64,000 bases of DNA from Methylomonas subterranea (GTDB lineage Bacteria; Pseudomonadota; Gammaproteobacteria; Methylococcales; Methylomonadaceae). The DNA lies in assembly GCF_024505185.1 (NCBI RefSeq), contig NZ_JANIBJ010000008.1, forward strand, positions 59,554 through 123,553, given 5' to 3'. Positions 1-64,000 of the stretch are shown piece by piece. The position numbers and the translations under genes are program-made. The notes under the pieces are model-generated. The model made no database searches. It saw only the letters and a list, made by a program, of their open reading frames with translations, and was not told the origin of the DNA. Positions within the stretch are counted from its first letter, which is position 1. The number at the start of each line of letters is the position of its first letter.

Positions 1-2158
1 ATGTCGAGGCCGCCGGCACGGCATTGTTTTCACTGTGTCTGGCGATCTGTGGCTCTGCCTCCGCGCGCTGTTTGCGTTCGGCAAATTCGCTGTTATAAGC
101 CCTGGGTTGTTGTTCGCCGTTGCTTTGACTCGGAGCGCTTGGAGCCGCCTGTTGTTCGCCGGTCGCGCCTTCAGCCATCGTTGCTTCCGGCTTTCTGTCG
201 CCCCCGTTTCTGGGGCCGCGGCGGCGGTTGCGTCCGCGGCGGGCGGGACGGTCGCCATTGGCTTTGTTCTGCGGCGCTTCGTTGTTATCTACCTGGTCAA
301 GCTCGGGCTGGCTACTTTCCATCAGTGGCGCGGCGTTTTCCGCCGCGGCCTGATTGGGGTTTGGGTTGCGTTTGCCGCTATTGCGACGCGGATTGTTACG
401 GTTGCCGGCGGGGCGGTCGCGGCGGTTGTTGCGGCCCGACCTGGGTTTGGTTTCATCGCTTTTTTCACCCGTTTCGGCGGTTTCCGCTGTTTTGCTTTGT
501 CCGATCAAGCGCTGCCAAAAACGTTGAATCAGGCTGGTAGAGGTTTTTTTGTTTTGTACCGGGGCGGGGGCGTCGGGCAAGAACTCCTTGACCGCCGCCT
601 TTTCGACTTTGGGCGTGGTTTGTTTGGCAAAATCGGGCAAGCTGATGTCGTCTGCCTTGATTTGCAGATGGCTGGGTTTGTCTTCCAGGCCTTCCAGGGA
701 CTTGATGCGTTCGATGTCGTAAGCCGGTGTTTCGATATGTTTGCTTGGCAGTACCACGATGCTGACCTTCAGCCGGGTTTCCAGTTCCTGGATGGCGGAA
801 CGTTTTTCGTTCAGCAGGAAGGTGGCGCAGTCGATGGGCAGATGCGCGATCACGCGCTCGGTGCCCTTTTTCATGGCTTCTTCCTCGATCAGACGCAGCA
901 CCGCCAGGGTGACGGATTCTACGTTGCGTATCGTGCCCTGGCCCTTGCAGCGCGGGCAGGTCAGTTGGGTGGAGTCGCCCAGCGACGGGCGCAGGCGTTG
1001 GCGGGACATTTCCATCAGGCCGAAACGCGAGATGCGGCCGGTCTGGATACGGGCACGGTCGATTTTTAAGGCGTCGCGCAGGCGGTTTTCCACTTCGCGC
1101 TGATTTTTATTCGACATCATGTCGATAAAGTCGATCACGAACAGGCCGCCCAAGTCGCGCAAGCGCAGTTGGCGGGCAATTTCGTCGGCCGCTTCCAGAT
1201 TGGTATTCAGCGCGGTTTCCTCGATGTCGCCGCCCTTGGTGGCGCGAGCCGAGTTGATGTCTATCGAGGTCAAGGCTTCGGTATGGTCGATGACGATGGA
1301 GCCGCCGGAAGGTAGCGAGACTTCCCGCTTGTAGGCCATCTCTATCTGGGTTTCGATCTGGTAGCGGCTGAACAGCGGCACGCTGTCCTGATAAAGCTTG
1401 GCTTTGCTCAGATTATGCGGCATCACCTGCTTCAGGAAGTTGGAAGCCAGTTTGAAGGCGCCGTCTTGGTCGATCAGGATTTCGTCGATATCGCCGCGCA
1501 AGTGATCGCGCAGGGCACGGATGATGACGTTGCTTTCCTGGAAGATCAGGAAGGGCGCGGTTTGTTCGTGGCTGGAGCGCTCGATGGCTTCCCACAATTG
1601 CAAGAGGTAGTTCAAGTCCCACTGCAATTCCTCGGCGCTTTTGTCCGACCCCGCGGTGCGGATGATCAAACCCATGCTGTCGGGAATTTCCAGCGCGGAC
1701 ATGGTTTCCCGCAGCTCGCTGCGGTTGTCGCCCTCGATCCGGCGCGAGATGCCGCCGGCTTTAGGGTTGTTGGGCATCAGCACCAGATAGGTGCCGGCCA
1801 GACTGATATAGGTGGTCAAGGCCGCGCCCTTGTTGCCGCGCTCTTCCTTTTCAATCTGGACGACGATTTCCTGGCCTTCGCGGATGTTGGACTTGGTGGA
1901 TTTACTGTCGTCACCGTCGCCGCTTCTATATTCCGGCGCTATTTCCTTGAATGGTAGAAAGCCGTGTTTTTCGGCGCCGTAATTGACGAAGGCTGCTTCC
2001 AGACTGGGTTCGACCCGGGTGATGATGCCTTTGTAAATGTTGGATTTTTTTTGTTCTTTTGAAGGGACTTCGATGTCAAAATCATACAGTTTTTGACCAT
2101 CTACCAAGGCCACTCGCAGCTCTTCGGGCTGCGTGGCGTTGATAAGCATTCTTTTCAT
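1..2158 (-). CDS. rne: Ribonuclease E (partial, C-terminus outside window)
   Basis: Endoribonuclease E initiates mRNA decay and rRNA/tRNA processing and scaffolds the degradosome at the inner membrane. The minus-strand frame is open from the ATG at 2158 to the window edge. It starts [18 protein letters not shown], the classic RNase E start. An S1 domain follows, then the catalytic core with [17 protein letters not shown] and a CPRCKGQG zinc-link motif (Cys-Pro-x-Cys). The last third (about 1-560) is Arg/Asn/Pro-rich, low-complexity and disordered, as expected of the RNA- and protein-binding scaffold. AAGGA sits 7 bases before the start. It is divergent from rluC, the usual gammaproteobacterial pair. 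The 3' end is missing only because the window begins here. Confidence 0.96.
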
Positions 2159-2571
2159 TCAATTATCCTTGTTGTTATATGTATCCTACCGACGAGTGAT
2201 AAACAGTTTTGTATGTCTCGGAAAAAAGCGGCTTTACACGCTTGATCTGGTTCTTTATTGGAGCGGGCCAGGCTGACTGAAAACGGCGGATGACGTTTTG
2301 TTCCGGGCAGCGATAATCGGACTTGCCGAGGGCGGCGCTTGCATAGTGGACGATCTGTTTTTTAGACTCTTGGTGTTGGATGCAGTCACTCATCATGGGT
2401 TGAGCGATAAAACCCGAAAAAATTCTTTTGGTCGGCGGGGACGCCCAGCGTCGAGGCCTACAGCTTATTTTTGTTAAGTCTATCCACAGATAAACTGGCC
2501 TAATATAGCAATGTTTATCAGGGGCATCAATTTTAAACATGGAATTGGGATAAATTGCTATTATTTGCGGC
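2159..2571. promoter_or_regulatory. rne/rluC divergent intergenic region, probable long rne 5' UTR
   Basis: This 413-base gap separates divergent rne and rluC. I see no supported gene in it. In E. coli the rne transcript has a long structured 5' UTR through which RNase E autoregulates its own mRNA, and the size of this gap is compatible with that. The UTR function here is inference from position; no specific hairpin was matched. Confidence 0.45.
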
Positions 2572-3531
2572 ATGAAAACCGCACCCGAACAGACTAATCC
2601 GCAAGTACAATGGCTGGAAATCGGCGAGGCCAATACCGAACAACGCCTGGATAATTTCCTGATCAGCTACCTCAAGGGTGTGCCCAAAACCCGCATTTAC
2701 CGCATGGTCAGAAAGGGCGAGGTCAGGGTCAACAAGGGGCGGGTCGACGTCAGTTACAAACTGGAACTGGGCGATGTGGTCAGAATTCCGCCGGTCAGGG
2801 TGGCGGAAAAGAACGACGAAGTCATTGTGCAGCCGACCTTGAAGTACAGCCTGGAAAACCACATCCTGTACGAGGACGAAGGCTTCATCGTGCTGAACAA
2901 GCCGTCCGGCTTCGCCGTGCATGGCGGCAGCGGCGTGCAGTCCGGGGTAATAGAAGCCTTGCGGCAAATCCGCCCGCAACAGAAGTTTCTGGAATTGGTA
3001 CACCGGTTGGACAAGGAAACCTCGGGTTGTTTATTGATCGCCAAAAAACGTCAGGTGCTGAAAGTATTGCACGAGCTGTTTCGCGGCGACGGCATACGCA
3101 AAACCTATCTGGCCTTGCTGGCCGGACAATTCAAACGTAAAAAGCAGCTGGTTGAGGTACCCTTGTTGAAGAACGTCAGCCAGGGCGGCGAACGCATGGT
3201 CACGGTGAGTCAGGCCGGTAAATCGGCGGAAACCCTGTTTACCCGTTTGAAGGCCTTTCAGGCGGCCACGCTGGTGCACGCCGCGCCCAAAACCGGCCGC
3301 ACCCATCAGATTCGCGTGCACGCGGCCTGGTTGGGGCATCCGATAGTGGCCGACGAGCGCTATGGGGAAGATGAGGTCAACAAGGCGTTTAAAAAGCGCG
3401 GCTATAAACGCTTGTTTTTACATGCCGAACAATTGCAATTTGTTCATCCGGTGACTGGCCAGGCTCTGCATTTTGTCGCGCCCTTGCCCGCTGACTTACA
3501 AGCCTTGCTGGATAATGAAAAACCGCTTTGA
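2572..3531 (+). CDS. rluC: 23S rRNA pseudouridine synthase RluC
   Basis: RluC isomerises uridines 955, 2504 and 2580 (E. coli numbering) in 23S rRNA to pseudouridine. The 319-residue protein has an N-terminal S4 RNA-binding domain (about residues 18-80, with RIYRMVRKGEVRVNKGR). The RluA-family catalytic domain follows, with the signature HRLDKETSG whose catalytic Asp is residue 147, and a late KTGRTHQIRVH motif. Length matches the family. The start lacks a strong Shine-Dalgarno. The 3' end overlaps the next gene by 17 bases, so the two are probably co-transcribed. Divergence from rne supports RluC over the paralogues RluA and RluD. Confidence 0.95.
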   Translation: MKTAPEQTNPQVQWLEIGEANTEQRLDNFLISYLKGVPKTRIYRMVRKGEVRVNKGRVDVSYKLELGDVVRIPPVRVAEKNDEVIVQPTLKYSLENHILYEDEGFIVLNKPSGFAVHGGSGVQSGVIEALRQIRPQQKFLELVHRLDKETSGCLLIAKKRQVLKVLHELFRGDGIRKTYLALLAGQFKRKKQLVEVPLLKNVSQGGERMVTVSQAGKSAETLFTRLKAFQAATLVHAAPKTGRTHQIRVHAAWLGHPIVADERYGEDEVNKAFKKRGYKRLFLHAEQLQFVHPVTGQALHFVAPLPADLQALLDNEKPL

Positions 3532-4162
3532 TTTAATCATATTCGATTGGGATGGCACTCTGGTCGACTCCATAGACTGGATCGTGCGGTGCATTCAAGA
3601 TGCGGCGGCCGAACACGGTTGTCCGGTGCCCGACGCGCAAGCCGCCCGGGATATTATCGGCTTGAGCCTGGAAAATGCCATCCTGACCTTGTTTCCGCGA
3701 GCCGATAGCGATACGCGCGGCAAGTTGGCCGCTCATTACGGACAACAGTTTTTCTCCAGGCAGATCGGGCCGGATGATTTGTTCCCCGGCGTGCGGGACA
3801 TGCTGCTGCAGTTCAAACAGCGGGGTTTTCGCTTGGCGGTGGCGACGGGCAAGAAATCTGCCGGTTTGACCAAGGCCATGCGGGCAACCGGCGTGGCGGA
3901 TGTGTTCTGCGCCACCCGGGCTTCCGATCAAACCGCTTCGAAGCCCGATCCGCTGATGGTAGAGGAAATCATGGCCGAATTGGCTGTCGACAGGCGGCGC
4001 ACCTTGATGGTGGGCGATTCGACGCACGACTTGCAAATGGCCTTGAACGCGCGGGTGGCCTCCGTGGCGGTAACCTGCGGCGCGCATTCGGCGGATACAT
4101 TGAAACAATATCGGCCGTTGCGTTGTCTAGCGTACCCGACTGAGTTACCAAGCATTATTTAG
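3515..4162 (+). CDS. HAD-IA family hydrolase (phosphoglycolate-phosphatase-like)
   Basis: A 215-residue haloacid-dehalogenase-type phosphatase, cytoplasmic, substrate unknown. The start MKNRFDLIIFDWDGTLVDS places the nucleophile Asp11 and acid/base Asp13 correctly. Motif II is VATGKKS, motif III includes KPDPLM, and motif IV is MVGDSTHDL. A helical cap lies at about residues 20-85. I chose the ATG at 3515, inside the end of rluC, because translation from further upstream adds residues in front of the motif I strand that the family lacks. Gene order rluC-HAD-sppA is the one I know from pseudomonads. Similarity to Gph is general, so a specific substrate is not claimed. Confidence 0.9.
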   Translation: MKNRFDLIIFDWDGTLVDSIDWIVRCIQDAAAEHGCPVPDAQAARDIIGLSLENAILTLFPRADSDTRGKLAAHYGQQFFSRQIGPDDLFPGVRDMLLQFKQRGFRLAVATGKKSAGLTKAMRATGVADVFCATRASDQTASKPDPLMVEEIMAELAVDRRRTLMVGDSTHDLQMALNARVASVAVTCGAHSADTLKQYRPLRCLAYPTELPSII

Positions 4163-4173
4163 GAGGTTTAAGC

Positions 4174-5142
4174 GTGGACAATCATCAACAACCCGATACG
4201 CCCGACGACACTGCGCCCGGTTGGGAAAAGGCGGTGCTGGAAAAATTGGCTTTCGCCGCCATAGAGGAGCAAAAACGGAGTCGGCGCTGGGGCGTGTTCT
4301 TCAAGCTATTGACTTTTGCCTATCTGGCGCTGGCATTGGGGGTGTTTCTATACCCGCGCTTCGAGTCCGAAGTCAGCGCCGGTAAGACTCACACCGCCGT
4401 GATCGATGTGCTGGGCATGATCGCCGACGGCGAAGCCGCCAATGCCGATGTCATCATCGCGGGTTTGCGGGATGCGGTGAAAGATAAAAATACCAAGGGT
4501 ATCATTCTGAATATCAATTCGCCCGGCGGTAGCGCGGTGCAGGCGAACTATGTTTACGAAGAAATTCGCCGCCAGAAAGCCGATCGCCCGGATCTGCCGA
4601 TTTATTCGGTGGTGGGCGATATGTGCGCCTCCGGCGGTTATTACATTGCGGCGGCCAGCGACAAAATTTACGTTAGTCGAGCCAGTCTGATCGGTTCCAT
4701 CGGCGTCGTCATGAACGGCTTCGGTTTCAGCAATGTGCTGGAAAAGCTCGGAGTCGAGCGGCGCCTGCTGACCGCCGGCGAACACAAGGCCATGCTGGAT
4801 CCTTTTTCGCCGCTGAACCAGCAGGAAACCCAACACATGCAGTCCTTGCTGGATCAAGTGCATCAGCAATTTATCGTCGCGGTCAAACAGGGGCGCGGCG
4901 ACCGCTTGAAAGAAACTCCGGAGATGTTTTCCGGCTTGGTGTGGACCGGCGAGGAAGGCGTCAGGCTGGGGTTGGCGGACGATTTCGGTAGCGTGGATTC
5001 CGTGGCTCGCGACGTGCTGGGTGCCGAGGATAAAGTCAACTTCACGCCGCAAGAGCGGTTAATCGACCGATTGGCGGGCAAATTCGGCGCATCGTTCGGG
5101 CACGCCATCGGCACGGCAATCAACGCCATTAATTTTCAATAA
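4174..5142 (+). CDS. sppA: Signal peptide peptidase SppA, short S49-family form
   Basis: Membrane-anchored serine peptidase that digests cleaved signal peptides. The GTG start at 4174 has a perfect AGGAGG (4161-4166) that overlaps the stop codon of the preceding HAD gene. The 322-residue protein has one N-terminal membrane segment (about residues 42-62), then a single S49 protease domain, so it is the short bacterial form. The catalytic dyad is visible: Ser153 in CASGGYY and Lys205 in GEHKAMLDPFSP. Their spacing of 52 residues matches that of the Bacillus SppA dyad. It probably forms one transcription unit with rluC and the HAD gene. Confidence 0.93.
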   Translation: MDNHQQPDTPDDTAPGWEKAVLEKLAFAAIEEQKRSRRWGVFFKLLTFAYLALALGVFLYPRFESEVSAGKTHTAVIDVLGMIADGEAANADVIIAGLRDAVKDKNTKGIILNINSPGGSAVQANYVYEEIRRQKADRPDLPIYSVVGDMCASGGYYIAAASDKIYVSRASLIGSIGVVMNGFGFSNVLEKLGVERRLLTAGEHKAMLDPFSPLNQQETQHMQSLLDQVHQQFIVAVKQGRGDRLKETPEMFSGLVWTGEEGVRLGLADDFGSVDSVARDVLGAEDKVNFTPQERLIDRLAGKFGASFGHAIGTAINAINFQ

Positions 5143-5206
5143 CGGGCTTGCCAAGACTGTCGCTTTTAAGGATAATGCGCAGTCTTCGGCGACAGCCGAT
5201 GTTTTT

Positions 5207-5320
<114 letters not shown>

Positions 5321-5343
5321 CCAACTCCCCGTCTTTGTCGCCA

Positions 5344-6957
5344 ATGGCTTATCAGGTTCTTGCCAGAAAATGGCGTCCCAGTAATTTCTCCCAGCTAGTC
5401 GGCCAAGAACACGTCAGCCAGTCTCTGATCCATGCCTTGCGGCACGACCGCCTGCATCACGCTTATTTGTTTACCGGTACCCGCGGAGTCGGCAAGACCA
5501 CCGTGGCGCGAATCCTGGCCAAGGCCATCAATTGCCAGAATTTACAGGACAGCAATCCGTGCGGTGCCTGCCCGGTTTGCCAGGATTTCGATCAAGGCCG
5601 TTTCATGGATCTGATCGAAGTCGATGCGGCTTCCCGCACCAAGGTCGAAGATACCCGAGATTTGCTCGACAACGCCCAATATGCTCCCAATCAAGGCCGT
5701 TACAAGGTCTATCTGATCGACGAAGTGCACATGTTGTCCGGGCACAGCTTCAATGCGCTGTTGAAAACCCTGGAAGAACCGCCGCCGCACGTGAAGTTTT
5801 TACTGGCCACCACCGATCCGCAGAAGATTCCGGTCACCGTGCTGTCCCGCTGCCTGCAATTCAATCTGAAACGGCTGCTGCCGGAGCAGATTGAAAAACA
5901 GATGAGCTTTATTCTGGGCGAAGAAAACATAGACTACGAACCGGCCGCGCTCAAATTGCTGGCCCGGGGTGCCGACGGCAGCATGCGCGACGGTTTGAGC
6001 CTGCTGGATCAAGCCATCGTCTACGGCAGCGGCAGCGTCAATCTGGCCGATGTCACCGGCATGCTGGGGACCGTGGCGCAGCAGCCGGTGGATGATATTT
6101 TGCGCGCGTTGGCCAAGCGCGATGCCGGCGGCATACTGAACAAAATTGCCGAAGTCGCCGAATTGACACCGGATTTTGCCGATATCCTTCGGCAGATGTT
6201 GCGGGTGTTGCACCGGGTGGCGCTGTTGCAGCAACTGCCCGATTTTGTCGATCACGAATTCGAGCAACAATTGCTGGCCGAATTGGCGCAAGGCTTATTG
6301 CCGGAAGACGTGCAATTGTATTATCAGATTGGTTTGATCGGGCAGCGGGATTTGGATTTGGCGCCCGATCCGCGTAGCGGTTTTGAAATGGTCTTGCTCA
6401 GAATGCTGGCGTTTCGTCCGCAAACCGCCGCCAGCCAATCTGTCGCGCCTTCACCGGTAGTCGCCACGCATTCCACCCCCTGCGCGCCGGTTGCGGCGCT
6501 TGCGCCGCGGCCGGCAAGCGCTCCAATTCCGCCGCCCGCCGTAAGCGAGCCGGACTTGCCGCAAAACAGCCAAGGCGGACAAGCTGAAACTTGGGGGCAG
6601 ATCATCGCCGCGCTGAAAATTGGCGGTCGCACCCGCGAATTGGCCAATAATTGCATCTTGGACGGCATGGACGATAATGTTTGCCGCTTGCTTATCGATC
6701 CGGGCTTTCAGCGCGTAGGCACGGTGGCCGAGGAAAAATTACGCGAGGCCCTGCAAAAACATTATGGCAGACCCATAAAACTGCAAATCACCCCGCAAAT
6801 CACTCAGCAAATGACGCCGGCCCTGGAACAGCAAAAAGCCCGCGAAGATAGGCAGCAGGCCGCCGTGGACGCCATTCACGCCGACCCGAACGTGCAGGCT
6901 TTAATAGATGAATTCGACGCCAGAATTTTGCCCGGTAGTATAGAACCGCTCAACTAA
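5344..6957 (+). CDS. dnaX: DNA polymerase III subunit tau (gamma/tau)
   Basis: Clamp-loader ATPase and replisome organiser. The 537-residue protein starts MAYQVLARKWRPSNFSQLVG. It has Walker A GTRGVGKT (residues 45-52), a Cys4 zinc module (CQNLQDSNPCGACPVC), Walker B DEVHML and the SRC sensor motif LSRCLQF. A Pro/Ala-rich linker (about 360-410) leads to a C-terminal tau domain. I rejected a TTG three codons earlier because family members start at MAYQ. No A-AAA-AAG slippery heptamer of the E. coli type was seen near the linker, so a programmed gamma product is not evident. It follows ffs and precedes ybaB and recR. Confidence 0.96.
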   Translation: MAYQVLARKWRPSNFSQLVGQEHVSQSLIHALRHDRLHHAYLFTGTRGVGKTTVARILAKAINCQNLQDSNPCGACPVCQDFDQGRFMDLIEVDAASRTKVEDTRDLLDNAQYAPNQGRYKVYLIDEVHMLSGHSFNALLKTLEEPPPHVKFLLATTDPQKIPVTVLSRCLQFNLKRLLPEQIEKQMSFILGEENIDYEPAALKLLARGADGSMRDGLSLLDQAIVYGSGSVNLADVTGMLGTVAQQPVDDILRALAKRDAGGILNKIAEVAELTPDFADILRQMLRVLHRVALLQQLPDFVDHEFEQQLLAELAQGLLPEDVQLYYQIGLIGQRDLDLAPDPRSGFEMVLLRMLAFRPQTAASQSVAPSPVVATHSTPCAPVAALAPRPASAPIPPPAVSEPDLPQNSQGGQAETWGQIIAALKIGGRTRELANNCILDGMDDNVCRLLIDPGFQRVGTVAEEKLREALQKHYGRPIKLQITPQITQQMTPALEQQKAREDRQQAAVDAIHADPNVQALIDEFDARILPGSIEPLN

Positions 6958-6969
6958 ATGGGAGAGACC

Positions 6970-7293
6970 ATGAAAAACGCACTCGCTGGCATAATGCAGC
7001 AAGCCCAAAAAATGCAAGACAACTTCAAAAAAGTCCAGGAAGAGTTGGCCGCCATGGAAGTGCAAGGCGAGTCCGGCGGCGGACTGGTGACGATCGTTAT
7101 GACCGGCAAGCGCGAAGTTCGCAAAGTCAGCATCGATCCTTCCCTGGTAGGCGACGACAAGGATATGTTGGAAGATTTGGTGGCCGCGGCCATCAACGAC
7201 GCGGTGCATAAGGTCGGCAAAATGAAAAAGGACAAAATGGCCGATGTCACGGCCGGCATGCCTTTGCCGCCCGGATTCCAAATGCCGTTTTAA
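6970..7293 (+). CDS. ybaB: Nucleoid-associated protein, YbaB/EbfC family
   Basis: A 107-residue DNA-binding protein of the YbaB/EbfC family, nearly always found between dnaX and recR. It is a homodimeric tweezer that binds DNA with little sequence specificity. Recognisable parts are IMQQAQKMQ near the start, [32 protein letters not shown] and the C-terminal LPPGFQMPF, which is almost identical to the family ending. An ATG at 6958, directly after the dnaX stop, would add four residues. I prefer 6970 because it aligns with the E. coli N-terminus and has a GGGAGAG tract in front. It is co-transcribed with dnaX. Confidence 0.93.
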
Positions 7294-7295
7294 AC

Positions 7296-7892
7296 ATGCA
7301 AAACGCGGGTTTGTTGAAGGAACTGATTCAAAGCCTGTGTTGCTTGCCGGGCGTGGGCCCCAAATCGGCCCAGCGCATGGCGTTTCATTTGCTGCAGCGC
7401 AATCGCGCCGGCGGCCGGCAACTTAGCCGGATACTGGCGCAAGCCATGGAAAACATCGGTTATTGCCGCGATTGCCGCACCTTGACGGAAGCCGAAGTCT
7501 GCGAAGTGTGCGCGAACCGGCTGCGCGAGGATGATCAGTTGTGCGTGGTGGAAAGCGCGGCCGATGTCTGGGCGATCGATCAGGCCACCGGTTTTAAAGG
7601 CAAGTATTTCGTGTTGCATGGCCGGCTGTCGCCGCTGGACGGCATCGGGCCGGAGCAATTGGGCATCGATTTGCTGGAACAGCGCTTGGCCGGCGGAGCC
7701 GTCAAGGAAATCATACTGGCCACCAATTCCACCATAGAAGGGCAGGCTACCGCGCATTTTATCGGCGAAATCGCCGACAAATTCAACATCCGCGCCACCC
7801 GCATCGCGCATGGCGTGCCCATGGGCGGCGAATTGGAGTTCATCGACAGCGGCACCCTGGCCCACGCTTTCGCCGGTCGGCGCGAGGTTTAG
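7296..7892 (+). CDS. recR: Recombination mediator RecR
   Basis: RecR acts with RecF and RecO to load RecA at gaps in daughter-strand DNA. The 198-residue protein has the N-terminal helix-hairpin-helix LPGVGPKSAQRMAFHLL, a zinc finger (CRDCRTLTEAEVCEVC) and a Toprim domain with VVESAADVWAI and ATNSTIEGQATAHFI. Length and motif order match the family. It starts two bases after the ybaB stop, completing the dnaX-ybaB-recR unit. Confidence 0.95.
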   Translation: MQNAGLLKELIQSLCCLPGVGPKSAQRMAFHLLQRNRAGGRQLSRILAQAMENIGYCRDCRTLTEAEVCEVCANRLREDDQLCVVESAADVWAIDQATGFKGKYFVLHGRLSPLDGIGPEQLGIDLLEQRLAGGAVKEIILATNSTIEGQATAHFIGEIADKFNIRATRIAHGVPMGGELEFIDSGTLAHAFAGRREV

Positions 7893-7907
7893 GCCGAACG
7901 GACCTGG

Positions 7908-7934
7908 CGGGGCGGGATTAAATCCCCGCCCCGG
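7908..7934. terminator. GC-rich hairpin between converging recR and SulP gene
   Basis: GGGGCGGG-ATT pairs with AAT-CCCCGCCCC around a very short loop, with one bulged G. It lies 16 bases past the recR stop and 14 bases before the end of the opposing SulP gene, so it could end transcription from both sides. There is no T tract, so intrinsic termination is not certain. Confidence 0.5.
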
Positions 7935-7947
7935 TTAAGCACCGGGC

Positions 7948-9546
7948 CTAAACGTGTCCACCCGCGCCCGCCAGACTCGCCATTAAGCCGGGATGCATTT
8001 CATGCAGCGGCGAATCGACGGCGAAGCCCTGTAGTTCCACCTCGATATTTCGATCCGGCGCCGCGATCAAATACTCGGCTATGGTTTCCAGAATATCCTG
8101 ATCTATGAACAACGCCCTGCTGCCGTCTATGATCAACTCGCTGTCGTCGGCCACGCCCGCCAGATGATTGCGCAGCAAGGCCTTATTCAGAAAGGAAACG
8201 TCTTTATGCAGCCTGAGCAGGTAATGCGAGCCGTGTTTGGTCAAGGTCATGGCGGAATGAAAATCCGCCCGCAATACAAAGAAAATGCCGCATGCCATGC
8301 CGATGGCGATACCTTCCAATAAATCGGTGAATAAAATCGCAAACACGGTGATGGCAAAAGGCACGAATTGATTCAAGCCTTTACGGTAATACTCGATGAA
8401 CATGGCGGGCTTGGCCAGTTTGTAACCGGTTTGCAGCAGAATGGCCGCCAGACAGGCCAATGGAATCATGTTCAGATAATGGGCAAAAAATACCACGCTC
8501 ACCAGCAACAGGCCGCCATGGAAAAAGCACGACAGCCGGGTTTGGCCGCCGGCATTGATGTTGGCGGCGCTGCGCACGATCACGGCGGTAATGGGCAAGC
8601 CGCCCAGCATGCCGCTGATGATATTGCCCATGCCTTGCGCTTTCAACTCCAGATTAGTGGGGGTGATGCGTTTGTGCGGATCCAGTTTATCGACCGCTTC
8701 GATACTTAGCAGCGTTTCCAGACTGGCCACGATGGCCAAGGTCACGGCGATGCTGTAAATCTTGGGATTGGCGAAATAGCTGAAATCCGGCAGGCGTAAC
8801 TGGTTGACGAAGTTTTGCGTGGAGCCCAACTCGGGCAGGGACACCAAGTGTTTGATCGACAAACTCCAGTCGGGGGCGTATTGCGAAGTCCACAGATTGT
8901 AGGCAATACCCCAGGCTACCGCCAGCAGAGGACCGGGAATGCCGCGCAGCAGGCTGTAACGTTTTACCCATCGGCTTTCCCATGCAATCAGAATGAGCAG
9001 GGCGACTGCGCTAACCAGGGTGGCGGCGGGAGAAATGCTGTGCAAGGCTTGAGACAGTTCGGAAAAGCTGGATTTGGCCGTCTCCTGCATATAGCTTTCG
9101 TCGCCGACGAAGCTGGCATCGTAACCGGTGGCATGCGGAATCTGCTTGATTATCAATATCATGCCTATGGCGGCTAGCATGCCTTTGATCACGGCGGCGG
9201 GAAAAAACGCGGCAATCGAACCGGCCTTGAAAAAGCCCAATCCCAGTTGCAAAATCCCGGCAATTACCAAACTCAACAGAAAGCCGTTGAAATTACCCAG
9301 GGTTTCAATGGCGGTATAAACAATCACGGTCAAGCCGGCGGCGGGACCCGATACGCTGAGTTGAGACCCGCTCATCCAGGATACGATCAAGCCGCCCACG
9401 ATGCCCGAGATAATACCGGCGAATAAGGGGGCGCCCGACGCAAGGGCGATGCCCAGGCACAGCGGCAATGCCACCAGAAACACCACAATGCCGGCCGATA
9501 GATCCTGACGTAAATAGCCCAGGTAGTAATTTAAATGCGTTTTCAT
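7948..9546 (-). CDS. SulP-family anion transporter (putative bicarbonate or sulfate permease), copy 1
   Basis: A 532-residue SLC26/SulP transporter. The start MKTHLNYYLGYLRQDLSAG (ATG at 9546) has GGAGG before it and aligns with the start of the second copy at 56719. The family core is clear: VFLVALPLCLGIALASGAPL, SGPAAGLTV, an N-terminal set of about 10-12 hydrophobic segments, ANINAGGQTRLSCFFHG, and a C-terminal STAS-like region (about 455-520, LLIDGSRALFID-type). The two copies are close paralogues. Because copy 2 sits beside carbonic anhydrase and the DAB genes, bicarbonate is the likelier substrate, but sulfate cannot be excluded. The 73-codon gene upstream is probably in the same transcript. 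Confidence 0.9.
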   Translation of the reverse strand: MKTHLNYYLGYLRQDLSAGIVVFLVALPLCLGIALASGAPLFAGIISGIVGGLIVSWMSGSQLSVSGPAAGLTVIVYTAIETLGNFNGFLLSLVIAGILQLGLGFFKAGSIAAFFPAAVIKGMLAAIGMILIIKQIPHATGYDASFVGDESYMQETAKSSFSELSQALHSISPAATLVSAVALLILIAWESRWVKRYSLLRGIPGPLLAVAWGIAYNLWTSQYAPDWSLSIKHLVSLPELGSTQNFVNQLRLPDFSYFANPKIYSIAVTLAIVASLETLLSIEAVDKLDPHKRITPTNLELKAQGMGNIISGMLGGLPITAVIVRSAANINAGGQTRLSCFFHGGLLLVSVVFFAHYLNMIPLACLAAILLQTGYKLAKPAMFIEYYRKGLNQFVPFAITVFAILFTDLLEGIAIGMACGIFFVLRADFHSAMTLTKHGSHYLLRLHKDVSFLNKALLRNHLAGVADDSELIIDGSRALFIDQDILETIAEYLIAAPDRNIEVELQGFAVDSPLHEMHPGLMASLAGAGGHV

Positions 9547-9663
9547 AAACCGCCTCCGGTTATATTGGCAGTGTCGCAACAGGCTGGGCCTAGGCTGTCG
9601 GGCCGATCGGCACGAGAGTCGTGTTGCTTGATTGCCGGTAGTTTGTCGATAGTGTTTTAATGG

Positions 9664-9885
9664 TTAGGCTTTTTGTTTGAACCAATAAAGTGCATAGATG
9701 CCGATGATCAATAATGAAACCAGCAGGCCGCTCGGCAAATTGTCATAGGCTATTAAACCCGGCGGGTTGCGGAAATCGGAGTTTCCAAGCAATGCCGATG
9801 CAAGAGTGGCGTCTGTCGCGAAACTGCTCGAGTGGTTTGCTGTTAGTAGCAAGAGCGCGGTGGCGGAAGCGGTAGTTATTTTCAT
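9664..9885 (-). CDS. Small secreted or membrane protein, unknown
   Basis: A 73-residue protein not recognised as any family. It begins MKITTASATALLLLTANHSS, which could act as a signal peptide with a likely cleavage after SFA. It ends in a hydrophobic helix (about residues 49-69, PSGLLVSLLIIGIYALYWF) followed by KQKA. If the signal is cut, the product is a roughly 50-residue single-pass protein. GGAG lies 8 bases before the ATG. It sits 118 bases upstream of the SulP gene on the same strand and just downstream of a palindromic motif. A role as accessory subunit of SulP is a guess from position only. Confidence 0.6.
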   Translation of the reverse strand: MKITTASATALLLLTANHSSSFATDATLASALLGNSDFRNPPGLIAYDNLPSGLLVSLLIIGIYALYWFKQKA

Positions 9886-10243
9886 TATGGGCTCCGGGTA
9901 AGTTCATCGAATCGATATTATATCGAGTCGAAATTATAAGGCCGAATTTCTCGCTCCCGCAAGCATTAATTTTTGCCGATAAATTGTTTGGCGGGTTTTC
10001 CAAGTTTTCATTGCCTGTCAAATTCAACGCGGGGCTAATGGCTCCGATTCGTTCAGCGCTACGCTTACTTGAAAACCAAGCAACTAAACCGCGGACATCA
10101 CGGCGACGGCGTGGACCCGGTGGGAGATAAACCGGCTGAAGGCGCTGGTCGATCCGAGTACGGGCGAGGATGGATTAACGCTGAATCGAAATGGTCGGGT
10201 AAAGAAAATGCAGCGGCTATTGGCGAATTGAAAGAGTGGTCGC
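9886..10243. other. Intergenic region upstream of SulP locus 1
   Basis: A 358-base stretch between the small membrane protein gene and fetB. It carries the palindrome at 9907-9931 and an AT-rich tract around 9915-9940. An open frame from 10069 on the plus strand lacks a ribosome site and runs into fetB antisense, so I do not call it. No RNA gene was recognised. Confidence 0.5.
9907..9931. promoter_or_regulatory. Near-perfect palindrome, candidate operator
   Basis: Two 11-base arms, TCGAATCGATA and TATCGAGTCGA, are separated by three bases and pair with one central mismatch. Each arm contains TCGANTCGA. The element is 22 bases upstream of the start codon at 9885, so on the minus strand it overlaps the expected promoter or leader of the small protein/SulP unit. 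A closely similar 14-mer occurs upstream of the carbonic anhydrase/SulP unit at 57469-57482. The regulator is unknown. Confidence 0.5.
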
Positions 10244-11041
10244 TCAGTGCTTGGAGTCGGCAAACAAGCGCTCGTTTAACATGTCGTAGTCGTTAAAGGC
10301 GATAGGCAGGCTTAATTTCAGATTGATGACGGTGGCCAGGGTGGTACTGGTAAAAATGCAGATCATGATGGCGATTTGGTATTTCACCGCTATCCAGGGA
10401 TCGCTGCCGCCCAGGATTTGCCCCGTCATCATGCCGGGCAGGGACACCAAGCCCATGGTGGCCATATTGGCGATGCTTGGATTGATGGCGGACTTGACGG
10501 CTTGGCGGAAGTAGGGCAGCAAGGCTTCCCAGCGGCTGGCTCCCAGCATTAAATAGGTGGTGTATTCGGTTTGGTTCTTGCCGACCGCCGCGTAAAAGCG
10601 TTCCAGGGCGATGACATTGCCTTGCATGCAATTGCCCAAAATCATGCCGGCCAACGGTACCAGATAGCGGGCATCGTAAAAATGCGCCGGCTGGATGACC
10701 AATACCACCAGATAGGCGCTGGACAACAGTATGCTGACGGCAACGGCGCTAAAACAGGACAGGGCAAAATAGCGCGGTTTCAGGCCGGCCCGGCGCAAAA
10801 TGCTGAAATCCGCCACGATCAGCATGATCAATATCCAGGCGGCGTTCAGCCAGGGGTTGTTGAGGGCGAACAGGGTTTTCAGATATACGCCCACCAGACC
10901 CAGTTGCAGTGTCATGCGCGCGATGCCGATGCCGATATCGCGGCTCAATCCGGCGCCGATCGCCCACAGCAAAGACCATGGCAACAGGCACAAGCCGTAC
11001 AGCATGATCATGCGCGATAGTGATATATCCAGGGTTTCCAT
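10244..11041 (-). CDS. fetB: ABC transporter permease, FetB/UPF0014 family
   Basis: Integral membrane subunit of the FetAB-type exporter, which in E. coli helps iron homeostasis and oxidative-stress resistance. The 265-residue protein has about seven hydrophobic segments and the family core motifs GMILGNCMQG, ALERFYAAVG, LMLGASRWEAL and MTGQILGGSDPW. The ATG lies one base after the fetA stop, and the fetA end GAGGTGA doubles as its ribosome site, so translation is coupled. Substrate iron is taken from the family; nothing in the window tests it. Confidence 0.88.
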   Translation of the reverse strand: METLDISLSRMIMLYGLCLLPWSLLWAIGAGLSRDIGIGIARMTLQLGLVGVYLKTLFALNNPWLNAAWILIMLIVADFSILRRAGLKPRYFALSCFSAVAVSILLSSAYLVVLVIQPAHFYDARYLVPLAGMILGNCMQGNVIALERFYAAVGKNQTEYTTYLMLGASRWEALLPYFRQAVKSAINPSIANMATMGLVSLPGMMTGQILGGSDPWIAVKYQIAIMICIFTSTTLATVINLKLSLPIAFNDYDMLNERLFADSKH

Positions 11042-11042
11042 G

Positions 11043-11714
11043 TCACCTCGTTCGGGTCATCTGCCCGGCATGCATTTCAAACACGGTCTGGCTGCGTTCC
11101 AGCCAATCCGGGTCATGGGCCACGGCCAGCAGGGTCAATTGCGGATCGGCAAACACCTCGAATACCGCTTGTTTGCTTTCCGCGTCCAGGGCGCTGGTGA
11201 CTTCGTCCAGCAAATAAACGGTCTTCTGCAATAACAGGCCGCGGGCCAGGGCCAGCCGTTGTTTTTCACCGCCGGAGATGCCGGCGCAGTCCCGGCTTAA
11301 TAGCCCGACCGGCAAGCGCAGGCGCTGCAACACATCCTTCAGCCGGCTGTCCGGGGGACTCAGGTGGCGATGGGCCTTGAATTGAAACGGTAGCAGTAGG
11401 GCATTGCGAACCGTGTCGGCGCCCAATACCGGTTCCTGGCCGATATAGGCGATACAACGGCGGATGTTTTGCACGGTTATTGGGTTTAACGGTTGGCCGT
11501 TGAAATAAACTACGCCGGCCGTTGGGCTGCGCATGCCCAGCAGGGTTTTCAGAACGGTGCTTTTGCCGGAACCGGATTTTCCGCCCAGCAGGGCTTTTTC
11601 GCCCGCCCGCAGGCTGAAACTGACTCGGGACAGCAGGTTTTTGCCGTCAACGCCGACGCTGACTTCATCGAAGCGGATGACGGCGGGCATGATGGCAACG
11701 GCGTTTTCCGCCAC
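11043..11714 (-). CDS. fetA: ABC transporter ATP-binding protein, FetA-like
   Basis: Cytoplasmic ATPase partner of FetB. Walker A GGKSGSGKST (about residues 44-53), Q-loop YIGQEP, signature ISGGEKQRLALARGLL, Walker B VYLLDEVTSALD and switch His in AVAHD are all intact. The longest start is a GTG at 11714. An ATG at 11690 (MPAVIRFDEV) is an alternative and would leave a more typical N-terminus, but neither has a strong ribosome site. It lies 12 bases (or 36) after ppgK on the same strand and is coupled to fetB, giving a ppgK-fetA-fetB unit. Confidence 0.88.
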   Translation of the reverse strand: MAENAVAIMPAVIRFDEVSVGVDGKNLLSRVSFSLRAGEKALLGGKSGSGKSTVLKTLLGMRSPTAGVVYFNGQPLNPITVQNIRRCIAYIGQEPVLGADTVRNALLLPFQFKAHRHLSPPDSRLKDVLQRLRLPVGLLSRDCAGISGGEKQRLALARGLLLQKTVYLLDEVTSALDAESKQAVFEVFADPQLTLLAVAHDPDWLERSQTVFEMHAGQMTRTR

Positions 11715-11726
11715 GGGCGTAGTGGC

Positions 11727-12467
11727 TTAAAGTTTGGATTTGGCAAACAAGGCGGCGCCGACAATGCCGGCCTGATTCAAGAAGGCAGCCGGTTTTACCG
11801 GCGCCACCACTTTCAATTGTTCCTTGAACTTGTCGAACTTCTTGCTGGCGCCGCCGCCCAGAATGATCAAGTCGGGCCAGAACAGATTTTCCATCAGCGT
11901 CAGGTAGGCGTTGAAGCGGTTGCCCCAGGCTTTCCAGCCCAGATCTTCGATTTTGCGCACGGCGTCCGAGGCGTAACGTTCGGCTTCCAGCCCGTTGTCC
12001 AGATACAGGTGGCCCAGTTCGGTATTGGGGATTAAATGCCCATCGGTAAAAAGAGCCGTGCCCAGGCCGGTGCCTATGGTCACCAACAGCACGACGCCGG
12101 CTTGCTTGGCGCCTTCTCCGAATTGCATTTCCGCCATGCCGGCGGCATCGGCGTCGTTGACGTTGTAACAGGGACAGTTGGTGGCTTCGGAAAACAGCGC
12201 GTCGATATCGGTGCCGATAAAGCCCTTGGAAATATTCGCCGCCGTTCTGGCCACGCCGTGCTGGATGGCGGCCGGAAAGCCGCAGCCGACCGGTCCCGTC
12301 CAGTTGAAGTGTAAAACCAGTTGCGCCAACACCGCCGCCACGGCTTCCGGGGTGGCCGGCTGCGGCGTGTCGATCCGGTGGCGTTCCGTCAACAATTCTC
12401 CGCTAACCGTATCGACCACGGCGCCTTTAATGCCTGAACCGCCGATATCCACTCCGAGAATATGCAT
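11727..12467 (-). CDS. ppgK: Polyphosphate glucokinase (ROK family)
   Basis: Phosphorylates glucose to glucose-6-phosphate with polyphosphate (and often ATP) as donor. The 246-residue protein starts [19 protein letters not shown], the ROK phosphate-binding loop. It contains [11 protein letters not shown], the [14 protein letters not shown] loop and [10 protein letters not shown], and ends in [18 protein letters not shown] is 8 bases before the ATG at 12467, which is why I preferred it to upstream alternatives. Length and motifs fit PpgK rather than the longer ROK repressors. It is divergent from the sensor kinase gene. Confidence 0.88.
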
Positions 12468-12590
12468 AAAATATCCTGATTCATTAATTTGATGCCGCAT
12501 TTTAGGCCAACTTCGGCTTGGCCGGCACATATTTCATGGTTTTTGCACATTTGCGGGCCATAATGACGGACAACATCATCGGACAATGCC

Positions 12591-14036
12591 GTGCGCCAAT
12601 CCATTCGTATCAAACTGTTTCTGACTTTTTTGCTGACCACCCTGCTGGTGGTGGCCGGCATGTATTTGTTCATGCGTTGGTCCCTGGACAGAGGCTTTCA
12701 TGAACTGGTTGAGGCGCGCCAGCATGAACGGGTGGAAAATCTGCTGGAGACTTTGAGCGACTATTATGCCGAAACAGGCAGTTGGGCCCCGTTGGCGGCC
12801 AATAAACGCCAATGGATACGCTTGTTGCTGCAATCGAATAACCGACATCACCGTTATCCGCCGCCCTGGATTGCCAAGGTGTCGGCGGAACCGGGCAATC
12901 TTTGGCCACCGGAAACCGAGGACGCCGACGGCCGCATGCGGCGTTTGATTCCGCTGGAATTGCGGGTGATGCTGTTGAATGCCGATCGCTCGCTGTTATA
13001 TGGACGGCAGGAAAAACTGGCCGAGTTGTCGCTACGGCCGATAGAGTACGCCGGCCAAATAGTGGGTTACCTGGGTCTGTTGCCGGGCCGGGGAGATAAT
13101 CAGATCGGCGATTTGCGCTTCATGGAACGGCAAACCCAGGCCTTCGCCTGGATTGCGTTATTGATGGTTGTCCTGTCGGCCTTGCTGGCGACGCTGCTGG
13201 CCTACCTGTTGGGCCGGCCCATCAAGCGGATTGCCGGGGCCGCGCAGCAGTTGGGCAAGGGCACTTACGCCATTCGCCTGCCGGTCGAGTCCGGTGACGA
13301 ATTGGGGCAACTGGCGCGGGATTTCAACGAAATGGCGGCGGCGCTGGAGCAGTCGGAACAGGCCCGGCGGCGTTGGGTGGCCGATATTTCCCACGAATTA
13401 CGCACGCCCCTGGCGGTTTTGCGGGGCGAGTTGGAGGCCCTGCAGGACGGCATTCGGCCCATGAGCGCCGAAGCGGTCGATTCCCTGCTGGCCGACGTGA
13501 TGAGGCTAAACCGTTTGACGGAAGATTTATATCAATTGGCCTTGTCCGATCAGGGCGCGCTGAGTTATCGCAAAACCATAATCGATCCGCGACAGATTTT
13601 GCGGGCCGATTTGGCCGCGCTGGCGGCGGAGTTTGACGCCAAACGGTTGCGGGTCGAACTGATAGAGCGCTGCCAAACCCTACCCGGTTTGTATGCCGAC
13701 GCTGATCGCCTGTCGCAATTGTTCCGCAATTTACTGAAAAACAGCCTCAGTTACACCGACAGCGGAGGACGGATAGTCGTTAGCGTCTCCAGCGACGCGG
13801 CCACATTGCATATCGAGATCGCCGATAGCTCGCCCGGCGTGGCGGCGGCTGAACTGGATAAACTGTTCGAACGTTTTTACCGGGTCGAAAGTTCTCGCAA
13901 CCGTAATCACGGCGGGGCCGGCTTGGGTCTGGCGATTTGCGGCAATATTGTGGCGGCGCATAACGGCCGCATCCGGGCGCAAGCCTCGGAATTGGGCGGA
14001 CTGGCGATTGTGATTGAATTTCCGCTGGCAAAATGA
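12591..14036 (+). CDS. Sensor histidine kinase, BaeS-like
   Basis: Inner-membrane sensor of a two-component system. The 481-residue protein has TM1 at about residues 9-27, a periplasmic loop to about 185, and TM2 at about 186-206. A HAMP domain follows ([17 protein letters not shown]). HisKA carries the phospho-acceptor His268 in ISHELRTPL, and the HATPase domain has an N box ([13 protein letters not shown]), DSSPGV and GGAGLGLAI. The GTG start at 12591 gives a typical charged N-terminus before TM1. The stop overlaps the regulator gene as ATGA. The Spy-like gene downstream supports a BaeS-type envelope-stress role. Confidence 0.9.
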
Positions 14037-14734
14037 TGAGTCGCATGCAGCGCATTCTGATTGTCGAAGACGAACAAAAATTGGCTGCGCTGGCGGCCGA
14101 TTATCTGCGGAATGCCGGTTTTGCCGCCGACATCGTCAGCCATGGCGATGCGGTATTGCCGTCGCTCAAGCAGCAGCGTCCCGATCTGATTTTGCTGGAT
14201 CTCATGTTGCCCGGCCGCGACGGCTTGTCGATCTGCCGGGAAGTTCGCGGTTTCAGCCAGGTCCCCATCATTATGGTTACCGCGCGGGTCGAGGAAATCG
14301 ACCGCTTGCTGGGGCTGGAAATGGGTGCCGACGATTATATCTGCAAGCCCTATAGCCCCAGGGAAATGGTGGCGCGCGTCAAGGCGGTGCTACGCCGCCT
14401 GCAACCGCAAGCCGATCAATCCCATGCCGACGACGGCTTGATCTTGGATGCCAACAGCTTCAGAGTTGGCGCCGAGGGGCGGGAAATCGAACTGACGGCG
14501 GTGGAGTTTCAGTTATTGCAGACCTTGTGCCGTCAGCCCGGGCATATATTTTCCCGTTCCCGTTTGATGGATCTGGCGTACCCGGATCAGCGCATCGTGT
14601 CCGATCGCACCATAGATAGTCACATCAAAAAGCTCCGCAAAAAATTGGCCGAACTGCTGCCCGACCAGGAACTGATTCATTCGGTGTACGGTGCCGGTTA
14701 TCGTTACGACAGGCAGCCGGCCGGCCACGACTGA
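14033..14734 (+). CDS. OmpR-family response regulator, BaeR-like
   Basis: DNA-binding partner of the kinase. The 233-residue protein has a receiver domain ([18 protein letters not shown], phospho-acceptor Asp56 in LLDLMLPG, switch Thr in MVTAR, Lys in CKPYSPRE). An OmpR-type winged helix follows ([43 protein letters not shown]). The ATG at 14033 overlaps the kinase stop as ATGA, so translation is coupled; later ATGs at 14036 and 14045 are possible. It probably controls the Spy-like gene 112 bases downstream, as BaeR controls spy in E. coli. Confidence 0.9.
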
Positions 14735-14846
14735 TTTGCACAATCTTTCCTCATTTACTCCCTATTGTTTGCGATTTTCATCGATAAAGTAGAACCCGAA
14801 AACGGAGAAAAGCCGTTTCAATCCCCTTACTCATCGGAGAAATATC

Positions 14847-15185
14847 ATGAACAAAAAAATCCTAATCATTGCACTGGCCTTGGCACTTCCTTTAACCGTC
14901 GGCGCCTTCCCCGGCGGACACGACGGCGATTTCAAGGGTCATAAGGGCGACAGAATCGAACATCTGGCCCAAAAACTGGATTTAAGCGCCGAGCAAAAAC
15001 AGCAGTTGCAACAGGTTTTTGAAGAGCAACACGCCAAGCGCGAAGCGTTGCGCCAGGAAACAGACCAACGTTTGCAAACCGTGCTGACTCCGGAGCAAAT
15101 GGCCAAGTTCGAGGACATGAAAAAAGAGCGCCACGAAAAATGGCAAAAACGCCATCATGAAAGAAAAGATCAAGCGGCCAAATAA
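14847..15185 (+). CDS. Periplasmic Spy/CpxP-like chaperone
   Basis: A 112-residue secreted protein with signal peptide MNKKILIIALALALPLTVGA. The mature part is almost entirely helical and highly charged, with the LTxxQ-type motifs of the Spy/CpxP family: LDLSAEQKQQLQQVFEEQ and VLTPEQMAKFEDMKKER. The C-terminus is Lys/His-rich, and an HDGDFKGHKGD segment near the N-terminus could bind metal. Spy-type proteins are ATP-independent periplasmic chaperones induced by envelope stress. It follows the BaeSR-like pair and is its probable target. AACGGAG and ATCGGAG tracts occur in the leader; the latter is 9 bases before the ATG. Confidence 0.85.
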   Translation: MNKKILIIALALALPLTVGAFPGGHDGDFKGHKGDRIEHLAQKLDLSAEQKQQLQQVFEEQHAKREALRQETDQRLQTVLTPEQMAKFEDMKKERHEKWQKRHHERKDQAAK

Positions 15186-15210
15186 TATGGCGTTTGGCAA
15201 AAGCTAATAA

Positions 15211-15241
15211 AAATTGCGGCGCGTTGGTCGCGCCGCAATTT
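15211..15241. terminator. Perfect 13-bp hairpin, bidirectional-looking terminator
   Basis: AAATTGCGGCGCG (15211-15223) pairs perfectly with CGCGCCGCAATTT (15229-15241) around a TTGGT loop. It follows the Spy-like gene by 25 bases. The T run is short (three bases), so read-through into the next gene is possible. Confidence 0.65.
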
Positions 15242-15270
15242 ACAAGCAACATTCCGTCAAGGAGTCAGTC

Positions 15271-15681
15271 ATGAAAACGTTCAATTTCAAATATATCCTG
15301 CTTGTGGTTTTGTTGGCTTTGATGAGCCGGCAGGGAGCGGTGGCCGGCGATTGGCGCGGCACTCGAGCAGCCGATTATCGCCAACAAGAGCGCCATTACA
15401 ATCATGCACCGGCTGGCGTGTCGCTGCCGCGAGGCTACTCCCGGGTGTATGCCGTCCCGGGCGAATACTATTATGCCGACGGTTTGTTCTATCGGTCTTC
15501 CCGGCATGGTTATGTGGCCGTTGCCGCTCCGTTCGGCGCTTTCGTCAATCAGTTGCCCCGTTTCAAACGCGTGACCTACTGGCAAGGGCGGCCCTACTAC
15601 GTGGCCGGCAATACCTTTTATCGTAGGCATGCCAACGGTTATGTGGTTGTGCCGAGTCCAGGCCGGGAATATCGGCGTTAA
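15271..15681 (+). CDS. Secreted Tyr/Arg-rich protein, DUF6515-like
   Basis: A 136-residue exported protein of unknown function. The start at 15271 has CAAGGAG seven bases ahead and gives a clean signal peptide (MKTFNFKYILLVVLLALMS, cleavage near AVAG). The mature chain is rich in Tyr, Arg and Gly. It holds a duplicated motif, YYYADGLFYR and YYVAGNTFYRR, each followed by GYV and a hydrophobic stretch. That repeat is typical of the DUF6515-type envelope proteins. It lies after the Spy-like gene, across a hairpin, so it may share that regulation. Confidence 0.75.
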   Translation: MKTFNFKYILLVVLLALMSRQGAVAGDWRGTRAADYRQQERHYNHAPAGVSLPRGYSRVYAVPGEYYYADGLFYRSSRHGYVAVAAPFGAFVNQLPRFKRVTYWQGRPYYVAGNTFYRRHANGYVVVPSPGREYRR

Positions 15682-15802
15682 TTGCCGTGGCTGCTTTGTT
15701 ATACTTTCCGCAAATTGGAGAGGGAGGTATCAAAGGTGGTTGCATTAATAGCTAAATCCCCGGCGGACGGTTTTGATCGATTACACGTTGGGTGCTGAAA
15801 GG

Positions 15803-17059
15803 ATGCGGCAACTTTATACATTTATTTTTTACTTGGCTTTGCCCGCCGTTTTGTTGCGACTGTATTGGCGAGGTTTCAAGGCTCCCGAATATCGCCGCCG
15901 TTGGCGCGAGCGTCTGGGGTTTTATGTCGGGCAGGCCCGGCAAAATCCAATCTGGTTTCACTGCGTTTCGGTTGGCGAGGCGGAGGCGGCGTTTCCGCTG
16001 ATACGCCTGCTAAGGGCCGAACATCCCGAACAGCGGTTTTTAGTGACCACCACTACGCCCACCGGTTCCGCCAGAGTGCGGGCCGTGCTGGATGCGCAAG
16101 TGGAGCATGTCTATCTGCCTTACGATCTTCCGCTAGTGGTACAGCGCTTTTTGAGCCATTTTCGGCCGAAAATGGCTGTGTTCTTGGAAAAGGAAGTCTG
16201 GCCGAATTTATTTGCGGCCTGTGCGGAGCAGAAAATCCCCTTGTTTGTAATCAATGCGCGTTTGTCCGCGCGTTCGGCGCAAGCCTATAAAAAAATCCCC
16301 GCCTTAATTCAACCGGCTTTGCAGTGTGTCAGTCTGATCGCCACCCAAGCCGAAGCCGACAGGTTACGGTTTATGGAAATAGGCGCCGACGCGGAACGGG
16401 TGGCGGTGCTAGGCAATGTAAAATTCGACCTGCGCATCGACGACGGCGTAATTGCTGCCGGGCGGGCATTAAAAAGGCAGTTTGCCGGGCGTTTCGTCTG
16501 GATGTTGGCCAGCACGCATCAGGATGAGGAAGCGCAACTGCTGTCATTGTTTGCTGGCTTGAAGCAACGGATTCCGCAACTGTTGTTGATGATAGCGCCC
16601 AGGCATCCGGAGCGCTTTTTGACGGTGCGGAAATTGTGTCTGGAGCAGGGGCTGACGGTAGTCATGCGCAGCGAAAACCTGCCGGTTTCCGAGGCTACCG
16701 ATGTTTACATCGCCGACAGCATGGGCGAATTGAAGCTGCTTTACGCGGCGGTCGACGTGGCTTTCGTCGGCGGCAGTCTGGTGCCGGTGGGCGGACATAA
16801 TGTGCTGGAGCCGGCCTTGATCGGCGTGCCGGTATTGTTCGGGCCGCAAATGTTTAATTTTGCCGAAATCGCCGAACGGATACTGGCCGAACAGGCCGCC
16901 GTGCAATGCGCCACTATGGATGCGGTCATGGCGGCGGTGCTGCAAATTCATGCCGATACCGATTTTAAAGACAAATTGACCGCCAAAGCCAAGGCTTTCG
17001 TCCTGCACAATCAGGGCGCCACCCGCCGCATAGCGGATACGCTGATTCGCGCGCTTTGA
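15803..17059 (+). CDS. waaA: 3-deoxy-D-manno-octulosonic acid (Kdo) transferase
   Basis: Adds Kdo from CMP-Kdo to lipid IVA on the inner face of the inner membrane, an essential lipopolysaccharide step. The 418-residue protein starts MRQLYTFIFYLALPAVLLRL, matching the E. coli membrane anchor. Next come KAPEYRRRWRERLGFY, HCVSVGEAEA, the acceptor-binding KEVWPN motif, and the C-terminal GT-B donor site GGHNVLEPALIGVPVLFGP. I took the ATG at 15803 rather than a TTG ten codons earlier, since it aligns with characterised starts. The ribosome site is weak for both. It stands alone before argG. Confidence 0.93.
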   Translation: MRQLYTFIFYLALPAVLLRLYWRGFKAPEYRRRWRERLGFYVGQARQNPIWFHCVSVGEAEAAFPLIRLLRAEHPEQRFLVTTTTPTGSARVRAVLDAQVEHVYLPYDLPLVVQRFLSHFRPKMAVFLEKEVWPNLFAACAEQKIPLFVINARLSARSAQAYKKIPALIQPALQCVSLIATQAEADRLRFMEIGADAERVAVLGNVKFDLRIDDGVIAAGRALKRQFAGRFVWMLASTHQDEEAQLLSLFAGLKQRIPQLLLMIAPRHPERFLTVRKLCLEQGLTVVMRSENLPVSEATDVYIADSMGELKLLYAAVDVAFVGGSLVPVGGHNVLEPALIGVPVLFGPQMFNFAEIAERILAEQAAVQCATMDAVMAAVLQIHADTDFKDKLTAKAKAFVLHNQGATRRIADTLIRAL

Positions 17060-17102
17060 GTGGCTTCGTTGCGATGCGGGGGAAACGCCGGTCGATTTCG
17101 GC

Positions 17103-17108
17103 TATAAT
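17103..17108 (+). promoter_or_regulatory. Candidate -10 box of argG
   Basis: A perfect TATAAT lies 43 bases before the argG ATG. No good -35 hexamer is found 16-18 bases upstream, so the assignment rests on the -10 and its position only. Confidence 0.35.
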
Positions 17109-17150
17109 CGCGGCATTTTTTATTGTTAAATTTAAGGTGTGAAACGCATT

Positions 17151-18359
17151 ATGTCCGAAGTCAAAAAAGTCGTACTAGCCTATTCCGGCGGTCTGGATAC
17201 CTCGGTAATTCTCAAATGGTTGCAGGATGTCTACCAATGCGAAGTGGTGACGTTTACCGCCGATATCGGCCAGGGCGAGGAACTGGAGCCAGCTCGCGCC
17301 AAAGCCACCGCCGCCGGCATCAAGCAAATCTACATCGACGATCTGCGCGAGGAGTTTGCCCGCGACTTTATCTTCCCGATGTTCCGGGCCAATACCATTT
17401 ACGAGGGCGAGTATCTACTCGGTACTTCGATTGCCCGGCCGCTGATCGCCAAGCGCTTGATCGAAATCGCCAACGAAACCGGCGCCGATGCGATTTCCCA
17501 CGGCGCCACCGGCAAGGGCAACGATCAGGTGCGTTTCGAATTGGGTGCCTACGCCTTGCGCCCGGATATCAAGGTGATTGCACCTTGGCGGGAATGGGAT
17601 TTGAATTCGCGGCAAAAATTGCTGGATTACGCCGAGCGGCACGGCATTTCGGTGGAGATGAAAAAAGGCAAATCTTCGCCTTACTCCATGGATGCTAACT
17701 CGCTGCATATTTCCTATGAGGGCCGCATTCTGGAAAATCCATGGACCGAGCCGGAAGAAGATATGTGGCGTTGGACCGTTTCGCCGGAAAATGGCCCCGA
17801 CCAAGCCACTTACGTCGAATTAAGCTATCAAAACGGCGACATCGTGGCCATTGACGGCGTAACGCATACTCCGCATCAGGTGATGGAAAAGCTGAATAAA
17901 GTTGCCGGCGCCAATGGGGTTGGGCGGCTGGATATCGTGGAAAACCGCTATGTCGGCATGAAATCGCGCGGTTGCTATGAAACCCCGGCCGGTACCGTGA
18001 TGCTGAAAGCGCATCGCGCCATCGAGTCGTTAACGCTGGATCGCGAGGTGGCGCATTTGAAAGACGAGTTGATGCCGCGTTACGCCTCTTTGATTTACAA
18101 CGGTTACTGGTGGAGTCCGGAGCGGGCCATGCTGCAAACCATGATAGACGCCTCGCAGATCCATGTGAACGGCAAGGTGCGGGTAAAACTCTATAAAGGT
18201 AACGTCATCGTGGTTGGTCGTCAGTCCGACAATAGCCTGTTCGATGAAAACATCGCCACATTCGAGGACGATGCCGGCGCCTATAACCAAAAAGACGCTG
18301 AAGGCTTTATCAAGTTGAATGCCTTGAGAATGCGGATTGCCGCCAAAAAAGGCCGCTAA
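17151..18359 (+). CDS. argG: Argininosuccinate synthase
   Basis: Joins citrulline and aspartate with ATP to form argininosuccinate, the penultimate step of arginine synthesis. The 402-residue protein starts [18 protein letters not shown]; the [10 protein letters not shown]-loop is at residues 9-17. It also has [15 protein letters not shown] and [13 protein letters not shown]. Length matches the type I bacterial enzyme. A GTG four codons upstream is in frame, but the ATG fits the family. The pathway is completed in this window by argH (25139) and argA (24976), although the three are not in one operon. Confidence 0.97.
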
Positions 18360-18417
18360 GTTTTTCCCGGCTGCATAAAGCAGGACATTTTCAGCGAAGC
18401 TTGTATAATGGATTATT

Positions 18418-18513
18418 ATGGTCAAGATCGGCTTTAAGATGGGCGAAATCGCTTTTTTGCTGTGTCATGCCGTTTTGGCCGATCGCTTCCTGATTAGCAA
18501 ACTACAACAATAA
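18418..18513 (+). CDS. Possible 31-codon leader peptide ORF
   Basis: A short frame starts MVKIGFKMGEIAFLLCHAVL and its TAA overlaps the ATG of the next gene as TAATG, an arrangement typical of translational coupling. A TATAAT (18404-18409) lies just 8 bases before it, so the transcript would start inside or after this ATG if that is the -10. No ribosome site is visible. It may be chance. Confidence 0.25.
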   Translation: MVKIGFKMGEIAFLLCHAVLADRFLISKLQQ

Positions 18514-19136
18514 TGAGCACTATGCCTGAGATTAATCCGGATGATGCCAACCATGAGTCGCGCGCGCTAGCCATGCTTCAGGCGGTGCAAAGACAGCACG
18601 CCTTGGTTAAAGCCAATCGATTTTTATTGATGCTGGTGTTTGCCTTGATGGTAACGGTTTTTCTGATGGGTTTGGTTGTAATTCCCAGGCAAGATCGCCT
18701 CAACAACTTCACTTCCAATCAGGCCTCGGTGGCAAGCTATGCCGTGCACAATCCGGCTATTTCAGCCGAGATCAACACGCTGAAGGGGCAATTGTTCGGC
18801 TTGGTAAGCGGCTCGATAGAAAGCAAATTGCGGTCGTTGGAAGAGAATATCAAGCGTGGCAGCGTGGCCGATTCGCTGAATACCATTCAGGATTTGAAGA
18901 GCGATGTCAGAGTGTTGAGTGCTTATACCGACGCTCCGCAACTTAGCCCAAGGACCGATGCTGTTAACCAGCAATTGATCAAGGAAATTACCGATTTAAA
19001 GGATCTGGTTTATTTGACCTTTATCTCTTGCGGTTTGATGATTGCGGCTTTGGCCGGAGTTTGGCTGCGGCATCGCTATCGGTTGACGCATCAAAAAAAC
19101 CATACCCTTTATATCGGACGCAGTCGCCAGGACTGA
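18513..19136 (+). CDS. Two-TM membrane protein with coiled periplasmic domain, unknown
   Basis: A 207-residue protein not recognised as a named family. It has an N-terminal cytoplasmic stretch rich in charged residues (1-35), TM1 at about 36-58 (FLLMLVFALMVTVFLMGLVV), and a predicted helical, partly coiled periplasmic region of about 105 residues. That region includes IESKLRSLEENIKRGSVADS and IQDLKSDVRVL. TM2 is at about 166-187 and a basic cytoplasmic tail follows. The topology (in-out-in, helical sensor-like domain) resembles the input half of a chemoreceptor or a scaffold, without any output domain. A strong terminator follows. Confidence 0.7.
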   Translation: MSTMPEINPDDANHESRALAMLQAVQRQHALVKANRFLLMLVFALMVTVFLMGLVVIPRQDRLNNFTSNQASVASYAVHNPAISAEINTLKGQLFGLVSGSIESKLRSLEENIKRGSVADSLNTIQDLKSDVRVLSAYTDAPQLSPRTDAVNQQLIKEITDLKDLVYLTFISCGLMIAALAGVWLRHRYRLTHQKNHTLYIGRSRQD

Positions 19137-19162
19137 TTTAACGATATTTTAAACAGGCGATA

Positions 19163-19198
19163 AAAAAGCCGCCCCACATTGTGAGGCGGCTTTTTTTT
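19163..19198. terminator. Strong bidirectional intrinsic terminator
   Basis: AAAAAAGCCGCC pairs with GGCGGCTTTTTT around a short C-CACATTGTG-A inner stem, giving a GC-rich hairpin flanked by A and T runs. It separates the convergent membrane-protein gene (+) and cytochrome gene (-) and can act on both. Confidence 0.9.
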
Positions 19199-19217
19199 AG
19201 CTCTAAAGCTTTTGGAC

Positions 19218-19553
19218 TTATTTGCTCAAATATGAGTAAACAGCGTCGATGGCTTGGTCTTCGGTCAGGCCGGCTTTTTTGACGGGGCCGACTTCCATGA
19301 TGGCTGCGGTTGCTTTCGGCATGCCGTTTTTACCTTCTTTCAGAACTTTGGAGAATTGATCTTTAGGCAGTTTGCCGGCTTTGATCAGTTCTTTCAGTTG
19401 TGGGTTTGACGCGATGTCGTGGCAAGCGCCGCAGCCGCGACCGAAAGCACGCTCATAGATTTTCGCGCCGATTTCTTCTGCTTCGTTAGCGGCAACTTGA
19501 CCGCTGATGGCAATCAGAGCCGCGCCTACTAATAAACCAAATGATTTTTTCAT
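19218..19553 (-). CDS. Small periplasmic class I cytochrome c
   Basis: A 111-residue exported monohaem cytochrome. Translation from the ATG at 19553 gives signal peptide MKKSFGLLVGAALIAISGQV with cleavage near VAAN. The haem site CGACH is at residues 41-45. The probable axial Met is in KNGMPKA, about 40 residues on. The helical C-terminus DQAIDAVYSYLSK is typical of soluble c-type electron carriers of the c5/c553 kind. A GAGAG tract lies in the leader. Its redox partners cannot be read from the neighbours, which are unrelated. Confidence 0.87.
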   Translation of the reverse strand: MKKSFGLLVGAALIAISGQVAANEAEEIGAKIYERAFGRGCGACHDIASNPQLKELIKAGKLPKDQFSKVLKEGKNGMPKATAAIMEVGPVKKAGLTEDQAIDAVYSYLSK

Positions 19554-19748
19554 TATTATGTCTCTCGTTGTGATTAAAAAAAGGTCCGTGGGGTTAAAAA
19601 GTCTGTCCACGAGCCAATGGTAAAAGTCAGGAAAGCATAGGGAATTTTAGAGAAAAATTCAATCGATTTTCAATAAAACAGGATGATTTCACTGGCTTGC
19701 GGCCTCATTGTTCCGATTTCAACTTAAAGTTTGCTGAAATACCGAAGC

Positions 19749-21149
19749 CTAACCGGCGGAAGCTTGCGCGGTTTTAAACCAGTTAAGTTTTTCGTGTAAG
19801 CTCACCACCGTGCCGACGATGATCAAGGTGGGCGGCTTGATATCTTCGTGTTCAACCCGTTGCGGCATGTCTTGCAGCGTTCCGGTCAGCACGCGCTGGT
19901 TGGGCGTGGTGCCTTGCTGGACCACGGCGATAGGGTGATCGGAGGGGCAACCGTTTTCAATCAAGGCGTGGCAGATATTCGTCAAGCCGACCAAGCCCAT
20001 GTAAATCACAATGGTTTGATTGGGTGCGGCCAATTGTTTCCAATTCAAATTGATGTTGCCGTCCTTTAAATGGCCGGTCACAAAGGTGCAGGACTGGGCG
20101 TGGTCGCGGTGAGTCAGCGGAATGCCCGCATAGCTGGCGCAACCCGCCGCCGCGGTGATGCCGGGTACGACTTGGAAGTCTATGCCCTGCTGCATCAGGG
20201 TTTCGATTTCTTCGCCGCCGCGACCAAAAATGAAGGGGTCGCCGCCCTTGAGCCGTGCCACTCGCTTGCCGGACAGAGCAAGCTTGGCCAGCAACTCGTT
20301 GATGGATTCTTGCGGCAGACTGTGGTTGCTGCGTTGTTTGCCGACGTAAATTTTTTCGGCATCCCGGCGCGCCATTTCCAGAATGCCGGCCGACACCAAA
20401 CGATCGTAAACCACCACATCGGCCTGCTGCAACAGGCGCAGAGCCCGGAAGGTCATCAAGTCCGGGTCGCCGGGGCCGGCGCCTATCAAATATACTTCGC
20501 CTTTATTCGGTTGTTGTTCGGCATCGTGAAGGCTGGCTTCGAGCAGTCGCCCGGCTGCTTCGGTATTGTCGGCAAAAACCAGTTCCGCCACCCGGCCTTG
20601 CAGCATGTTTTCCCAAAAGATACGTCGCCGGGCTGGCTCTTGTATGCTTTGTTTTACCAACAGCCTGAAGTCTTCGGCGAATTGCGCCAAGCGGCCGTAG
20701 CGGGCCGGAATCATGCTTTCTATTTTTGCCCTTAGCATTCTGGCCAGCACCGGCGAAACCCCGCCGGAGGAAATCGCCGCAATCAAGGGCGAGCGATCGA
20801 CTATGGCCGGGAAAATAAAGCTGCACAGGTCCGGATTGTCGACCACGTTGACCGGAATCCGCTGTGTTTCGGCGCTGGCGGCGACCAGTTCGTTAGTTGT
20901 TCTGCAATTGGTGGCCGACACCACCAAACGCATGCCGGTCACGTCGTTAGGGCTGAAGCTTTTTTGCCGTGGAATCAGTCCCAGGGTGTCTTGCATTGCC
21001 AGTACGCTTTCCCTGAATTGTTCCGCAACCACTGTGATTCTGGCGCCGGCGCGGCCCAGCAATTCGATTTTACGCGCGGCGATTTCGCCGGCGCCGACCA
21101 CCAGACAGGGCTGGTTTTTGAGTTTTATAAAAAGCGGGAAGTAATCCAT
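19749..21149 (-). CDS. cysG: Siroheme synthase CysG
   Basis: Trifunctional enzyme: uroporphyrinogen-III C-methyltransferase, precorrin-2 dehydrogenase and sirohydrochlorin ferrochelatase, making the cofactor of sulfite and nitrite reductases. The N-terminal Rossmann half starts MDYFPLFIKLKNQPCLVVGAG (ATG 21149). The C-terminal SAM methyltransferase half starts VYLIGAGPGDPDLMTFRAL and contains VVYDRLVS, GKRVARLKGGDPFIFGRGGEE and VVPGITAAAGC. At 466 residues it is full length. A longer start six codons upstream is possible. It is divergent from tusA; both serve sulfur metabolism, as do cysDN further right. Confidence 0.95.
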   Translation of the reverse strand: MDYFPLFIKLKNQPCLVVGAGEIAARKIELLGRAGARITVVAEQFRESVLAMQDTLGLIPRQKSFSPNDVTGMRLVVSATNCRTTNELVAASAETQRIPVNVVDNPDLCSFIFPAIVDRSPLIAAISSGGVSPVLARMLRAKIESMIPARYGRLAQFAEDFRLLVKQSIQEPARRRIFWENMLQGRVAELVFADNTEAAGRLLEASLHDAEQQPNKGEVYLIGAGPGDPDLMTFRALRLLQQADVVVYDRLVSAGILEMARRDAEKIYVGKQRSNHSLPQESINELLAKLALSGKRVARLKGGDPFIFGRGGEEIETLMQQGIDFQVVPGITAAAGCASYAGIPLTHRDHAQSCTFVTGHLKDGNINLNWKQLAAPNQTIVIYMGLVGLTNICHALIENGCPSDHPIAVVQQGTTPNQRVLTGTLQDMPQRVEHEDIKPPTLIIVGTVVSLHEKLNWFKTAQASAG

Positions 21150-21221
21150 CGTTGCTTGATTTTCCAAGGCTGGGGTTGGTGTTATGATGAAAATGTGTTT
21201 GTGAAATTATGAGTGCGCAAA

Positions 21222-21452
21222 ATGACCGAATTTGATTTTGAAGTGGATGCCAGCGGTTTGCAGTGTCCTTTACCCTTGTTGCGGCTAAAAAAAGCCATTA
21301 TGGAAATTGAAAGCGGAGCCGTGGTTAAGGTGATAGCCACCGATCCCGCCGCCCACCTGGATTTTGGGGTTTACATCGACCAAGCCGGCCATATTCCGCT
21401 GAAAATTCTCAAAGAGGCGGACAGGCAGATTTTCTTTATACAGAAAAAATAA
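21222..21452 (+). CDS. tusA: TusA-family sulfurtransferase
   Basis: A 76-residue sulfur-carrier protein. The fold signature GLQCPLPLLRLKKAI contains the persulfide-carrying Cys15 in a CPxP setting. KVIATDPAAHLDF and the short C-terminal strand match the TusA/SirA/YedF group. Such proteins pass sulfane sulfur to tRNA thiolation, molybdopterin or dissimilatory sulfur enzymes; which one applies here is not shown. The ATG at 21222 gives the usual N-terminus, while a GTG at 21213 adds three residues. The start regions of tusA and cysG are only 73 bases apart, so their promoters overlap. Confidence 0.87.
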   Translation: MTEFDFEVDASGLQCPLPLLRLKKAIMEIESGAVVKVIATDPAAHLDFGVYIDQAGHIPLKILKEADRQIFFIQKK

Positions 21453-21471
21453 CAGCGATTCAATATTAAAT

Positions 21472-21516
21472 AGGGTTCAAGGTTCGATGCGTGCGCGGTT
21501 TTGGATCTTGAACCCT
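21472..21516. repeat. Inverted repeat downstream of tusA
   Basis: AGGGTTCAAG (21472-21481) and CTTGAACCCT (21507-21516) are perfect 10-base inverted copies with a 25-base loop. They are followed by a tandem CCCTGTA-CCCTGTA and then CTTGAG. It lies between the converging tusA and HAD genes and could act as terminator or be a small REP-like element. No T run. Confidence 0.5.
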
Positions 21517-21541
21517 GTACCCTGTACCTTGAGCCCCAATC

Positions 21542-22195
21542 CTACCTAAGACTGATAATAGGCCAGCCTGCCTGTTCCGCGGCGGCGCGTAACTTGTCGT
21601 CCGGGTCCACCGCTACCGGTTTTTCGACCAGTTGCAACAAGGGCAAGTCGTTATGCGAATCGCTATAAAAACAGCTGCCGCCCAAGTCTAATGTCGATCT
21701 GGATAGCCAGTCCCGCAATTGAGCGACTTTCCCGGCCTGAAAACAAGGGGTGTCGATAAACCTGCCCGTGTATCGACCGTCCTTGAATTCCGGCGTGGTG
21801 GCCAGCAGGTTATCGATGCCGTAAAGTTTGACGATGGGTTCGGTAACGAAACGGTTGGTCGCGGTGATCACCAACAAGGTATCGCCGGCCGCGCGGTGCT
21901 GTTCGACCAGATTGTGCGCGGCGCCGAGGGTAATCGGTTTGATCAGGGTTTCCACGAACTCCTCCCGCCATTGGTAGAGTTGCTCGGGGTCGTGCGCGGC
22001 CAAGGGCGCCAGGGAAAACCGCAAAAATTCGACTATGTCCAGGCTGCCCTGCTTGTAATCTTGGTAAAACTTGGCGTTGGCGGCCTCGTAATGGTCTTTG
22101 TCCACTATCCCGCGATCCACCAAAAACTGCCCCCATAGGAAGTCGCTGTCATCGGCAATCAGCGTATTATCCAAATCAAAAATCGCTAAACTCAC
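21542..22195 (-). CDS. HAD-IB family phosphatase (SerB-like)
   Basis: A 217-residue HAD hydrolase of subfamily IB. Motif I is IFDLDNTLIADD (Asp8, Asp10), motif II TATNRF, and motif III/IV include GKVAQLRDWL and FYSDSHNDLPLL. HAD-IB members near rppH in pseudomonads are annotated as phosphoserine-phosphatase-like, but serine biosynthesis is not established for them. It starts with GTG at 22195 and is divergent from rppH, the same pair layout known from Pseudomonas, which supports a conserved functional link. Confidence 0.9.
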   Translation of the reverse strand: MSLAIFDLDNTLIADDSDFLWGQFLVDRGIVDKDHYEAANAKFYQDYKQGSLDIVEFLRFSLAPLAAHDPEQLYQWREEFVETLIKPITLGAAHNLVEQHRAAGDTLLVITATNRFVTEPIVKLYGIDNLLATTPEFKDGRYTGRFIDTPCFQAGKVAQLRDWLSRSTLDLGGSCFYSDSHNDLPLLQLVEKPVAVDPDDKLRAAAEQAGWPIISLR

Positions 22196-22344
22196 GCTAA
22201 ACCCGTCAATTAAATAAAACCAAGCGGCTTATGGCTTCCGCCGCTTATTTGTGGAACAATTGCGCCATTCATTTTAATGTTCCGCCCGAGTTCGATTTTA
22301 GCATTCAGTCGTTACAGCGGGCGGCAAATAATACAGGTTTTTAC

Positions 22345-22869
22345 ATGATAGACTCGAAAGGATACCGGCCCAACGTCGGCATTATCCTTTGCAATGACGA
22401 GGGTCGTGTGTTCTGGGCAAAGCGCAAGGGCGCCAATTCGTGGCAGTTTCCGCAGGGCGGAATCGATGTCGACGAAGACCCGGAAACCGCGATGTATCGG
22501 GAATTGTGGGAAGAAACTGGTTTGCGCGCCGAGCATGTGCAATTGTTGGGGCGGACCCGTTATTGGCTGCGCTACAAGTTGCCCGAGCGGTATATTCGCA
22601 AAAACTCGCTGCCGCTATGCATAGGTCAGAAACAGATTTGGTTTTTGTTGCGGCTGCTCGGCGACGAGTCCATGGTGCGCTTCGATTGCGGACACAAGCA
22701 GGAATTCGATAGTTACAAATGGGTGGAGTATTGGTACCCCTTGCAGGATGTGGTCTACTTCAAGCGGCGGGTTTACCGCAAGGCCATGGACGAGTTGGGT
22801 TCCTTGTTGACGGCGGACGATGTGCTGGTCGATTCCGCCGGTTATTTGTCCGGATGCCGGGAAAATTAA
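22345..22869 (+). CDS. rppH: RNA pyrophosphohydrolase RppH
   Basis: Removes pyrophosphate from 5'-triphosphate mRNA ends to trigger RNase E-dependent decay, linking it functionally to rne at the start of the window. The 174-residue protein starts [20 protein letters not shown] and has the Nudix box [20 protein letters not shown], preceded by WQFPQ. Length and both ends match E. coli RppH. The ATG at 22345 was preferred over a longer start at 22231 because the family begins with MID. Its last four bases overlap the end of cpdA on the other strand. Confidence 0.95.
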
Positions 22870-23657
22870 TATTCGTGGGCATTCCGGTCCAAATCGTCCA
22901 TCCTGATCGGTAAACGGAATACCTCCGACTGTAAGCAGCCGTCCTCGCCAAGCCTGAACACCCGGTAGCCCGGTGGCGTGTCGTCCAGGCTGAAGTCGTC
23001 GGATTGGGGGGTAAACTGAAAGCAGCTGGATGGCGTGGCAAACAACTCGATATGCGCCTCCCGTTTGGCGAAAGCCTGATGTACGTGTCCGCAAGTGACC
23101 GCCTTTACTTGCGGATGTTGTTTTATCAGCGCCAAAAAGGCCGCGCTGTTCCGAATCCGCATGGCATCCATCCAGGGCGAACCGCTTTCAACGCAGTGGT
23201 GATGAACCGCAAGCAAGGTCGGCAACCGCTTGTGCGCCCGTAACGTGCCTTCCAAAAACTCCAGTTCTGCCTCGGCGAGCATGCCCACCGGGCTGCCGAT
23301 TATTTGGCTGTTCAGCATCACGATCAACCAATTGCCTAAAACCAAGCGTTTATCGCAACCCAACTTGCCGCTGTTCAAATAAATCCGCATCAGGTCGAAG
23401 TCGTCGTGGTTGCCGGGCAGGCATAGGCAGCGCATGTCGAACGCGCTCAAGTGCCGGCTGATACGTTGATAACTGTCCACGCAAGGATCTTGCGCCAAAT
23501 CGCCGGTTAGCAGGGCAAGATCGAAAGGGCCGTGTTGGTCGACGGCGTGTTTCAAGGTTTGCCGAAAATACGCTTCCGTATCTATGCCTAGCATCAATTC
23601 GCCGGCGCGGGGGGCAATATGTAAGTCAGTGAGCTGCAATACCTTCAACGCGGCCAT
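22866..23657 (-). CDS. cpdA: 3',5'-cyclic-AMP phosphodiesterase CpdA / Icc-type metallophosphoesterase
   Basis: A 263-residue class III phosphodiesterase. The five metal-binding motifs are present in order: [34 protein letters not shown] and TCGHVHQAF. Length, spacing and the N-terminal start match CpdA, which hydrolyses cAMP, although family members may act on other nucleotides. It begins two bases after the end of argA on the same strand, so the two are probably co-transcribed. Its 3' end meets rppH. Confidence 0.9.
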
Positions 23658-23659
23658 GA

Positions 23660-24976
23660 TCAGTCGACCGCCTTGGACAATACCTTGGAATTGCGGGCAT
23701 GGTTATAGGCGCTTTTCATGGGTTCCGGTAAGTCTTCAATTTCGCACGGGCTAAAGCCGCGTTCGACGAACCAATGCACGGTTTGGGTAGAGCGCACATA
23801 CAGGCGCTGAATACCGCGCTTTGCCGCGTTCCGCGTCAGGTAAGTCAATAAGCGGTTGCCGCGCGCGCCCCTCTGGTAGTCGGCGTGCACGGCCAGACAG
23901 GCGATCTCCGCATTGCGCTTGTCGCTCATGATATGAAAAGCCGTGCAACCAATGATCAGGCCGTCCCGTTCGATGACGATGTAATCATTGATCTCCATTT
24001 CCAGTTTTTCCCGCGAACGTTTGATCAGAATCCCTTGCTGTTCCAACGGCTTGATCAATTCCATGATGCCGCCTATGTCGTCCAGGGTGGCGGGGCGGAT
24101 CGCCTCGAATTCCGTCGAGCTGATCAAGGTACCTATGCCGTCGCGGGTGAACAGTTCCAGCAATAAGGCGCCGTCCAGGTGGCGGTTGATCAAATGGGCG
24201 CGGCCGACGCCTTGCCGGCAACTCTGGATGGCGGCGTTCAGCGAGCGTGCCACCGCGTCGGGCAATCCGGGCTCGGCAGCGAGTAAGGCCGAGGCTTGGT
24301 CGGCGGTGAGCTGAGGAATGGGGCTGTTGTCTTCCGGCGACAGGCAGGCCTGGTCGGTGAGTAGAATCAGCTTTTCGGCATGCAGCGCAATCGCCACTTC
24401 GGTGGCGACCTCCTCGGCGGACAGGTTGAATACCTCGCCGCTGGGCGAATAGCCGATCGGCGAAATCAGCACCGCGTTATTTTGATCGAGTTGCTGATGG
24501 ATGGCCTGGGTATCGATGCGGCGCACTTTGCCGGTATAGCAATAGTCGATGCCGTCCAGCACGCCCAGCGGTTTGGCGGTGACGAAATTGCCAGAGGCGA
24601 CGCGGATTTTGGCGCCCGCCATCGGCGAGCCGGACACGCCCATGGACAACAGGGCTTCGATTTCCACCCGCACCAAGCCCGCCGCCTGTTTGACGTATTG
24701 CAGGGTGGCGGCGTCGGTAATGCGTAAATGGTGGTGAAACCTGGGCGTATCGCCTTGCTGCAGCAAGCGCTCGTCTATCTGCTGACGGATGCCGTGCACT
24801 AACACCAGTCTGACGCCCAGGCTTTTCAGCAAGGCGAAATCGTGGATCAGATTATCGAACTCGGGTTCGGTGACCGCCGCGCCGCTGAAAAAAATCACAA
24901 AGGTGCGGTTGCGATGGGCATGAATATAAGGCGACGAGTTTCTGAACCAGTTGACGAAGGCGGTGGGTTGTTGCAT
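23660..24976 (-). CDS. argA: N-acetylglutamate synthase ArgA
   Basis: First committed enzyme of arginine biosynthesis: acetyl-CoA plus glutamate gives N-acetylglutamate. The 438-residue protein has an amino-acid-kinase-like N-domain (FVIFFSGAAVTEPEFD, VKQAAGLVRVEIEALLS, VSGNF equivalent VASGNFVTAKPLG) that binds arginine for feedback control. A GNAT acetyltransferase C-domain follows (DDIGGIMELIKPLEQQGIL, ACLAVHADYQRGARGNRLL). Size and full-length collinearity match the classical E. coli-type enzyme. The ATG at 24976 has no strong ribosome site. It is divergent from argH. Confidence 0.95.
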   Translation of the reverse strand: MQQPTAFVNWFRNSSPYIHAHRNRTFVIFFSGAAVTEPEFDNLIHDFALLKSLGVRLVLVHGIRQQIDERLLQQGDTPRFHHHLRITDAATLQYVKQAAGLVRVEIEALLSMGVSGSPMAGAKIRVASGNFVTAKPLGVLDGIDYCYTGKVRRIDTQAIHQQLDQNNAVLISPIGYSPSGEVFNLSAEEVATEVAIALHAEKLILLTDQACLSPEDNSPIPQLTADQASALLAAEPGLPDAVARSLNAAIQSCRQGVGRAHLINRHLDGALLLELFTRDGIGTLISSTEFEAIRPATLDDIGGIMELIKPLEQQGILIKRSREKLEMEINDYIVIERDGLIIGCTAFHIMSDKRNAEIACLAVHADYQRGARGNRLLTYLTRNAAKRGIQRLYVRSTQTVHWFVERGFSPCEIEDLPEPMKSAYNHARNSKVLSKAVD

Positions 24977-25138
24977 GTGCTAATCGATGTTGAATGGGCG
25001 GTGTGCCGCCGAGCATGTTAGACAGCTGACGGTTGAAAGTCCAGCGCGGCGTTTATGCGCTATGCTCGGTCGATAAAGCCTAAAAATCGGGCCGGTAACG
25101 GTATAATTCGGCTTTGTCCATTCAATTTTTTGACCGCC

Positions 25139-26530
25139 ATGACCACTGTTAATACCGAAAAACTTTCCAGCGCCCGTTTTGCCGAAGCCACCGACGCCTT
25201 TGTCGAAGAATTCACCGCTTCGGTTACCTTTGATCGGCGCATGGCGAGGCAGGACATTCAGGGTTCCTTGGCGCACGCGGCCATGCTGTGCAAAATCGGC
25301 ATTCTGACCCAACAGGAGCTGGCGGACATTCAGCGCGGATTGGCGCAAATCGGCGGCGAAATAGAGCGCGGCGAGTTTGTCTGGTCCATCAAGCAGGAAG
25401 ACGTGCATATGAACATCGAGGCCCGTCTGACCGACCTGATCGGCATTGCCGGCAAGAAACTGCATACCGGTCGTTCCCGCAACGATCAAGTGGCAACCGA
25501 TATCCGGCTGTATCTGCGTGACGATATCGCCACCATATTGGCCCAAATCGAGCGCTTGCAAATAGCCTTGTTGGACAAGGCCGAGCAGGAGGCCGATACC
25601 ATCATGCCGGGATTCACTCATCTGCAAGTGGCTCAGCCGGTTACCTTCGGCCATCATCTGATGGCTTGGTTCGAAATGCTGAGCCGCGATAAGGAGCGTT
25701 TTCAGGATTGCGTCAAGCGTATCAACGTCATGCCCTTGGGTGCCGCGGCGTTGGCCGGTACCAGTTATCCTATCGACCGCTTCATGACCGCTGAACTACT
25801 GGGATTCTCGCGTCCTTCGAATAATTCGCTGGATTCGGTCAGCGACCGCGATTTCGCCATCGAATTTGCCGCCGCCGGCAGTCTGCTGATGATGCACCTG
25901 TCGCGTTTTTCCGAAGAATTGGTGCTGTGGGCCAGCGCGCAGTTCGATTTCATCGACATACCCGATGCATTTTGCACCGGCTCATCCATCATGCCGCAAA
26001 AGAAAAACCCGGACGTTCCCGAACTGGTGCGGGGCAAATCCGGCCGGGTGACCGGGCATTTGATGTCTCTGCTGATGTTGATGAAGAGTCAGCCCCTGGC
26101 CTACAACAAAGACAACCAGGAAGACAAGGAGCCCTTGTTCGATACCGCCGATACGCTGATCAATTGCCTGCGTGCCTTCGCCGACATGATGCCGCATGTC
26201 AAGGCCAAGCGGCGGAATATGTACGAATCGGCCAAACGTGGTTTCGCCACTGCCACCGATCTGGCTGATTACCTGGTGCGTAAAGGCATGGCCTTTCGCG
26301 ATGCCCACGAAGTGGTGGGATTGGCGGTGCGCTTGGGGTTGGAGAGCGGACGGGATTTATCCGAGTTGAGTCTGGACGAATTGCGGGCTTTTTCCTCCGC
26401 CGTTAGCGAGGATGTGTTCGATATATTGAAACTGGAAGGCTCGGTGGCGGCGCGCAATCATATCGGCGGCACCGCGCCGGAGCAGGTCAGAAAAGCCATC
26501 GCAGCGGGGCGCGCGCAAATCGGCGGCTAG
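25139..26530 (+). CDS. argH: Argininosuccinate lyase
   Basis: Cleaves argininosuccinate to arginine and fumarate. The 463-residue protein starts [19 protein letters not shown] and contains [33 protein letters not shown] and the fumarase/lyase signature [20 protein letters not shown] near residue 280, including the catalytic Ser loop. I used the ATG at 25139 since it fits the family and lies after a plausible -10 (TATAAT, 25102-25107). It is divergent from argA, and the two start codons are 162 bases apart, giving a likely shared arginine-responsive control region. Confidence 0.96.
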
Positions 26531-26548
26531 CGCCAACGCGCGGCGGGA

Positions 26549-27052
26549 TCAGGGAGCCATATCCGCTGGTGCATCCAGCCTGTTGTTGTCCGGCATTGGG
26601 CGCGGTTGCGGCCTGGGGGATGGGTGAGGTCCGGCCGGGTAATTGGGTACCATCGGGGGTAAAAATATCATCGGGCGGTTGTCCGATTGATTCTGCTTTT
26701 CCAGGGCATCCGCCTGCCGTTGCTGCGCATGCGCCTGTTCTTGTTGGGCCGCGGCGCTGCGGCGGGCAATCTCCAGCGAGTCTCTGGCGCGTTGTTGCTC
26801 CTCCCGTTCCTTATTGGCTTTTTCCTGCGCGGATTTTCGGGCGTCGTATTCGTTTTGAATGGCTTCCAACTTGGCTTTTGCCGCCGCTTCCCGGGCAGGA
26901 TCGGTTTTGATTTCCAGTTGTTGTTCCTTGGTTGCCGCCTTGCACGGGCTGGATTGATAAACGGTTTTGCCGTATTTTTCGGTGCATTTGAATACTTCGG
27001 CGTTGCAGTTTGCCGAGCCCAGGCCCAAAAGCAATAAAAAAAATCTGCGCAT
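26549..27052 (-). CDS. Secreted DUF4124-type protein
   Basis: A 167-residue exported protein. It starts MRRFFLLLLGLGSANCNA, a signal peptide that might end in a lipobox-like SANC. A short DUF4124 domain follows (EVFKCTEKYGKTVYQSSPC, two cysteines). A long charged helix with many Glu, Lys, Arg and Gln (about 55-125, likely coiled coil) precedes a Pro-rich tail. Function is unknown for the family. The ATG at 27052 removes an unlikely 12-residue extension in front of the signal. It faces argH, with an 18-base gap between the stops. Confidence 0.8.
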   Translation of the reverse strand: MRRFFLLLLGLGSANCNAEVFKCTEKYGKTVYQSSPCKAATKEQQLEIKTDPAREAAAKAKLEAIQNEYDARKSAQEKANKEREEQQRARDSLEIARRSAAAQQEQAHAQQRQADALEKQNQSDNRPMIFLPPMVPNYPAGPHPSPRPQPRPMPDNNRLDAPADMAP

Positions 27053-27296
27053 TATGATTCTCCAACGGCGGTGGCATTTTTGTGTCAAGTATAATTCGAA
27101 TTGACTCCCGCGCTAGTGGAGTTTATGCGATGCGGGATTATCGGCTGCTTGCCGTGGAATGACGGTACTTGTGTCCACAGCGTCTCGGCAAGCCGAGTGC
27201 TTCCGGGAGCTTGGCCCCCGGTTGGCGGACGGCGGCGTTGTTAATCGCAAGTCATGCGGCAACAGTCTGAAAGGCTAGCGACATAACATCGTTAAA

Positions 27297-27314
27297 TTTC
27301 ATTTGCCGGGGCGA
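27297..27314 (+). repeat. 18-bp dispersed repeat, copy 1
   Basis: TTTCATTTGCCGGGGCGA occurs here and, identically, at 34224-34241 and 34348-34365. All three copies are intergenic and on the same strand. The surrounding 27089-27385 gap also holds a CTCGGC-AA-GCCGAG palindrome (27184-27197) and no supported gene. Confidence 0.75.
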
Positions 27315-27385
27315 ATATCCAGCCTTCATCAGAGTTAGCGCATGCACATTCCCGGATCGGCAACACCGCCCGGCGTCAAGGGAGG

Positions 27386-27595
27386 TCAGTCGTCCGACTC
27401 GGCCGCCTGTTTTTGCATGGACAACTCGACGGCCTGTTTGCCCAGGGCTTCATCTTGCAGCATCAAATCAACCAAGGCGGCGACCGTGCAACGCAATTTC
27501 ACGCCGTTAAAGCGGGTAAAGGTCTTCAGTTTTTCATAGGTCTCCATATCCAGGGCCACTTTCTTGCGGTTTTTTTTCAGTTTGTCAGAAGTCAT
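27386..27595 (-). CDS. Small basic protein, ribbon-helix-helix-like
   Basis: A 69-residue protein, not recognised as a named family. The N-terminus is very basic (MTSDKLKKNRKKVALDMETY). A short strand (KVALD) is followed by two helices (ETYEKLKTFTRFNG and TVAALVDLMLQDEALG), the arrangement of MetJ/Arc/CopG DNA-binding proteins. AGGA lies 6 bases before the ATG, supporting real translation. It stands alone, with no toxin gene beside it, so an antitoxin role is not indicated; a small transcriptional regulator is possible. Confidence 0.6.
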   Translation of the reverse strand: MTSDKLKKNRKKVALDMETYEKLKTFTRFNGVKLRCTVAALVDLMLQDEALGKQAVELSMQKQAAESDD

Positions 27596-27755
27596 GATTT
27601 TCCTACAATTCGTAAATCGATTCGCACGCCGGGCAGTGTGGTTAATGCGGCGCGAATTTAGCAGATTTGGATTTTTTTTGTCACCGCGTTGATTGCGCCG
27701 GGCTAATATTCGGGCAAACTGTCGGGCCGTATCCCGACTTGCGGTCGAGTGAGGG

Positions 27756-28823
27756 TTAAAACAAGTCTATGGTGCCGGTGGCAGCTTCTTGCAGGACACC
27801 CTGTTTCATCAATGTGTCATAGTCGTAGATACGGTTGCGGCCGGCATTTTTGGCGGCATAAAGCGCGCTATCGGCTCGGTGCATCACTTCCTGCGGCAAC
27901 ACGGAAGGGTCCGCGCTGCTGAAACCGCCGCTGATGGTGATGTGGCCGACTTGCGGAAACAGAAATTGCTCTATACACAGGCGCGTGCGTTCGAACGCTT
28001 CCCGCGCCGATTCAAAATCGTTGGCGGCAATGATGGCGACAAATTCCTCGCCGCCATAGCGGTACAACAGATCGGATTGGCGCAACGAGCCTTGCAGCAG
28101 ACGCGTCACCATGATCAGCACCTCGTCGCCTATCATGTGGCCGAAGGTGTCGTTGATGGTCTTGAAATGGTCGACGTCCAGGATGCAAAGCCAATAGGTT
28201 TGGGGTGTGTTGACACGGGCATTGTCGTCGTCGCGGGAGGAATGCAGCTTGGCCGACAACAGATTCCATAAGCGGTCAAGATTGGTTTCCAGCGAATAGC
28301 GGTTCAGCAAGCCGGTCAGCTGGTCGCGCTGGCTGCTGTCCAGCAGGGCAAAATAATTGGTGAAAACTTCCAGTACGCCTTGAATGATGGCGTCTTCCAC
28401 GGCAGTCACTTCCCGGTCGCGTTGAAATACAAAATATCCCAGTACCTGGTTTTCGCCGAAAATCGGATAACAGATCAGCAGCTTCAAACCCAGCTTTCTG
28501 CAGCAGGATTTTCGCAGCAAACGCACGCTGTCGAACAAATTGCGCAGTTCGGCGGAAATATGTTGCTCGTAGGTGACTTCTTCCAGGTTGTCGACTATGC
28601 GCTTGCTGCCCAGGGCGTCAACTACTGTGCGTGTATGGTAAAGCGCGCGCAAGACGTTACCGTAATCGTCAACCCGATAAAACGAAGTCTCCAGTATGCC
28701 CAGCAAGGGGCCCAGGGTGCGCAGCAGGCTTTGTTCCACCATGGATGTATCGCGGATGGCTGTCATTGCCCCCAGTTTTTTCAGTATGCTGGGGAGTCCG
28801 GAGTCGGATTGCTGGTTGCTCAT
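27756..28823 (-). CDS. Diguanylate cyclase (GGDEF) with GAF-like sensor domain
   Basis: A 355-residue cytoplasmic enzyme likely to make cyclic di-GMP. The first 165 residues form an alpha/beta sensory domain resembling GAF (LLICYPIFGENQVLGYFVF), without membrane segments. The GGDEF domain starts DQLTGLLNRYSLE and has LDVDHFKTINDTFGHMIGDE and the active-site signature YRYGGEEFVAI. An inhibitory I-site RxxD (RQSD) lies five residues before GGEEF, so product inhibition is expected. It is downstream of the TolC/HlyD/ABC operon on the same strand, separated by 131 bases, and may regulate surface functions. Confidence 0.9.
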   Translation of the reverse strand: MSNQQSDSGLPSILKKLGAMTAIRDTSMVEQSLLRTLGPLLGILETSFYRVDDYGNVLRALYHTRTVVDALGSKRIVDNLEEVTYEQHISAELRNLFDSVRLLRKSCCRKLGLKLLICYPIFGENQVLGYFVFQRDREVTAVEDAIIQGVLEVFTNYFALLDSSQRDQLTGLLNRYSLETNLDRLWNLLSAKLHSSRDDDNARVNTPQTYWLCILDVDHFKTINDTFGHMIGDEVLIMVTRLLQGSLRQSDLLYRYGGEEFVAIIAANDFESAREAFERTRLCIEQFLFPQVGHITISGGFSSADPSVLPQEVMHRADSALYAAKNAGRNRIYDYDTLMKQGVLQEAATGTIDLF

Positions 28824-28954
28824 AAAAAATCCTGGATTGGCGGGCGCCGCCGCGGCCGATTGGCCATAAATATCAAGCGAGTAAGTTTATCATCAAAAGC
28901 TTGCGCAAAACCAGGGGCTTGTAGGGCATTGCCTACACCAAGGGACGGATCGTT

Positions 28955-29395
28955 TCAAGCCAGTAGAAACAGGAGCCCGCTGACCACCAGCAGCAACTGA
29001 AAAAAAATGAATTTGGTTTTTTGCCAGACGCTGGAACCGAGCCAAGCCGACAGCAGGCGGAATTTGATTTGCCACACCAACGCCAGCCAACGGGCCTTCA
29101 GGCTATGAATCAGATGCGGCAATTGTCGCAGGAAAGCCGCGAACAATACGATTGCCAGCAGCCAGGAGAAGTAAAACACTGTCATTTGGGCATAATACTT
29201 CTGCATGTCCAGGCCATGTACCAGGGCTTCTTCCAACAGAAAAGACGCGGCTTCGTAAAGAATATGCAGAATAAAGACGAACTTGTGCCAGAGTAATTCC
29301 GGAAACAGCAGGCATAGGCCTAGCGCGCCGATGACGAGGATTTTTTTGATCCGCTGGTAAGTCAGGCTTGCCGGTCTCGGTGCGGTTCCCGTCAT
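28955..29395 (-). CDS. Small polytopic membrane protein in efflux-like operon, unknown
   Basis: A 146-residue protein with about four hydrophobic segments (roughly residues 17-37, 41-57, 70-92 and 122-145) joined by basic loops, including LIHSLKARWLALVWQIKFRL. I do not recognise a family. Its ATG overlaps the stop of the TolC-family gene as ATGA, so it is translated with the transport operon and is probably a partner of that complex rather than an independent protein. It is the last gene of the four-gene overlap chain. Confidence 0.7.
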   Translation of the reverse strand: MTGTAPRPASLTYQRIKKILVIGALGLCLLFPELLWHKFVFILHILYEAASFLLEEALVHGLDMQKYYAQMTVFYFSWLLAIVLFAAFLRQLPHLIHSLKARWLALVWQIKFRLLSAWLGSSVWQKTKFIFFQLLLVVSGLLFLLA

Positions 29396-30942
29396 GGCGA
29401 TGTCTCCTGTTCGCCGTAACCCTGTTGTGTCGGATCGATCGGCGCGCCCAGGGCGGCCTGATAATCGGCATGGGCCTTAAACAGATTGGCTTGCGCTTCG
29501 GCTGCCATCAATGCGGCATCGCCTTGGGCGATTTCCCGCAAATTCACAAACAGCAGGGTGCTGTCGCCCAAGTCAAAGCGGCTCTGCTCGCCCTCTTCCA
29601 GTTGGCGGGCCGCTTGCCATTGCTGTTTGCTGAGCTGTACCCGCTGTCTGGCGGCTTGTATGGCCGATAGCACGTCCCTGATTTCGTTGTTGATCCGGTC
29701 CTCGAGCAATTGCCGGTCCCATTTCAGGCGTTGCAAATTGGCGGCGGCCGCTTGCGCCCGTCCGCCGGCCACCCTTTGTTGCAGGGGAATATCCACATTC
29801 AGGCCCAGATACAACTCATCCCGATTGATCTTTTGGCTGCTGTAACCCAGGTCCTTGGCGCCCATCACCGAAAAGTCCACACCGGGCGCGCGTTGATTTT
29901 CCTGCAGGGCCAGTTCGGTTTCGGTTTGTTGTTTTTGCGCTAGTAGGCGTTTCAACTCCGGCCGCTGGCCTTGCGCCGCCAGCATGGCTTGTTCCGGGGC
30001 TATGTCGAGCGCGGGTTCGTTGGCGGGGAAATCGGCGGGCAGCAATTCCCGGTCGGGCAGTTGCGGGTTGCCGTCGCCGTCGCGCCAATACAGGGACAGC
30101 TGAATGGCGCTTTGCTCCAGCAGGCGTTGCGCGGCAACCCGCCGCTCCCGCCGTTCCAAAATGGCGCGTTGATTGTCCAGGACTTCGATGTCGGCAATGT
30201 CGCCGGCGGCGGCTCGCGCGCGTATGCCGGCATCGCGTTGTTCGGCGATTTGCAGCAGACGCTCGGCCACCCGCAAGCGTTGGCCGGCCATTACCCAATC
30301 CCAATAGCGCTGGCTGGCCAGCCGGCGCACGTCCAACAGGGCTTGGTCGTATTCGTGGCTGGCGATCAGTTTGCCTAGTTCCGCCTGTTGCAATCTAGCG
30401 CGGCGGCTGTCGATTTCCCGGTTGCGCCATAAGGGAATGTTTACCCCCAGCCGGACTTCGCCGTCCTCGGCTGTTTGGCTTTTCCCTTCGTAAACCGGAT
30501 AATCTCCGCTGCCTCGCCGCCAGCCGCCGAAAAATGTCGTGCCCCACAGGGCGGTGGGCTGCTCGATGACGACGTCGTTTTGAGTGTTTTCGTAAATGCC
30601 GGCCACCGACCAGCGGTTTTGGGATTTCAGTACTGTATCGAAACCGCCTTCGGCGGTTTGAAATTCGCCCTCGGCAATTTGTTTGCGTTGTTCCGTGGAC
30701 ATCAAGCCGGGAAAGGCCCTTAGCGCCGCCGCCTGCACCTCTTCCAAGGATAAGGGCTCGACGGGCGGGTCCGCGGCCCACAAGGCCGGACAGCAGATTA
30801 GCAATAACAGGCCAAGGGCATGCTTATTAAGCCGGCCCGTCACAATCTTTTGCTCCGCGTCCGCCGAGGGGCGCTGCCTATCTGGCTTCGATAAGCCGAT
30901 ACCGAACCGAATAAGCGCATTCAACGGGGCTGAGTCAATCAT
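29392..30942 (-). CDS. TolC-family outer membrane factor
   Basis: Outer-membrane channel component of a tripartite exporter. The protein has a signal peptide (LNKHALGLLLLICCPALWA) and two homologous long helical-hairpin halves. The halves include YWDWVMAGQRLRVAERLL, YLGLNVDIPLQQRVAGG and RINNEIRDVLSAIQAARQRV. The longest start (ATG 30942) overlaps the HlyD gene by 8 bases but places about 34 residues before the signal peptide. A GTG at 30843 preceded by GGAG would give a normal N-terminus, so the true start may be there. It lies between HlyD and the small membrane protein genes, overlapping both. Confidence 0.85.
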   Translation of the reverse strand: MIDSAPLNALIRFGIGLSKPDRQRPSADAEQKIVTGRLNKHALGLLLLICCPALWAADPPVEPLSLEEVQAAALRAFPGLMSTEQRKQIAEGEFQTAEGGFDTVLKSQNRWSVAGIYENTQNDVVIEQPTALWGTTFFGGWRRGSGDYPVYEGKSQTAEDGEVRLGVNIPLWRNREIDSRRARLQQAELGKLIASHEYDQALLDVRRLASQRYWDWVMAGQRLRVAERLLQIAEQRDAGIRARAAAGDIADIEVLDNQRAILERRERRVAAQRLLEQSAIQLSLYWRDGDGNPQLPDRELLPADFPANEPALDIAPEQAMLAAQGQRPELKRLLAQKQQTETELALQENQRAPGVDFSVMGAKDLGYSSQKINRDELYLGLNVDIPLQQRVAGGRAQAAAANLQRLKWDRQLLEDRINNEIRDVLSAIQAARQRVQLSKQQWQAARQLEEGEQSRFDLGDSTLLFVNLREIAQGDAALMAAEAQANLFKAHADYQAALGAPIDPTQQGYGEQETSP

Positions 30943-32299
30943 AGCTCTTCTTCTCGTCGCTCCCGGCGGATTTGCCGGCGTCCTTGGCTTGCTTGGTCAA
31001 TTCCGGTTCCGGTAAAACCAGCGGTGGAAAGCCGTTAAAGATACGCCAGAGTTCGTAGCCCAGCGTGACCCGTCCCAGCAGTACCCAGCCGTTGACGCGC
31101 ACCCCTTGCCTTAGAAAACGCGGATCGGGCCAGGGCAGGTCGTTCGGGTCGGGCTTGATCAAAATGCGGAAATGCCCTTGGCCATCGTCGCTGGCATCGA
31201 TCAAACTCACCTGGCCGCCGAACGAACCGACGGAAAACTCCGGCCAGCCGCCGAACTGAATGGCGGGATAGCCTTCGAACTGCAAGCGGCTGTGGCTGCC
31301 GGTGACGATCAAGGGTAAATCGTTGCCGTCCATCCAGAGTTCAACCGCGCGTTCCGCGGTGTCGGGTATCAAAATGGCGACGGCCTGGCCGGCTTTGAGC
31401 AACTCGGCGCCGGGATTGACCAACAGGCGCATGATGGTGCCGTCCTGCGGTGCGACTATGGTTTGGGTTTGCTGGCGGGCCAAGCGGGTTTCCAGTTTTA
31501 ATAAATCCGCGCGCAGATAATTCTGGTCCTCGATGGCTTTATTCAAATCGGCGCGGACTTTTTCGATGGAGGAGGTGGTATCGGCCGCCAGTTTTCGCAA
31601 ATCGGCGTTCAGGGCTTGAATTTCGCTGTCGGCCGCTTGCAACGCGGCCTTGGCTCTAAGGGATTCGGCGCTACGTTGGGCGATTTCCAACTGGGCCAGT
31701 TCCAGCGTGCGTTGCGATGAAAGGCCTTTTTCCCGCAATTGTGCTTGCCGGTTCAAATTCAAATCGGCGGTTTTTTGGGCGGCTTGGGCGGCATCCAGGC
31801 TTTGCGCGGCCGCGCTGCGCCGCTGTCCGGCCATGGCGATGCGCGATTCCGCCGCCGCCAGTGCTTGCGGACGCGCCTCTTCGGCCATGCGCAGTTGAGT
31901 GCGGAAAGTCTCCACCCTATCGTCGATAGCCGTTTTCCGGCCCAGCAGGGCTTGGCGCTCGGCTTCCAACCGCTGTAGCAGCAAGGGGTCGTTGTCCAGC
32001 AGCTCCAGCACGACGTCGCCCTGCTTGACCTTGCCGCCTTCCTTGACCAGCCAGCGGCTGACTCGGCCGTCCACCGGCGCGGCAATGACCTGCTGGCGTT
32101 CCGCCGGCGCGTAGGCAACGACGCGACCGACGCCGCGCACGTTTTGTTGCCAGGGGGTCAATGCCAGAAATATCAACATGACCAGAAAAATATAAAGCAA
32201 GGACCTGGCCAGCCGGCCGGCCAGCGGAATGGCCCTGGCGTAGGGAAAGTCGGTTTTGATCTGACTAAGAAAATGGCTGAGTTCTTCGTCGTGCGTCAT
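30935..32299 (-). CDS. HlyD-family membrane fusion protein
   Basis: Periplasmic adaptor of a tripartite or type I secretion-like system. The 454-residue protein has a cytoplasmic N-terminus and one membrane anchor (about residues 31-48, LARSLLYIFLVMLIFLAL). A split biotinyl-lipoyl domain (VIAAPVDGRVSRWLVKEG and IVAPQDGTIMRLLVNPG) brackets a long alpha-hairpin of about 190 residues rich in Ala, Gln, Arg and Glu. A beta-barrel domain ends near GWVLLGRVTLGYELWRIF. The start overlaps the ABC gene by 4 bases and the stop overlaps the TolC gene, so the three form one translationally coupled complex. Confidence 0.9.
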   Translation of the reverse strand: MTHDEELSHFLSQIKTDFPYARAIPLAGRLARSLLYIFLVMLIFLALTPWQQNVRGVGRVVAYAPAERQQVIAAPVDGRVSRWLVKEGGKVKQGDVVLELLDNDPLLLQRLEAERQALLGRKTAIDDRVETFRTQLRMAEEARPQALAAAESRIAMAGQRRSAAAQSLDAAQAAQKTADLNLNRQAQLREKGLSSQRTLELAQLEIAQRSAESLRAKAALQAADSEIQALNADLRKLAADTTSSIEKVRADLNKAIEDQNYLRADLLKLETRLARQQTQTIVAPQDGTIMRLLVNPGAELLKAGQAVAILIPDTAERAVELWMDGNDLPLIVTGSHSRLQFEGYPAIQFGGWPEFSVGSFGGQVSLIDASDDGQGHFRILIKPDPNDLPWPDPRFLRQGVRVNGWVLLGRVTLGYELWRIFNGFPPLVLPEPELTKQAKDAGKSAGSDEKKSYD

Positions 32300-33963
32300 A
32301 GGGCTTCGGTGGATGGAGTGATTTCAACGATCATGCCGTTCTCCAGGCTGATATGACGGGAACAGGCGTTAATTACCGCCGGTATGCGGCTGGCGACGAT
32401 CAGGGTCCAGGGGGCGTCTTTTGCCGTCAGATGGGTCAGCATGCTATCCAGCAGCGCGGGATCGGTGCAATCCAGCACATGATCCAGCAACAACAAGCGG
32501 GGTCTGCGCAATAAAATGCGCGCCAGTGTCAGGCGCAGGCATTGTTCCTGACTGAGCGGGCTGCCGTGCTGGTTCAGGACGGTGTTCAGGCGCTCCGGCA
32601 AGGCGGCAATCGTCTCGAGCAGGCCCACCCGGCCCAGTACCTCTCTGACGGTATTCAGGTCGTGATCCCGTCCCAGGCAGACATTGTCGGCAATACTCAT
32701 TGCCATGATCTCGGGGCAGCGCACCAGGGCAATGTCGTCGCGCAATTGTCTGAGATTCAGGTCGCGCATGTCCTGGCGGTCCAGATTGACATAACCCTTG
32801 ACCGGGGCGCGTAAACCGAACAGTACATCCAGCAGGCTGCCATGTTCGGCGCCGGCGCCGATTGCCACGCTGTCGCCCGGGGTTATGTGTAATTCGATGT
32901 TTTTCAACAGATCCAGTTGCGGGCCTTGCGGCAAGGCGACGTGGTGCAGGTCGACCTGCATGGGTGCCGCCAGGTCGGCCGGCGCGCCGCCCTTTTCCCT
33001 GCCCTGCGGTAAGTCCAGCAGGTGGCCGATTTTATCCAGGCTGGTCAACAATTCGTAAAAGTTATCCAGGGTTTTGCCCAGGCGGGTGAGGCCGTAAATC
33101 ATGGCGCTGACCACCAGTTCCGCCGCGATCAATTGGCCGAGGCTGAGCTGGCGATCGATCACCATCCAACCGCCAAGCCCCAGCAACAGCGTATTGGCCA
33201 CGGCATGCAATGCCAGCGCGCTGATGTTTTGCCGGGACAGAATGCGGAAGTGGCGGGCGCAGGCGGTCAAGTAATCGGAGGCTATGCGTTCGGTTTGCCG
33301 GCTGAAAAAAGCCTGTTCCCCGGCGGCTTTGCCTAGAATGGGGTTGGCGGCAATGTTTTCCAGCCAGGCGGCGGCGGCATATTTGGCCTTGGATTGTTCG
33401 ATGGCCGTATCGACCCCGTGCTTGCCCATGATGAACAGGATAATCCCCAGCATCACGATCAGAAACAAATCGAAAGCCAGCAGAATCGGATGATAGAAGG
33501 CCAGCAAGGTCATGCCGATCAGGGTCTGCAAGACATAGCCCAGGGTTTCCAACATCAGCACGGCGGCGGTTTTCTGCAAGGTGACGACGTCGAAGAAACG
33601 GTTGCTCAGCTCGGGCAGATATTCCCGGTCGCGCACGGCAAAGTCCGCCTGCTGCAGACGTTGCGCGGCCGCGCCGAACAGGCGCACGAACAGGCGGCGC
33701 TGCAGCATTTCCACCACGTAAAATTGCCAGGCCGACAATGTGTTGCTGAAGCTTACCAGCACCAACAGAATCAGAGTGAGCACGATCAGGGGTTGGAACA
33801 GCGCGCCGAAGGCGATGGTGTTGACGAGGGCTTGTACCGCGATCGGCGTGGCCAAGGACATTAGGCCTATCCCCATGCCGTAAATGATCAGGGTGGTAAC
33901 GTCCTCGCGCTCAATTTGAGCCAGTTGTTGCAAGCGGCGTAACGGTGAGATGCTGCCAGACAT
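32296..33963 (-). CDS. ABC-exporter-like protein with degenerate ATPase domain
   Basis: A 555-residue half-transporter with a six-helix exporter membrane domain (about 20-290) and a C-terminal nucleotide-binding fold. The fold is collinear with real NBDs but every catalytic motif is altered. Walker A is GAGAEHGS (369-376), with no Lys. The Q-loop Gln is Cys416. The signature is LSQEQ (470-474). Walker B is LLLLDH, with the catalytic Glu replaced by His495. The switch His is Ser525. The frame is intact and the rest of the domain is conserved, so this is not recent decay. It heads the operon with HlyD and TolC. No C39 peptidase domain is present. Confidence 0.85.
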   Translation of the reverse strand: MSGSISPLRRLQQLAQIEREDVTTLIIYGMGIGLMSLATPIAVQALVNTIAFGALFQPLIVLTLILLVLVSFSNTLSAWQFYVVEMLQRRLFVRLFGAAAQRLQQADFAVRDREYLPELSNRFFDVVTLQKTAAVLMLETLGYVLQTLIGMTLLAFYHPILLAFDLFLIVMLGIILFIMGKHGVDTAIEQSKAKYAAAAWLENIAANPILGKAAGEQAFFSRQTERIASDYLTACARHFRILSRQNISALALHAVANTLLLGLGGWMVIDRQLSLGQLIAAELVVSAMIYGLTRLGKTLDNFYELLTSLDKIGHLLDLPQGREKGGAPADLAAPMQVDLHHVALPQGPQLDLLKNIELHITPGDSVAIGAGAEHGSLLDVLFGLRAPVKGYVNLDRQDMRDLNLRQLRDDIALVRCPEIMAMSIADNVCLGRDHDLNTVREVLGRVGLLETIAALPERLNTVLNQHGSPLSQEQCLRLTLARILLRRPRLLLLDHVLDCTDPALLDSMLTHLTAKDAPWTLIVASRIPAVINACSRHISLENGMIVEITPSTEAL

Positions 33964-34129
33964 TAAACTTCTCTCCTGAAATTGTCCATGTTTAACGTTG
34001 CGTTGCGATTCGCTTTAAAAGCCAAGGCTCCCCCTTCCGGAGTTTCCCGTAAAAGCCGAAACAGTCCCTTCTCCCTCGGGGAGAAGGTTACTCTGAAAGT
34101 AAAAAATCGAGCGGGTACGGTTGCTTATC

Positions 34130-34195
34130 GGACAGGCGTCGGCAGCAAGGATGCTGCCGTCGAGCCTACACGGACGTATTTACGGCGTCCTGTCC
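34130..34195. repeat. REP-like palindrome
   Basis: GGACAGG (34130-34136) pairs with CCTGTCC (34189-34195), and inside lies a second hairpin, GGCAGCA (34141-34147) with TGCTGCC (34152-34158). The nested structure is typical of a REP-like unit. Confidence 0.6.
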
Positions 34196-34223
34196 GGCGA
34201 GGAACCGTGCCCAGCTGCACTAC

Positions 34224-34241
34224 TTTCATTTGCCGGGGCGA
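34224..34241 (+). repeat. 18-bp dispersed repeat, copy 2
   Basis: Identical to 27297-27314. The similarity with copy 3 extends to about 40 bases, through CACCTGTTTCAT/CGCCGGTTTCAT-type sequence, so copies 2 and 3 form an imperfect direct repeat that flanks the hairpin at 34278-34338. Confidence 0.75.
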
Positions 34242-34277
34242 TGCGCCGGTTTCATGAACGTTACTATGAAAGTCATG

Positions 34278-34338
34278 GTAGGAGCGAGGCACAGTCGCGA
34301 TGATGGCCTTGCGAATCGCGACTGTGCGTCGCTCCTAC
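34278..34338. repeat. Long inverted repeat (GTAGGAGCGA type)
   Basis: Two 24-base arms, starting GTAGGAGCGAGGCACAG and ending CTGTGCGTCGCTCCTAC, pair with a single mismatch around a 13-base loop. GTAGGAGCGA-type hairpins are a common REP class in gammaproteobacteria. Confidence 0.85.
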
Positions 34339-34347
34339 GGTACTGCC

Positions 34348-34365
34348 TTTCATTTGCCGGGGCGA
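34348..34365 (+). repeat. 18-bp dispersed repeat, copy 3
   Basis: Third identical copy of TTTCATTTGCCGGGGCGA. Copies 2 and 3 flank the long inverted repeat, as if the hairpin had been inserted or amplified between them. Confidence 0.75.
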
Positions 34366-34573
34366 TACACCTGTTTCATAATCGTTAGGATGAGGGTATA
34401 TAAAACAATGGCATATTAATTTTATCCCCCCTCACTCCCCAACCCTCCCGCGGGGAGAGGGAGCTCTTACGACACCCTCCGAAGGAAGAGGGGGTGGCCC
34501 ACCACCTCCGGATGACAGAGGGTGCAAAGGCGTTAGCCGAATTCAGGGCGGGCAACTGGTAAGTCCGCCCTCG

Positions 34574-37378
34574 CTAGCCGGTATTGCGCATGCCCGCCGC
34601 GATGGCGTTGATGGTGCGCAACAGCGGTTTCATCCAGATACTTTGGCTGTTCTCGTTCTCGCTGTCCTGATTCAGCGCTCTGAGCAGCCCGGCCTGCATG
34701 TAGTTCAGCGGGCCGAGATAATCGTTGCGCCGGCGCAGCGAAGCAGCCAGTTCGGGGTTTTCGGCCAGCAAATGTTCGCATTCGGCGATTTCCAGAATCC
34801 AGTCCACGCAACGGCGATATTCGGCTGCGATCATACTATGTATGCTTTTGCCGATGGCCGGGTCGCTGCAAAGTTTACTGTATTCTTCCGATATGGCCAT
34901 GTCGGACTTGCTGAGGGCCATCTGCGCATTGCCGAGCAGGTTACGGAAGAAAGGCCAGTCTTTATACAGCCGCCGCAAGCTGTTCAGGCGTTCCGGGTTG
35001 CCGGCGCAATAATTTTCCAGGCTGGAACCGATGCCGTACCAGGCCGGAAAGGTCTGCCGCGATTGCGCCCAGGCGAATACCCAGGCAATGGCTCTGACCG
35101 AATATTTCGATCTGTCCTGTTTTTTGCGGTGCGAAGGCCGCGAGCCGATATTGAGTTGGCCGATCTCCTGCACCGGTGTGGCTTCGTAAAAATAATCCAG
35201 AAAGCCGGGTGTGTGTTCGGTCAGTTGCCGATAGCTGCGTTCGCCCAATTGCGCCAGTTCGCTCATCACCGCCAAGTTGTCGGCATGATCCGGTTCCACG
35301 GCTTGCACCAAGCTGGAGCTGGCTTTCATCAGGCCGGTGATGCCCATGGTCAGTTCGTAAACCGCGGTTTCCATGTTGTTGTATCGGTAAAACAGCACTT
35401 CGCCCTGTTCGGTGAATTTGATCTGGCCGCGCACGGTGGCCGGCGGTTGGGCCAGGATGGCTTCGTGGGTCGGACCGCCGCCGCGGCCTATGGTTCCGCC
35501 CCGGCCATGAAACAGCCGGCAGGGTATGCCTTGGTCGTCGGAAATCGCCATTACCTGTTGCTGCGCCCGGTATAAACCCCAGGCCGAGGCCAGAATGCCG
35601 CCGTCCTTGCAGGAATCCGAATAACCCAGCATCACTTCCTGCCGCAGGCCGGAAACTTCCAGCAAGGCGCGGTAAACCGGTTGCGCCAGCAGGCCGCGCA
35701 ATACGCTGTCGATGTGGTTGAGATCGTCTATGGTTTCGAACAGCGGGCTGACGCCGATGTGGCAATACCACTGACCGCTGATCCGGCCCGCCAAGCCGTT
35801 TTGTGCCGCCAGTAGCAACACTTCCATGATGTGGCTGGCCGAATGGGTCATGGAAATCACGTAACGGCTGAAGCAGTCGTGGCCGATTTCTCTGCGCATC
35901 TGCGCCATGACCTGAAATACTTCCAAGGTCTCCAGGGTGTTGGCGCTCAGGCCGCTGGCGTCATAGCCCAGCCCGCCGGCGATGGCGATGGCTTCGCTCA
36001 ACACTTGCAGACGTCGGGCTTCCTCCAGACTCAAGTAATCGATGCCCAGGGCCGCCGACAAGATTTCCGCCACCGCCTGACTGTGGCGGGTGGACTCCTG
36101 CCTAACGTCCAGTTGCATCAAGTGAAAGCCGTAAACTTCCACCAGGCGGATCAAATCCTGCAGATCCCGGTCGGCAATCACCCGGTCGCCGTGGCTGATC
36201 AGCGAATCACGGATCAATTGCAAATCGGCTTGAAAGCTTTGGATGGTGTTATAGGCCGCCGCGTCGGACTGGCTGCTGTCGCCCAAAATGCGTTGTTCTA
36301 TCAATTCCAGCCGGCGATGCATGCGGAATTTCATCAATGCCAGTTTGTGCCGGTAGGGTTCCTGCAGGCAGCCGCGTTCCGCGATGACGGCGCTGTCGCC
36401 CAGCAATTCGCGGTCCTGGCTCAGGCTGTCTAAAAACGCCGCGGTGGGCTGGCACATGCCCAGCGAGAACGACAGCTGATCCTTCAAAATGTCGATGCGG
36501 CGTAGATATTCCTGCGTGATGGTGCGGGCTTGCAGGCGCAGGGCCAGTGCCGTGGTGTAGGGTTTGACATTGGGGTTGCCGTCGCGGTCGCCGCCTATCC
36601 AGGAGCCGAAGTTCAAAAAACCGGGAATGCGCACCTTGCCGGCTTCCTCCGCGCCGTAGACGTCGACCAAGGCGCGGTGAAAGTTGCGATAGACTTGGGC
36701 GGTGGCTTCGAACAGGGACAGGGGAAAGTAGAACAGGCCGGAGTCGATTTCATCGATCACGCCCATGCTGCGGGTCCGCACTTCATCGGTTTTCCACAGC
36801 AATTGGATCTGGCTTTGCAGGCGTTCCAGCGCTTCCTCGCGAAAATAACCCTTGATGCCGGTGTTTTGCAGTTTTTCGTTGCTGACAAAGACGTTACGCA
36901 GGGCCCCGCGCACCGAGCGGCGCTTGGCTTCGGTGGGGTGCGCGGTCATGACCGGCAGATAGTGCAAGTCGTCCAGCAAGGGTTGCAGTTGTTCGGCACC
37001 GATGCCGGCGGTCTTGAAACCCAGCAAGGTGTCGTGAAACGAGCCGCGCCAGTAATGTTTGTGTTTTTCGATTTGACGGCGGCGTTGCTGTAGCTGAGTG
37101 GATTCCTCGGCGATGTTCAGCAAACTGAAATACAGGCTGAAGGCCCGAATCACTTCGCTGAGGGTGTCCGCCGAAAGTCCCTGCAGCAGTTTGTGCAGTT
37201 GCTGGCGGCGGGTGGGGTTGCCGTCGCGTTGCAGGCCGGTGAATTGCTGTTGCAATTGTTCCACGATGGCGGCCGCTTGCGGGTCGGCCTGCTGCTGCAA
37301 CACTTCATCCAGCATGTCTTTCAGCAGTCGGACATTGCTGCGCAGGGTTTTGTCGTCGTATTCGGGAATGCGGGGCAT
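34574..37378 (-). CDS. ppc: Phosphoenolpyruvate carboxylase
   Basis: Carboxylates PEP with bicarbonate to oxaloacetate, an anaplerotic reaction. The 934-residue protein starts MPRIPEYDDKTLRSNVRLL. Catalytic motifs are intact: VMTAHPTEAKRRS with His147, and FHGRGGTIGRGGGPTH near residue 625. GYSDSCKDGG comes just before it, and the C-terminus is AAGMRNTG, the conserved inhibitor-site ending (xNTG). The ATG at 37378 was preferred to one 12 codons upstream because the family begins there. It is divergent from the P-type ATPase. Bicarbonate supply by the DAB/carbonic anhydrase/SulP locus at 55-64 kb could serve this enzyme. Confidence 0.96.
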   Translation of the reverse strand: MPRIPEYDDKTLRSNVRLLKDMLDEVLQQQADPQAAAIVEQLQQQFTGLQRDGNPTRRQQLHKLLQGLSADTLSEVIRAFSLYFSLLNIAEESTQLQQRRRQIEKHKHYWRGSFHDTLLGFKTAGIGAEQLQPLLDDLHYLPVMTAHPTEAKRRSVRGALRNVFVSNEKLQNTGIKGYFREEALERLQSQIQLLWKTDEVRTRSMGVIDEIDSGLFYFPLSLFEATAQVYRNFHRALVDVYGAEEAGKVRIPGFLNFGSWIGGDRDGNPNVKPYTTALALRLQARTITQEYLRRIDILKDQLSFSLGMCQPTAAFLDSLSQDRELLGDSAVIAERGCLQEPYRHKLALMKFRMHRRLELIEQRILGDSSQSDAAAYNTIQSFQADLQLIRDSLISHGDRVIADRDLQDLIRLVEVYGFHLMQLDVRQESTRHSQAVAEILSAALGIDYLSLEEARRLQVLSEAIAIAGGLGYDASGLSANTLETLEVFQVMAQMRREIGHDCFSRYVISMTHSASHIMEVLLLAAQNGLAGRISGQWYCHIGVSPLFETIDDLNHIDSVLRGLLAQPVYRALLEVSGLRQEVMLGYSDSCKDGGILASAWGLYRAQQQVMAISDDQGIPCRLFHGRGGTIGRGGGPTHEAILAQPPATVRGQIKFTEQGEVLFYRYNNMETAVYELTMGITGLMKASSSLVQAVEPDHADNLAVMSELAQLGERSYRQLTEHTPGFLDYFYEATPVQEIGQLNIGSRPSHRKKQDRSKYSVRAIAWVFAWAQSRQTFPAWYGIGSSLENYCAGNPERLNSLRRLYKDWPFFRNLLGNAQMALSKSDMAISEEYSKLCSDPAIGKSIHSMIAAEYRRCVDWILEIAECEHLLAENPELAASLRRRNDYLGPLNYMQAGLLRALNQDSENENSQSIWMKPLLRTINAIAAGMRNTG

Positions 37379-37764
37379 GATCTGATCTCGGTGGATTGAA
37401 CTCGGTAGATACATTACAGCAATGTCTAGCTATAGAAAAATAGAATATATAAATTTTAAACATAGAAATTTTCTATTTATTAGGTATGAATTTTTCCACC
37501 GATAAACTGCCGGGCATAGCGCCAAGCCATGAATGCCGTGGCGTCGGCGCGGTTTAGCCCGGCGGACGGTGTGCCGTGAAGACCTTGCGCGGGCTTGCTA
37601 GCCGCTGGTCGTTAGAGAAACTTTGTGGCAGGATGAATAAAGGGCCTGATTGCGGCACTTGGCGGCAATCGGTTCCGGTTTTACACTCAATAAAACATCT
37701 TTCATTTGAAAATCAATCGTTTGTTGGTTTTTGGGTTTCCGGCTTTAACGCCGAGGAGTAGGGT
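37379..37764. promoter_or_regulatory. ppc / P-type ATPase divergent intergenic region
   Basis: A 386-base gap with a very AT-rich tract (about 37425-37490), unlike its surroundings. The tract holds ATAGAAA and TTTCTAT inverted copies around 37463-37482. This is the likely ppc promoter and possible regulatory site. A 61-codon plus-strand frame at 37576 has no coding support. No RNA gene recognised. Confidence 0.4.
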
Positions 37765-40647
37765 ATGAATGAGTTGCCAAGCCGGAGTTCCGGCGGCCAA
37801 TCCCTGGATGTGTTTTTTATGGCGCATCTGAATTTACTGCTGGTGATGTTAGTTTTTACCGCTTTAGTGGGATTACTGGGCTGGATCAAGCTGAGAAAAA
37901 AGCGGGCATTGCGGGATAATCCGCAAGCAAGCGCGCAGCCCCCGGCGGACAAGGCGCCGGATTGGCACGCGATGACGGTGGAAGCCGTCATTCAGGAGCT
38001 GAACGCGGACAGGGAGCACGGTCTGGACGAACAGGAGGTTCGGAACCGTCTGCTGCGCTTCGGACCCAATCATCTGCCGGAAAAAAAACCGCGTAGCGCC
38101 TTCCTACGCTTTATCGGCCAATTTCACAATCTGTTGATTTACGTGTTGCTGGCAACCGCGCTGATCACCGCGCTGCTGGAACACTGGACCGATACCTTGG
38201 TGATTCTGGGGGTGGTGATCATTAATTCCATCATCGGTTTCGTTCAGGAAGGCAAGGCCGAAGATGCGCTGCAGGCCATCAAGCAAATGTTGTCTTCGCA
38301 CGCGGTGGTGCAGCGAAACGGCAAGAAAATCGACATTTCCGCCGCCGATCTGGTGCCCGGCGACGTCGTGTTTTTGCAATCCGGCGACAAAGTGCCGGCC
38401 GACTTGCGCTTGTTCAGCGTCAAGAGCCTGCAGGTACAGGAAGCCGTATTGACCGGCGAATCGGTGCCGACCGAGAAACAAGCCGATCCTGTAGTCGCCG
38501 ACGCGATGATAGGCGACCGCTCGAATATGGCGTATTCCGGCACTCTGGTGACCTTCGGCCAGGCAAAGGGGGTGGTGGTCGGCACTGGCGTGCGCACGGA
38601 GATCGGCCACATCAGCATGATGGTGTCGCAAGTCGAAACCCTGACCACGCCGCTATTGCAACAAATGGCTGTTTTCGCCCGCTGGATAACCGGGGCCGTG
38701 ATTCTGATATCGGCCTTGGTGTTCGCTTTCGGCATCTTGGTGCGCGGCGGCGAAGCCGTCGACATGTTCATGATGGTGGTGGGTTTGGCGGTCGCCGCCA
38801 TTCCGGAAGGTTTGCCGGCCATTTTGACGGTCACGCTGGCAATCGGCGTGCAAAGTTTGGCCAGCCGCAAGGCCATCATTCGCCGCTTGCCGGCCGTGGA
38901 AACCTTGGGTGCTCTCGGCATTATTTGTTCGGATAAGACCGGCACCTTGACCTGCAACGAAATGACGGTGTGCAGCGTGATTGCAACCGACGGGCCAATC
39001 GACGTCAGCGGCACCGGTTACGAACCGGTCGGCGAATTTTTACGCGAAGGCAAGCCCATGGATGTGGAGTCCGAGTCGGTTTTGTTGAACTTGTTGCAAA
39101 CGGCCTTGTGTTGCAATGACGCCACGATAGAACATCGCGACGGCGCCTGGAAAACCCAGGGCGATCCGATGGAAGCCGCCTTGCTGGTGGCCGGGCTGAA
39201 AGCGGAACTGTCCGCCGTGGAAATTTTGAAGGAGTGGCCGCGGCGCGATTTGATTCCCTTCGAATCGGAACACAAATTCATGGCGACCTTGCATCACAAT
39301 CATCAGGGCGAGGCCATGATTCACATCAAGGGCGCGCCGGAACGCCTGTTGGCGATGTGTGCGCTGCAGCGCGGCGCCGATGGCGATAGGGCCATTGAAC
39401 CAGCCTACTGGCAACAAGCCATAGAGGCGCTGGCCAGACAGGGGCAGCGGGTATTGGGCTTTGCCTGCAAGGCCGCGCGGCCGCATCAAACCGAACTGGA
39501 TTTTCACGACCTGGATGAAGGCCTGGTGTTTTTGGGCTTGTTCGGCCTGATCGACCCGCCGCGTCCCGAGGCCGTGGCCGCCATCAAGGAATGCCAAACC
39601 GCCGGCATCCGGGTCAAAATGATTACCGGAGACCATGAAATCACCGCCTGCGCCATTGCCGGGCAATTGAATCTGCAAAATACCGCCGAAGCCATCACCG
39701 GGCACATGCTTGACAGCATGAGCGACGACGAATTGTTGCGGCGCGTGGGGCAGGTCGATGTGTTTGCGCGAGTCAGCCCGGAACACAAGTTGCGGCTGGT
39801 GACGCTATTGCAAGCGGGCGGCGCCATCGTGGCGATGACCGGCGACGGCGTCAACGACGCGCCGGCCTTGCGGCGGGCCGATGTGGGGATTGCCATGGGT
39901 TGCAAGGGTACCGAAGCCGCCAAGGAGGCCTCGGAAATGGTGATTACCGATGATAATTTCGCTACCATCGTGCACGCGGTCAAGCAGGGGCGCACGGTTT
40001 ACGACAACCTGAAAAAAGCCATCGTTTTTTTGTTGCCCGTCAACGGCGGCGAGTCCATGAGCATCATTCTGGCGATATTATTGGGATTTACCTTGCCGAT
40101 TACCCCCTTGCAAATACTTTGGGTGAACATGGTCAGTTCCGTGGCACTGGCCATGGCATTGGCATTCGACCCGGCGGCGCCGGATGTCATGCTGCGTCCG
40201 CCGCGCCCGGCCCGCGAACCCATGTTGTCGGGTTTTCTGGTCTGGCGCGTTGGTCTGGTGTCCGGCTTGTTTGCGGCGGGCGTATTCGGCATTTTCGAAT
40301 GGAGCCTCCTGCACGATTCCACGCTGGAAGAAGCCAGAACATATGCCGTCAACACCCTGGTGACGATGGAAGTGGCTTATCTGCTCAGCGTGCGTTATCT
40401 GAGGATTTCCGCGCTTAGCTTCAAACGCATGTTCAACTCGCGGGCCGTCGGTTACGCGATTGGCGTAGTCGTCGCCTTGCAGCTGATTTTTACCTATGTG
40501 CCGTTCATGGAACGCTTTTTCGACACCCGGCCGGTCGATTTAGACCACGGCCTGGAAATTGTCGGCATAGGTCTTTGCCTGTTTTTGCTGTTGGAAGTGG
40601 AAAAGTGGCTGCGCCGTAAAATGTTCGACGGGAAACGGCCGGCATGA
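37765..40647 (+). CDS. Cation-transporting P-type ATPase (P2 type)
   Basis: A 960-residue ion pump. The N-terminal domain resembles the cation-ATPase N module (about 70-130). TGES occurs in LTGESVPTEKQ, M4 has PEGLPAIL, and the phosphorylated Asp390 is in CSDKTGTLT. KGAPERLLAMC, MITGDHEITA and MTGDGVNDAPALRRADVGIA follow. PEGLP in M4 and a C-terminal cation-ATPase domain place it with Ca2+- or Na+/K+-type P2 pumps, not heavy-metal (CPx) pumps. An extra hydrophobic segment (about 20-42) precedes the usual first helix pair. GAGGAG lies just upstream of the ATG. The transported ion is not determined. Confidence 0.9.
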   Translation: MNELPSRSSGGQSLDVFFMAHLNLLLVMLVFTALVGLLGWIKLRKKRALRDNPQASAQPPADKAPDWHAMTVEAVIQELNADREHGLDEQEVRNRLLRFGPNHLPEKKPRSAFLRFIGQFHNLLIYVLLATALITALLEHWTDTLVILGVVIINSIIGFVQEGKAEDALQAIKQMLSSHAVVQRNGKKIDISAADLVPGDVVFLQSGDKVPADLRLFSVKSLQVQEAVLTGESVPTEKQADPVVADAMIGDRSNMAYSGTLVTFGQAKGVVVGTGVRTEIGHISMMVSQVETLTTPLLQQMAVFARWITGAVILISALVFAFGILVRGGEAVDMFMMVVGLAVAAIPEGLPAILTVTLAIGVQSLASRKAIIRRLPAVETLGALGIICSDKTGTLTCNEMTVCSVIATDGPIDVSGTGYEPVGEFLREGKPMDVESESVLLNLLQTALCCNDATIEHRDGAWKTQGDPMEAALLVAGLKAELSAVEILKEWPRRDLIPFESEHKFMATLHHNHQGEAMIHIKGAPERLLAMCALQRGADGDRAIEPAYWQQAIEALARQGQRVLGFACKAARPHQTELDFHDLDEGLVFLGLFGLIDPPRPEAVAAIKECQTAGIRVKMITGDHEITACAIAGQLNLQNTAEAITGHMLDSMSDDELLRRVGQVDVFARVSPEHKLRLVTLLQAGGAIVAMTGDGVNDAPALRRADVGIAMGCKGTEAAKEASEMVITDDNFATIVHAVKQGRTVYDNLKKAIVFLLPVNGGESMSIILAILLGFTLPITPLQILWVNMVSSVALAMALAFDPAAPDVMLRPPRPAREPMLSGFLVWRVGLVSGLFAAGVFGIFEWSLLHDSTLEEARTYAVNTLVTMEVAYLLSVRYLRISALSFKRMFNSRAVGYAIGVVVALQLIFTYVPFMERFFDTRPVDLDHGLEIVGIGLCLFLLLEVEKWLRRKMFDGKRPA

Positions 40648-40784
40648 ATTTTCCCAACGCGGCCCGGCAAACGGTCATGACGGCTCTGCAACGGCCCGGT
40701 TTCGCGATCAACCCAAAACAGGCGAAGTGTTGCGGACATTACGTTTCATTTCCTTAAACTGGGATTAGGCAAAACAGCCCTGCC

Positions 40785-41711
40785 ATGGACCGTATTAACT
40801 ACCAACATCTGTACTATTTCTGGATGGTCGCAAAGCACGGCAGTATCACGGCGGCCTGTGACCGGCTGCATCTGGCGCAGCCGACCATTAGCGGGCAGCT
40901 GGCGGTATTCGAGCAATCGGTGGGGGCAAAATTGTTTAGGAAGGAAGGCCGGAAACTGGTGTTGACGGAAACCGGGCGGGCGGTTTTTCACTATGCCGAC
41001 GAGATTTTCGCCCTGGGCCGGGAAATGAGTCATATGCTGAAAGGCAGAACCACCGAACGCGGCATGCGTTTGAACATAGGGGTCAGCGACGCCATGCCCA
41101 AGTTGATCGCCTACCGCTTGATGGCGCCGGTGCTCGAACTGTCGGAGCCGGCGCAGATTCAATGCGTGGAGGATAAAACCGAGCGTCTGTTGACGGAAAT
41201 CGGTTTGCACGGTATCGACATGATGCTGGCGGATGTGCCGGCGACACCGGCCAGCGGCACGCGCATATTCAATCATTTTTTAGGCGAATCGGCGGTGGCG
41301 GTTTTCGCCGCTCCCAAACTGGCCGCGCGTTATCGGGAAGATTTTCCACGTTGCCTGAATGGGGCGCCTTTTTTGTTGCCCACGCACAATGTGGCGCTAC
41401 GGCGCTCGCTGGACCAGTGGTTCGACAACCGGCAAATCACGCCGGCGATTCAGGCCGAGGTGGAAGACAGCGCTTTGCTGAAAACATTTGGCGCGGCGGG
41501 GACCGGGCTGTTTTTTTCGGCTCGCGCCGTGGCCAGCGAAATACAGCGCCAATACGGCACGCCGATGCTGGGCTTGGCCGAGGGTGTGTATGAGCGATTT
41601 TATGCCATTACGGCGCAACGGCGCTTAAAACATCCGCTGGTGACCGCCATTCTGGAACATGCCCGGCAGGGACTGTTCGATTTATTGGACAAGCCGGAAC
41701 CCGCCACTTAA
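40785..41711 (+). CDS. nhaR: LysR-family regulator, NhaR-like
   Basis: A 308-residue transcription factor. The N-terminal winged helix reads MDRINYQHLYYFWMVAKHGS, then LHLAQPTISGQLAVFE, closely matching NhaR (INYNHLYYFW in E. coli), which activates the Na+/H+ antiporter gene nhaA in response to sodium. The effector domain (about 90-300) includes VSDAMPKLIAYRLM and the NhaR-like KTFGAAGTGLFFSA. No nhaA is beside it; the neighbour is the P2-type ATPase 137 bases upstream on the same strand, a candidate target. ATG at 40785 with weak ribosome site. Confidence 0.85.
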   Translation: MDRINYQHLYYFWMVAKHGSITAACDRLHLAQPTISGQLAVFEQSVGAKLFRKEGRKLVLTETGRAVFHYADEIFALGREMSHMLKGRTTERGMRLNIGVSDAMPKLIAYRLMAPVLELSEPAQIQCVEDKTERLLTEIGLHGIDMMLADVPATPASGTRIFNHFLGESAVAVFAAPKLAARYREDFPRCLNGAPFLLPTHNVALRRSLDQWFDNRQITPAIQAEVEDSALLKTFGAAGTGLFFSARAVASEIQRQYGTPMLGLAEGVYERFYAITAQRRLKHPLVTAILEHARQGLFDLLDKPEPAT

Positions 41712-41717
41712 AAGCCA

Positions 41718-42482
41718 TTACAAATCAATGTCGATACCGACCGGGCAATGGTCTGAGCCCATGATCTCCGGCAAGATGTAACTGTCGCGCATGCGGGGCA
41801 GCAGGGCCTGATCGACCAGGACGTAATCGATGCGCCAGCCTATGTTTTTTTCGCGGGCATTGGCGCGGTAGCTCCACCAACTGTAAGCCACGCTGTCCGG
41901 ATGCTGCTGGCGGAAGCTGTCCACCAGTCCGTCCGCCACGAACCGGCTGAAACCGTCGATTTCAACCTGGGTATAACCGGCCGACTTATTATAGTTGGCC
42001 TTGGGCCGGGCTATATCGATGGCTTGGTGGGCGACATTGAAATCGCCGCAGGCTATCAGCGGTTTTTGACCGCGCAGTTGTCGCAGGTAGGCCAGAAAAG
42101 CCGCGTCCCAGGTTTGCCGGTAATCCAGGCGGGCCAAGCCGTCTCCGGAATTGGGCACATAAACGTTCAGCAGAAAAAACTTTTCGTATTCCGCCACCAG
42201 CACCCGGCCCTCCTGGTCGTGTTCGGCTATGCCGATATCGTGGCTGACCCTTAGCGGCGGCTCCCGGCTCAACAGTGCCACGCCGGAATAGCCCTTGCGT
42301 TCGGCGGAATTGCAAAACACATGGTAATGATCGAGACCTTCCAGGGCTTTATGGACTTGATCGTCCTGGGCCTTGGTCTCCTGCAACAAAACGCAGTCGG
42401 CATCGAATTGATGCAAACTGTCCCTAAAGCCTTTTTCCTGCACGGCGCGGATGCCGTTGACATTCCAGGAGATGATTTTCAT
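41718..42482 (-). CDS. xthA: Exodeoxyribonuclease III
   Basis: AP endonuclease and 3'-5' exonuclease for base-excision repair. The 254-residue protein starts MKIISWNVNGIRAVQEKGF and has LLQETKAQD, NVYVPNSG, CGDFNVAH, YSWWSYR and the catalytic ending IMGSDHCPVGIDIDL. The full set of metal and active-site residues (Asn7, Glu34 region, Asp-x-Asn, Asp-His) is present. Its 3' end faces nhaR with only six bases between stop codons. Confidence 0.95.
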   Translation of the reverse strand: MKIISWNVNGIRAVQEKGFRDSLHQFDADCVLLQETKAQDDQVHKALEGLDHYHVFCNSAERKGYSGVALLSREPPLRVSHDIGIAEHDQEGRVLVAEYEKFFLLNVYVPNSGDGLARLDYRQTWDAAFLAYLRQLRGQKPLIACGDFNVAHQAIDIARPKANYNKSAGYTQVEIDGFSRFVADGLVDSFRQQHPDSVAYSWWSYRANAREKNIGWRIDYVLVDQALLPRMRDSYILPEIMGSDHCPVGIDIDL

Positions 42483-42595
42483 CGAAAAATTCCGTTAAAG
42501 TGAAGTTGCGGCGGGTTAATGTCTGTTTGAAATTTGCTGGCAAATGTTTTTATTCCGCAAAAGCGCGGGCGCCGGGGAAAATAGGAATCGTTTGT

Positions 42596-43180
42596 TTAAC
42601 GCCCGCGTTTCCGTAAGTAAAAATATCCCAACATGAGTGCGCCTAATATGAAAACGACAGTATTGAACTCCTTGACATAATCGATCACCGTGGCGCCGTA
42701 TCGATAGTAAAGGCTAAAAAACGTTACCGAGGAAATGGTGCAGGCCAACAAATCCGCGCCGGCAAATTTGAAGGCATTCATCTTGCCCAATCCCGCCGTT
42801 AAAAATAAACCGTTGCGGACGCCGAACGGAATAAAACGGCCCAGTATCAAGGTGAAGATGCCGTAGCGTTGATAATAATCGTGAATTTTATCGATTTGCT
42901 CCTGTCGCACCATGCGGGCGAAAAATTTAATATGCAGCAGTTTCGGCCCGACAAACCTGCCCAGGCAATAGCAGATCAAATCTGAGAAATATGCGCCGAG
43001 ATAGACTGCTATAAACAGATTTGCCAACATATGCGGATTTTTAGCCGCCAATGACGCGGAAATAAACAACATGCCATCCTCGGAGACGGGTATGTTAAAG
43101 CCGGCCAATAATAGCGCGCTGAATATTATGATTGGCGCATATTCAATATGGTTTTGGATATAAAGAAACAGTTCGTCCAT
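42596..43180 (-). CDS. DedA-family (VTT domain) membrane protein
   Basis: A 194-residue inner-membrane protein of the DedA/SNARE-associated (VTT) family, several members of which are undecaprenyl-phosphate or phospholipid flippases. It has the family signatures GFNIPVSEDGMLFISASLAA, YLGAYFSDLICYCLGRFVG and LGRFIPFGVRNGLFLTAGLG, the F/YxRx3Px-Rx motif with the essential Arg. About five hydrophobic segments are visible. It clusters with two other small membrane proteins on the same strand. Which lipid it moves is unknown. Confidence 0.9.
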   Translation of the reverse strand: MDELFLYIQNHIEYAPIIIFSALLLAGFNIPVSEDGMLFISASLAAKNPHMLANLFIAVYLGAYFSDLICYCLGRFVGPKLLHIKFFARMVRQEQIDKIHDYYQRYGIFTLILGRFIPFGVRNGLFLTAGLGKMNAFKFAGADLLACTISSVTFFSLYYRYGATVIDYVKEFNTVVFILGALMLGYFYLRKRGR

Positions 43181-43223
43181 GTAAAATATGTTTTAAAAAT
43201 TTAAGTGGAGGCCGCGGTTTTGT

Positions 43224-43559
43224 CTAAAAACGTTTTGCCGTCAGATAGCCCAGCAAAGCCCCCCAAACCAACATATAAATACCGTGTAATATGATTTCGA
43301 AATTTAAGCGGTAAGCTTCGACGTAATAGTCGTAAAGATAATCCAGAATTACTATAATCGATGTCAATAGTATGGCGCTTTTGAAACTGAATGCCTTGCC
43401 GTAAAAGTGGAAGACGCCAAGCACAAAAAAACCCACGATAAAACGTGTTCCCGCATGTATGCTCCATTCCAGGTTGGGTATCGCGGTTTTAAGCATTGCC
43501 ATGTTCATGAAATAAAGCAAAACTGTCCCAATGATAAAGGTGAAGCCTATTGTTTTCAT
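43224..43559 (-). CDS. Small four-TM membrane protein, unknown
   Basis: A 111-residue, very hydrophobic protein with about four helices (5-23, 37-52, 61-78 and 88-107) and basic ends (MKTIGF and LTAKRF). No family recognised. It lies 43 bases before dedA on the same strand and after the DUF502 gene, so the three may be an operon of membrane proteins. The protein is rich in Tyr, Phe and Ile, with relatively AT-rich codons. No strong ribosome site is visible. Confidence 0.6.
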   Translation of the reverse strand: MKTIGFTFIIGTVLLYFMNMAMLKTAIPNLEWSIHAGTRFIVGFFVLGVFHFYGKAFSFKSAILLTSIIVILDYLYDYYVEAYRLNFEIILHGIYMLVWGALLGYLTAKRF

Positions 43560-43632
43560 GGTGGAGTCATTCGTTAAATATTATAAAGGCGTTGATTAAT
43601 TCCGTCGGCTGTCCGATGCGCTAAAAAACGGT

Positions 43633-44235
43633 CTAGAGTTTTTTGGGTAGCAGTTTCTCCGCGGCATCGTCAAGTTTCACGAAATCCACTCCCACGCTGA
43701 TGACAAAGCTGGAAGCCTCTTCAAAAGACATGGAAGATCTTATTATTTTGGATTCGTCCACAATCACCGTGAAGCCCGAGGTCGGATTCGGCGATGTGGG
43801 GACGTACAACACATATAAAGCTCCCAGTTGGTTGGTAACATAAGCCGGTACCCAAACTCCATCCTTGGGATATTCCACATATACCACCTCGCGGGGCTTG
43901 TCCTTGCCTTCGCCGGAAAATATGCCTATCAGTTTTTTACTTACCCTGTATACCGTGCTGAGAAAGGGCAGCTTTTCCAGATAAGATTCCAGTAAATGAA
44001 AAAGTTGCGATTTACCGTTACGAATCCGGAAACCTAAAAAACTCAAGCCCAAAATCGTTACGGTAAAAAGTAATACGGTCATCCAATAGTTTTCGTAATA
44101 ACCGTGAACACTGAGAAAGGTATCGCGCAGCAGGCGTTCAATGAATACCACGATTTGCACGACAACCAGTATTGGCAATACCGAAAATACTCCTAAAAGA
44201 AAATAGTCAATAAATGAACGCAGTTTTTGTTTCAT
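43633..44235 (-). CDS. DUF502 family membrane protein
   Basis: A 200-residue protein with two N-terminal membrane helices (about 12-34 and 52-73) and a C-terminal soluble domain. The DUF502 features are present: GVFSVLPILVVVQIV, YLEKLPFLSTVYRVSKKL, VVYVEYPKDGVWVPAYVT and the VPTSPNPTSGFTVIVDESKI block. The ATG at 44235 has GGGGGT five bases upstream, so a longer start 28 codons before is not needed. The function of DUF502 proteins is not settled. Confidence 0.9.
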   Translation of the reverse strand: MKQKLRSFIDYFLLGVFSVLPILVVVQIVVFIERLLRDTFLSVHGYYENYWMTVLLFTVTILGLSFLGFRIRNGKSQLFHLLESYLEKLPFLSTVYRVSKKLIGIFSGEGKDKPREVVYVEYPKDGVWVPAYVTNQLGALYVLYVPTSPNPTSGFTVIVDESKIIRSSMSFEEASSFVISVGVDFVKLDDAAEKLLPKKL

Positions 44236-44729
44236 ATTACCCCCTGATACCTTGTTTTTGATTATTCGGGCTGGCACTAGCTTACACTGACTGGATGAAA
44301 TGGGGTAGCCTTTGCGCAATGTAAGTCGCGACTTGGGCGTTGCCCCTAGCTGTTACAACATCGCGCAACGGACGGACCGCTTCGCCGCGCGATGCCTTGA
44401 CCTTATGTCCTGCCATATAGGATAAACTCGCAAGTAAGTGCGCCCGCGCTTGTTACTGACCGGTTTCCCCTCGTGAAAGTTCGAGCGCGATAAGTGACGG
44501 TTGGCGATAAAAATTTTATCAATGAATGCATTGTTTCGGTGCCGCAACCCTGAAACCGCTTTCGAGCAACAATGCGTGGCGCCAATCCGGGATCACGCAT
44601 GACCGCCCCGTGGCGCCTGCTTGATCGAGTCGAGCCCGTCCGGACGGCGCGGTTACGGAGCATTGCTGTCGGGACGGGCGGTGCGTGAACCCCTTATAAT
44701 GTGCCGATTTGTCAGTTTAACCTCAGATT
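44236..44729. other. Intergenic region before hrpA
   Basis: 494 bases between divergent DUF502 and hrpA. A perfect TATAAT (44695-44700) 30 bases before hrpA is the probable -10 of its promoter, though no good -35 is seen. Open frames of 64-86 codons on the minus strand show no ribosome sites or recognisable domains. The rest contains nothing I can name. Confidence 0.45.
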
Positions 44730-47700
44730 ATGTCCGTCCACCCAGAGTTAAAACGTCTTACCCAACAGCTTAACCACTGTCTCAATGCGGACCGCCACGG
44801 CCTAAAGCGGCAACTGGATAGGTTGCGTAGCGAGGCGGGGAAGGGCAAAGACACTACCGGACAGTTACAGCAACTGGCGGAAAAGATCGAGCGTTCGGTG
44901 AGCCGTTGCATGCAGCGGCGGGCCTCGGTGCCGGTGATCGAGTATCCGGATTTGCCGGTCAGCGGCAAGAAGGACGAGATTGCCGAATTAATCAGGAACA
45001 ACCAGATCACCATCGTCTGCGGCGAGACCGGCTCCGGTAAGACCACGCAGTTGCCGAAGATTTGTCTGGAGATCGGTCGCGGCATAACCGGCATGATAGG
45101 CCACACCCAGCCGAGAAGGATCGCGGCGCGCACCGTGGCCGACCGCATCGCCGAGGAATTGGGCCAGGCCATTGGTAACACGGTCGGTTACAAGGTGCGC
45201 TTCCACGACCAGACCGCGCCGAATTCGCTGGTCAAGTTGATGACCGACGGCATTTTGCTAGCCGAGACCCAGAACGACCGCTACCTGAACCAGTACGACA
45301 CGCTGATCATCGACGAGGCCCACGAGCGCAGCCTGAACATCGACTTTTTGCTGGGTTATCTGCGCTGGCTGTTGCCGAAGCGGCCGGATTTGAAGGTGGT
45401 GATTACTTCGGCGACCATCGACCCGGAACGATTCGCCAAGCATTTCGGTGGCGCGCCCATCGTCAACGTCTCCGGCCGCACTTATCCGGTGGATATTCGC
45501 TACCGACCGATCGAGTTGATCGAGGAAGACGACGAAACTTCGGCCGACTTGCAGCAAGCGATTCTCGATGCGGTGGACGAGCTGTACCGGGATTTGCGCG
45601 GCGACATTTTGATTTTCCTGAGCGGCGAGCACGAAATTCGCGAGACTACCGAATCCTTGCGCAAGTCGCATAACAACGGCCGCTACGAAGTGTTGCCGCT
45701 GTATTCCAAGCTCAGCGTCGCCGAGCAGGAGCGGGTGTTCAAGCCTTCCGGCAACAAACCGCGCATCGTGTTGGCCACCAACGTCGCCGAGACTTCGCTG
45801 ACCGTGCCCGGCATTCGTTGCGTGATCGATTCCGGCCACGCCCGCATCAGCCGCTACAGTGCCCGCAGCAAGATCCAACGCTTGCCGATTGAGCGCATCT
45901 CGCAAGCCAGCGCCAACCAGCGGGCAGGGCGCTGCGGCCGGGTTGCGGAAGGTATCTGCATCCGCTTGTATTCCAAGGAAGATTATCTGGCGCGGCCGGA
46001 ATTTACCGATCCGGAGATTTTAAGAACCAATCTGTCGTCGGTGATCTTGCAGATGGCGGCGCTGAAGCTGGGCGACATCGAGGAATTCCCGTTCGTCGAG
46101 CCGCCCGACGAAAAAATGGTGCGCGACGGCAAGACTTCGTTGTTCGAAGTCGATGCCTTGGACAAGCAGGGCCAGCTGACCGAAACCGGCCGGCAACTGG
46201 CGAAGATTCCGACCGACCCGAAACTGGCGCGGATGCTGTTGGCGGCGGCGCAATTGGGTTCGCTGCACGAAGTGTCTATCATCGTCTCGGCGCTCAGCAT
46301 TCAGGACCCGCGCGACAAGCCGGCCGACAAACTGCCGCAGGCCGAAGCCAAGCACGCCCAGTTCAAGGCCGAGGACTCGGACTTTTTGACTTTGCTGAAC
46401 CTGTGGAATGCCTTCGAGGAACAGAAGAAACATCTGACCAACAGCAAGCTGCGCAAATACTGTCAGGACAACTTTTTGTCCTACATTCGCATGCGCGAAT
46501 GGCATGACATCCACACCCAGATAATGCAGGTGGCGCGCGGCGATTTGGGTCTGAAGACCGCCGGCAACCCGGCCAATTATGAGCAAATCCACATGGCCTT
46601 GCTGCCGGGTTTGCTGTCCAACATCGGCTTCAGGCATGAGCAATACGAGTATTTGGGCGCGCGCGGCCTGAAGTTTTTCATCTTCCCCGGTTCCGGCCAG
46701 CACAAGGCGCGGCCGAAGTGGATCATGGCCGCCGAGCAGGTCGAGACCAGCAAGGTCTACGCCCGCACCGTCGCCAAGATCGAGCCGGAATGGATAGAAG
46801 CCTGCGCTCAGCATTTGGTCAAACGCAATTACTACGACCCGCACTGGGAGAAAAACGCCGGTCGCTGCGGTGTGTTCGAGCGAACCTTGTTGTACGGCTT
46901 GACCCTGACCGCCAAGCGCAAGGTGCCTTACGAGAACGTTGATGCCAAGGCGGCGCGGGAGATGTTCATCCGCCATGCGCTGGTGAATCAGGACTACCAT
47001 TCCAATGCGCCGTTCTTCAAGGCCAACGAAAAACTGCTGGAGGAGGTGGGATACATCCAGCACAAGGGCCGCCGGGTCGATTTGATCGAGGACGAGGAAT
47101 GGCTGTACCAGTTTTACGACAAGAGATTGCCGGCCGAGATCGTCAGCGGCATCACGTTGGACCAGTGGCGCAAAAAGGCCGAGCGCGACAATCCGAAGAT
47201 TTTGTTCTTGACCAAGGAAGACCTGACCCGCAACGACGACAACCAGATCAACGATTGGGATTTTCCGGACAGCAAAAAACTCGGCGATTTGAGCATAGCA
47301 CTGCACTACCGCTTCGAGCCCGGTCACGACGAGGACGGCGTCACCGCGATCGTGCCGGTGCACCAGCTCAACCAGATTCGGCAAACCCCGTTCGATTGGC
47401 TGGTGCCGGGCATGCTGGAGGAAAAGGTGGTGGCGCTGATCAAGGGTCTGCCCAAGCATCTGCGCAAACATTTCGTACCGGTGCCGAACACCGCCAAGGC
47501 CTGCCTGGAAATCGAGCCCGACTTTAAAGGCTCGCTTTACGAATGGCTGAGCAATCGCCTGCGCAAATTGACCGGCGAGGCGATTCCTCTCAACGAATGG
47601 CAGCCGGACGCCTTGCCCGAGCATTTGAAAATGAATTTTAGGGTGGTCGACGATGCCGGCCGAGCCATCGGTTACGGCCGCAATTTGGCCAAATTGCAGG

Positions 47701-48623
47701 CGGAACATGCCGCAAAGGCCGGCGACAGTTTCGACAAGCTGGCTAGGGAAGAGCTGAACCACACCGGTTGCATCATCTGGGCCTTCGACGATTTGCCGGA
47801 CACCATGCAGTTTATGCAACAGGGTCAAACTTTTATCGGTTACCCTGCCATCGTCGATGAGGGCGAGACAGTCGGGGTTAAAATTCTGGAAACCCAGCGC
47901 AAGGCAGAATTGGCGCACTTCGATGGCTTGACCAAGCTGTACCGCTTGGTATTGAAAAAGGACGCGCAATATATTGCAAAGAACCACGGTGTGCCGGCGG
48001 CCTTGCAATTGGCGTATAACCAACTCACCAAGCACCCGATATTGCCGGCGCGCGGGGGTGGCGAGTTCATGGACGATCTATTGTTTTTGATATTCAGCGG
48101 TGTGTTTGTCGAGAACGGCGAGATTCGCGGCCGGGACGCCTTCGATGCCCGCTTGGCGGCTAAAAAATCAGCGCTGATTGCCACGGGTAATCTGGTCGGC
48201 AAGCAGATCGGCGAAATCATGGCAGACTATCAGCGCATACGCCAATTGTTGAAGCAGTCGGGCATTGCATCTGCTTTAAGGCAGGATGTGGAAAACCAGC
48301 TGGACTTGCTGATTTACAGCGGCTTTGTTCGCTACACCCCGTTGACGCAGTTGCAGGCCTTGCCTCGATATTTAAAGGCTATAAGTTTCCGGTTGGAAAA
48401 GCAAAAGCCCGATTCGGCCGATGCGCTGGGCTTGCAACGTCTGTGGTGGCGCTATTGGCAACATGTTGAAAAGCAGCTGAAAACCGTCCAACCCATGCCT
48501 GAGCGAGAGTCTTTTCGCTGGGCGCTTGAAGAGTTGCGGGTCTCGGTCTTTGCCCAGCAGCTGAAAACCGCATATCCGGTTTCGGTGCAACGCTTGGAAA
48601 AACAATGGAACGAAATGTTTTGA
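44730..48623 (+). CDS. hrpA: ATP-dependent RNA helicase HrpA
   Basis: A 1297-residue DEAH-box helicase. In E. coli HrpA resolves stalled or collided ribosomes and processes fimbrial mRNA. Walker A GETGSGKT is at 98-105, motif Ia TQPRRIAARTVA, motif II DEAH at 195-198, SATID (motif III), and motif VI QRAGRCGR. HA2, OB-fold and a long DUF3418 C-terminal region (about 750-1290) follow; full length matches the family. Start MSVHPELKRLTQQL; no strong ribosome site. It stands alone. A 671-codon open frame on its antisense strand is a composition artefact. Confidence 0.96.
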   Translation: MSVHPELKRLTQQLNHCLNADRHGLKRQLDRLRSEAGKGKDTTGQLQQLAEKIERSVSRCMQRRASVPVIEYPDLPVSGKKDEIAELIRNNQITIVCGETGSGKTTQLPKICLEIGRGITGMIGHTQPRRIAARTVADRIAEELGQAIGNTVGYKVRFHDQTAPNSLVKLMTDGILLAETQNDRYLNQYDTLIIDEAHERSLNIDFLLGYLRWLLPKRPDLKVVITSATIDPERFAKHFGGAPIVNVSGRTYPVDIRYRPIELIEEDDETSADLQQAILDAVDELYRDLRGDILIFLSGEHEIRETTESLRKSHNNGRYEVLPLYSKLSVAEQERVFKPSGNKPRIVLATNVAETSLTVPGIRCVIDSGHARISRYSARSKIQRLPIERISQASANQRAGRCGRVAEGICIRLYSKEDYLARPEFTDPEILRTNLSSVILQMAALKLGDIEEFPFVEPPDEKMVRDGKTSLFEVDALDKQGQLTETGRQLAKIPTDPKLARMLLAAAQLGSLHEVSIIVSALSIQDPRDKPADKLPQAEAKHAQFKAEDSDFLTLLNLWNAFEEQKKHLTNSKLRKYCQDNFLSYIRMREWHDIHTQIMQVARGDLGLKTAGNPANYEQIHMALLPGLLSNIGFRHEQYEYLGARGLKFFIFPGSGQHKARPKWIMAAEQVETSKVYARTVAKIEPEWIEACAQHLVKRNYYDPHWEKNAGRCGVFERTLLYGLTLTAKRKVPYENVDAKAAREMFIRHALVNQDYHSNAPFFKANEKLLEEVGYIQHKGRRVDLIEDEEWLYQFYDKRLPAEIVSGITLDQWRKKAERDNPKILFLTKEDLTRNDDNQINDWDFPDSKKLGDLSIALHYRFEPGHDEDGVTAIVPVHQLNQIRQTPFDWLVPGMLEEKVVALIKGLPKHLRKHFVPVPNTAKACLEIEPDFKGSLYEWLSNRLRKLTGEAIPLNEWQPDALPEHLKMNFRVVDDAGRAIGYGRNLAKLQAEHAAKAGDSFDKLAREELNHTGCIIWAFDDLPDTMQFMQQGQTFIGYPAIVDEGETVGVKILETQRKAELAHFDGLTKLYRLVLKKDAQYIAKNHGVPAALQLAYNQLTKHPILPARGGGEFMDDLLFLIFSGVFVENGEIRGRDAFDARLAAKKSALIATGNLVGKQIGEIMADYQRIRQLLKQSGIASALRQDVENQLDLLIYSGFVRYTPLTQLQALPRYLKAISFRLEKQKPDSADALGLQRLWWRYWQHVEKQLKTVQPMPERESFRWALEELRVSVFAQQLKTAYPVSVQRLEKQWNEMF

Positions 48624-48664
48624 AAAGGCTCTCAATGATGTTTTAAACCCCGAGGAAGCTCGAA

Positions 48665-49381
48665 ATGATACCAATCAGAGATTCGATACCATGCAACACG
48701 ACTCCGTATGTCAGCTGGGGCATCATGGCGATTTGTATCGGGGTTTATCTTGTGATGTTGCTGATGCCGGACTCCGTGGCGCAGCATTTTCTGTATATGT
48801 ACGGCATGGTGCCTTTTCGGTATAGCAACCCGACCTGGTCGCAACACTTCGGTTTGCCGCCGGATTATTATTTTTCCTTTTTGAGCAGCCTGTTTTTGCA
48901 TGGCGGCTGGGCGCATTTGCTGGTCAACATGATGTTCATGTGGATTTTCGCCGATAACATCGAAGACTTGATGGGGCACAGGCGTTTTGCGGTTTTTTAC
49001 CTGATATGCGGCTTGTCGGCGACTTATATTCAATGGTACTTCTCGCAGAATCTGGTGGTGCCTGTGGTGGGAGCGTCCGGGGCGATAGCAGGGGTATTGG
49101 GAGCTTATTTTTTTCGCTTTCCCTACGCCCGCGTGGTCATCATGGTGCCGATTCTGTTCTTTCCCTTGTTTTTCGAAATCCCCGCCATTGCCTTTTTGGG
49201 GGTCTGGGTCATCCTGCAGTTGCAGGAGCTCAGCACCGCCGCCTTGTTTCCCGGCATGGGCGGTAATTCCGCCTGGTGGGCGCATTTGGGCGGTTTCGTG
49301 GTGGGCGCCTTGATTCACCCGTGGTTCATTGATAAGCCGGTGGGCTATCGCATCGATGTCGAACCCAGGGAAGAAGCCTGA
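48665..49381 (+). CDS. Rhomboid-family intramembrane serine protease
   Basis: A 238-residue integral membrane protease. The catalytic dyad is visible: Ser138 in VGASGAIAG and His207 in WWAHLGGFVVG. The oxyanion/structural motif HGGWAHLLVNM on helix 2 and the L1 loop with WSQHFG are in the right order. Six or seven membrane segments fit. It starts 41 bases after hrpA with CGAGGAAG ahead of the ATG, so it could be expressed with it. Substrates are unknown. Confidence 0.92.
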   Translation: MIPIRDSIPCNTTPYVSWGIMAICIGVYLVMLLMPDSVAQHFLYMYGMVPFRYSNPTWSQHFGLPPDYYFSFLSSLFLHGGWAHLLVNMMFMWIFADNIEDLMGHRRFAVFYLICGLSATYIQWYFSQNLVVPVVGASGAIAGVLGAYFFRFPYARVVIMVPILFFPLFFEIPAIAFLGVWVILQLQELSTAALFPGMGGNSAWWAHLGGFVVGALIHPWFIDKPVGYRIDVEPREEA

Positions 49382-49408
49382 TGCACGCGCCATTTGAACG
49401 ACAAAAAG

Positions 49409-49439
49409 TTGAGTAAGCGTAGGGGTTTTATTTTATAAT
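49409..49439 (+). promoter_or_regulatory. Candidate promoter of the 107-residue membrane protein gene
   Basis: TTGAGT (49409-49414) and TATAAT (49434-49439) with 19-base spacing. A transcript would have a leader of about 80 bases. The spacing is longer than the usual 17. Confidence 0.4.
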
Positions 49440-49526
49440 GCCGGCCAGTTTGCGACTGAAATCGTTTGCCCGCCAAACCCGCCACCGCGCTAAGATTCAT
49501 CAATTGACTCTCGAGATAAATAAACC

Positions 49527-49850
49527 ATGAAAAACCTAAATATTGCTTTGGTAAGGTTCCTGCAGTTTGTAGTTTTCGTTCTGTTTACTTTCATCGTGCT
49601 GGTATATTTCGGTACCATGATTTTGCTGCCGCTGGATATGGTCGTGCTGATGGCCAAATTCCTGAACGTATTCGGCATCGGTACCTTGTTTGGCGCCATC
49701 GTCGCCGTGCCAGTGGTGGCCTATCTGGGTAAAATCGTTTACAGCACCCCAGGCTTGGTTCAAATGCTGATCGACAACGGTATCGATTTGGTCAACCTCG
49801 GCAAACAACGGGTGGAAGCTTTCAACAAATTCGCTGAAGCGGTTAAATAA
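49527..49850 (+). CDS. Small two-TM membrane protein, unknown
   Basis: A 107-residue protein starting MKNLNIALVRFLQFVVFV. Two or three hydrophobic segments (about 10-36 and 46-70) are followed by an amphipathic, soluble C-terminus (VQMLIDNGIDLVNLGKQRVEA). I recognise no family. It has its own likely promoter upstream and a strong terminator downstream, so it is a single-gene unit, which supports a real and well-expressed protein. Confidence 0.7.
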   Translation: MKNLNIALVRFLQFVVFVLFTFIVLVYFGTMILLPLDMVVLMAKFLNVFGIGTLFGAIVAVPVVAYLGKIVYSTPGLVQMLIDNGIDLVNLGKQRVEAFNKFAEAVK

Positions 49851-49871
49851 GCGTTTTCGGTCAGCGAAACT

Positions 49872-49899
49872 AAAGGGGCTTGCGAAGCCCCTTTTTTTT
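49872..49899 (+). terminator. Intrinsic terminator
   Basis: AAAGGGGCTT (49872-49881) pairs with AAGCCCCTTT (49885-49894) around GCG, followed by a run of Ts to 49899. It follows the membrane protein stop by 21 bases. Confidence 0.93.
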
Positions 49900-49959
49900 G
49901 TCCGTGATTTTCCCGGCCTGGGAAGATAAGCTCGCGGCATCCGAACTGGTCGCCTCGGA

Positions 49960-51585
49960 TCAATGAATCAAGCCCCGATTTTTCAGTGCGGCATAGATTT
50001 CGTCGACCGTATATTCGTCGCAATTGAACGATACATCGGCTTGGGCGGGATTGCCGTCCAGGCAGAGACACAACAAACCGGCTTGCTTGATGGCGTTTAC
50101 TAATTCCTCTCCGCCGGTTTCCAAAATGGTTGCCGCGTGGCCGGTGTCGAATAATTTACGTTCCAGATGGTAGGCCGCTTGTTGGGCCGCGGTCCCGCTC
50201 AAGCTTATCGCCGAGGCAATCTGGCCGAAACGGGTTGCGCGTTCTTCGGCGGAAACCGGCGACCACTCTTCTTCGCTGGCGTCGCCGGTAATCATGCCGG
50301 CGCCCACCGTGATGTTGGTCAGCCGGTCGATGACGATGAAGGAGCCGGTAGACTTGTTGCGTTTGTAAGGGTCGAATACCACCGGCGCGTTGACGGCAAT
50401 GGTGCAATGGCCGATTTCGTTCAGTTTCAGTTCGTTGGCATCGTGATGTTCCAGGGTGTTGACGTCGATGCGGTGATGAATCAGCGATACCGAGCCGGAC
50501 ACGCTACGGGTGGCCAGTTTGATCAGGTATTGGCGGCCCGGCGTCATGGCCTTTTCCGCCATCCAGACGATGGTGGCTTTGAATTTGTCGGCGATGGTCG
50601 GCGCGTTTCGATGTTGGCCGACGATGATGTCTCCGCGGCTGACGTCGATCTCGTCGCTCAAAGTCAAGGTCACCGCCATTGAGGCAAAGGCTTCTTCCAA
50701 TTCGCCGTCGAAGGTGACGATGGATTTGATATGGCTGGTTTTGCCGGACGGCAACGCGATGATTGCATCGCCCTTATGGAATACGCCGGATGCCACCGTA
50801 CCGCAGAAACCGCGAAAATCCAGGTTCGGCCGGTTGACGTATTGCACCGGAAAGCGGGCGTCTTCGAAGTTGTGGTCGCTGGCGATTTCGATACTGTTCA
50901 ACAATTCCATCATCGGCGGGCCGCTAAACCACGGCATGTTTTGGCTGGGGTTGACCACGTTGTCGCCGTCCAGTGCCGACATCGGGATGAAATGCACGTC
51001 GGGCAAGTCCAGATTTTGGATAAAGGCCAAATAGTCGGCCTTGATTTTATCGAAGGCGTCTTCGCTGTAGCCGACCAAATCCATTTTGTTGATGGCGACG
51101 ATGATATGTTTGATGCCCAGCAAGGAGGCAATGAAACTGTGGCGCTTGGTTTGGGTTTGCACGCCGTAACGGGCATCGATCAATATCACCGCCAAGTCGC
51201 AGGTCGAAGCCCCGGTGGCCATGTTGCGGGTGTATTGCTCGTGGCCCGGCGTGTCGGCGATGATGAATTTGCGGGTCGAGGTTGAGAAATAGCGGTAAGC
51301 CACGTCGATGGTGATGCCTTGCTCGCGTTCGGCTTGCAAGCCGTCGACCAACAGGGCCAAATCGATCTTGCCGGCGCCGGTGGTGCCGGATTTGACGCTG
51401 TCGGCCTGTACTGCGGCCAACTGGTCTTCGTAAATCATTTTCGAGTCGTGCAGCAGGCGGCCGATCAAGGTGCTCTTGCCGTCGTCGACGTTGCCGCAGG
51501 TTAAAAAGCGCAGCAGTTCCTTGCGTTCGTGTTGCGCCAGATAGGCGTTGATATCGGTAGCTATGAGGTCGGATTGGTGGGACAT
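49960..51585 (-). CDS. cysN: Sulfate adenylyltransferase subunit 1 with vestigial APS-kinase-like tail
   Basis: GTPase subunit that drives ATP sulfurylase (CysD) in sulfate assimilation. The 541-residue protein has EF-Tu-like motifs: GNVDDGKS (31-38), [17 protein letters not shown] and NKMDL. The CysN body ends near residue 455. The last 86 residues resemble a CysC APS kinase domain in outline (LSG...[15 protein letters not shown], later [16 protein letters not shown]). But the P-loop GxSGxGKST is replaced by SLSGTAAQQ (461-469) and the middle is missing, so it cannot bind ATP normally. It is separated from its partner cysD (54993) by accessory genes. Confidence 0.93.
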
Positions 51586-51640
51586 GGGATTCCTAAATGC
51601 CTGATTTGTAATAAAGGGTACCGCGTTTTTTATGAAGCGC

Positions 51641-52017
51641 TTACTTGCAATACTGTTTCAATAAGTCGGCTAGTTCATCACGACTCAACTGCCTGGTAAC
51701 TAAATTGATCATCCAGTCGTAAAGCTGGGTATTGTCCATTGCCGGCTGTTTATGATTGGCGGCCAAAAATACCAGCATACAGGCTGCGGCGGCTCGCGTG
51801 TTGCCATCCAGAAAGGGTGGTTATTGGCCAGAGAATGACAATATTGAGCGGCGGTTTGAAAAATGTCGCCGCTGTAATGCCAAATTTGTTGGGCCGCGCC
51901 GAGCTCCGATTCCAGCAATGCTTCATCTCTAATGCCTTGCGTGCCTCCGAAGCGTTCAATTTGTTGCCTATGTATCGTCAATGCCAGTATTTTAGAGATA
52001 AAAAACAATTGCGCCAT
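51641..52017 (-). pseudogene. Doc/Fic-type toxin gene, frameshifted in the Fic motif
   Basis: The first part reads LALTIHRQQIERFGGTQGIR, ...ALLESELGAAQQIWHYSGD and HSLANNHPF, a Doc (death-on-curing) toxin. At HPF the frame breaks. One base added near 51811-51816 restores LDGNTRAAAACMLVFLAANH, the rest of the Fic motif HPFxDGNxR, and continues to LLKQYCK and a stop at 51641. The unshifted frame gives WMATREPPQPV and a 102-residue product. Doc AMPylates or phosphorylates EF-Tu via this motif, so the allele should be inactive. It starts 4 bases after the antitoxin stop. A sequencing error at this site is the main alternative. Confidence 0.8.
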
Positions 52018-52021
52018 GCTG

Positions 52022-52225
52022 TTATTGCGCTAATTTGGTAAAGGCGTCGGCATATTGATTCATCAATTGTTGATGAATCTTTAAGGCCTCTTCATCGTCA
52101 ATTGCCGTACCGGGTAACGCTTGCTGCTGTTTTTGTTCCAAAAACAATACGAAATCCAATACCTCGGCTTGCAGATTGGGCTCCAGCCTCACAAGGTGTT
52201 GTTGTATTTCTTCATGTAATTGCAT
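52022..52225 (-). CDS. Antitoxin-like protein (DUF2281 type)
   Basis: A 67-residue, acidic, helical protein starting MQLHEEIQQHLVRLEPNLQA. The core EVLDFVLFLEQKQQ is the signature of DUF2281-type proteins found as antitoxins beside toxin genes. It is followed at 4 bases by the Doc-like gene, and the pair has the antitoxin-first order of type II systems. A GGATC tract precedes the ATG. If the toxin is inactive, this antitoxin may be a leftover or may neutralise toxins encoded elsewhere. Confidence 0.7.
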   Translation of the reverse strand: MQLHEEIQQHLVRLEPNLQAEVLDFVLFLEQKQQQALPGTAIDDEEALKIHQQLMNQYADAFTKLAQ

Positions 52226-52301
52226 GGTTAGATCCTGCCAAAATTTTGCCTGAAGGTATCAGTCGGCGAACCGGTACTTTTGCCCATTCATCATGAGAAT
52301 G

Positions 52302-52404
52302 TGTTTTTGCCGCCGTCGATGCTGCCGCAGGTTAAAAACCATAATAATTCGCTGCGTTCGTGTTACGCCAGATAAGCGTTAATTAGGCCGGATTGGTGAG
52401 GCAT
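52302..52404 (-). pseudogene. Decayed duplicate of the cysN 5' end
   Basis: This stretch matches the first 35-40 codons of cysN (51475-51597), including bases upstream of the ATG, with about 80% identity. Conceptual translation gives MPHQSGLINAYLA, then a stop, then HERSELLWFLTCGSIDGGKN. Real cysN reads [38 protein letters not shown]. It lacks four codons in frame and has an internal TAA. It lies between the antitoxin and the nuclease-like gene, and marks the original or duplicated cysN junction next to cysD. Confidence 0.85.
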
Positions 52405-52460
52405 GGGATTTCTAAATAAAAATCAAATCTGGTATTTTGGAAGGCAAAATTAGACGCGGC

Positions 52461-52985
52461 TCAGCTGTTCATTAGTCCATGTTTTCTTGCACTTTTTTCA
52501 TTAATAACAATGACAGAGTCAAAGCCTATATTCCAAATACAGGTCGTTTTTATCAAAGCCTTTCTAAGCTTATCTTGTAAATCAGAGAGTAAATCGTCTG
52601 GATACTTTTCGATCGCCAGAACCATTTTGAAATCAAGGCTGGCAATATTGGCTTGTATAATAATTTCTGGAAGTTCTGCTTGACTTTGCCTATTTAAATG
52701 CATGGCTATAAACAAAGATAAGCTGTCGACAAACTTTTCTTGTATTTCAGAAATATAACTATCTAGTTGTTTTGGCGCATTTGTTCTGGCTTCAACAATA
52801 TAAATAATCTGCTTATTACTTTTAGCTTTATACAGCAAGAATTCAGCTGATTTTAAACCTGCTCCATGCTTGCTCACTCTATTGTTTAGTGCCCTACGTA
52901 TTTGGCAGTTCTCAATTTCAAAACAATACCCATCTTGGTATGGACCAAATAGACGTTCAAAATCATTTTTTGGATTGCTGATCAT
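52461..52985 (-). CDS. Nuclease-like partner of AAA ATPase, putative defence module
   Basis: A 174-residue protein of no family I can name with certainty. It has a pattern that suggests a restriction-nuclease-like core: Glu48 in LKSAEFLLYK, then the strand IIYIVEARTNAP with Glu65-x-Arg67 where a PD-(D/E)xK enzyme would have ExK. Helical regions (SYISEIQEKFVDSLSLFIAMH and LSDLQDKLRKALIKT) follow. Its ATG overlaps the ATPase stop as ATGA, so the two are coupled. Codon use and base composition are clearly more AT-rich than the flanking cys genes, which suggests transfer. Function is inferred only. Confidence 0.6.
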   Translation of the reverse strand: MISNPKNDFERLFGPYQDGYCFEIENCQIRRALNNRVSKHGAGLKSAEFLLYKAKSNKQIIYIVEARTNAPKQLDSYISEIQEKFVDSLSLFIAMHLNRQSQAELPEIIIQANIASLDFKMVLAIEKYPDDLLSDLQDKLRKALIKTTCIWNIGFDSVIVINEKSARKHGLMNS

Positions 52986-54064
52986 TGGAAGGCCAAATCC
53001 ACTTCTTCTTCGTAAAGACGAATCGACTCGTTAATAATTGGGTTATCCGGCATATCATGCAACAAATCCGTTTGCACCCAATCATCGCCTTCTTTGGACA
53101 GCACCGGAATGGAAAGCTGCTGTTGCCGGGCAATTAAGGATAGTTTTTTGACTACAGCATAAGAATGGCTGGCTAGGAAAAACTGGATGCCATGTTTGGC
53201 GAGAATGGCAATAATATCCAGAAATGTTGAGATAGCTTCTGGGTGCAGAGTGGATTCGGGCTCGTCGATAAATATTATGGATTTTTCGTTTAAATAACCA
53301 TTCCTCAATAATCTATCAAAAACGGCAATTTTCCTTATTCCTTCCGCCGTTGCTCCCATGGCATATCGTTCCTTTTTGTCGAACTCCTCTTGCTCAAAAT
53401 ACCAGCGATTTGTTGTTTCATCATAATTTATCTTTCCACCAATCAGACCTTTTAAGCTGGATGTCGCCTTTTGAAAGTCCCATGAGCCACACCCACTTTT
53501 TGGCGCGTCCTCTTTTGTCCATATTTCGCGAACAGCGGCATCCATGAAATCTTTTTCCGGTGAAATTTGCAGCGCTCGGGCCAAATCCAAATAAGTGTCG
53601 TCAAATCCAAGCACCTGATCTTGTTGTCTGGATTTTAAAATAACATGATAGAAAGACAGAATTTCTTTCGACGGCAGAAAAATTGAATTGTCTTTCCGCG
53701 GAGGGACATCGTTCACCCAACTATCAATAGCATTTCGAAAAGGCTTGGTTAATTGATAACTAAATTTATGGCCATCGAGAGTTAAACCAAATGACAAATT
53801 GGTGGATCCAGTCCTTGATATTAGGTTGCCAACTCCTTCTGCTTGAAATGTCCAGAAAAGCTTATTTAATAAAATATGATCCGGTCTATCCGGATTATCC
53901 CCGCGTTTATAATCTTCCAATGTTCGCACAGCGCTATAAATCGCCTTCAACAAAAACGACTTCCCGCAGCCGTTATTGCCGATTACCAAATTGATCGGGC
54001 CTAAGTTTTGCCAATCAAGCTCGGTGAGTGGGCCGAAGTTTTTTAGCTGGACGCTGTTAATCAT
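52982..54064 (-). CDS. AAA/ABC-type ATPase (OLD-like), putative defence module
   Basis: A 360-residue ATPase of the AAA_15/AAA_21 kind. The start MINSVQLKNFGPLTELDWQN is typical. Walker A GNNGCGKS is at 29-36, Walker B is SIIFIDEPESTLHPEA, and the switch His is in FFLASHSYAV. There is no Toprim domain, so it is not a full OLD nuclease; the nuclease-like activity could come from the coupled downstream gene. An in-frame start 60 codons upstream runs inside cysD and was rejected. It begins 20 bases after the cysD stop and shares its transcript. Composition is AT-rich relative to cysD and cysN. Defence or toxin-like function is a guess from architecture. Confidence 0.8.
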   Translation of the reverse strand: MINSVQLKNFGPLTELDWQNLGPINLVIGNNGCGKSFLLKAIYSAVRTLEDYKRGDNPDRPDHILLNKLFWTFQAEGVGNLISRTGSTNLSFGLTLDGHKFSYQLTKPFRNAIDSWVNDVPPRKDNSIFLPSKEILSFYHVILKSRQQDQVLGFDDTYLDLARALQISPEKDFMDAAVREIWTKEDAPKSGCGSWDFQKATSSLKGLIGGKINYDETTNRWYFEQEEFDKKERYAMGATAEGIRKIAVFDRLLRNGYLNEKSIIFIDEPESTLHPEAISTFLDIIAILAKHGIQFFLASHSYAVVKKLSLIARQQQLSIPVLSKEGDDWVQTDLLHDMPDNPIINESIRLYEEEVDLAFQ

Positions 54065-54084
54065 CTGCGACTTCGATAGTAACT

Positions 54085-54993
54085 TTAAAAATAACCCTCT
54101 CGTTTTTTCTGCTCCATAGAGCCCGCTTGGTCGTGGTCGATCAAGCGGCCCTGGCGTTCGGAGGTGGTGGTCAGCAGCATTTCCTGAATGATTTCCGGTA
54201 GCGTGGTGGCGGTGGATTCGACCGCGCCGGTCAATGGGTAGCAACCCAAGGTGCGGAAACGCACCATTTTCATTTCGACTTTATCGTTCGGCCCAATCGG
54301 CATGCGGTCGTCGTCGACCATGATCAGCATGCCGTCTTTTTCTACCACCGGACGTTCCTTGGCAAAGTACAAGGGCACGATGGGGATGTTTTCCAGGTGG
54401 ATGTATTGCCAAATGTCCAGCTCGGTCCAGTTGGACAGTGGGAATACCCGGATGCTTTCGCCTTTTTCGACCTTGCCGTTATAGATGTTCCACAATTCCG
54501 GACGCTGGTTTTTCGGGTCCCAGCGGTGGTTTTTGTCGCGGAAGGAGTACACCCGTTCCTTGGCGCGGGATTTTTCCTCGTCGCGGCGGGCGCCGCCGAA
54601 GGCTGCATCGAACTGGTGTTTGTTCAGGGCCTGTTTCAAGGCGTCGGTTTTCATCACGTCGGTGTGTTTCTTGCTGCCGTGCGTGAAGGGGCCTATGCCT
54701 TGTTCGACGCCATCCTGATTGATATGCACCATCAAGTCCAGGCCCAGATCTTTAGCCATGCGATTGCGAAATTCGATCATTTCCTTGAATTTCCAGGTGG
54801 TGTCGACGTGCAATAATGGAAACGGCGGCTTGCCGGGATAAAAGGCCTTCATGGTCAAGTGCAGCATGACCGCCGAGTCTTTGCCTATGGAATACAACAT
54901 GACCGGTTTATCGAATTCCGCCGCTACTTCGCGGATGATATGAATGCTTTCAGCTTCTAGCTGTTTCAGGTGAGTCAGTTTGTAATCGGTCAT
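54085..54993 (-). CDS. cysD: Sulfate adenylyltransferase subunit 2
   Basis: Catalytic subunit of ATP sulfurylase, making adenosine-5'-phosphosulfate from ATP and sulfate with CysN. The 302-residue protein starts [20 protein letters not shown] and has the PP-loop [50 protein letters not shown] and a C-terminal [20 protein letters not shown], all as in E. coli. The ATG at 54993 has CGGGA seven bases upstream; one two codons before is possible. Its usual neighbour cysN is about 2.5 kb downstream, past inserted genes. Confidence 0.96.
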
Positions 54994-55106
54994 GAACATT
55001 CCCGGGCGCCGGGCCCTACTATGGGTAAAGGGTTTGAGCCGGCTATTTTAAGGGCAAAGCGGGTGGGGATGCTATCGGCAAGGCAGAAAAACTTGCCCGG
55101 CATCGG

Positions 55107-55140
55107 ACACCCCGCCGCGCGGATGCGGAGGGCGGGGTGT
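55107..55140. terminator. Hairpin between SulP copy 2 and cysD
   Basis: ACACCCCGCC (55107-55116) pairs perfectly with GGCGGGGTGT (55131-55140), followed on the plus strand by TTTTTA. It lies 20 bases past the end of the leftward SulP gene. In the direction of that gene there is no T run, so efficiency is uncertain. Confidence 0.6.
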
Positions 55141-55159
55141 TTTTAGGGCGGTGGTATTG

Positions 55160-56719
55160 TCAATGGCCGCTGCTGGGTACCAGACAGGCAACTTCAAAGC
55201 CCTGAATTTCGACGTTGATATTTTTATCCGGTGCCGCCGCCAAAAAGTCCGCGATGGTTTCCAGAATATCGTGATCGACGAACAGGGCCTTGGTGCCGTC
55301 GATCAGCAGTTCGCTATCGGCGGGAATGGCGGTGAGATGTTTGCGCAACAGGGCTTTATTTAAAAACGACACGTCTTTATGCAAGCGCAACAGGTAATGG
55401 GAGCCGTGTTCGGTCAGCGTCATGGCTTCGTGGAAATTGGCGCGCAACACAAAGAAAATACCGATTGCCATGCCGATGACGATACCTTGCAACAAATCGG
55501 TTACCAGAATGGCCGCGATGGTAATGGCAAAGGGCAGAAACTGATTCCAGCCCTTGCGGTAAAACTCCAGCAACATTTTCGGCTTGGCCAGTTTATAGCC
55601 GGTTTGCAACAGAATCGCCGCCAGACAGGCCAGCGGAATCATGTTCAGGTACTGGGCGAAGAACAGTACGCTGATCAGTAGTAAAACACCGTGAAAGAAA
55701 CTGGACAAGCGTGTTTGTCCGCCTGCATTGATATTGGCGGCGCTGCGAACGATGACCGCCGTGATCGGCAAACCGCCCGCCAAGCTGCTGATGATGTTGC
55801 CCAGGCCTTGCGCCTTGAGTTCGCGATTGGTGGGCGCAATCCGTTTATGCGGATCCAGTTTGTCGACCGCCTCGATACTGAGCAAGGTTTCCAGGCTGGC
55901 AATGATGGCCAGCGTGAAGCCGATACTGTATATCTTGGGGTTGGTAATCTGGCTGAAATCAGGCAACCGCAGTTGATTGACGAAATTTTCCACGCTGCCC
56001 AATTCCGGCAAGGTGACCAGATGTTTTTGGCTGACCGCCCAAGCGGGGGCATATTCCAAGGCCCAGAGGTTGAAAAGCATGCCCCATGCCACGGCCAGCA
56101 GCGGTCCGGGGATCAGGTTCAGGAAAGAAATACGCTTGATCAAGCGGGTTTCCCACGCCACTAATATCAACAGCGCCACGCCGCTGATCAGGGTGGCGCC
56201 CGGCGAGATGCCCTTCAGAGCATCAAATACCTCGAACAGGCTGGATTGGGCGGTTTCCTGCATATAGCTCTCGTCGCCATCGAAGCTGGTATCGTAACCG
56301 GTCGCATGCGGGACCTGCTTGATGATCAAAATCAGGCCGATCGCCGCCAACATGCCTTTTATCACGGCGACCGGGAAAAACGCCCCGATCAGGCCCGCCT
56401 TCAAAAAGCCCAACACCAATTGCAATATGCCGCCCACCAGCAGGCTGAGCAAAAAAGCGCTATAGCCGCCCAGGGTTTCGATGGCGTTAAAAACAATCAC
56501 GGTCAAACCGGCGGCCGGGCCGGACACGCTCAAATGCGAGCCGCTGGCCCAGGATACCACCACTCCGCCGATAATGCCGGCTATCACGCCGGCAAACAAC
56601 GGCGCCCCGGACGCCAGCGCAATACCCAGGCACAGAGGCAAGGCCACCAGAAAAACCACGATCGACGACGGCAGATCATTCCGTAAATTACTCACGTAAT
56701 ACTGTAAGTCTGTTTTCAT
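55160..56719 (-). CDS. SulP-family anion transporter (putative bicarbonate permease), copy 2
   Basis: A 519-residue close paralogue of the transporter at 7948-9546, collinear throughout. It has MKTDLQYYVSNLRNDLPSS, VFLVALPLCLGIALASGAPL, SGPAAGLTVIVF, about 11 hydrophobic segments and a C-terminal STAS-like domain with ELLIDGTKALFVD. The gene follows beta-carbonic anhydrase by 34 bases on the same strand and sits at the end of the DAB locus, which favours bicarbonate as substrate. Members of this family transport sulfate or bicarbonate, and cysD next door would fit sulfate, so specificity is not fixed. GAGAAAC precedes the ATG. Confidence 0.92.
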   Translation of the reverse strand: MKTDLQYYVSNLRNDLPSSIVVFLVALPLCLGIALASGAPLFAGVIAGIIGGVVVSWASGSHLSVSGPAAGLTVIVFNAIETLGGYSAFLLSLLVGGILQLVLGFLKAGLIGAFFPVAVIKGMLAAIGLILIIKQVPHATGYDTSFDGDESYMQETAQSSLFEVFDALKGISPGATLISGVALLILVAWETRLIKRISFLNLIPGPLLAVAWGMLFNLWALEYAPAWAVSQKHLVTLPELGSVENFVNQLRLPDFSQITNPKIYSIGFTLAIIASLETLLSIEAVDKLDPHKRIAPTNRELKAQGLGNIISSLAGGLPITAVIVRSAANINAGGQTRLSSFFHGVLLLISVLFFAQYLNMIPLACLAAILLQTGYKLAKPKMLLEFYRKGWNQFLPFAITIAAILVTDLLQGIVIGMAIGIFFVLRANFHEAMTLTEHGSHYLLRLHKDVSFLNKALLRKHLTAIPADSELLIDGTKALFVDHDILETIADFLAAAPDKNINVEIQGFEVACLVPSSGH

Positions 56720-56753
56720 AAGACGTTTCTCAACACGGGGGAATTAGGGGTAA

Positions 56754-57386
56754 TCAATCGGCATAACGGTAAATCGGGTTGATCAGAGTGTTGTGATCCA
56801 ATTTGATCAGTTCGCTGAGCAAGCCGTCATTCAAGCCGTATACCCAGCCATGCAACGATGGCTTGTGGCCATGCTTCCAGGCCGATTGAATAATGGAGGT
56901 ATGTGCCAGCCGATAAACCTGTTCGATGATATTCAGTTCGATCAGCCTATCGACTTTTTTCTCCGGGCTGATGGATTCCAGTTCTTCTTCGTGCAGGCGG
57001 TACACGTCCTTGATGTGCGTCAGCCACTTATTGGCGATTACCAGATCGGTTTTTTGCGGCTGCAATGCCGCCTTGACGCCGCCGCAGCCGTAATGGCCGC
57101 AAACGATCACATGTTTCACCTTTAGCACCGAAATGGCGTATTGCAACACGCTCAGGCAATTGAAATCGGTCATGATGACCTGATTGGCGATGTTGCGGTG
57201 CACGAATATCTCGCCGGGTTGGGCGTTGACGATGGTGTCGGCGGGTACCCGGCTGTCCGCGCAGCCTATCCAGAGAAACTCCGGTTTTTGCTCCTTGGCC
57301 AGATTGATAAAAAAACCGGGGTCCTTGGCGGAAACTTCCTGCGACCAGGCTTTATTTTCCAGTAGTAACTTGGCGGGTGTATGCAT
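56754..57386 (-). CDS. can: Beta-class carbonic anhydrase
   Basis: Interconverts CO2 and bicarbonate in the cytoplasm. The 210-residue protein has zinc ligands in the standard order: Cys and Asp-Arg dyad in GCADSRVPAD, then His and Cys in CGHYGCGGVKAA. The RNIANQV and W..HI segments also match. No signal peptide, so it is cytoplasmic, close to Can of E. coli in length. It is followed at 34 bases by the SulP gene and preceded, after 132 bases with a candidate operator, by the NuoM-like genes. In a DAB system this location could limit back-diffusion, or supply bicarbonate for PEP carboxylase. Confidence 0.93.
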   Translation of the reverse strand: MHTPAKLLLENKAWSQEVSAKDPGFFINLAKEQKPEFLWIGCADSRVPADTIVNAQPGEIFVHRNIANQVIMTDFNCLSVLQYAISVLKVKHVIVCGHYGCGGVKAALQPQKTDLVIANKWLTHIKDVYRLHEEELESISPEKKVDRLIELNIIEQVYRLAHTSIIQSAWKHGHKPSLHGWVYGLNDGLLSELIKLDHNTLINPIYRYAD

Positions 57387-57468
57387 GACGAACTTCCTTA
57401 AGCAATTGGGTTGTAGTCGATGGATAACAATGGTTGGAATGAGGGTGCGATTAGTATAACAGCATATG

Positions 57469-57482
57469 ATATCGATTCGAAA
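57469..57482. promoter_or_regulatory. Candidate operator, second copy
   Basis: ATATCGATTCGAAA, which contains the palindrome TCGA-T-TCGA, matches 13 of 14 bases with ATATCGAGTCGAAA at 9920-9933. It lies 83 bases upstream of the carbonic anhydrase start, in the only gap of size between the NuoM-like genes and that gene. Both copies precede SulP-containing units, so a shared regulator is suggested. Confidence 0.4.
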
Positions 57483-57518
57483 CTATCGTGCGAATTAAAA
57501 CGCGCCGTGCCCTGTCCT

Positions 57519-59078
57519 CTATCGGTTAATGTTATACCCTTCACGTATCCGGTCGGAAACTAAAGCGTCCGCCACCCATGTCGTCGGGTGATGCAGTCGT
57601 TGCAGCCACAGCGTCAACGCGCTTTCCTGCCGGCTTAACAGCCATTGCGGGTATACGCCCAGCCACAACACCAACAGCGCCGGTATGGCCAAAATACATA
57701 ATTCGCGGGCGCGCAGATCTTGCGGCGCGGCCGCTCCGGTGTGCCGAGTAGGGCCGAATAGTCCGCGCCGGGCAAATCCCGTCACATAGGCGGCGCCAAG
57801 CACGGCAACAAACAAAGCGACCAGAGCCAGGGCGGGGAAGCTTTGTAAAATGCCCAGCAACATCAGCAATTCAGCGGGAAAACCGTTGGTCAGCGGTACG
57901 CCGATACTGGACAGGGCGAACACAAAAAACAAGACCGTCAAGCGCGGCATCGGTTTGGCCAGGCCGCCCAAATCAATCAACTCGGTACTGCCCAGGCGTT
58001 GCTGAATCATGCCGGCTATCAGCATTAAACTGCCGGCCACCACGGTAAAATTAAGCAGCTGCATCATGGCGCCCTGCAGACCTTGCGGGGTAAACGTGGC
58101 GATGCCGACCAGCACCAAACCCACGTGACTGATACTGGAATAGGCCAGCAAACGGCGCAGATTGGTTTGTTGCAGCGCAATCAAGCCGGCATAGACCAAG
58201 GTAATACTGCCCAGAATGGCCAGCAGCCAACGATGCTCAACCGCCGCGGCGGGCGCCAAGGGAATAGCGAAACGCACGATGCCGTATACGCCTAGTTTCA
58301 AGGCTGTCAACTGGGCGGTGATTTGTGCCGGCGCCTCCATGGCGGTAGTGGGCAGCCAGGTATGAAAGGGGGCTAGGGGCGCCTTGACCGCAAAGCCGAC
58401 CAGCAGCAAAAAAAAGATCAGATTTTGCGCATCGCGGGCCAGCGGCGTTTGCAATAAAACCGGCAGGCTGAAGCACAGCTCTCCCGGGCTGGCGCCGCCG
58501 GTCAGTTGGGCGTGATTCAAGGCCAGCAGAATGATGCCGAACAACAGCGGTACGCCGCCGAACAGCATGTACAGGGTATATTTCATGGCCGCGTAACGGC
58601 GTTCGGCACCCGCGCCCCACAGGCCGATCAAAAAAAACAGCGGCGGCAGGGTCAACTCCCAGAACAGGAAAAACAGGGTCAGGTCAAGAGCGGTGAACAC
58701 GCCGATGGTGATGCTTTCCAGCGTCAGCAACAAAGCCAGATGAAAGCGGCTCAGTTGCCGTATGCTGTTCCAGCCCGCCAGTAAGGCCGCCACGGTAACC
58801 CAGGCCGTCATTGGCAAAAACAGCACCGAAATACCGTCCACTCCCAATTGATAATGTACGTTGAGACCGGCTATCCATGGGTAGTCTTCCCGCATTTGAA
58901 AGCCGCCGTAGCCGGGATCGAAGATGCAGAGCACCAGCAGGCAGAACACCAATTCTAACCCCGCCACCGACAGGGCCCAACGTTTGGCGCGTAGCGGGTT
59001 TTCGATAAATGCCAGCGGCAAGGCGCCCAACAAGGGCCAGATCAGGCAGAGGGACAACAAGGGAAAGGGCTCATTCAT
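57519..59078 (-). CDS. NuoM-like antiporter subunit 2 of the DAB locus
   Basis: A 519-residue proton-translocating-type membrane protein of the NuoM/MrpD family. It has about 13-14 helices, with FLFWELTLPPLFFLIGLWG (the conserved Glu of TM5), KAPLAPFHTWLPTTAMEAP and ALKLGVYGIVRFAIP (the conserved Lys). LLAYSSISHVGLVLVGI follows. The start MNEPFPLLSL at 59078 overlaps the previous gene by 8 bases; ATGs at 59090 and 59096 are possible. No other complex I subunits are encoded nearby, so it is a module of an ion-coupled complex with the DabA/DabB-like proteins, not NADH dehydrogenase. Gap to carbonic anhydrase is 132 bases. Confidence 0.85.
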   Translation of the reverse strand: MNEPFPLLSLCLIWPLLGALPLAFIENPLRAKRWALSVAGLELVFCLLVLCIFDPGYGGFQMREDYPWIAGLNVHYQLGVDGISVLFLPMTAWVTVAALLAGWNSIRQLSRFHLALLLTLESITIGVFTALDLTLFFLFWELTLPPLFFLIGLWGAGAERRYAAMKYTLYMLFGGVPLLFGIILLALNHAQLTGGASPGELCFSLPVLLQTPLARDAQNLIFFLLLVGFAVKAPLAPFHTWLPTTAMEAPAQITAQLTALKLGVYGIVRFAIPLAPAAAVEHRWLLAILGSITLVYAGLIALQQTNLRRLLAYSSISHVGLVLVGIATFTPQGLQGAMMQLLNFTVVAGSLMLIAGMIQQRLGSTELIDLGGLAKPMPRLTVLFFVFALSSIGVPLTNGFPAELLMLLGILQSFPALALVALFVAVLGAAYVTGFARRGLFGPTRHTGAAAPQDLRARELCILAIPALLVLWLGVYPQWLLSRQESALTLWLQRLHHPTTWVADALVSDRIREGYNINR

Positions 59079-60609
59079 GAGCGGGCTCATTGGCATGATG
59101 GCTGTGATGTTCGGGATAGTGTTCGCCGATTTCGCTGGCTTCCTGATCGATGAATTTCAACCAGGGCGTGGTGTAAAAACCGGTACCCATCAATAAACCG
59201 CAAATGACCAGCGCAATGATACGCTCCTGCATCACCGGGTGATGGATGCTGCTGTAGGGTTGTACAAATCTTTTGGGATAAGCTATGAACAAACGCTGAA
59301 ACGCCCACAGTAAAAATCCGGCCGCCAGTACGTTGCCGACCAGAATGGCAATCGCGATGAACCAGCCGTGTTCTTCTATGGTGCCTTCGATCAGCAGGTG
59401 AGCGGCGTCGAATCCCGGCGTGCCAGGCATCACCATGGTGCTGAGGGCGGAAATCAGAAATAGCAGGCCGATGGCCGAATTGTTCTCGAACAAGCCGCCC
59501 AAGCGGGGCAAATAAGACGTGCGGGTGCGCTCGTAAATCAGACCTATGCTGAACAACATGCCGGCGGTGGCCAAGCCATAAGCCACCGACAGCAAAATAC
59601 TGCCTTCCAGGGCAAAATCGTTGAAGGAAAATACCCCTATCACCAGCATGCCGGTATGGCTGATGACCGCGAAAGCCAGCAAGCGGCGCATATTGATCTG
59701 CATCAGTGCCAAAAGCGCGCCGTAAAAAATTCCGATCAGGCCCAGGCTGACCACGAAATCCGCCCATTGTTCGGCCGCGCCCGGCACCAACGGTAAAATG
59801 AAGCGAATCAAGGCATAAATGCCCAATTTCAGACCGTGCAAGAAAATCGCCGCGCTGGCCGCCGTGCCGTGTTCGGCCAGCGGAGGCAGCCAGGCGTGAA
59901 AAGGAAACAACGGCATGCGCACCGCAAAGCCGAAAAACAACAATATGAAAATCAGCGTTTCGCGCGGAATGGCCAGATTGTGATGCTTCAGCGCCAACCA
60001 GTCGAAACTGAAATCCAGCCCGCTTTGCATCAGACCCAGGCTCAGCAATAAAAAACCCGCCAGACTCATGCCCAGGCCCGGCAACCAATATTGCAGCAAG
60101 GTTTTGATGGCTTGGTTGCGCTGGCCGCCGGTACCGGCGGATACCGTCAGCAATATCACCGGCAGCAGTTCCAGCAAACACCAAAACCAGAATTGCATGG
60201 CGTTCAAGGCGCAAAAGGCGCCGATCAAAATCCCCTGATAGGCCAACAGGCAGGCGACGAACAAGCGGTCCAGCCGATGGCGGGTAATCATGGTGTAGAC
60301 CAGGGCCAGCAAACCCAGAATCGCGGTCAGGGGAATAAACAGAATGTTGGTGCCGTCCACGCCGACCCGGTAACCCAAGCCCAAAAAATCCACTCTCTCG
60401 GCCAAATGGATGCCGGGTGCCCGCGAATCGAATATCCGCAACAGGTAAAGGCTCAACAGCAGATTCAGCAGCGCGCCGGCCAAGCCGATATTCAGGCAGC
60501 GGGTCGGTTTGCCGCACAACACCAAGCCCATGGTCAGCAGCGGCACCAGGGTCAGCGCGCTCAGCAGGGGAAAAAACGTCGCCGCTTGCCAGTAAACGAT
60601 CCCGGTCAT
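59071..60609 (-). CDS. NuoM-like antiporter subunit 1 of the DAB locus
   Basis: A 512-residue protein of the NuoM/MrpD antiporter family starting MTGIVYWQAATFFPLLSALT. It has FWCLLELLPVILL (TM5 Glu), RMPLFPFHAWLPPLAEHG, FLHGLKLGIYALIRFILP (conserved Lys) and LLAFAVISHTGMLVIGV. The C-terminus is His-rich (HYPEHHSHHANEPAHE), unusual for the family and perhaps metal-binding. The ATG overlaps the stop of the NuoL-like gene as ATGA. Long frames on the same strand that extend upstream, or that run out of phase, are shadows of the neighbouring membrane genes. Confidence 0.87.
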   Translation of the reverse strand: MTGIVYWQAATFFPLLSALTLVPLLTMGLVLCGKPTRCLNIGLAGALLNLLLSLYLLRIFDSRAPGIHLAERVDFLGLGYRVGVDGTNILFIPLTAILGLLALVYTMITRHRLDRLFVACLLAYQGILIGAFCALNAMQFWFWCLLELLPVILLTVSAGTGGQRNQAIKTLLQYWLPGLGMSLAGFLLLSLGLMQSGLDFSFDWLALKHHNLAIPRETLIFILLFFGFAVRMPLFPFHAWLPPLAEHGTAASAAIFLHGLKLGIYALIRFILPLVPGAAEQWADFVVSLGLIGIFYGALLALMQINMRRLLAFAVISHTGMLVIGVFSFNDFALEGSILLSVAYGLATAGMLFSIGLIYERTRTSYLPRLGGLFENNSAIGLLFLISALSTMVMPGTPGFDAAHLLIEGTIEEHGWFIAIAILVGNVLAAGFLLWAFQRLFIAYPKRFVQPYSSIHHPVMQERIIALVICGLLMGTGFYTTPWLKFIDQEASEIGEHYPEHHSHHANEPAHE

Positions 60610-62186
60610 GCGCCGTACCCCAATGCCACCATCAGGGTGATCAACACAAACAAAATCAGATAGCGCGGGCTCAACAACAATTGTTCGAAACGGTTGGCGC
60701 GGCGGCCCAAGCGGCGGCCCCAGTTGATGGAATCCCGGCCTATGCCGCGCAAAATAAAGCGGTATTCGAACCAGCTCAGCAAACTTGCCGTCCATTGCGC
60801 CAACTTGCCGGCCAAACCGCTGCCGCGCGCGAAGCTGTCCTCGTCGTTGTCCAGCTTGGCGCCCATTTTGCTTTCTTCCCATTGCGCCAGGGAGGAAATG
60901 GCTTTGATGGCCGGCGCCGGCGCGCCGAGGGCCGGGTCTACGATGCGGTCGTCGATGTTGCGCATGTCCCTGGCCAATTGTTGAACCGGTTTCACCAACA
61001 TCCAATCCAAGGCCGGCTCCAGCCAGCCGCGCTGCAGGGAGGCCATGAAGGCCCAGCGGCAATTGGCCCAACGCGGCGATACCGGGCGGATAGGATGGCC
61101 GTGGGTGGCGTGTAGTATCGACGGCGCGGTCAGCAGCAAATAACAACGCACCACCGCGTGGGCGCATAAATGCCAGCCGGCCAGGTTCCAGAATCCCAGG
61201 CCGCATTCCAGAAACATCAAGCCCAGTTGCGCGGAGGCGGCGTAAATCTGAGAGCTTTTGATGTCGGTTTGGCTCAGGCCCACCCAGTAGCTGTAAACCG
61301 TCGTCAAGCCACCCACCAGCACCAGCAACTGCATGGCCGTGGGGGTTTGGTTGAACAGGGGCTGCAATTGAATCAGCAAAAACACACCGGCATGCGTCAT
61401 CACGCCGCCGTAAAAAATGGCGCTGGAAGGCGTGGGGCCTTCCAGCGCGCGCGCCAACCAGGGCGTAAACGGAATTTGCGCCGACTTGGCAAATGCCGCC
61501 AGGGCAAAACAAAGCGCCAGCAGGGTGGCGTCGCCGCGATCCAGGTCGGCCGCGCCGCGGTTGATGGTTTGCCAATCGCAGTTTTCCAGCCAGAGCAGGG
61601 CCAATGCGGTACCCAACAGGAAGCCCGCATCGCCTATCCGGTTGCTGACGAAAACCCGCACGGCGTTATGGGCGGCAACCGGCCTGTCATAGGCGTAAGC
61701 AATCAGCCAATAGGAACAAACTCCGGCCGCTTCCCAGCCGGCGAAGCTAAACAAGGCGTTGCCGGACAACACAAGCAATAACATGGCCGCCGCAAACAGG
61801 TTCAGAATGAAAAAAAAGCGGTGGAAGCCAGCTTCGCGGTGCAGGTAATTCACCGAAAAACGCATCGTCAACAATAACAACAGCGCAAACAGGGCGGCCA
61901 CCCGCAGGTTGAAGCCCGTGCCGCGCAGTGAAAAAGCAATGCCGACGCGGCCGCTACCCAGCCAGTGGCCGTAGAACTGACTATCCGCCAGCCAGCCGAA
62001 GCTATCCGCCGCCAAGGCGCCGCAGGCCAGCAGGGCGGACAGGGTCATGCCGGTCAGGCTGATGCGGGCGCTGTGGGCTTCATCCGCTTCGCCGGCAATA
62101 AGGCCGAAAAAATGCAGCCCGCCTATCAATGCGGCGGCCAGCATGGGCAAGGCGGGCAGCAGAATAATCCAGCCGGCGTCCATCAT
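60606..62186 (-). CDS. dabB: NuoL-like DabB subunit of inorganic-carbon pump
   Basis: A 526-residue NuoL/MrpA-like membrane protein that in DAB systems couples ion flow to CO2 hydration by DabA. The start MMDAGWIILLPALPMLAAAL overlaps the DabA stop as ATGA. Antiporter motifs are FAGWEAAGVCSYWLIAYAY (TM5 Glu), VFVSNRIGDAGFLLG, AKSAQIPFTPWLARALEGPTP and YGGVMTHAGVF. The C-terminus has an extra charged cytoplasmic part (about 430-480, EESKMGAKLDNDEDSF) before a final helix. Direct fusion in phase with DUF2309 supports the DabB assignment over a complex I subunit. Confidence 0.87.
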   Translation of the reverse strand: MMDAGWIILLPALPMLAAALIGGLHFFGLIAGEADEAHSARISLTGMTLSALLACGALAADSFGWLADSQFYGHWLGSGRVGIAFSLRGTGFNLRVAALFALLLLLTMRFSVNYLHREAGFHRFFFILNLFAAAMLLLVLSGNALFSFAGWEAAGVCSYWLIAYAYDRPVAAHNAVRVFVSNRIGDAGFLLGTALALLWLENCDWQTINRGAADLDRGDATLLALCFALAAFAKSAQIPFTPWLARALEGPTPSSAIFYGGVMTHAGVFLLIQLQPLFNQTPTAMQLLVLVGGLTTVYSYWVGLSQTDIKSSQIYAASAQLGLMFLECGLGFWNLAGWHLCAHAVVRCYLLLTAPSILHATHGHPIRPVSPRWANCRWAFMASLQRGWLEPALDWMLVKPVQQLARDMRNIDDRIVDPALGAPAPAIKAISSLAQWEESKMGAKLDNDEDSFARGSGLAGKLAQWTASLLSWFEYRFILRGIGRDSINWGRRLGRRANRFEQLLLSPRYLILFVLITLMVALGYGA

Positions 62187-64000
62187 GCTTGCACTCCGGA
62201 TAACGTGGGTTGCTTGATCAGCATCGGCGCTACCGCCCGGGTTTCGTCGCGATAACAATCCGACGAATTTTCCCTGAGCGGCAATTCGGCCTGCGCTGCT
62301 TGCCAAGCGCTAAATCCGCGTCCGCGTTCGAACACGAATATTTCGCCGCTATCGGGGTCCTGGGCGCTCAAATGCACCCAGCCGCCGCCTATCAATTCCT
62401 GTAAATCCGGCTGACGGGCATAAATTTGTTCCAGTATGGCGGTTTTGGCTTCCACCACGATCTGTAGGCGCATGGCTTCATGGATTTCCACCATCTGTAA
62501 TGGCAGGCCGGTGCGTAAGTCGCCGCTGGCGCCTTCCATTACCCCGAACAGGCCGGTGACATTATGCGGAATCTTGGTGCCGCAGCCCAGGCGCTCGTTG
62601 TTGACGCATGAAAAATAATACTCCAGGCTGATGCCGGCGCCGACCGGGCCGGCGGTCAGCAGAATGGCTTCCAGGATGCTGCCGTCCGGGTCCTGGCTGG
62701 GATCGTAGGAAATCAAAAACAACCGGCGGTCGAAAAATACCCCCTGGGTCGCGGCGCGGCGGCCGATGAACGCCGCCGCATTGGTGGCGTGGCCGAATTC
62801 CGGCCTGACCTGGCTGAGGTCCATGGCGCGGTTTTGCACGTGGCGCATGGCGTCCCGGGCGGTTTTGGGATAGGCGGAAGATGCGAAGCGGCGGCAGCGT
62901 TCCGCCGCCGCCAAACCGTCGGCGGTCTGCAGGCAATCCTTGAAGGCGGCGAATTCGGCTTGCAGCGCGGCGGGTATTTCTTCCGCATCGAACCAGGTGA
63001 TGATGTCGCTGCAGGTGTCGTGTTGGGCGCCGACAAACCAAGTGTCGTCGGGAATGGCAATGCCTTGTTCGCGCAACAATTGCCGCACTCCGGGCCGATT
63101 GGCCATGGCGGCGAAAGCGCGCGCGTTGGGTCCGCCCTGACGTCCGCCGCAGGCGCCGCAATCGTGCGCCGCTTCATGCGGATTGTTCTGGCTGGTGGAA
63201 CCATGCCCCATCAGGGCCACGATGGGAGCAAAGCCGGCGGTCAAGCCCGTCGTTCTCAGAAACCGCGCCACCCGTTCGGCCTGTTCCAGGTCGGTAAAAC
63301 CCAACCTGGGCGCGGTCGGGCTGGCGGGCGCGGCGGAATCGTCGGCAGTGACCAGCAGCTGCGTGGCGACCGGCGGCACCAGCCAACCTTGCCAAGCCTG
63401 TTCCAGCCGACGTTGTTGGGTCGGCCAAAACAATTTGCCCAGCATGCGCGCCAATTGAATCGGCGCCAGCAGGAATTGCAGCGGATAGGCCCACAGCGGA
63501 TTTCGGCGCAGGCTTTGATATAACTGATAAGCCAGGCCGTCCGCTCTTTGCAGACCCTTGCGGTGGGCCCGCAGCTGTTCTTCCTGGCCGGGCCGGGCGA
63601 CTTCTTCGATGCGGTGCGCCGGCGTTACCACCACGGGGCACAACGGTGTGGTGCGATGCGCGTCCAGGCCGCGGTAATGCATGGGGATGCCGAAAAAACC
63701 GGCCACCCCCAGGGTTTCGATGGCGGGGTTGAGTTCTTCCAGGTGGCGGCGAAAACTCTCCTCCCGTTCGTCCATGCAAAAATAAATCTGTGCTTGCGGC
63801 CTGCGCTCGCGGCGCAACCAGCGCCCCCGCCCATGGTTGGCGCGCAGGGCCCGCAACAGGTCCCGCCGGTAATGGTGCTCGTAGGCCTCCAGCCAGATCT
63901 GGCGCTGTTGGCTGGGGCTAAATTCGTCGATCAGAGTCAGCCAGCCGAGCAATTGCGCTTTGCTTGCTTGGCGCAGGTCCGCCTCGGCCAGGCCCAGGGC
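62183..64000 (-). CDS. dabA: DUF2309 protein DabA (partial, N-terminus outside window)
   Basis: Soluble zinc protein that, with DabB, converts CO2 to bicarbonate vectorially as a dissolved-inorganic-carbon pump. About 605 C-terminal residues are present; the frame is open through the window edge. The beta-carbonic-anhydrase-like site is visible: Cys and Asp in FCMDEREESF (Cys codon at 63776-63778), then His in MGHGS and Cys in HDCGACGG. The spacings (Cys-x-Asp, and His to Cys of 15) equal those in the Halothiobacillus enzyme (C351/D353, H524/C539). The ends of the DUF2309 core (SYDPSQDPDG, SCVNNERLGCGTKIPHNVTG) are intact. It is the first gene of the four-gene overlap chain in view. Confidence 0.92.
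   Translation of the reverse strand, partial: ALGLAEADLRQASKAQLLGWLTLIDEFSPSQQRQIWLEAYEHHYRRDLLRALRANHGRGRWLRRERRPQAQIYFCMDEREESFRRHLEELNPAIETLGVAGFFGIPMHYRGLDAHRTTPLCPVVVTPAHRIEEVARPGQEEQLRAHRKGLQRADGLAYQLYQSLRRNPLWAYPLQFLLAPIQLARMLGKLFWPTQQRRLEQAWQGWLVPPVATQLLVTADDSAAPASPTAPRLGFTDLEQAERVARFLRTTGLTAGFAPIVALMGHGSTSQNNPHEAAHDCGACGGRQGGPNARAFAAMANRPGVRQLLREQGIAIPDDTWFVGAQHDTCSDIITWFDAEEIPAALQAEFAAFKDCLQTADGLAAAERCRRFASSAYPKTARDAMRHVQNRAMDLSQVRPEFGHATNAAAFIGRRAATQGVFFDRRLFLISYDPSQDPDGSILEAILLTAGPVGAGISLEYYFSCVNNERLGCGTKIPHNVTGLFGVMEGASGDLRTGLPLQMVEIHEAMRLQIVVEAKTAILEQIYARQPDLQELIGGGWVHLSAQDPDSGEIFVFERGRGFSAWQAAQAELPLRENSSDCYRDETRAVAPMLIKQPTLSGVQA

Follow-up and report, generated by a model that had tools for sequence, protein, structure and literature searches.

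A five-gene DabA-type locus in Methylomonas that probably encodes a membrane complex for proton-driven CO2 hydration

The DAB2 complex (DabA2-DabB2) of Halothiobacillus neapolitanus is known from a 2026 cryo-EM structure (PDB 9rd0), and proton-driven CO2 hydration is the model that has been published for it (PMC13144422). DAB2 has two subunits, one of them antiporter-type, and its DabA is ~820 aa. According to the same paper, cyanobacterial NDH-1MS also couples CO2 hydration to complex-I-type membrane subunits and is driven by ferredoxin oxidation (PMC13144422). The ybcC (COG3002) operons termed "clade C" in the COGNAT analysis display dabA upstream of a nuoL homologue, with extra COG1008 (NuoM) and COG0659 (SulP) genes. 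In the view that the COGNAT authors had already put forward, membrane subunit number determines how many ions are moved, and pumping is outward and energy-conserving; five genes, a NuoM located upstream of dabA and a carbonic anhydrase function are all absent from these passages of their text (PMC5700660). NuoM genes near dabA have been in print since 2017. Chadwick 2018 is reportedly the work cited for complex I with extra pumping subunits. In 2M complex I and its relatives there is an additional NuoM, and the lateral helix is thought to span it (PMC9040806, in the part concerned with these enzymes).

The locus described here lies at the edge of the window, i.e. the whole stretch of 64,000 nt analyzed, in a Methylomonas-like host genome. 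The gene order is nuoM0-dabA-dabB-nuoM1-nuoM2, followed by a beta-carbonic anhydrase gene and then a SulP gene. Position 64000 of the window is the end of contig C8 and is inside dabA. The C-terminal 605 residues of this long-type DabA (1057 aa when joined) are encoded at 62183..64000 on the minus strand, cut at the contig end, and match PF10070 positions 243–747 with 648.5 bits. The remainder, with a TTG start and the N-terminal PF10070 part (1–243), is on the minus strand of contig C2 (L005:1-1376), and the ends of C8 and C2 share an exact 20-bp overlap that joins both parts of dabA. Upstream of dabA on C2 is nuoM0, a third NuoM-like gene (490 aa), which overlaps the TTG start by 4 nt. The initial annotation missed nuoM0 because the window stops at the contig edge, and its count of three antiporter-type subunits is thus corrected to four.

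The four genes which that annotation did name, dabA, a NuoL-like dabB and two NuoM-like genes, are all present on the minus strand. The dabB gene (60606..62186) encodes 526 aa and nuoM1 (59071..60609) encodes 512 aa, each with a PF00361 match of 130.9 bits; nuoM2 (57519..59096) encodes 525 aa, or 519 from the ATG at 59078, and its PF00361 match is 221.3 bits. The overlaps had been given as 4–8 bases, and this agrees with 4 nt for dabA/dabB, 4 nt for dabB/nuoM1 and 8 nt for nuoM1/nuoM2 when the ATG at 59078 is taken; from the first ATG the last overlap is 26 nt. Also on the minus strand, the beta-carbonic anhydrase gene (56754..57386; PF00484, 177.4 bits) is 132 bp downstream of nuoM2, and the gene for the SulP-family anion transporter (55160..56719; PF00916, 206 bits) is 34 bp further downstream. 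Both are found downstream of the unit in the relatives' loci L007–L012 as well. Some Methylomonas were considered as possible carriers of a small gene in the interval from nuoM0 to dabA; two loci were inspected and gave only short unsupported frames of 120 aa or less.

The five-gene set is carried by methane-eating bacteria and by many uncultured relatives. A search of the first relatives gave 11 matches, consisting of seven DAB loci and four complex I loci, and the same five-gene order is present in all seven DAB loci. In a phylum-wide draw where gene content was assigned by domain coordinates, 17 of 20 loci with a long DabA show the complete five-gene set in this order, and each of 20 loci with a short DabA has one DabB and no NuoM. 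The proposal of an enlarged DAB that carries additional antiporter-type subunits, arranged as dabA-dabB-nuoM-nuoM in DUF2309 neighbourhoods, is therefore borne out in relatives, where the extra genes stand beside DUF2309. Among 151 Methylococcales genomes, 74 of the 75 with a long dabA also have nuoM1, and 68 of 80 nuoM1 genes are located 1.7–3.0 kb downstream of a long dabA. Co-occurrence of the subunits persists in genomes with a split cluster, and in these nuoM0 goes with dabA while dabB goes with nuoM1-nuoM2.

The zinc site of DabA is well conserved. The zinc ligands are intact in 53 of 53 aligned DabA rows; in the host protein they are C527, H718 and C733, accompanied by D529 and H856. 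The residues equivalent to DAB2 Cys351, His524, Cys539 and Asp353 are present in all 22 five-gene rows, that of the host included, and this likeness to DAB2 extends to a NuoL-like DabB (PF00361) encoded beside DabA (PF10070). Other features differ. The five-gene class has five subunits of which four are antiporter-type, its DabA is ~1090 aa, and dabA is upstream of dabB. The DAB2 finger residue Glu444 is found in none of the 22 five-gene rows (three have Asp) and in 21 of 22 short rows, at a column where the alignment is less sure than at the zinc site. At the position of DAB2 Leu658, where beta-carbonic anhydrases have Gln or His, all 22 five-gene rows have His and 21 of the 22 short rows have Leu; on account of this His the long DabA site is nearer to ordinary beta-carbonic anhydrases than is the DAB2 site. 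The model predicted for the long DabA of a relative (L007) has a mean pLDDT of 81.9. A Foldseek search with this model gave nothing at E ≤ 0.001; the best match was weak, to the beta-carbonic anhydrase CsoSCA (E 2.7e-3), and the DAB2 entry was absent from the best 50 rows.

Profile comparison with NuoL shows that the five-gene DabB is without the region containing TM12–15. Unlike the DAB2 subunit it displays a NuoL-type TM5 Glu, and its C-terminal stretch resembles the NuoL lateral helix. A structure prediction for DabB from eight rows was discarded (mean pLDDT 44). In trees, the membrane subunits separate into one clade each, away from complex I and Mrp rows; the initial annotation had proposed such a tree as a test for the two NuoM-like genes. 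NuoM-type proton-pump residues are kept in 36 of 36 nuoM0 rows and in 35 of 35 nuoM2 rows outside the degenerate loci of genus g5, and the set is that of all eight complex I NuoM rows. In nuoM1, only one of the four canonical channel residues is retained, the other three being replaced. Simple degeneration of nuoM1 was discarded as an explanation, since Arg231, Lys261, Asp401, His404 and Glu408 are invariant among the 120 homologues listed of 1434; in the broader sample of 39 loci, conservation is limited to the Arg (39/39), Lys (39/39) and His (38/39).

The products of the five genes are likely to form one membrane complex, predicted to hydrate CO2 to bicarbonate by inward proton flow; its assembly, direction and stoichiometry we infer. 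DabA, with its complete zinc site, would face the cytoplasm as the catalytic head. DabB would give a half-channel beneath DabA and may hold the NuoM-like subunits through its lateral-helix-like C-terminal stretch. The nuoM0 and nuoM2 products would be complete NuoM-type proton paths, and the proton intake per CO2 could therefore exceed one, with nuoM1 as a putative modified connector. In comparison with two-gene DAB, the finger Glu, which is required in DAB2, would be replaced by proton paths in separate subunits. Glu444 and Leu658, both central to the DAB2 model, differ in the five-gene class, so that this mechanism may not apply to it. The unit has neither the NADH nor the quinone module of 2M complex I and, in contrast to NDH-1MS, encodes no redox subunits; DabA would be the head. 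In the host, bicarbonate would supply PEP carboxylase and other carboxylases. The host genome has one PEP carboxylase match and no match to the RuBisCO large subunit, which leaves the anaplerotic purpose suggested earlier plausible only.

It is unlikely that the locus encodes an ordinary two-subunit DabA-DabB and that the three NuoM-like proteins are a separate co-expressed cation/proton antiporter handling acid or sodium load. Mrp antiporter subunits are similar to NuoM-like proteins, and dabB-nuoM1-nuoM2 can sit away from nuoM0-dabA; however, the pairing in split genomes cuts across such a division. The DabA-DabB pair also looks not self-sufficient because the TM12–15 region and the finger Glu are absent. 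Furthermore, no match to NuoH (PF00146) or to NuoK/MrpC (PF00420) was found in the host genome, so that the MrpC which together with MrpA and MrpD marks an Mrp antiporter is missing. Four genomes of g5 lend the separate antiporter some support, as they retain the membrane genes beside a DabA without zinc ligands, which suggests that the membrane part is possibly of other use. It is hardly credible that the NuoM-like genes strayed from complex I or Mrp and came to lie beside dabA by chance. They do fall within NuoM families of NCBIfam, but their separate clades and conserved order contradict this origin. The local complex I or Mrp operon from which they might have come was looked for by profile search of the host genome and no match was found; PF00361 matches there are confined to two DAB loci.

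A further reading, which we consider improbable, is that the complex imports bicarbonate or works reversibly, e.g. by bicarbonate dehydration or by Na+/HCO3- symport as reported for MpsAB (PMC13144422, introduction), and does not act as a one-way CO2 hydrator. The His at the Leu658 position is the one used by ordinary reversible beta-carbonic anhydrases, and in Methylomonas the unit is followed by genes for a carbonic anhydrase and for SulP. Against this, nuoM0 and nuoM2 carry the complex I NuoM residue set, and the DAB2 change L658Q is described as giving no free carbonic anhydrase activity in vitro (PMC13144422).

Several observations speak against the proposed pump itself. The neighbouring cytoplasmic beta-carbonic anhydrase would dissipate a bicarbonate pool, nuoM1 has the replacements noted above, and the CsoSCA match is weak. 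There are also exceptions among the genomes. G009 has a long DabA beside complex-I-like NuoL/NuoM/NuoM, and G097 has nuoM1-nuoM2 with no match for dabA or nuoM0. In g5, DabA is without zinc ligands in four of seven genomes, which nevertheless keep membrane subunits. The channel residues are also altered in these four, a point in favour of the pump and a natural experiment on the coupling of head to membrane.

In the literature searched, neither a description of the five-gene class and its residue changes nor experiments on any five-gene system were found. A bolder proposal, which is possible and which we hold tentatively, adds a third class to the vectorial carbonic anhydrases, next to two-gene DAB and NDH-1MS. 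This class would have a complex-I-like arm of four antiporter-type subunits, a beta-carbonic anhydrase head replacing the redox head, and a NuoL without its second half but with the lateral-helix clamp, with a gear of ~3 protons per CO2 that would allow bicarbonate to be retained at very low CO2 in cells lacking RuBisCO. If true, complex-I-type pumping modules can stack on a non-redox enzyme, and the locus is a candidate bicarbonate supply for methanotrophs without RuBisCO. Whether each extra antiporter subunit moves one more ion or is a connector becomes testable by E. coli rescue in air.

The His-rich tail reported for one NuoM-like subunit belongs to nuoM1, which ends ...HYPEHHSHHANEPAHE. 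The tail does not define the class because it is only partial in L010 and its HYPxHH form is absent from the Nitrosomonadaceae row L013; it is common to the close Methylomonas rows.

The initial annotation described dabA, dabB and two NuoM-like genes with tight overlaps in this region, and the genes are present with these overlaps. An additional NuoM-like gene, termed nuoM0, is found upstream of dabA, where the nuoM0 stop and the dabA TTG start overlap by 4 nt; the unit is thus nuoM0-dabA-dabB-nuoM1-nuoM2. Contig C8 ends at window position 64000, and contig C2 begins with the other half of DabA (the assembly has 104 contigs, completeness 99.9%, contamination 0.28%). The two ends have 20 identical bases in common in the right orientation. 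The contigs probably join; relatives that carry the five genes in one uninterrupted run support this. A beta-carbonic anhydrase gene is located downstream of the unit after a gap of 132 bp, followed after 34 bp by a SulP transporter gene. Contig C55 of the host carries a second, two-gene dabA-dabB pair with a divergent SulP gene.

A nuoM2 search gave 11 loci, of which four are complex I and seven (L007–L013) display the five genes in this order. Carbonic anhydrase and SulP genes are downstream in six of the seven and absent from L013, a Nitrosomonadaceae MAG. Among 151 Methylococcales genomes, nuoM1 has a match in 81 and DabA in 92. With long DabA defined as a match span >2700 bp and the host left out, nuoM1 is present in 74/75 genomes with long DabA. 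Long dabA is 1.7–3.0 kb upstream on the same strand for 68 of 80 nuoM1 genes; six others have long dabA elsewhere and six have no long DabA match. A count of 29/29 rests on loci preselected as complete and is no test. In a draw of genomes from the phylum, DabA is found in 68/398: 33 have a long match (2691–3054 bp) and 32 a short one (2217–2394 bp), the others being one genome with both, three with fragments only, and the host. For comparison, 20 loci of each length class were hand-picked from the list (33 long, 32 short). The five genes are complete and in order in 17/20 long-DabA loci; L046 and L051 have DabA alone, and L058 has DabA and DabB only, on a cut contig. Each of the 20 short-DabA loci has a single DabB, which lies upstream of DabA; NuoM genes are absent from all 20. 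The dabA-dabB-nuoM-nuoM order near DUF2309 is conserved, with nuoM0 added, in most of the long-DabA loci compared and in none of the short ones.

The unit is split in six genomes. In five of these (G140, G123, G118, G078, G082) nuoM0 adjoins dabA and in G129 it is apart; dabB-nuoM1-nuoM2 are together in the three whose loci were read (G140, G129, G078). In G307, the genome of L046, a different contig carries all four membrane genes as one cluster, in the order nuoM0-nuoM2-dabB-nuoM1. A 3.8-kb contig of G097 bears nuoM1-nuoM2-carbonic anhydrase; neither dabA nor nuoM0 gave a match in that genome.

Trees were built from 98 rows (quick) and 72 rows (careful, with bootstrap/SH-aLRT), the Hyf rows and a few others being left out of the latter. 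Each subunit forms one clade: nuoM0 100/100, nuoM1 100/100, nuoM2 99/97 and DabB 100/99. The two NuoM-like genes of the initial annotation, nuoM1 and nuoM2, thus each have their own DAB clade, and these are sisters (96/93). nuoM0 branches closest to complex I NuoM, though not with strong support (91/86). Five-gene DabB clusters with the long branch of C55 DabB, and long DabAs form a single clade that includes L046 and L051 (99, SH-aLRT only). At locus L038 of G009 (G009:C22 8802–17278), one NuoL-like and two NuoM-like proteins come after a long DabA whose residue at position 658 is Leu; in the trees these three group with complex I, apparently a separate, independent recruitment of antiporter subunits. 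Hydrogenase-4-like (hyf-type) membrane gene clusters also occur in methanotroph genomes, at L116 and at L009 (14535–21318); the latter is convergent with the five-gene unit.

Channel residues were scored at the positions of E. coli NuoM Glu144, Lys234, Lys265 and Glu407, in loci of which many are close relatives. nuoM0 displays E-K-K-E in 36/36; nuoM2 matches in 35, 39, 38 and 38 of 39, and nuoM1 in 0, 0 (Arg in 39), 39 and 0 of 39, with a His adjoining the Glu407 position in 38/39. Five-gene DabB has Glu in 36/39, Lys in 39/39 and His in 39/39, the fourth residue not being conserved. The TM5 Glu is found in 1/9 two-gene DabBs. In DAB2 this residue is Ile151, and restoring Glu halved growth yield (PMC13144422). 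Unlike DAB2, five-gene DabB, neighboured by antiporter subunits, keeps this Glu, which would fit lateral coupling among subunits.

Five-gene DabB matches NuoL over the first 362 profile columns (E 2.4e-71) and then skips to the C-terminal region (columns 548–611, E. coli residues 529–587; 47% probability, E 2e-4). The C-terminal part alone gives 60% and 8e-5, with no C-terminal match to the NuoM or NuoN profile. Judging from the literature, the skipped part presumably holds TM12-15 and the C-terminal match the lateral helix. In contrast, 20 two-gene DabBs match NuoL 4–571 in one stretch with no skip. A plain hydropathy scan, which undercounts helices, gave no membrane segment in host DabB 354–497.

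The zinc ligands and Asp353 of DabA are present in 53/53 rows aligned. Long DabAs have approximately 230 extra alignment columns, chiefly at host residues 103–203 and 367–476. Glu444 is needed in DAB2 (PMC13144422); at this position, where the alignment is less sure, Glu is found in 21/22 short rows and 0/22 five-gene rows (Asp in three). At the Leu658 position, 21/22 short rows carry Leu and 22/22 five-gene rows carry His. At the places changed in five-gene DabA, the C55 DabA of the host likewise carries His and Gln, thus these changes predate the class and are not exclusive to it. In DAB2, L658Q did not confer free activity in vitro, and other substitutions at 658 were harmless (PMC13144422); both results count against a simple reading of the five-gene DabA His.

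The genus coded g5 appears to show decay of the unit. nuoM1 is found in seven g5 genomes. A long DabA matches at full length in two of them (G078, G082), and the remaining five have nuoM0 next to a diverged DabA. In four of these five (G122, G028, G032, G108) DabA is shortened and lacks zinc-ligand motifs; G122 lacks their His/Cys part, and the other three lack them entirely. This loss is read, from sequence, as putative loss of catalysis. G072 has a long DabA frame with the zinc motifs kept. In the four diverged-DabA genomes whose other loci were readable (G028, G122, G032, G072), the nuoM2 TM5 Glu is Gln in 4/4 and the DabB TM5 Glu is lost in 3/4; nuoM0 is canonical in four of the five diverged-DabA genomes and altered in G072. 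Away from these loci, nuoM2 is E-K-K-E in 35/35 and DabB E-K-H in 35/35. Thus channel residues are fixed with intact DabA and relaxed where the unit decays. Since G072 keeps its zinc motifs with changed channels, loss need not begin at the head. DabA-like proteins lacking a complete zinc site are located beside nuoM0 at L122, L123, L124 and L125, in four g5 genomes.

DAB2 is a PMF-driven CO2 hydrator (PMC13144422), and the five-gene unit is best read as a multi-subunit version of it. DabA would be the head, as its sequence indicates, and the residues show two complete NuoM-type paths; we infer the assembly, direction and stoichiometry of the complex. For ybcC upstream of a nuoL homologue, an earlier study reports NuoM and SulP genes as frequent nearby and suggests one ion per membrane subunit (PMC5700660). 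A description of the five-gene class was not found in the open-licence full texts searched.

The nearest named relatives of the host are Methylomonas. Its only PF00361 proteins are the unit's four and C55 DabB, and its genome gave no match to NuoH (PF00146), NuoK/MrpC (PF00420) or the RuBisCO large subunit (PF00016). The window that holds the DAB unit also contains the genome's single PEP carboxylase match (34574–37414, minus strand). A second SulP-family transporter of the window is at 7948–9579, minus strand (PF00916, 204.6 bits). A candidate defence pair is found at 52461–52985 and 52982–54244, minus strand (PADLOC HEC-02B and HEC-02A models, 142 and 459 bits), flanked by a CysN-like GTPase gene (49960–51585; PF00009) and a CysD-like gene (54085–54999), which we take to be a sulfate adenylyltransferase.
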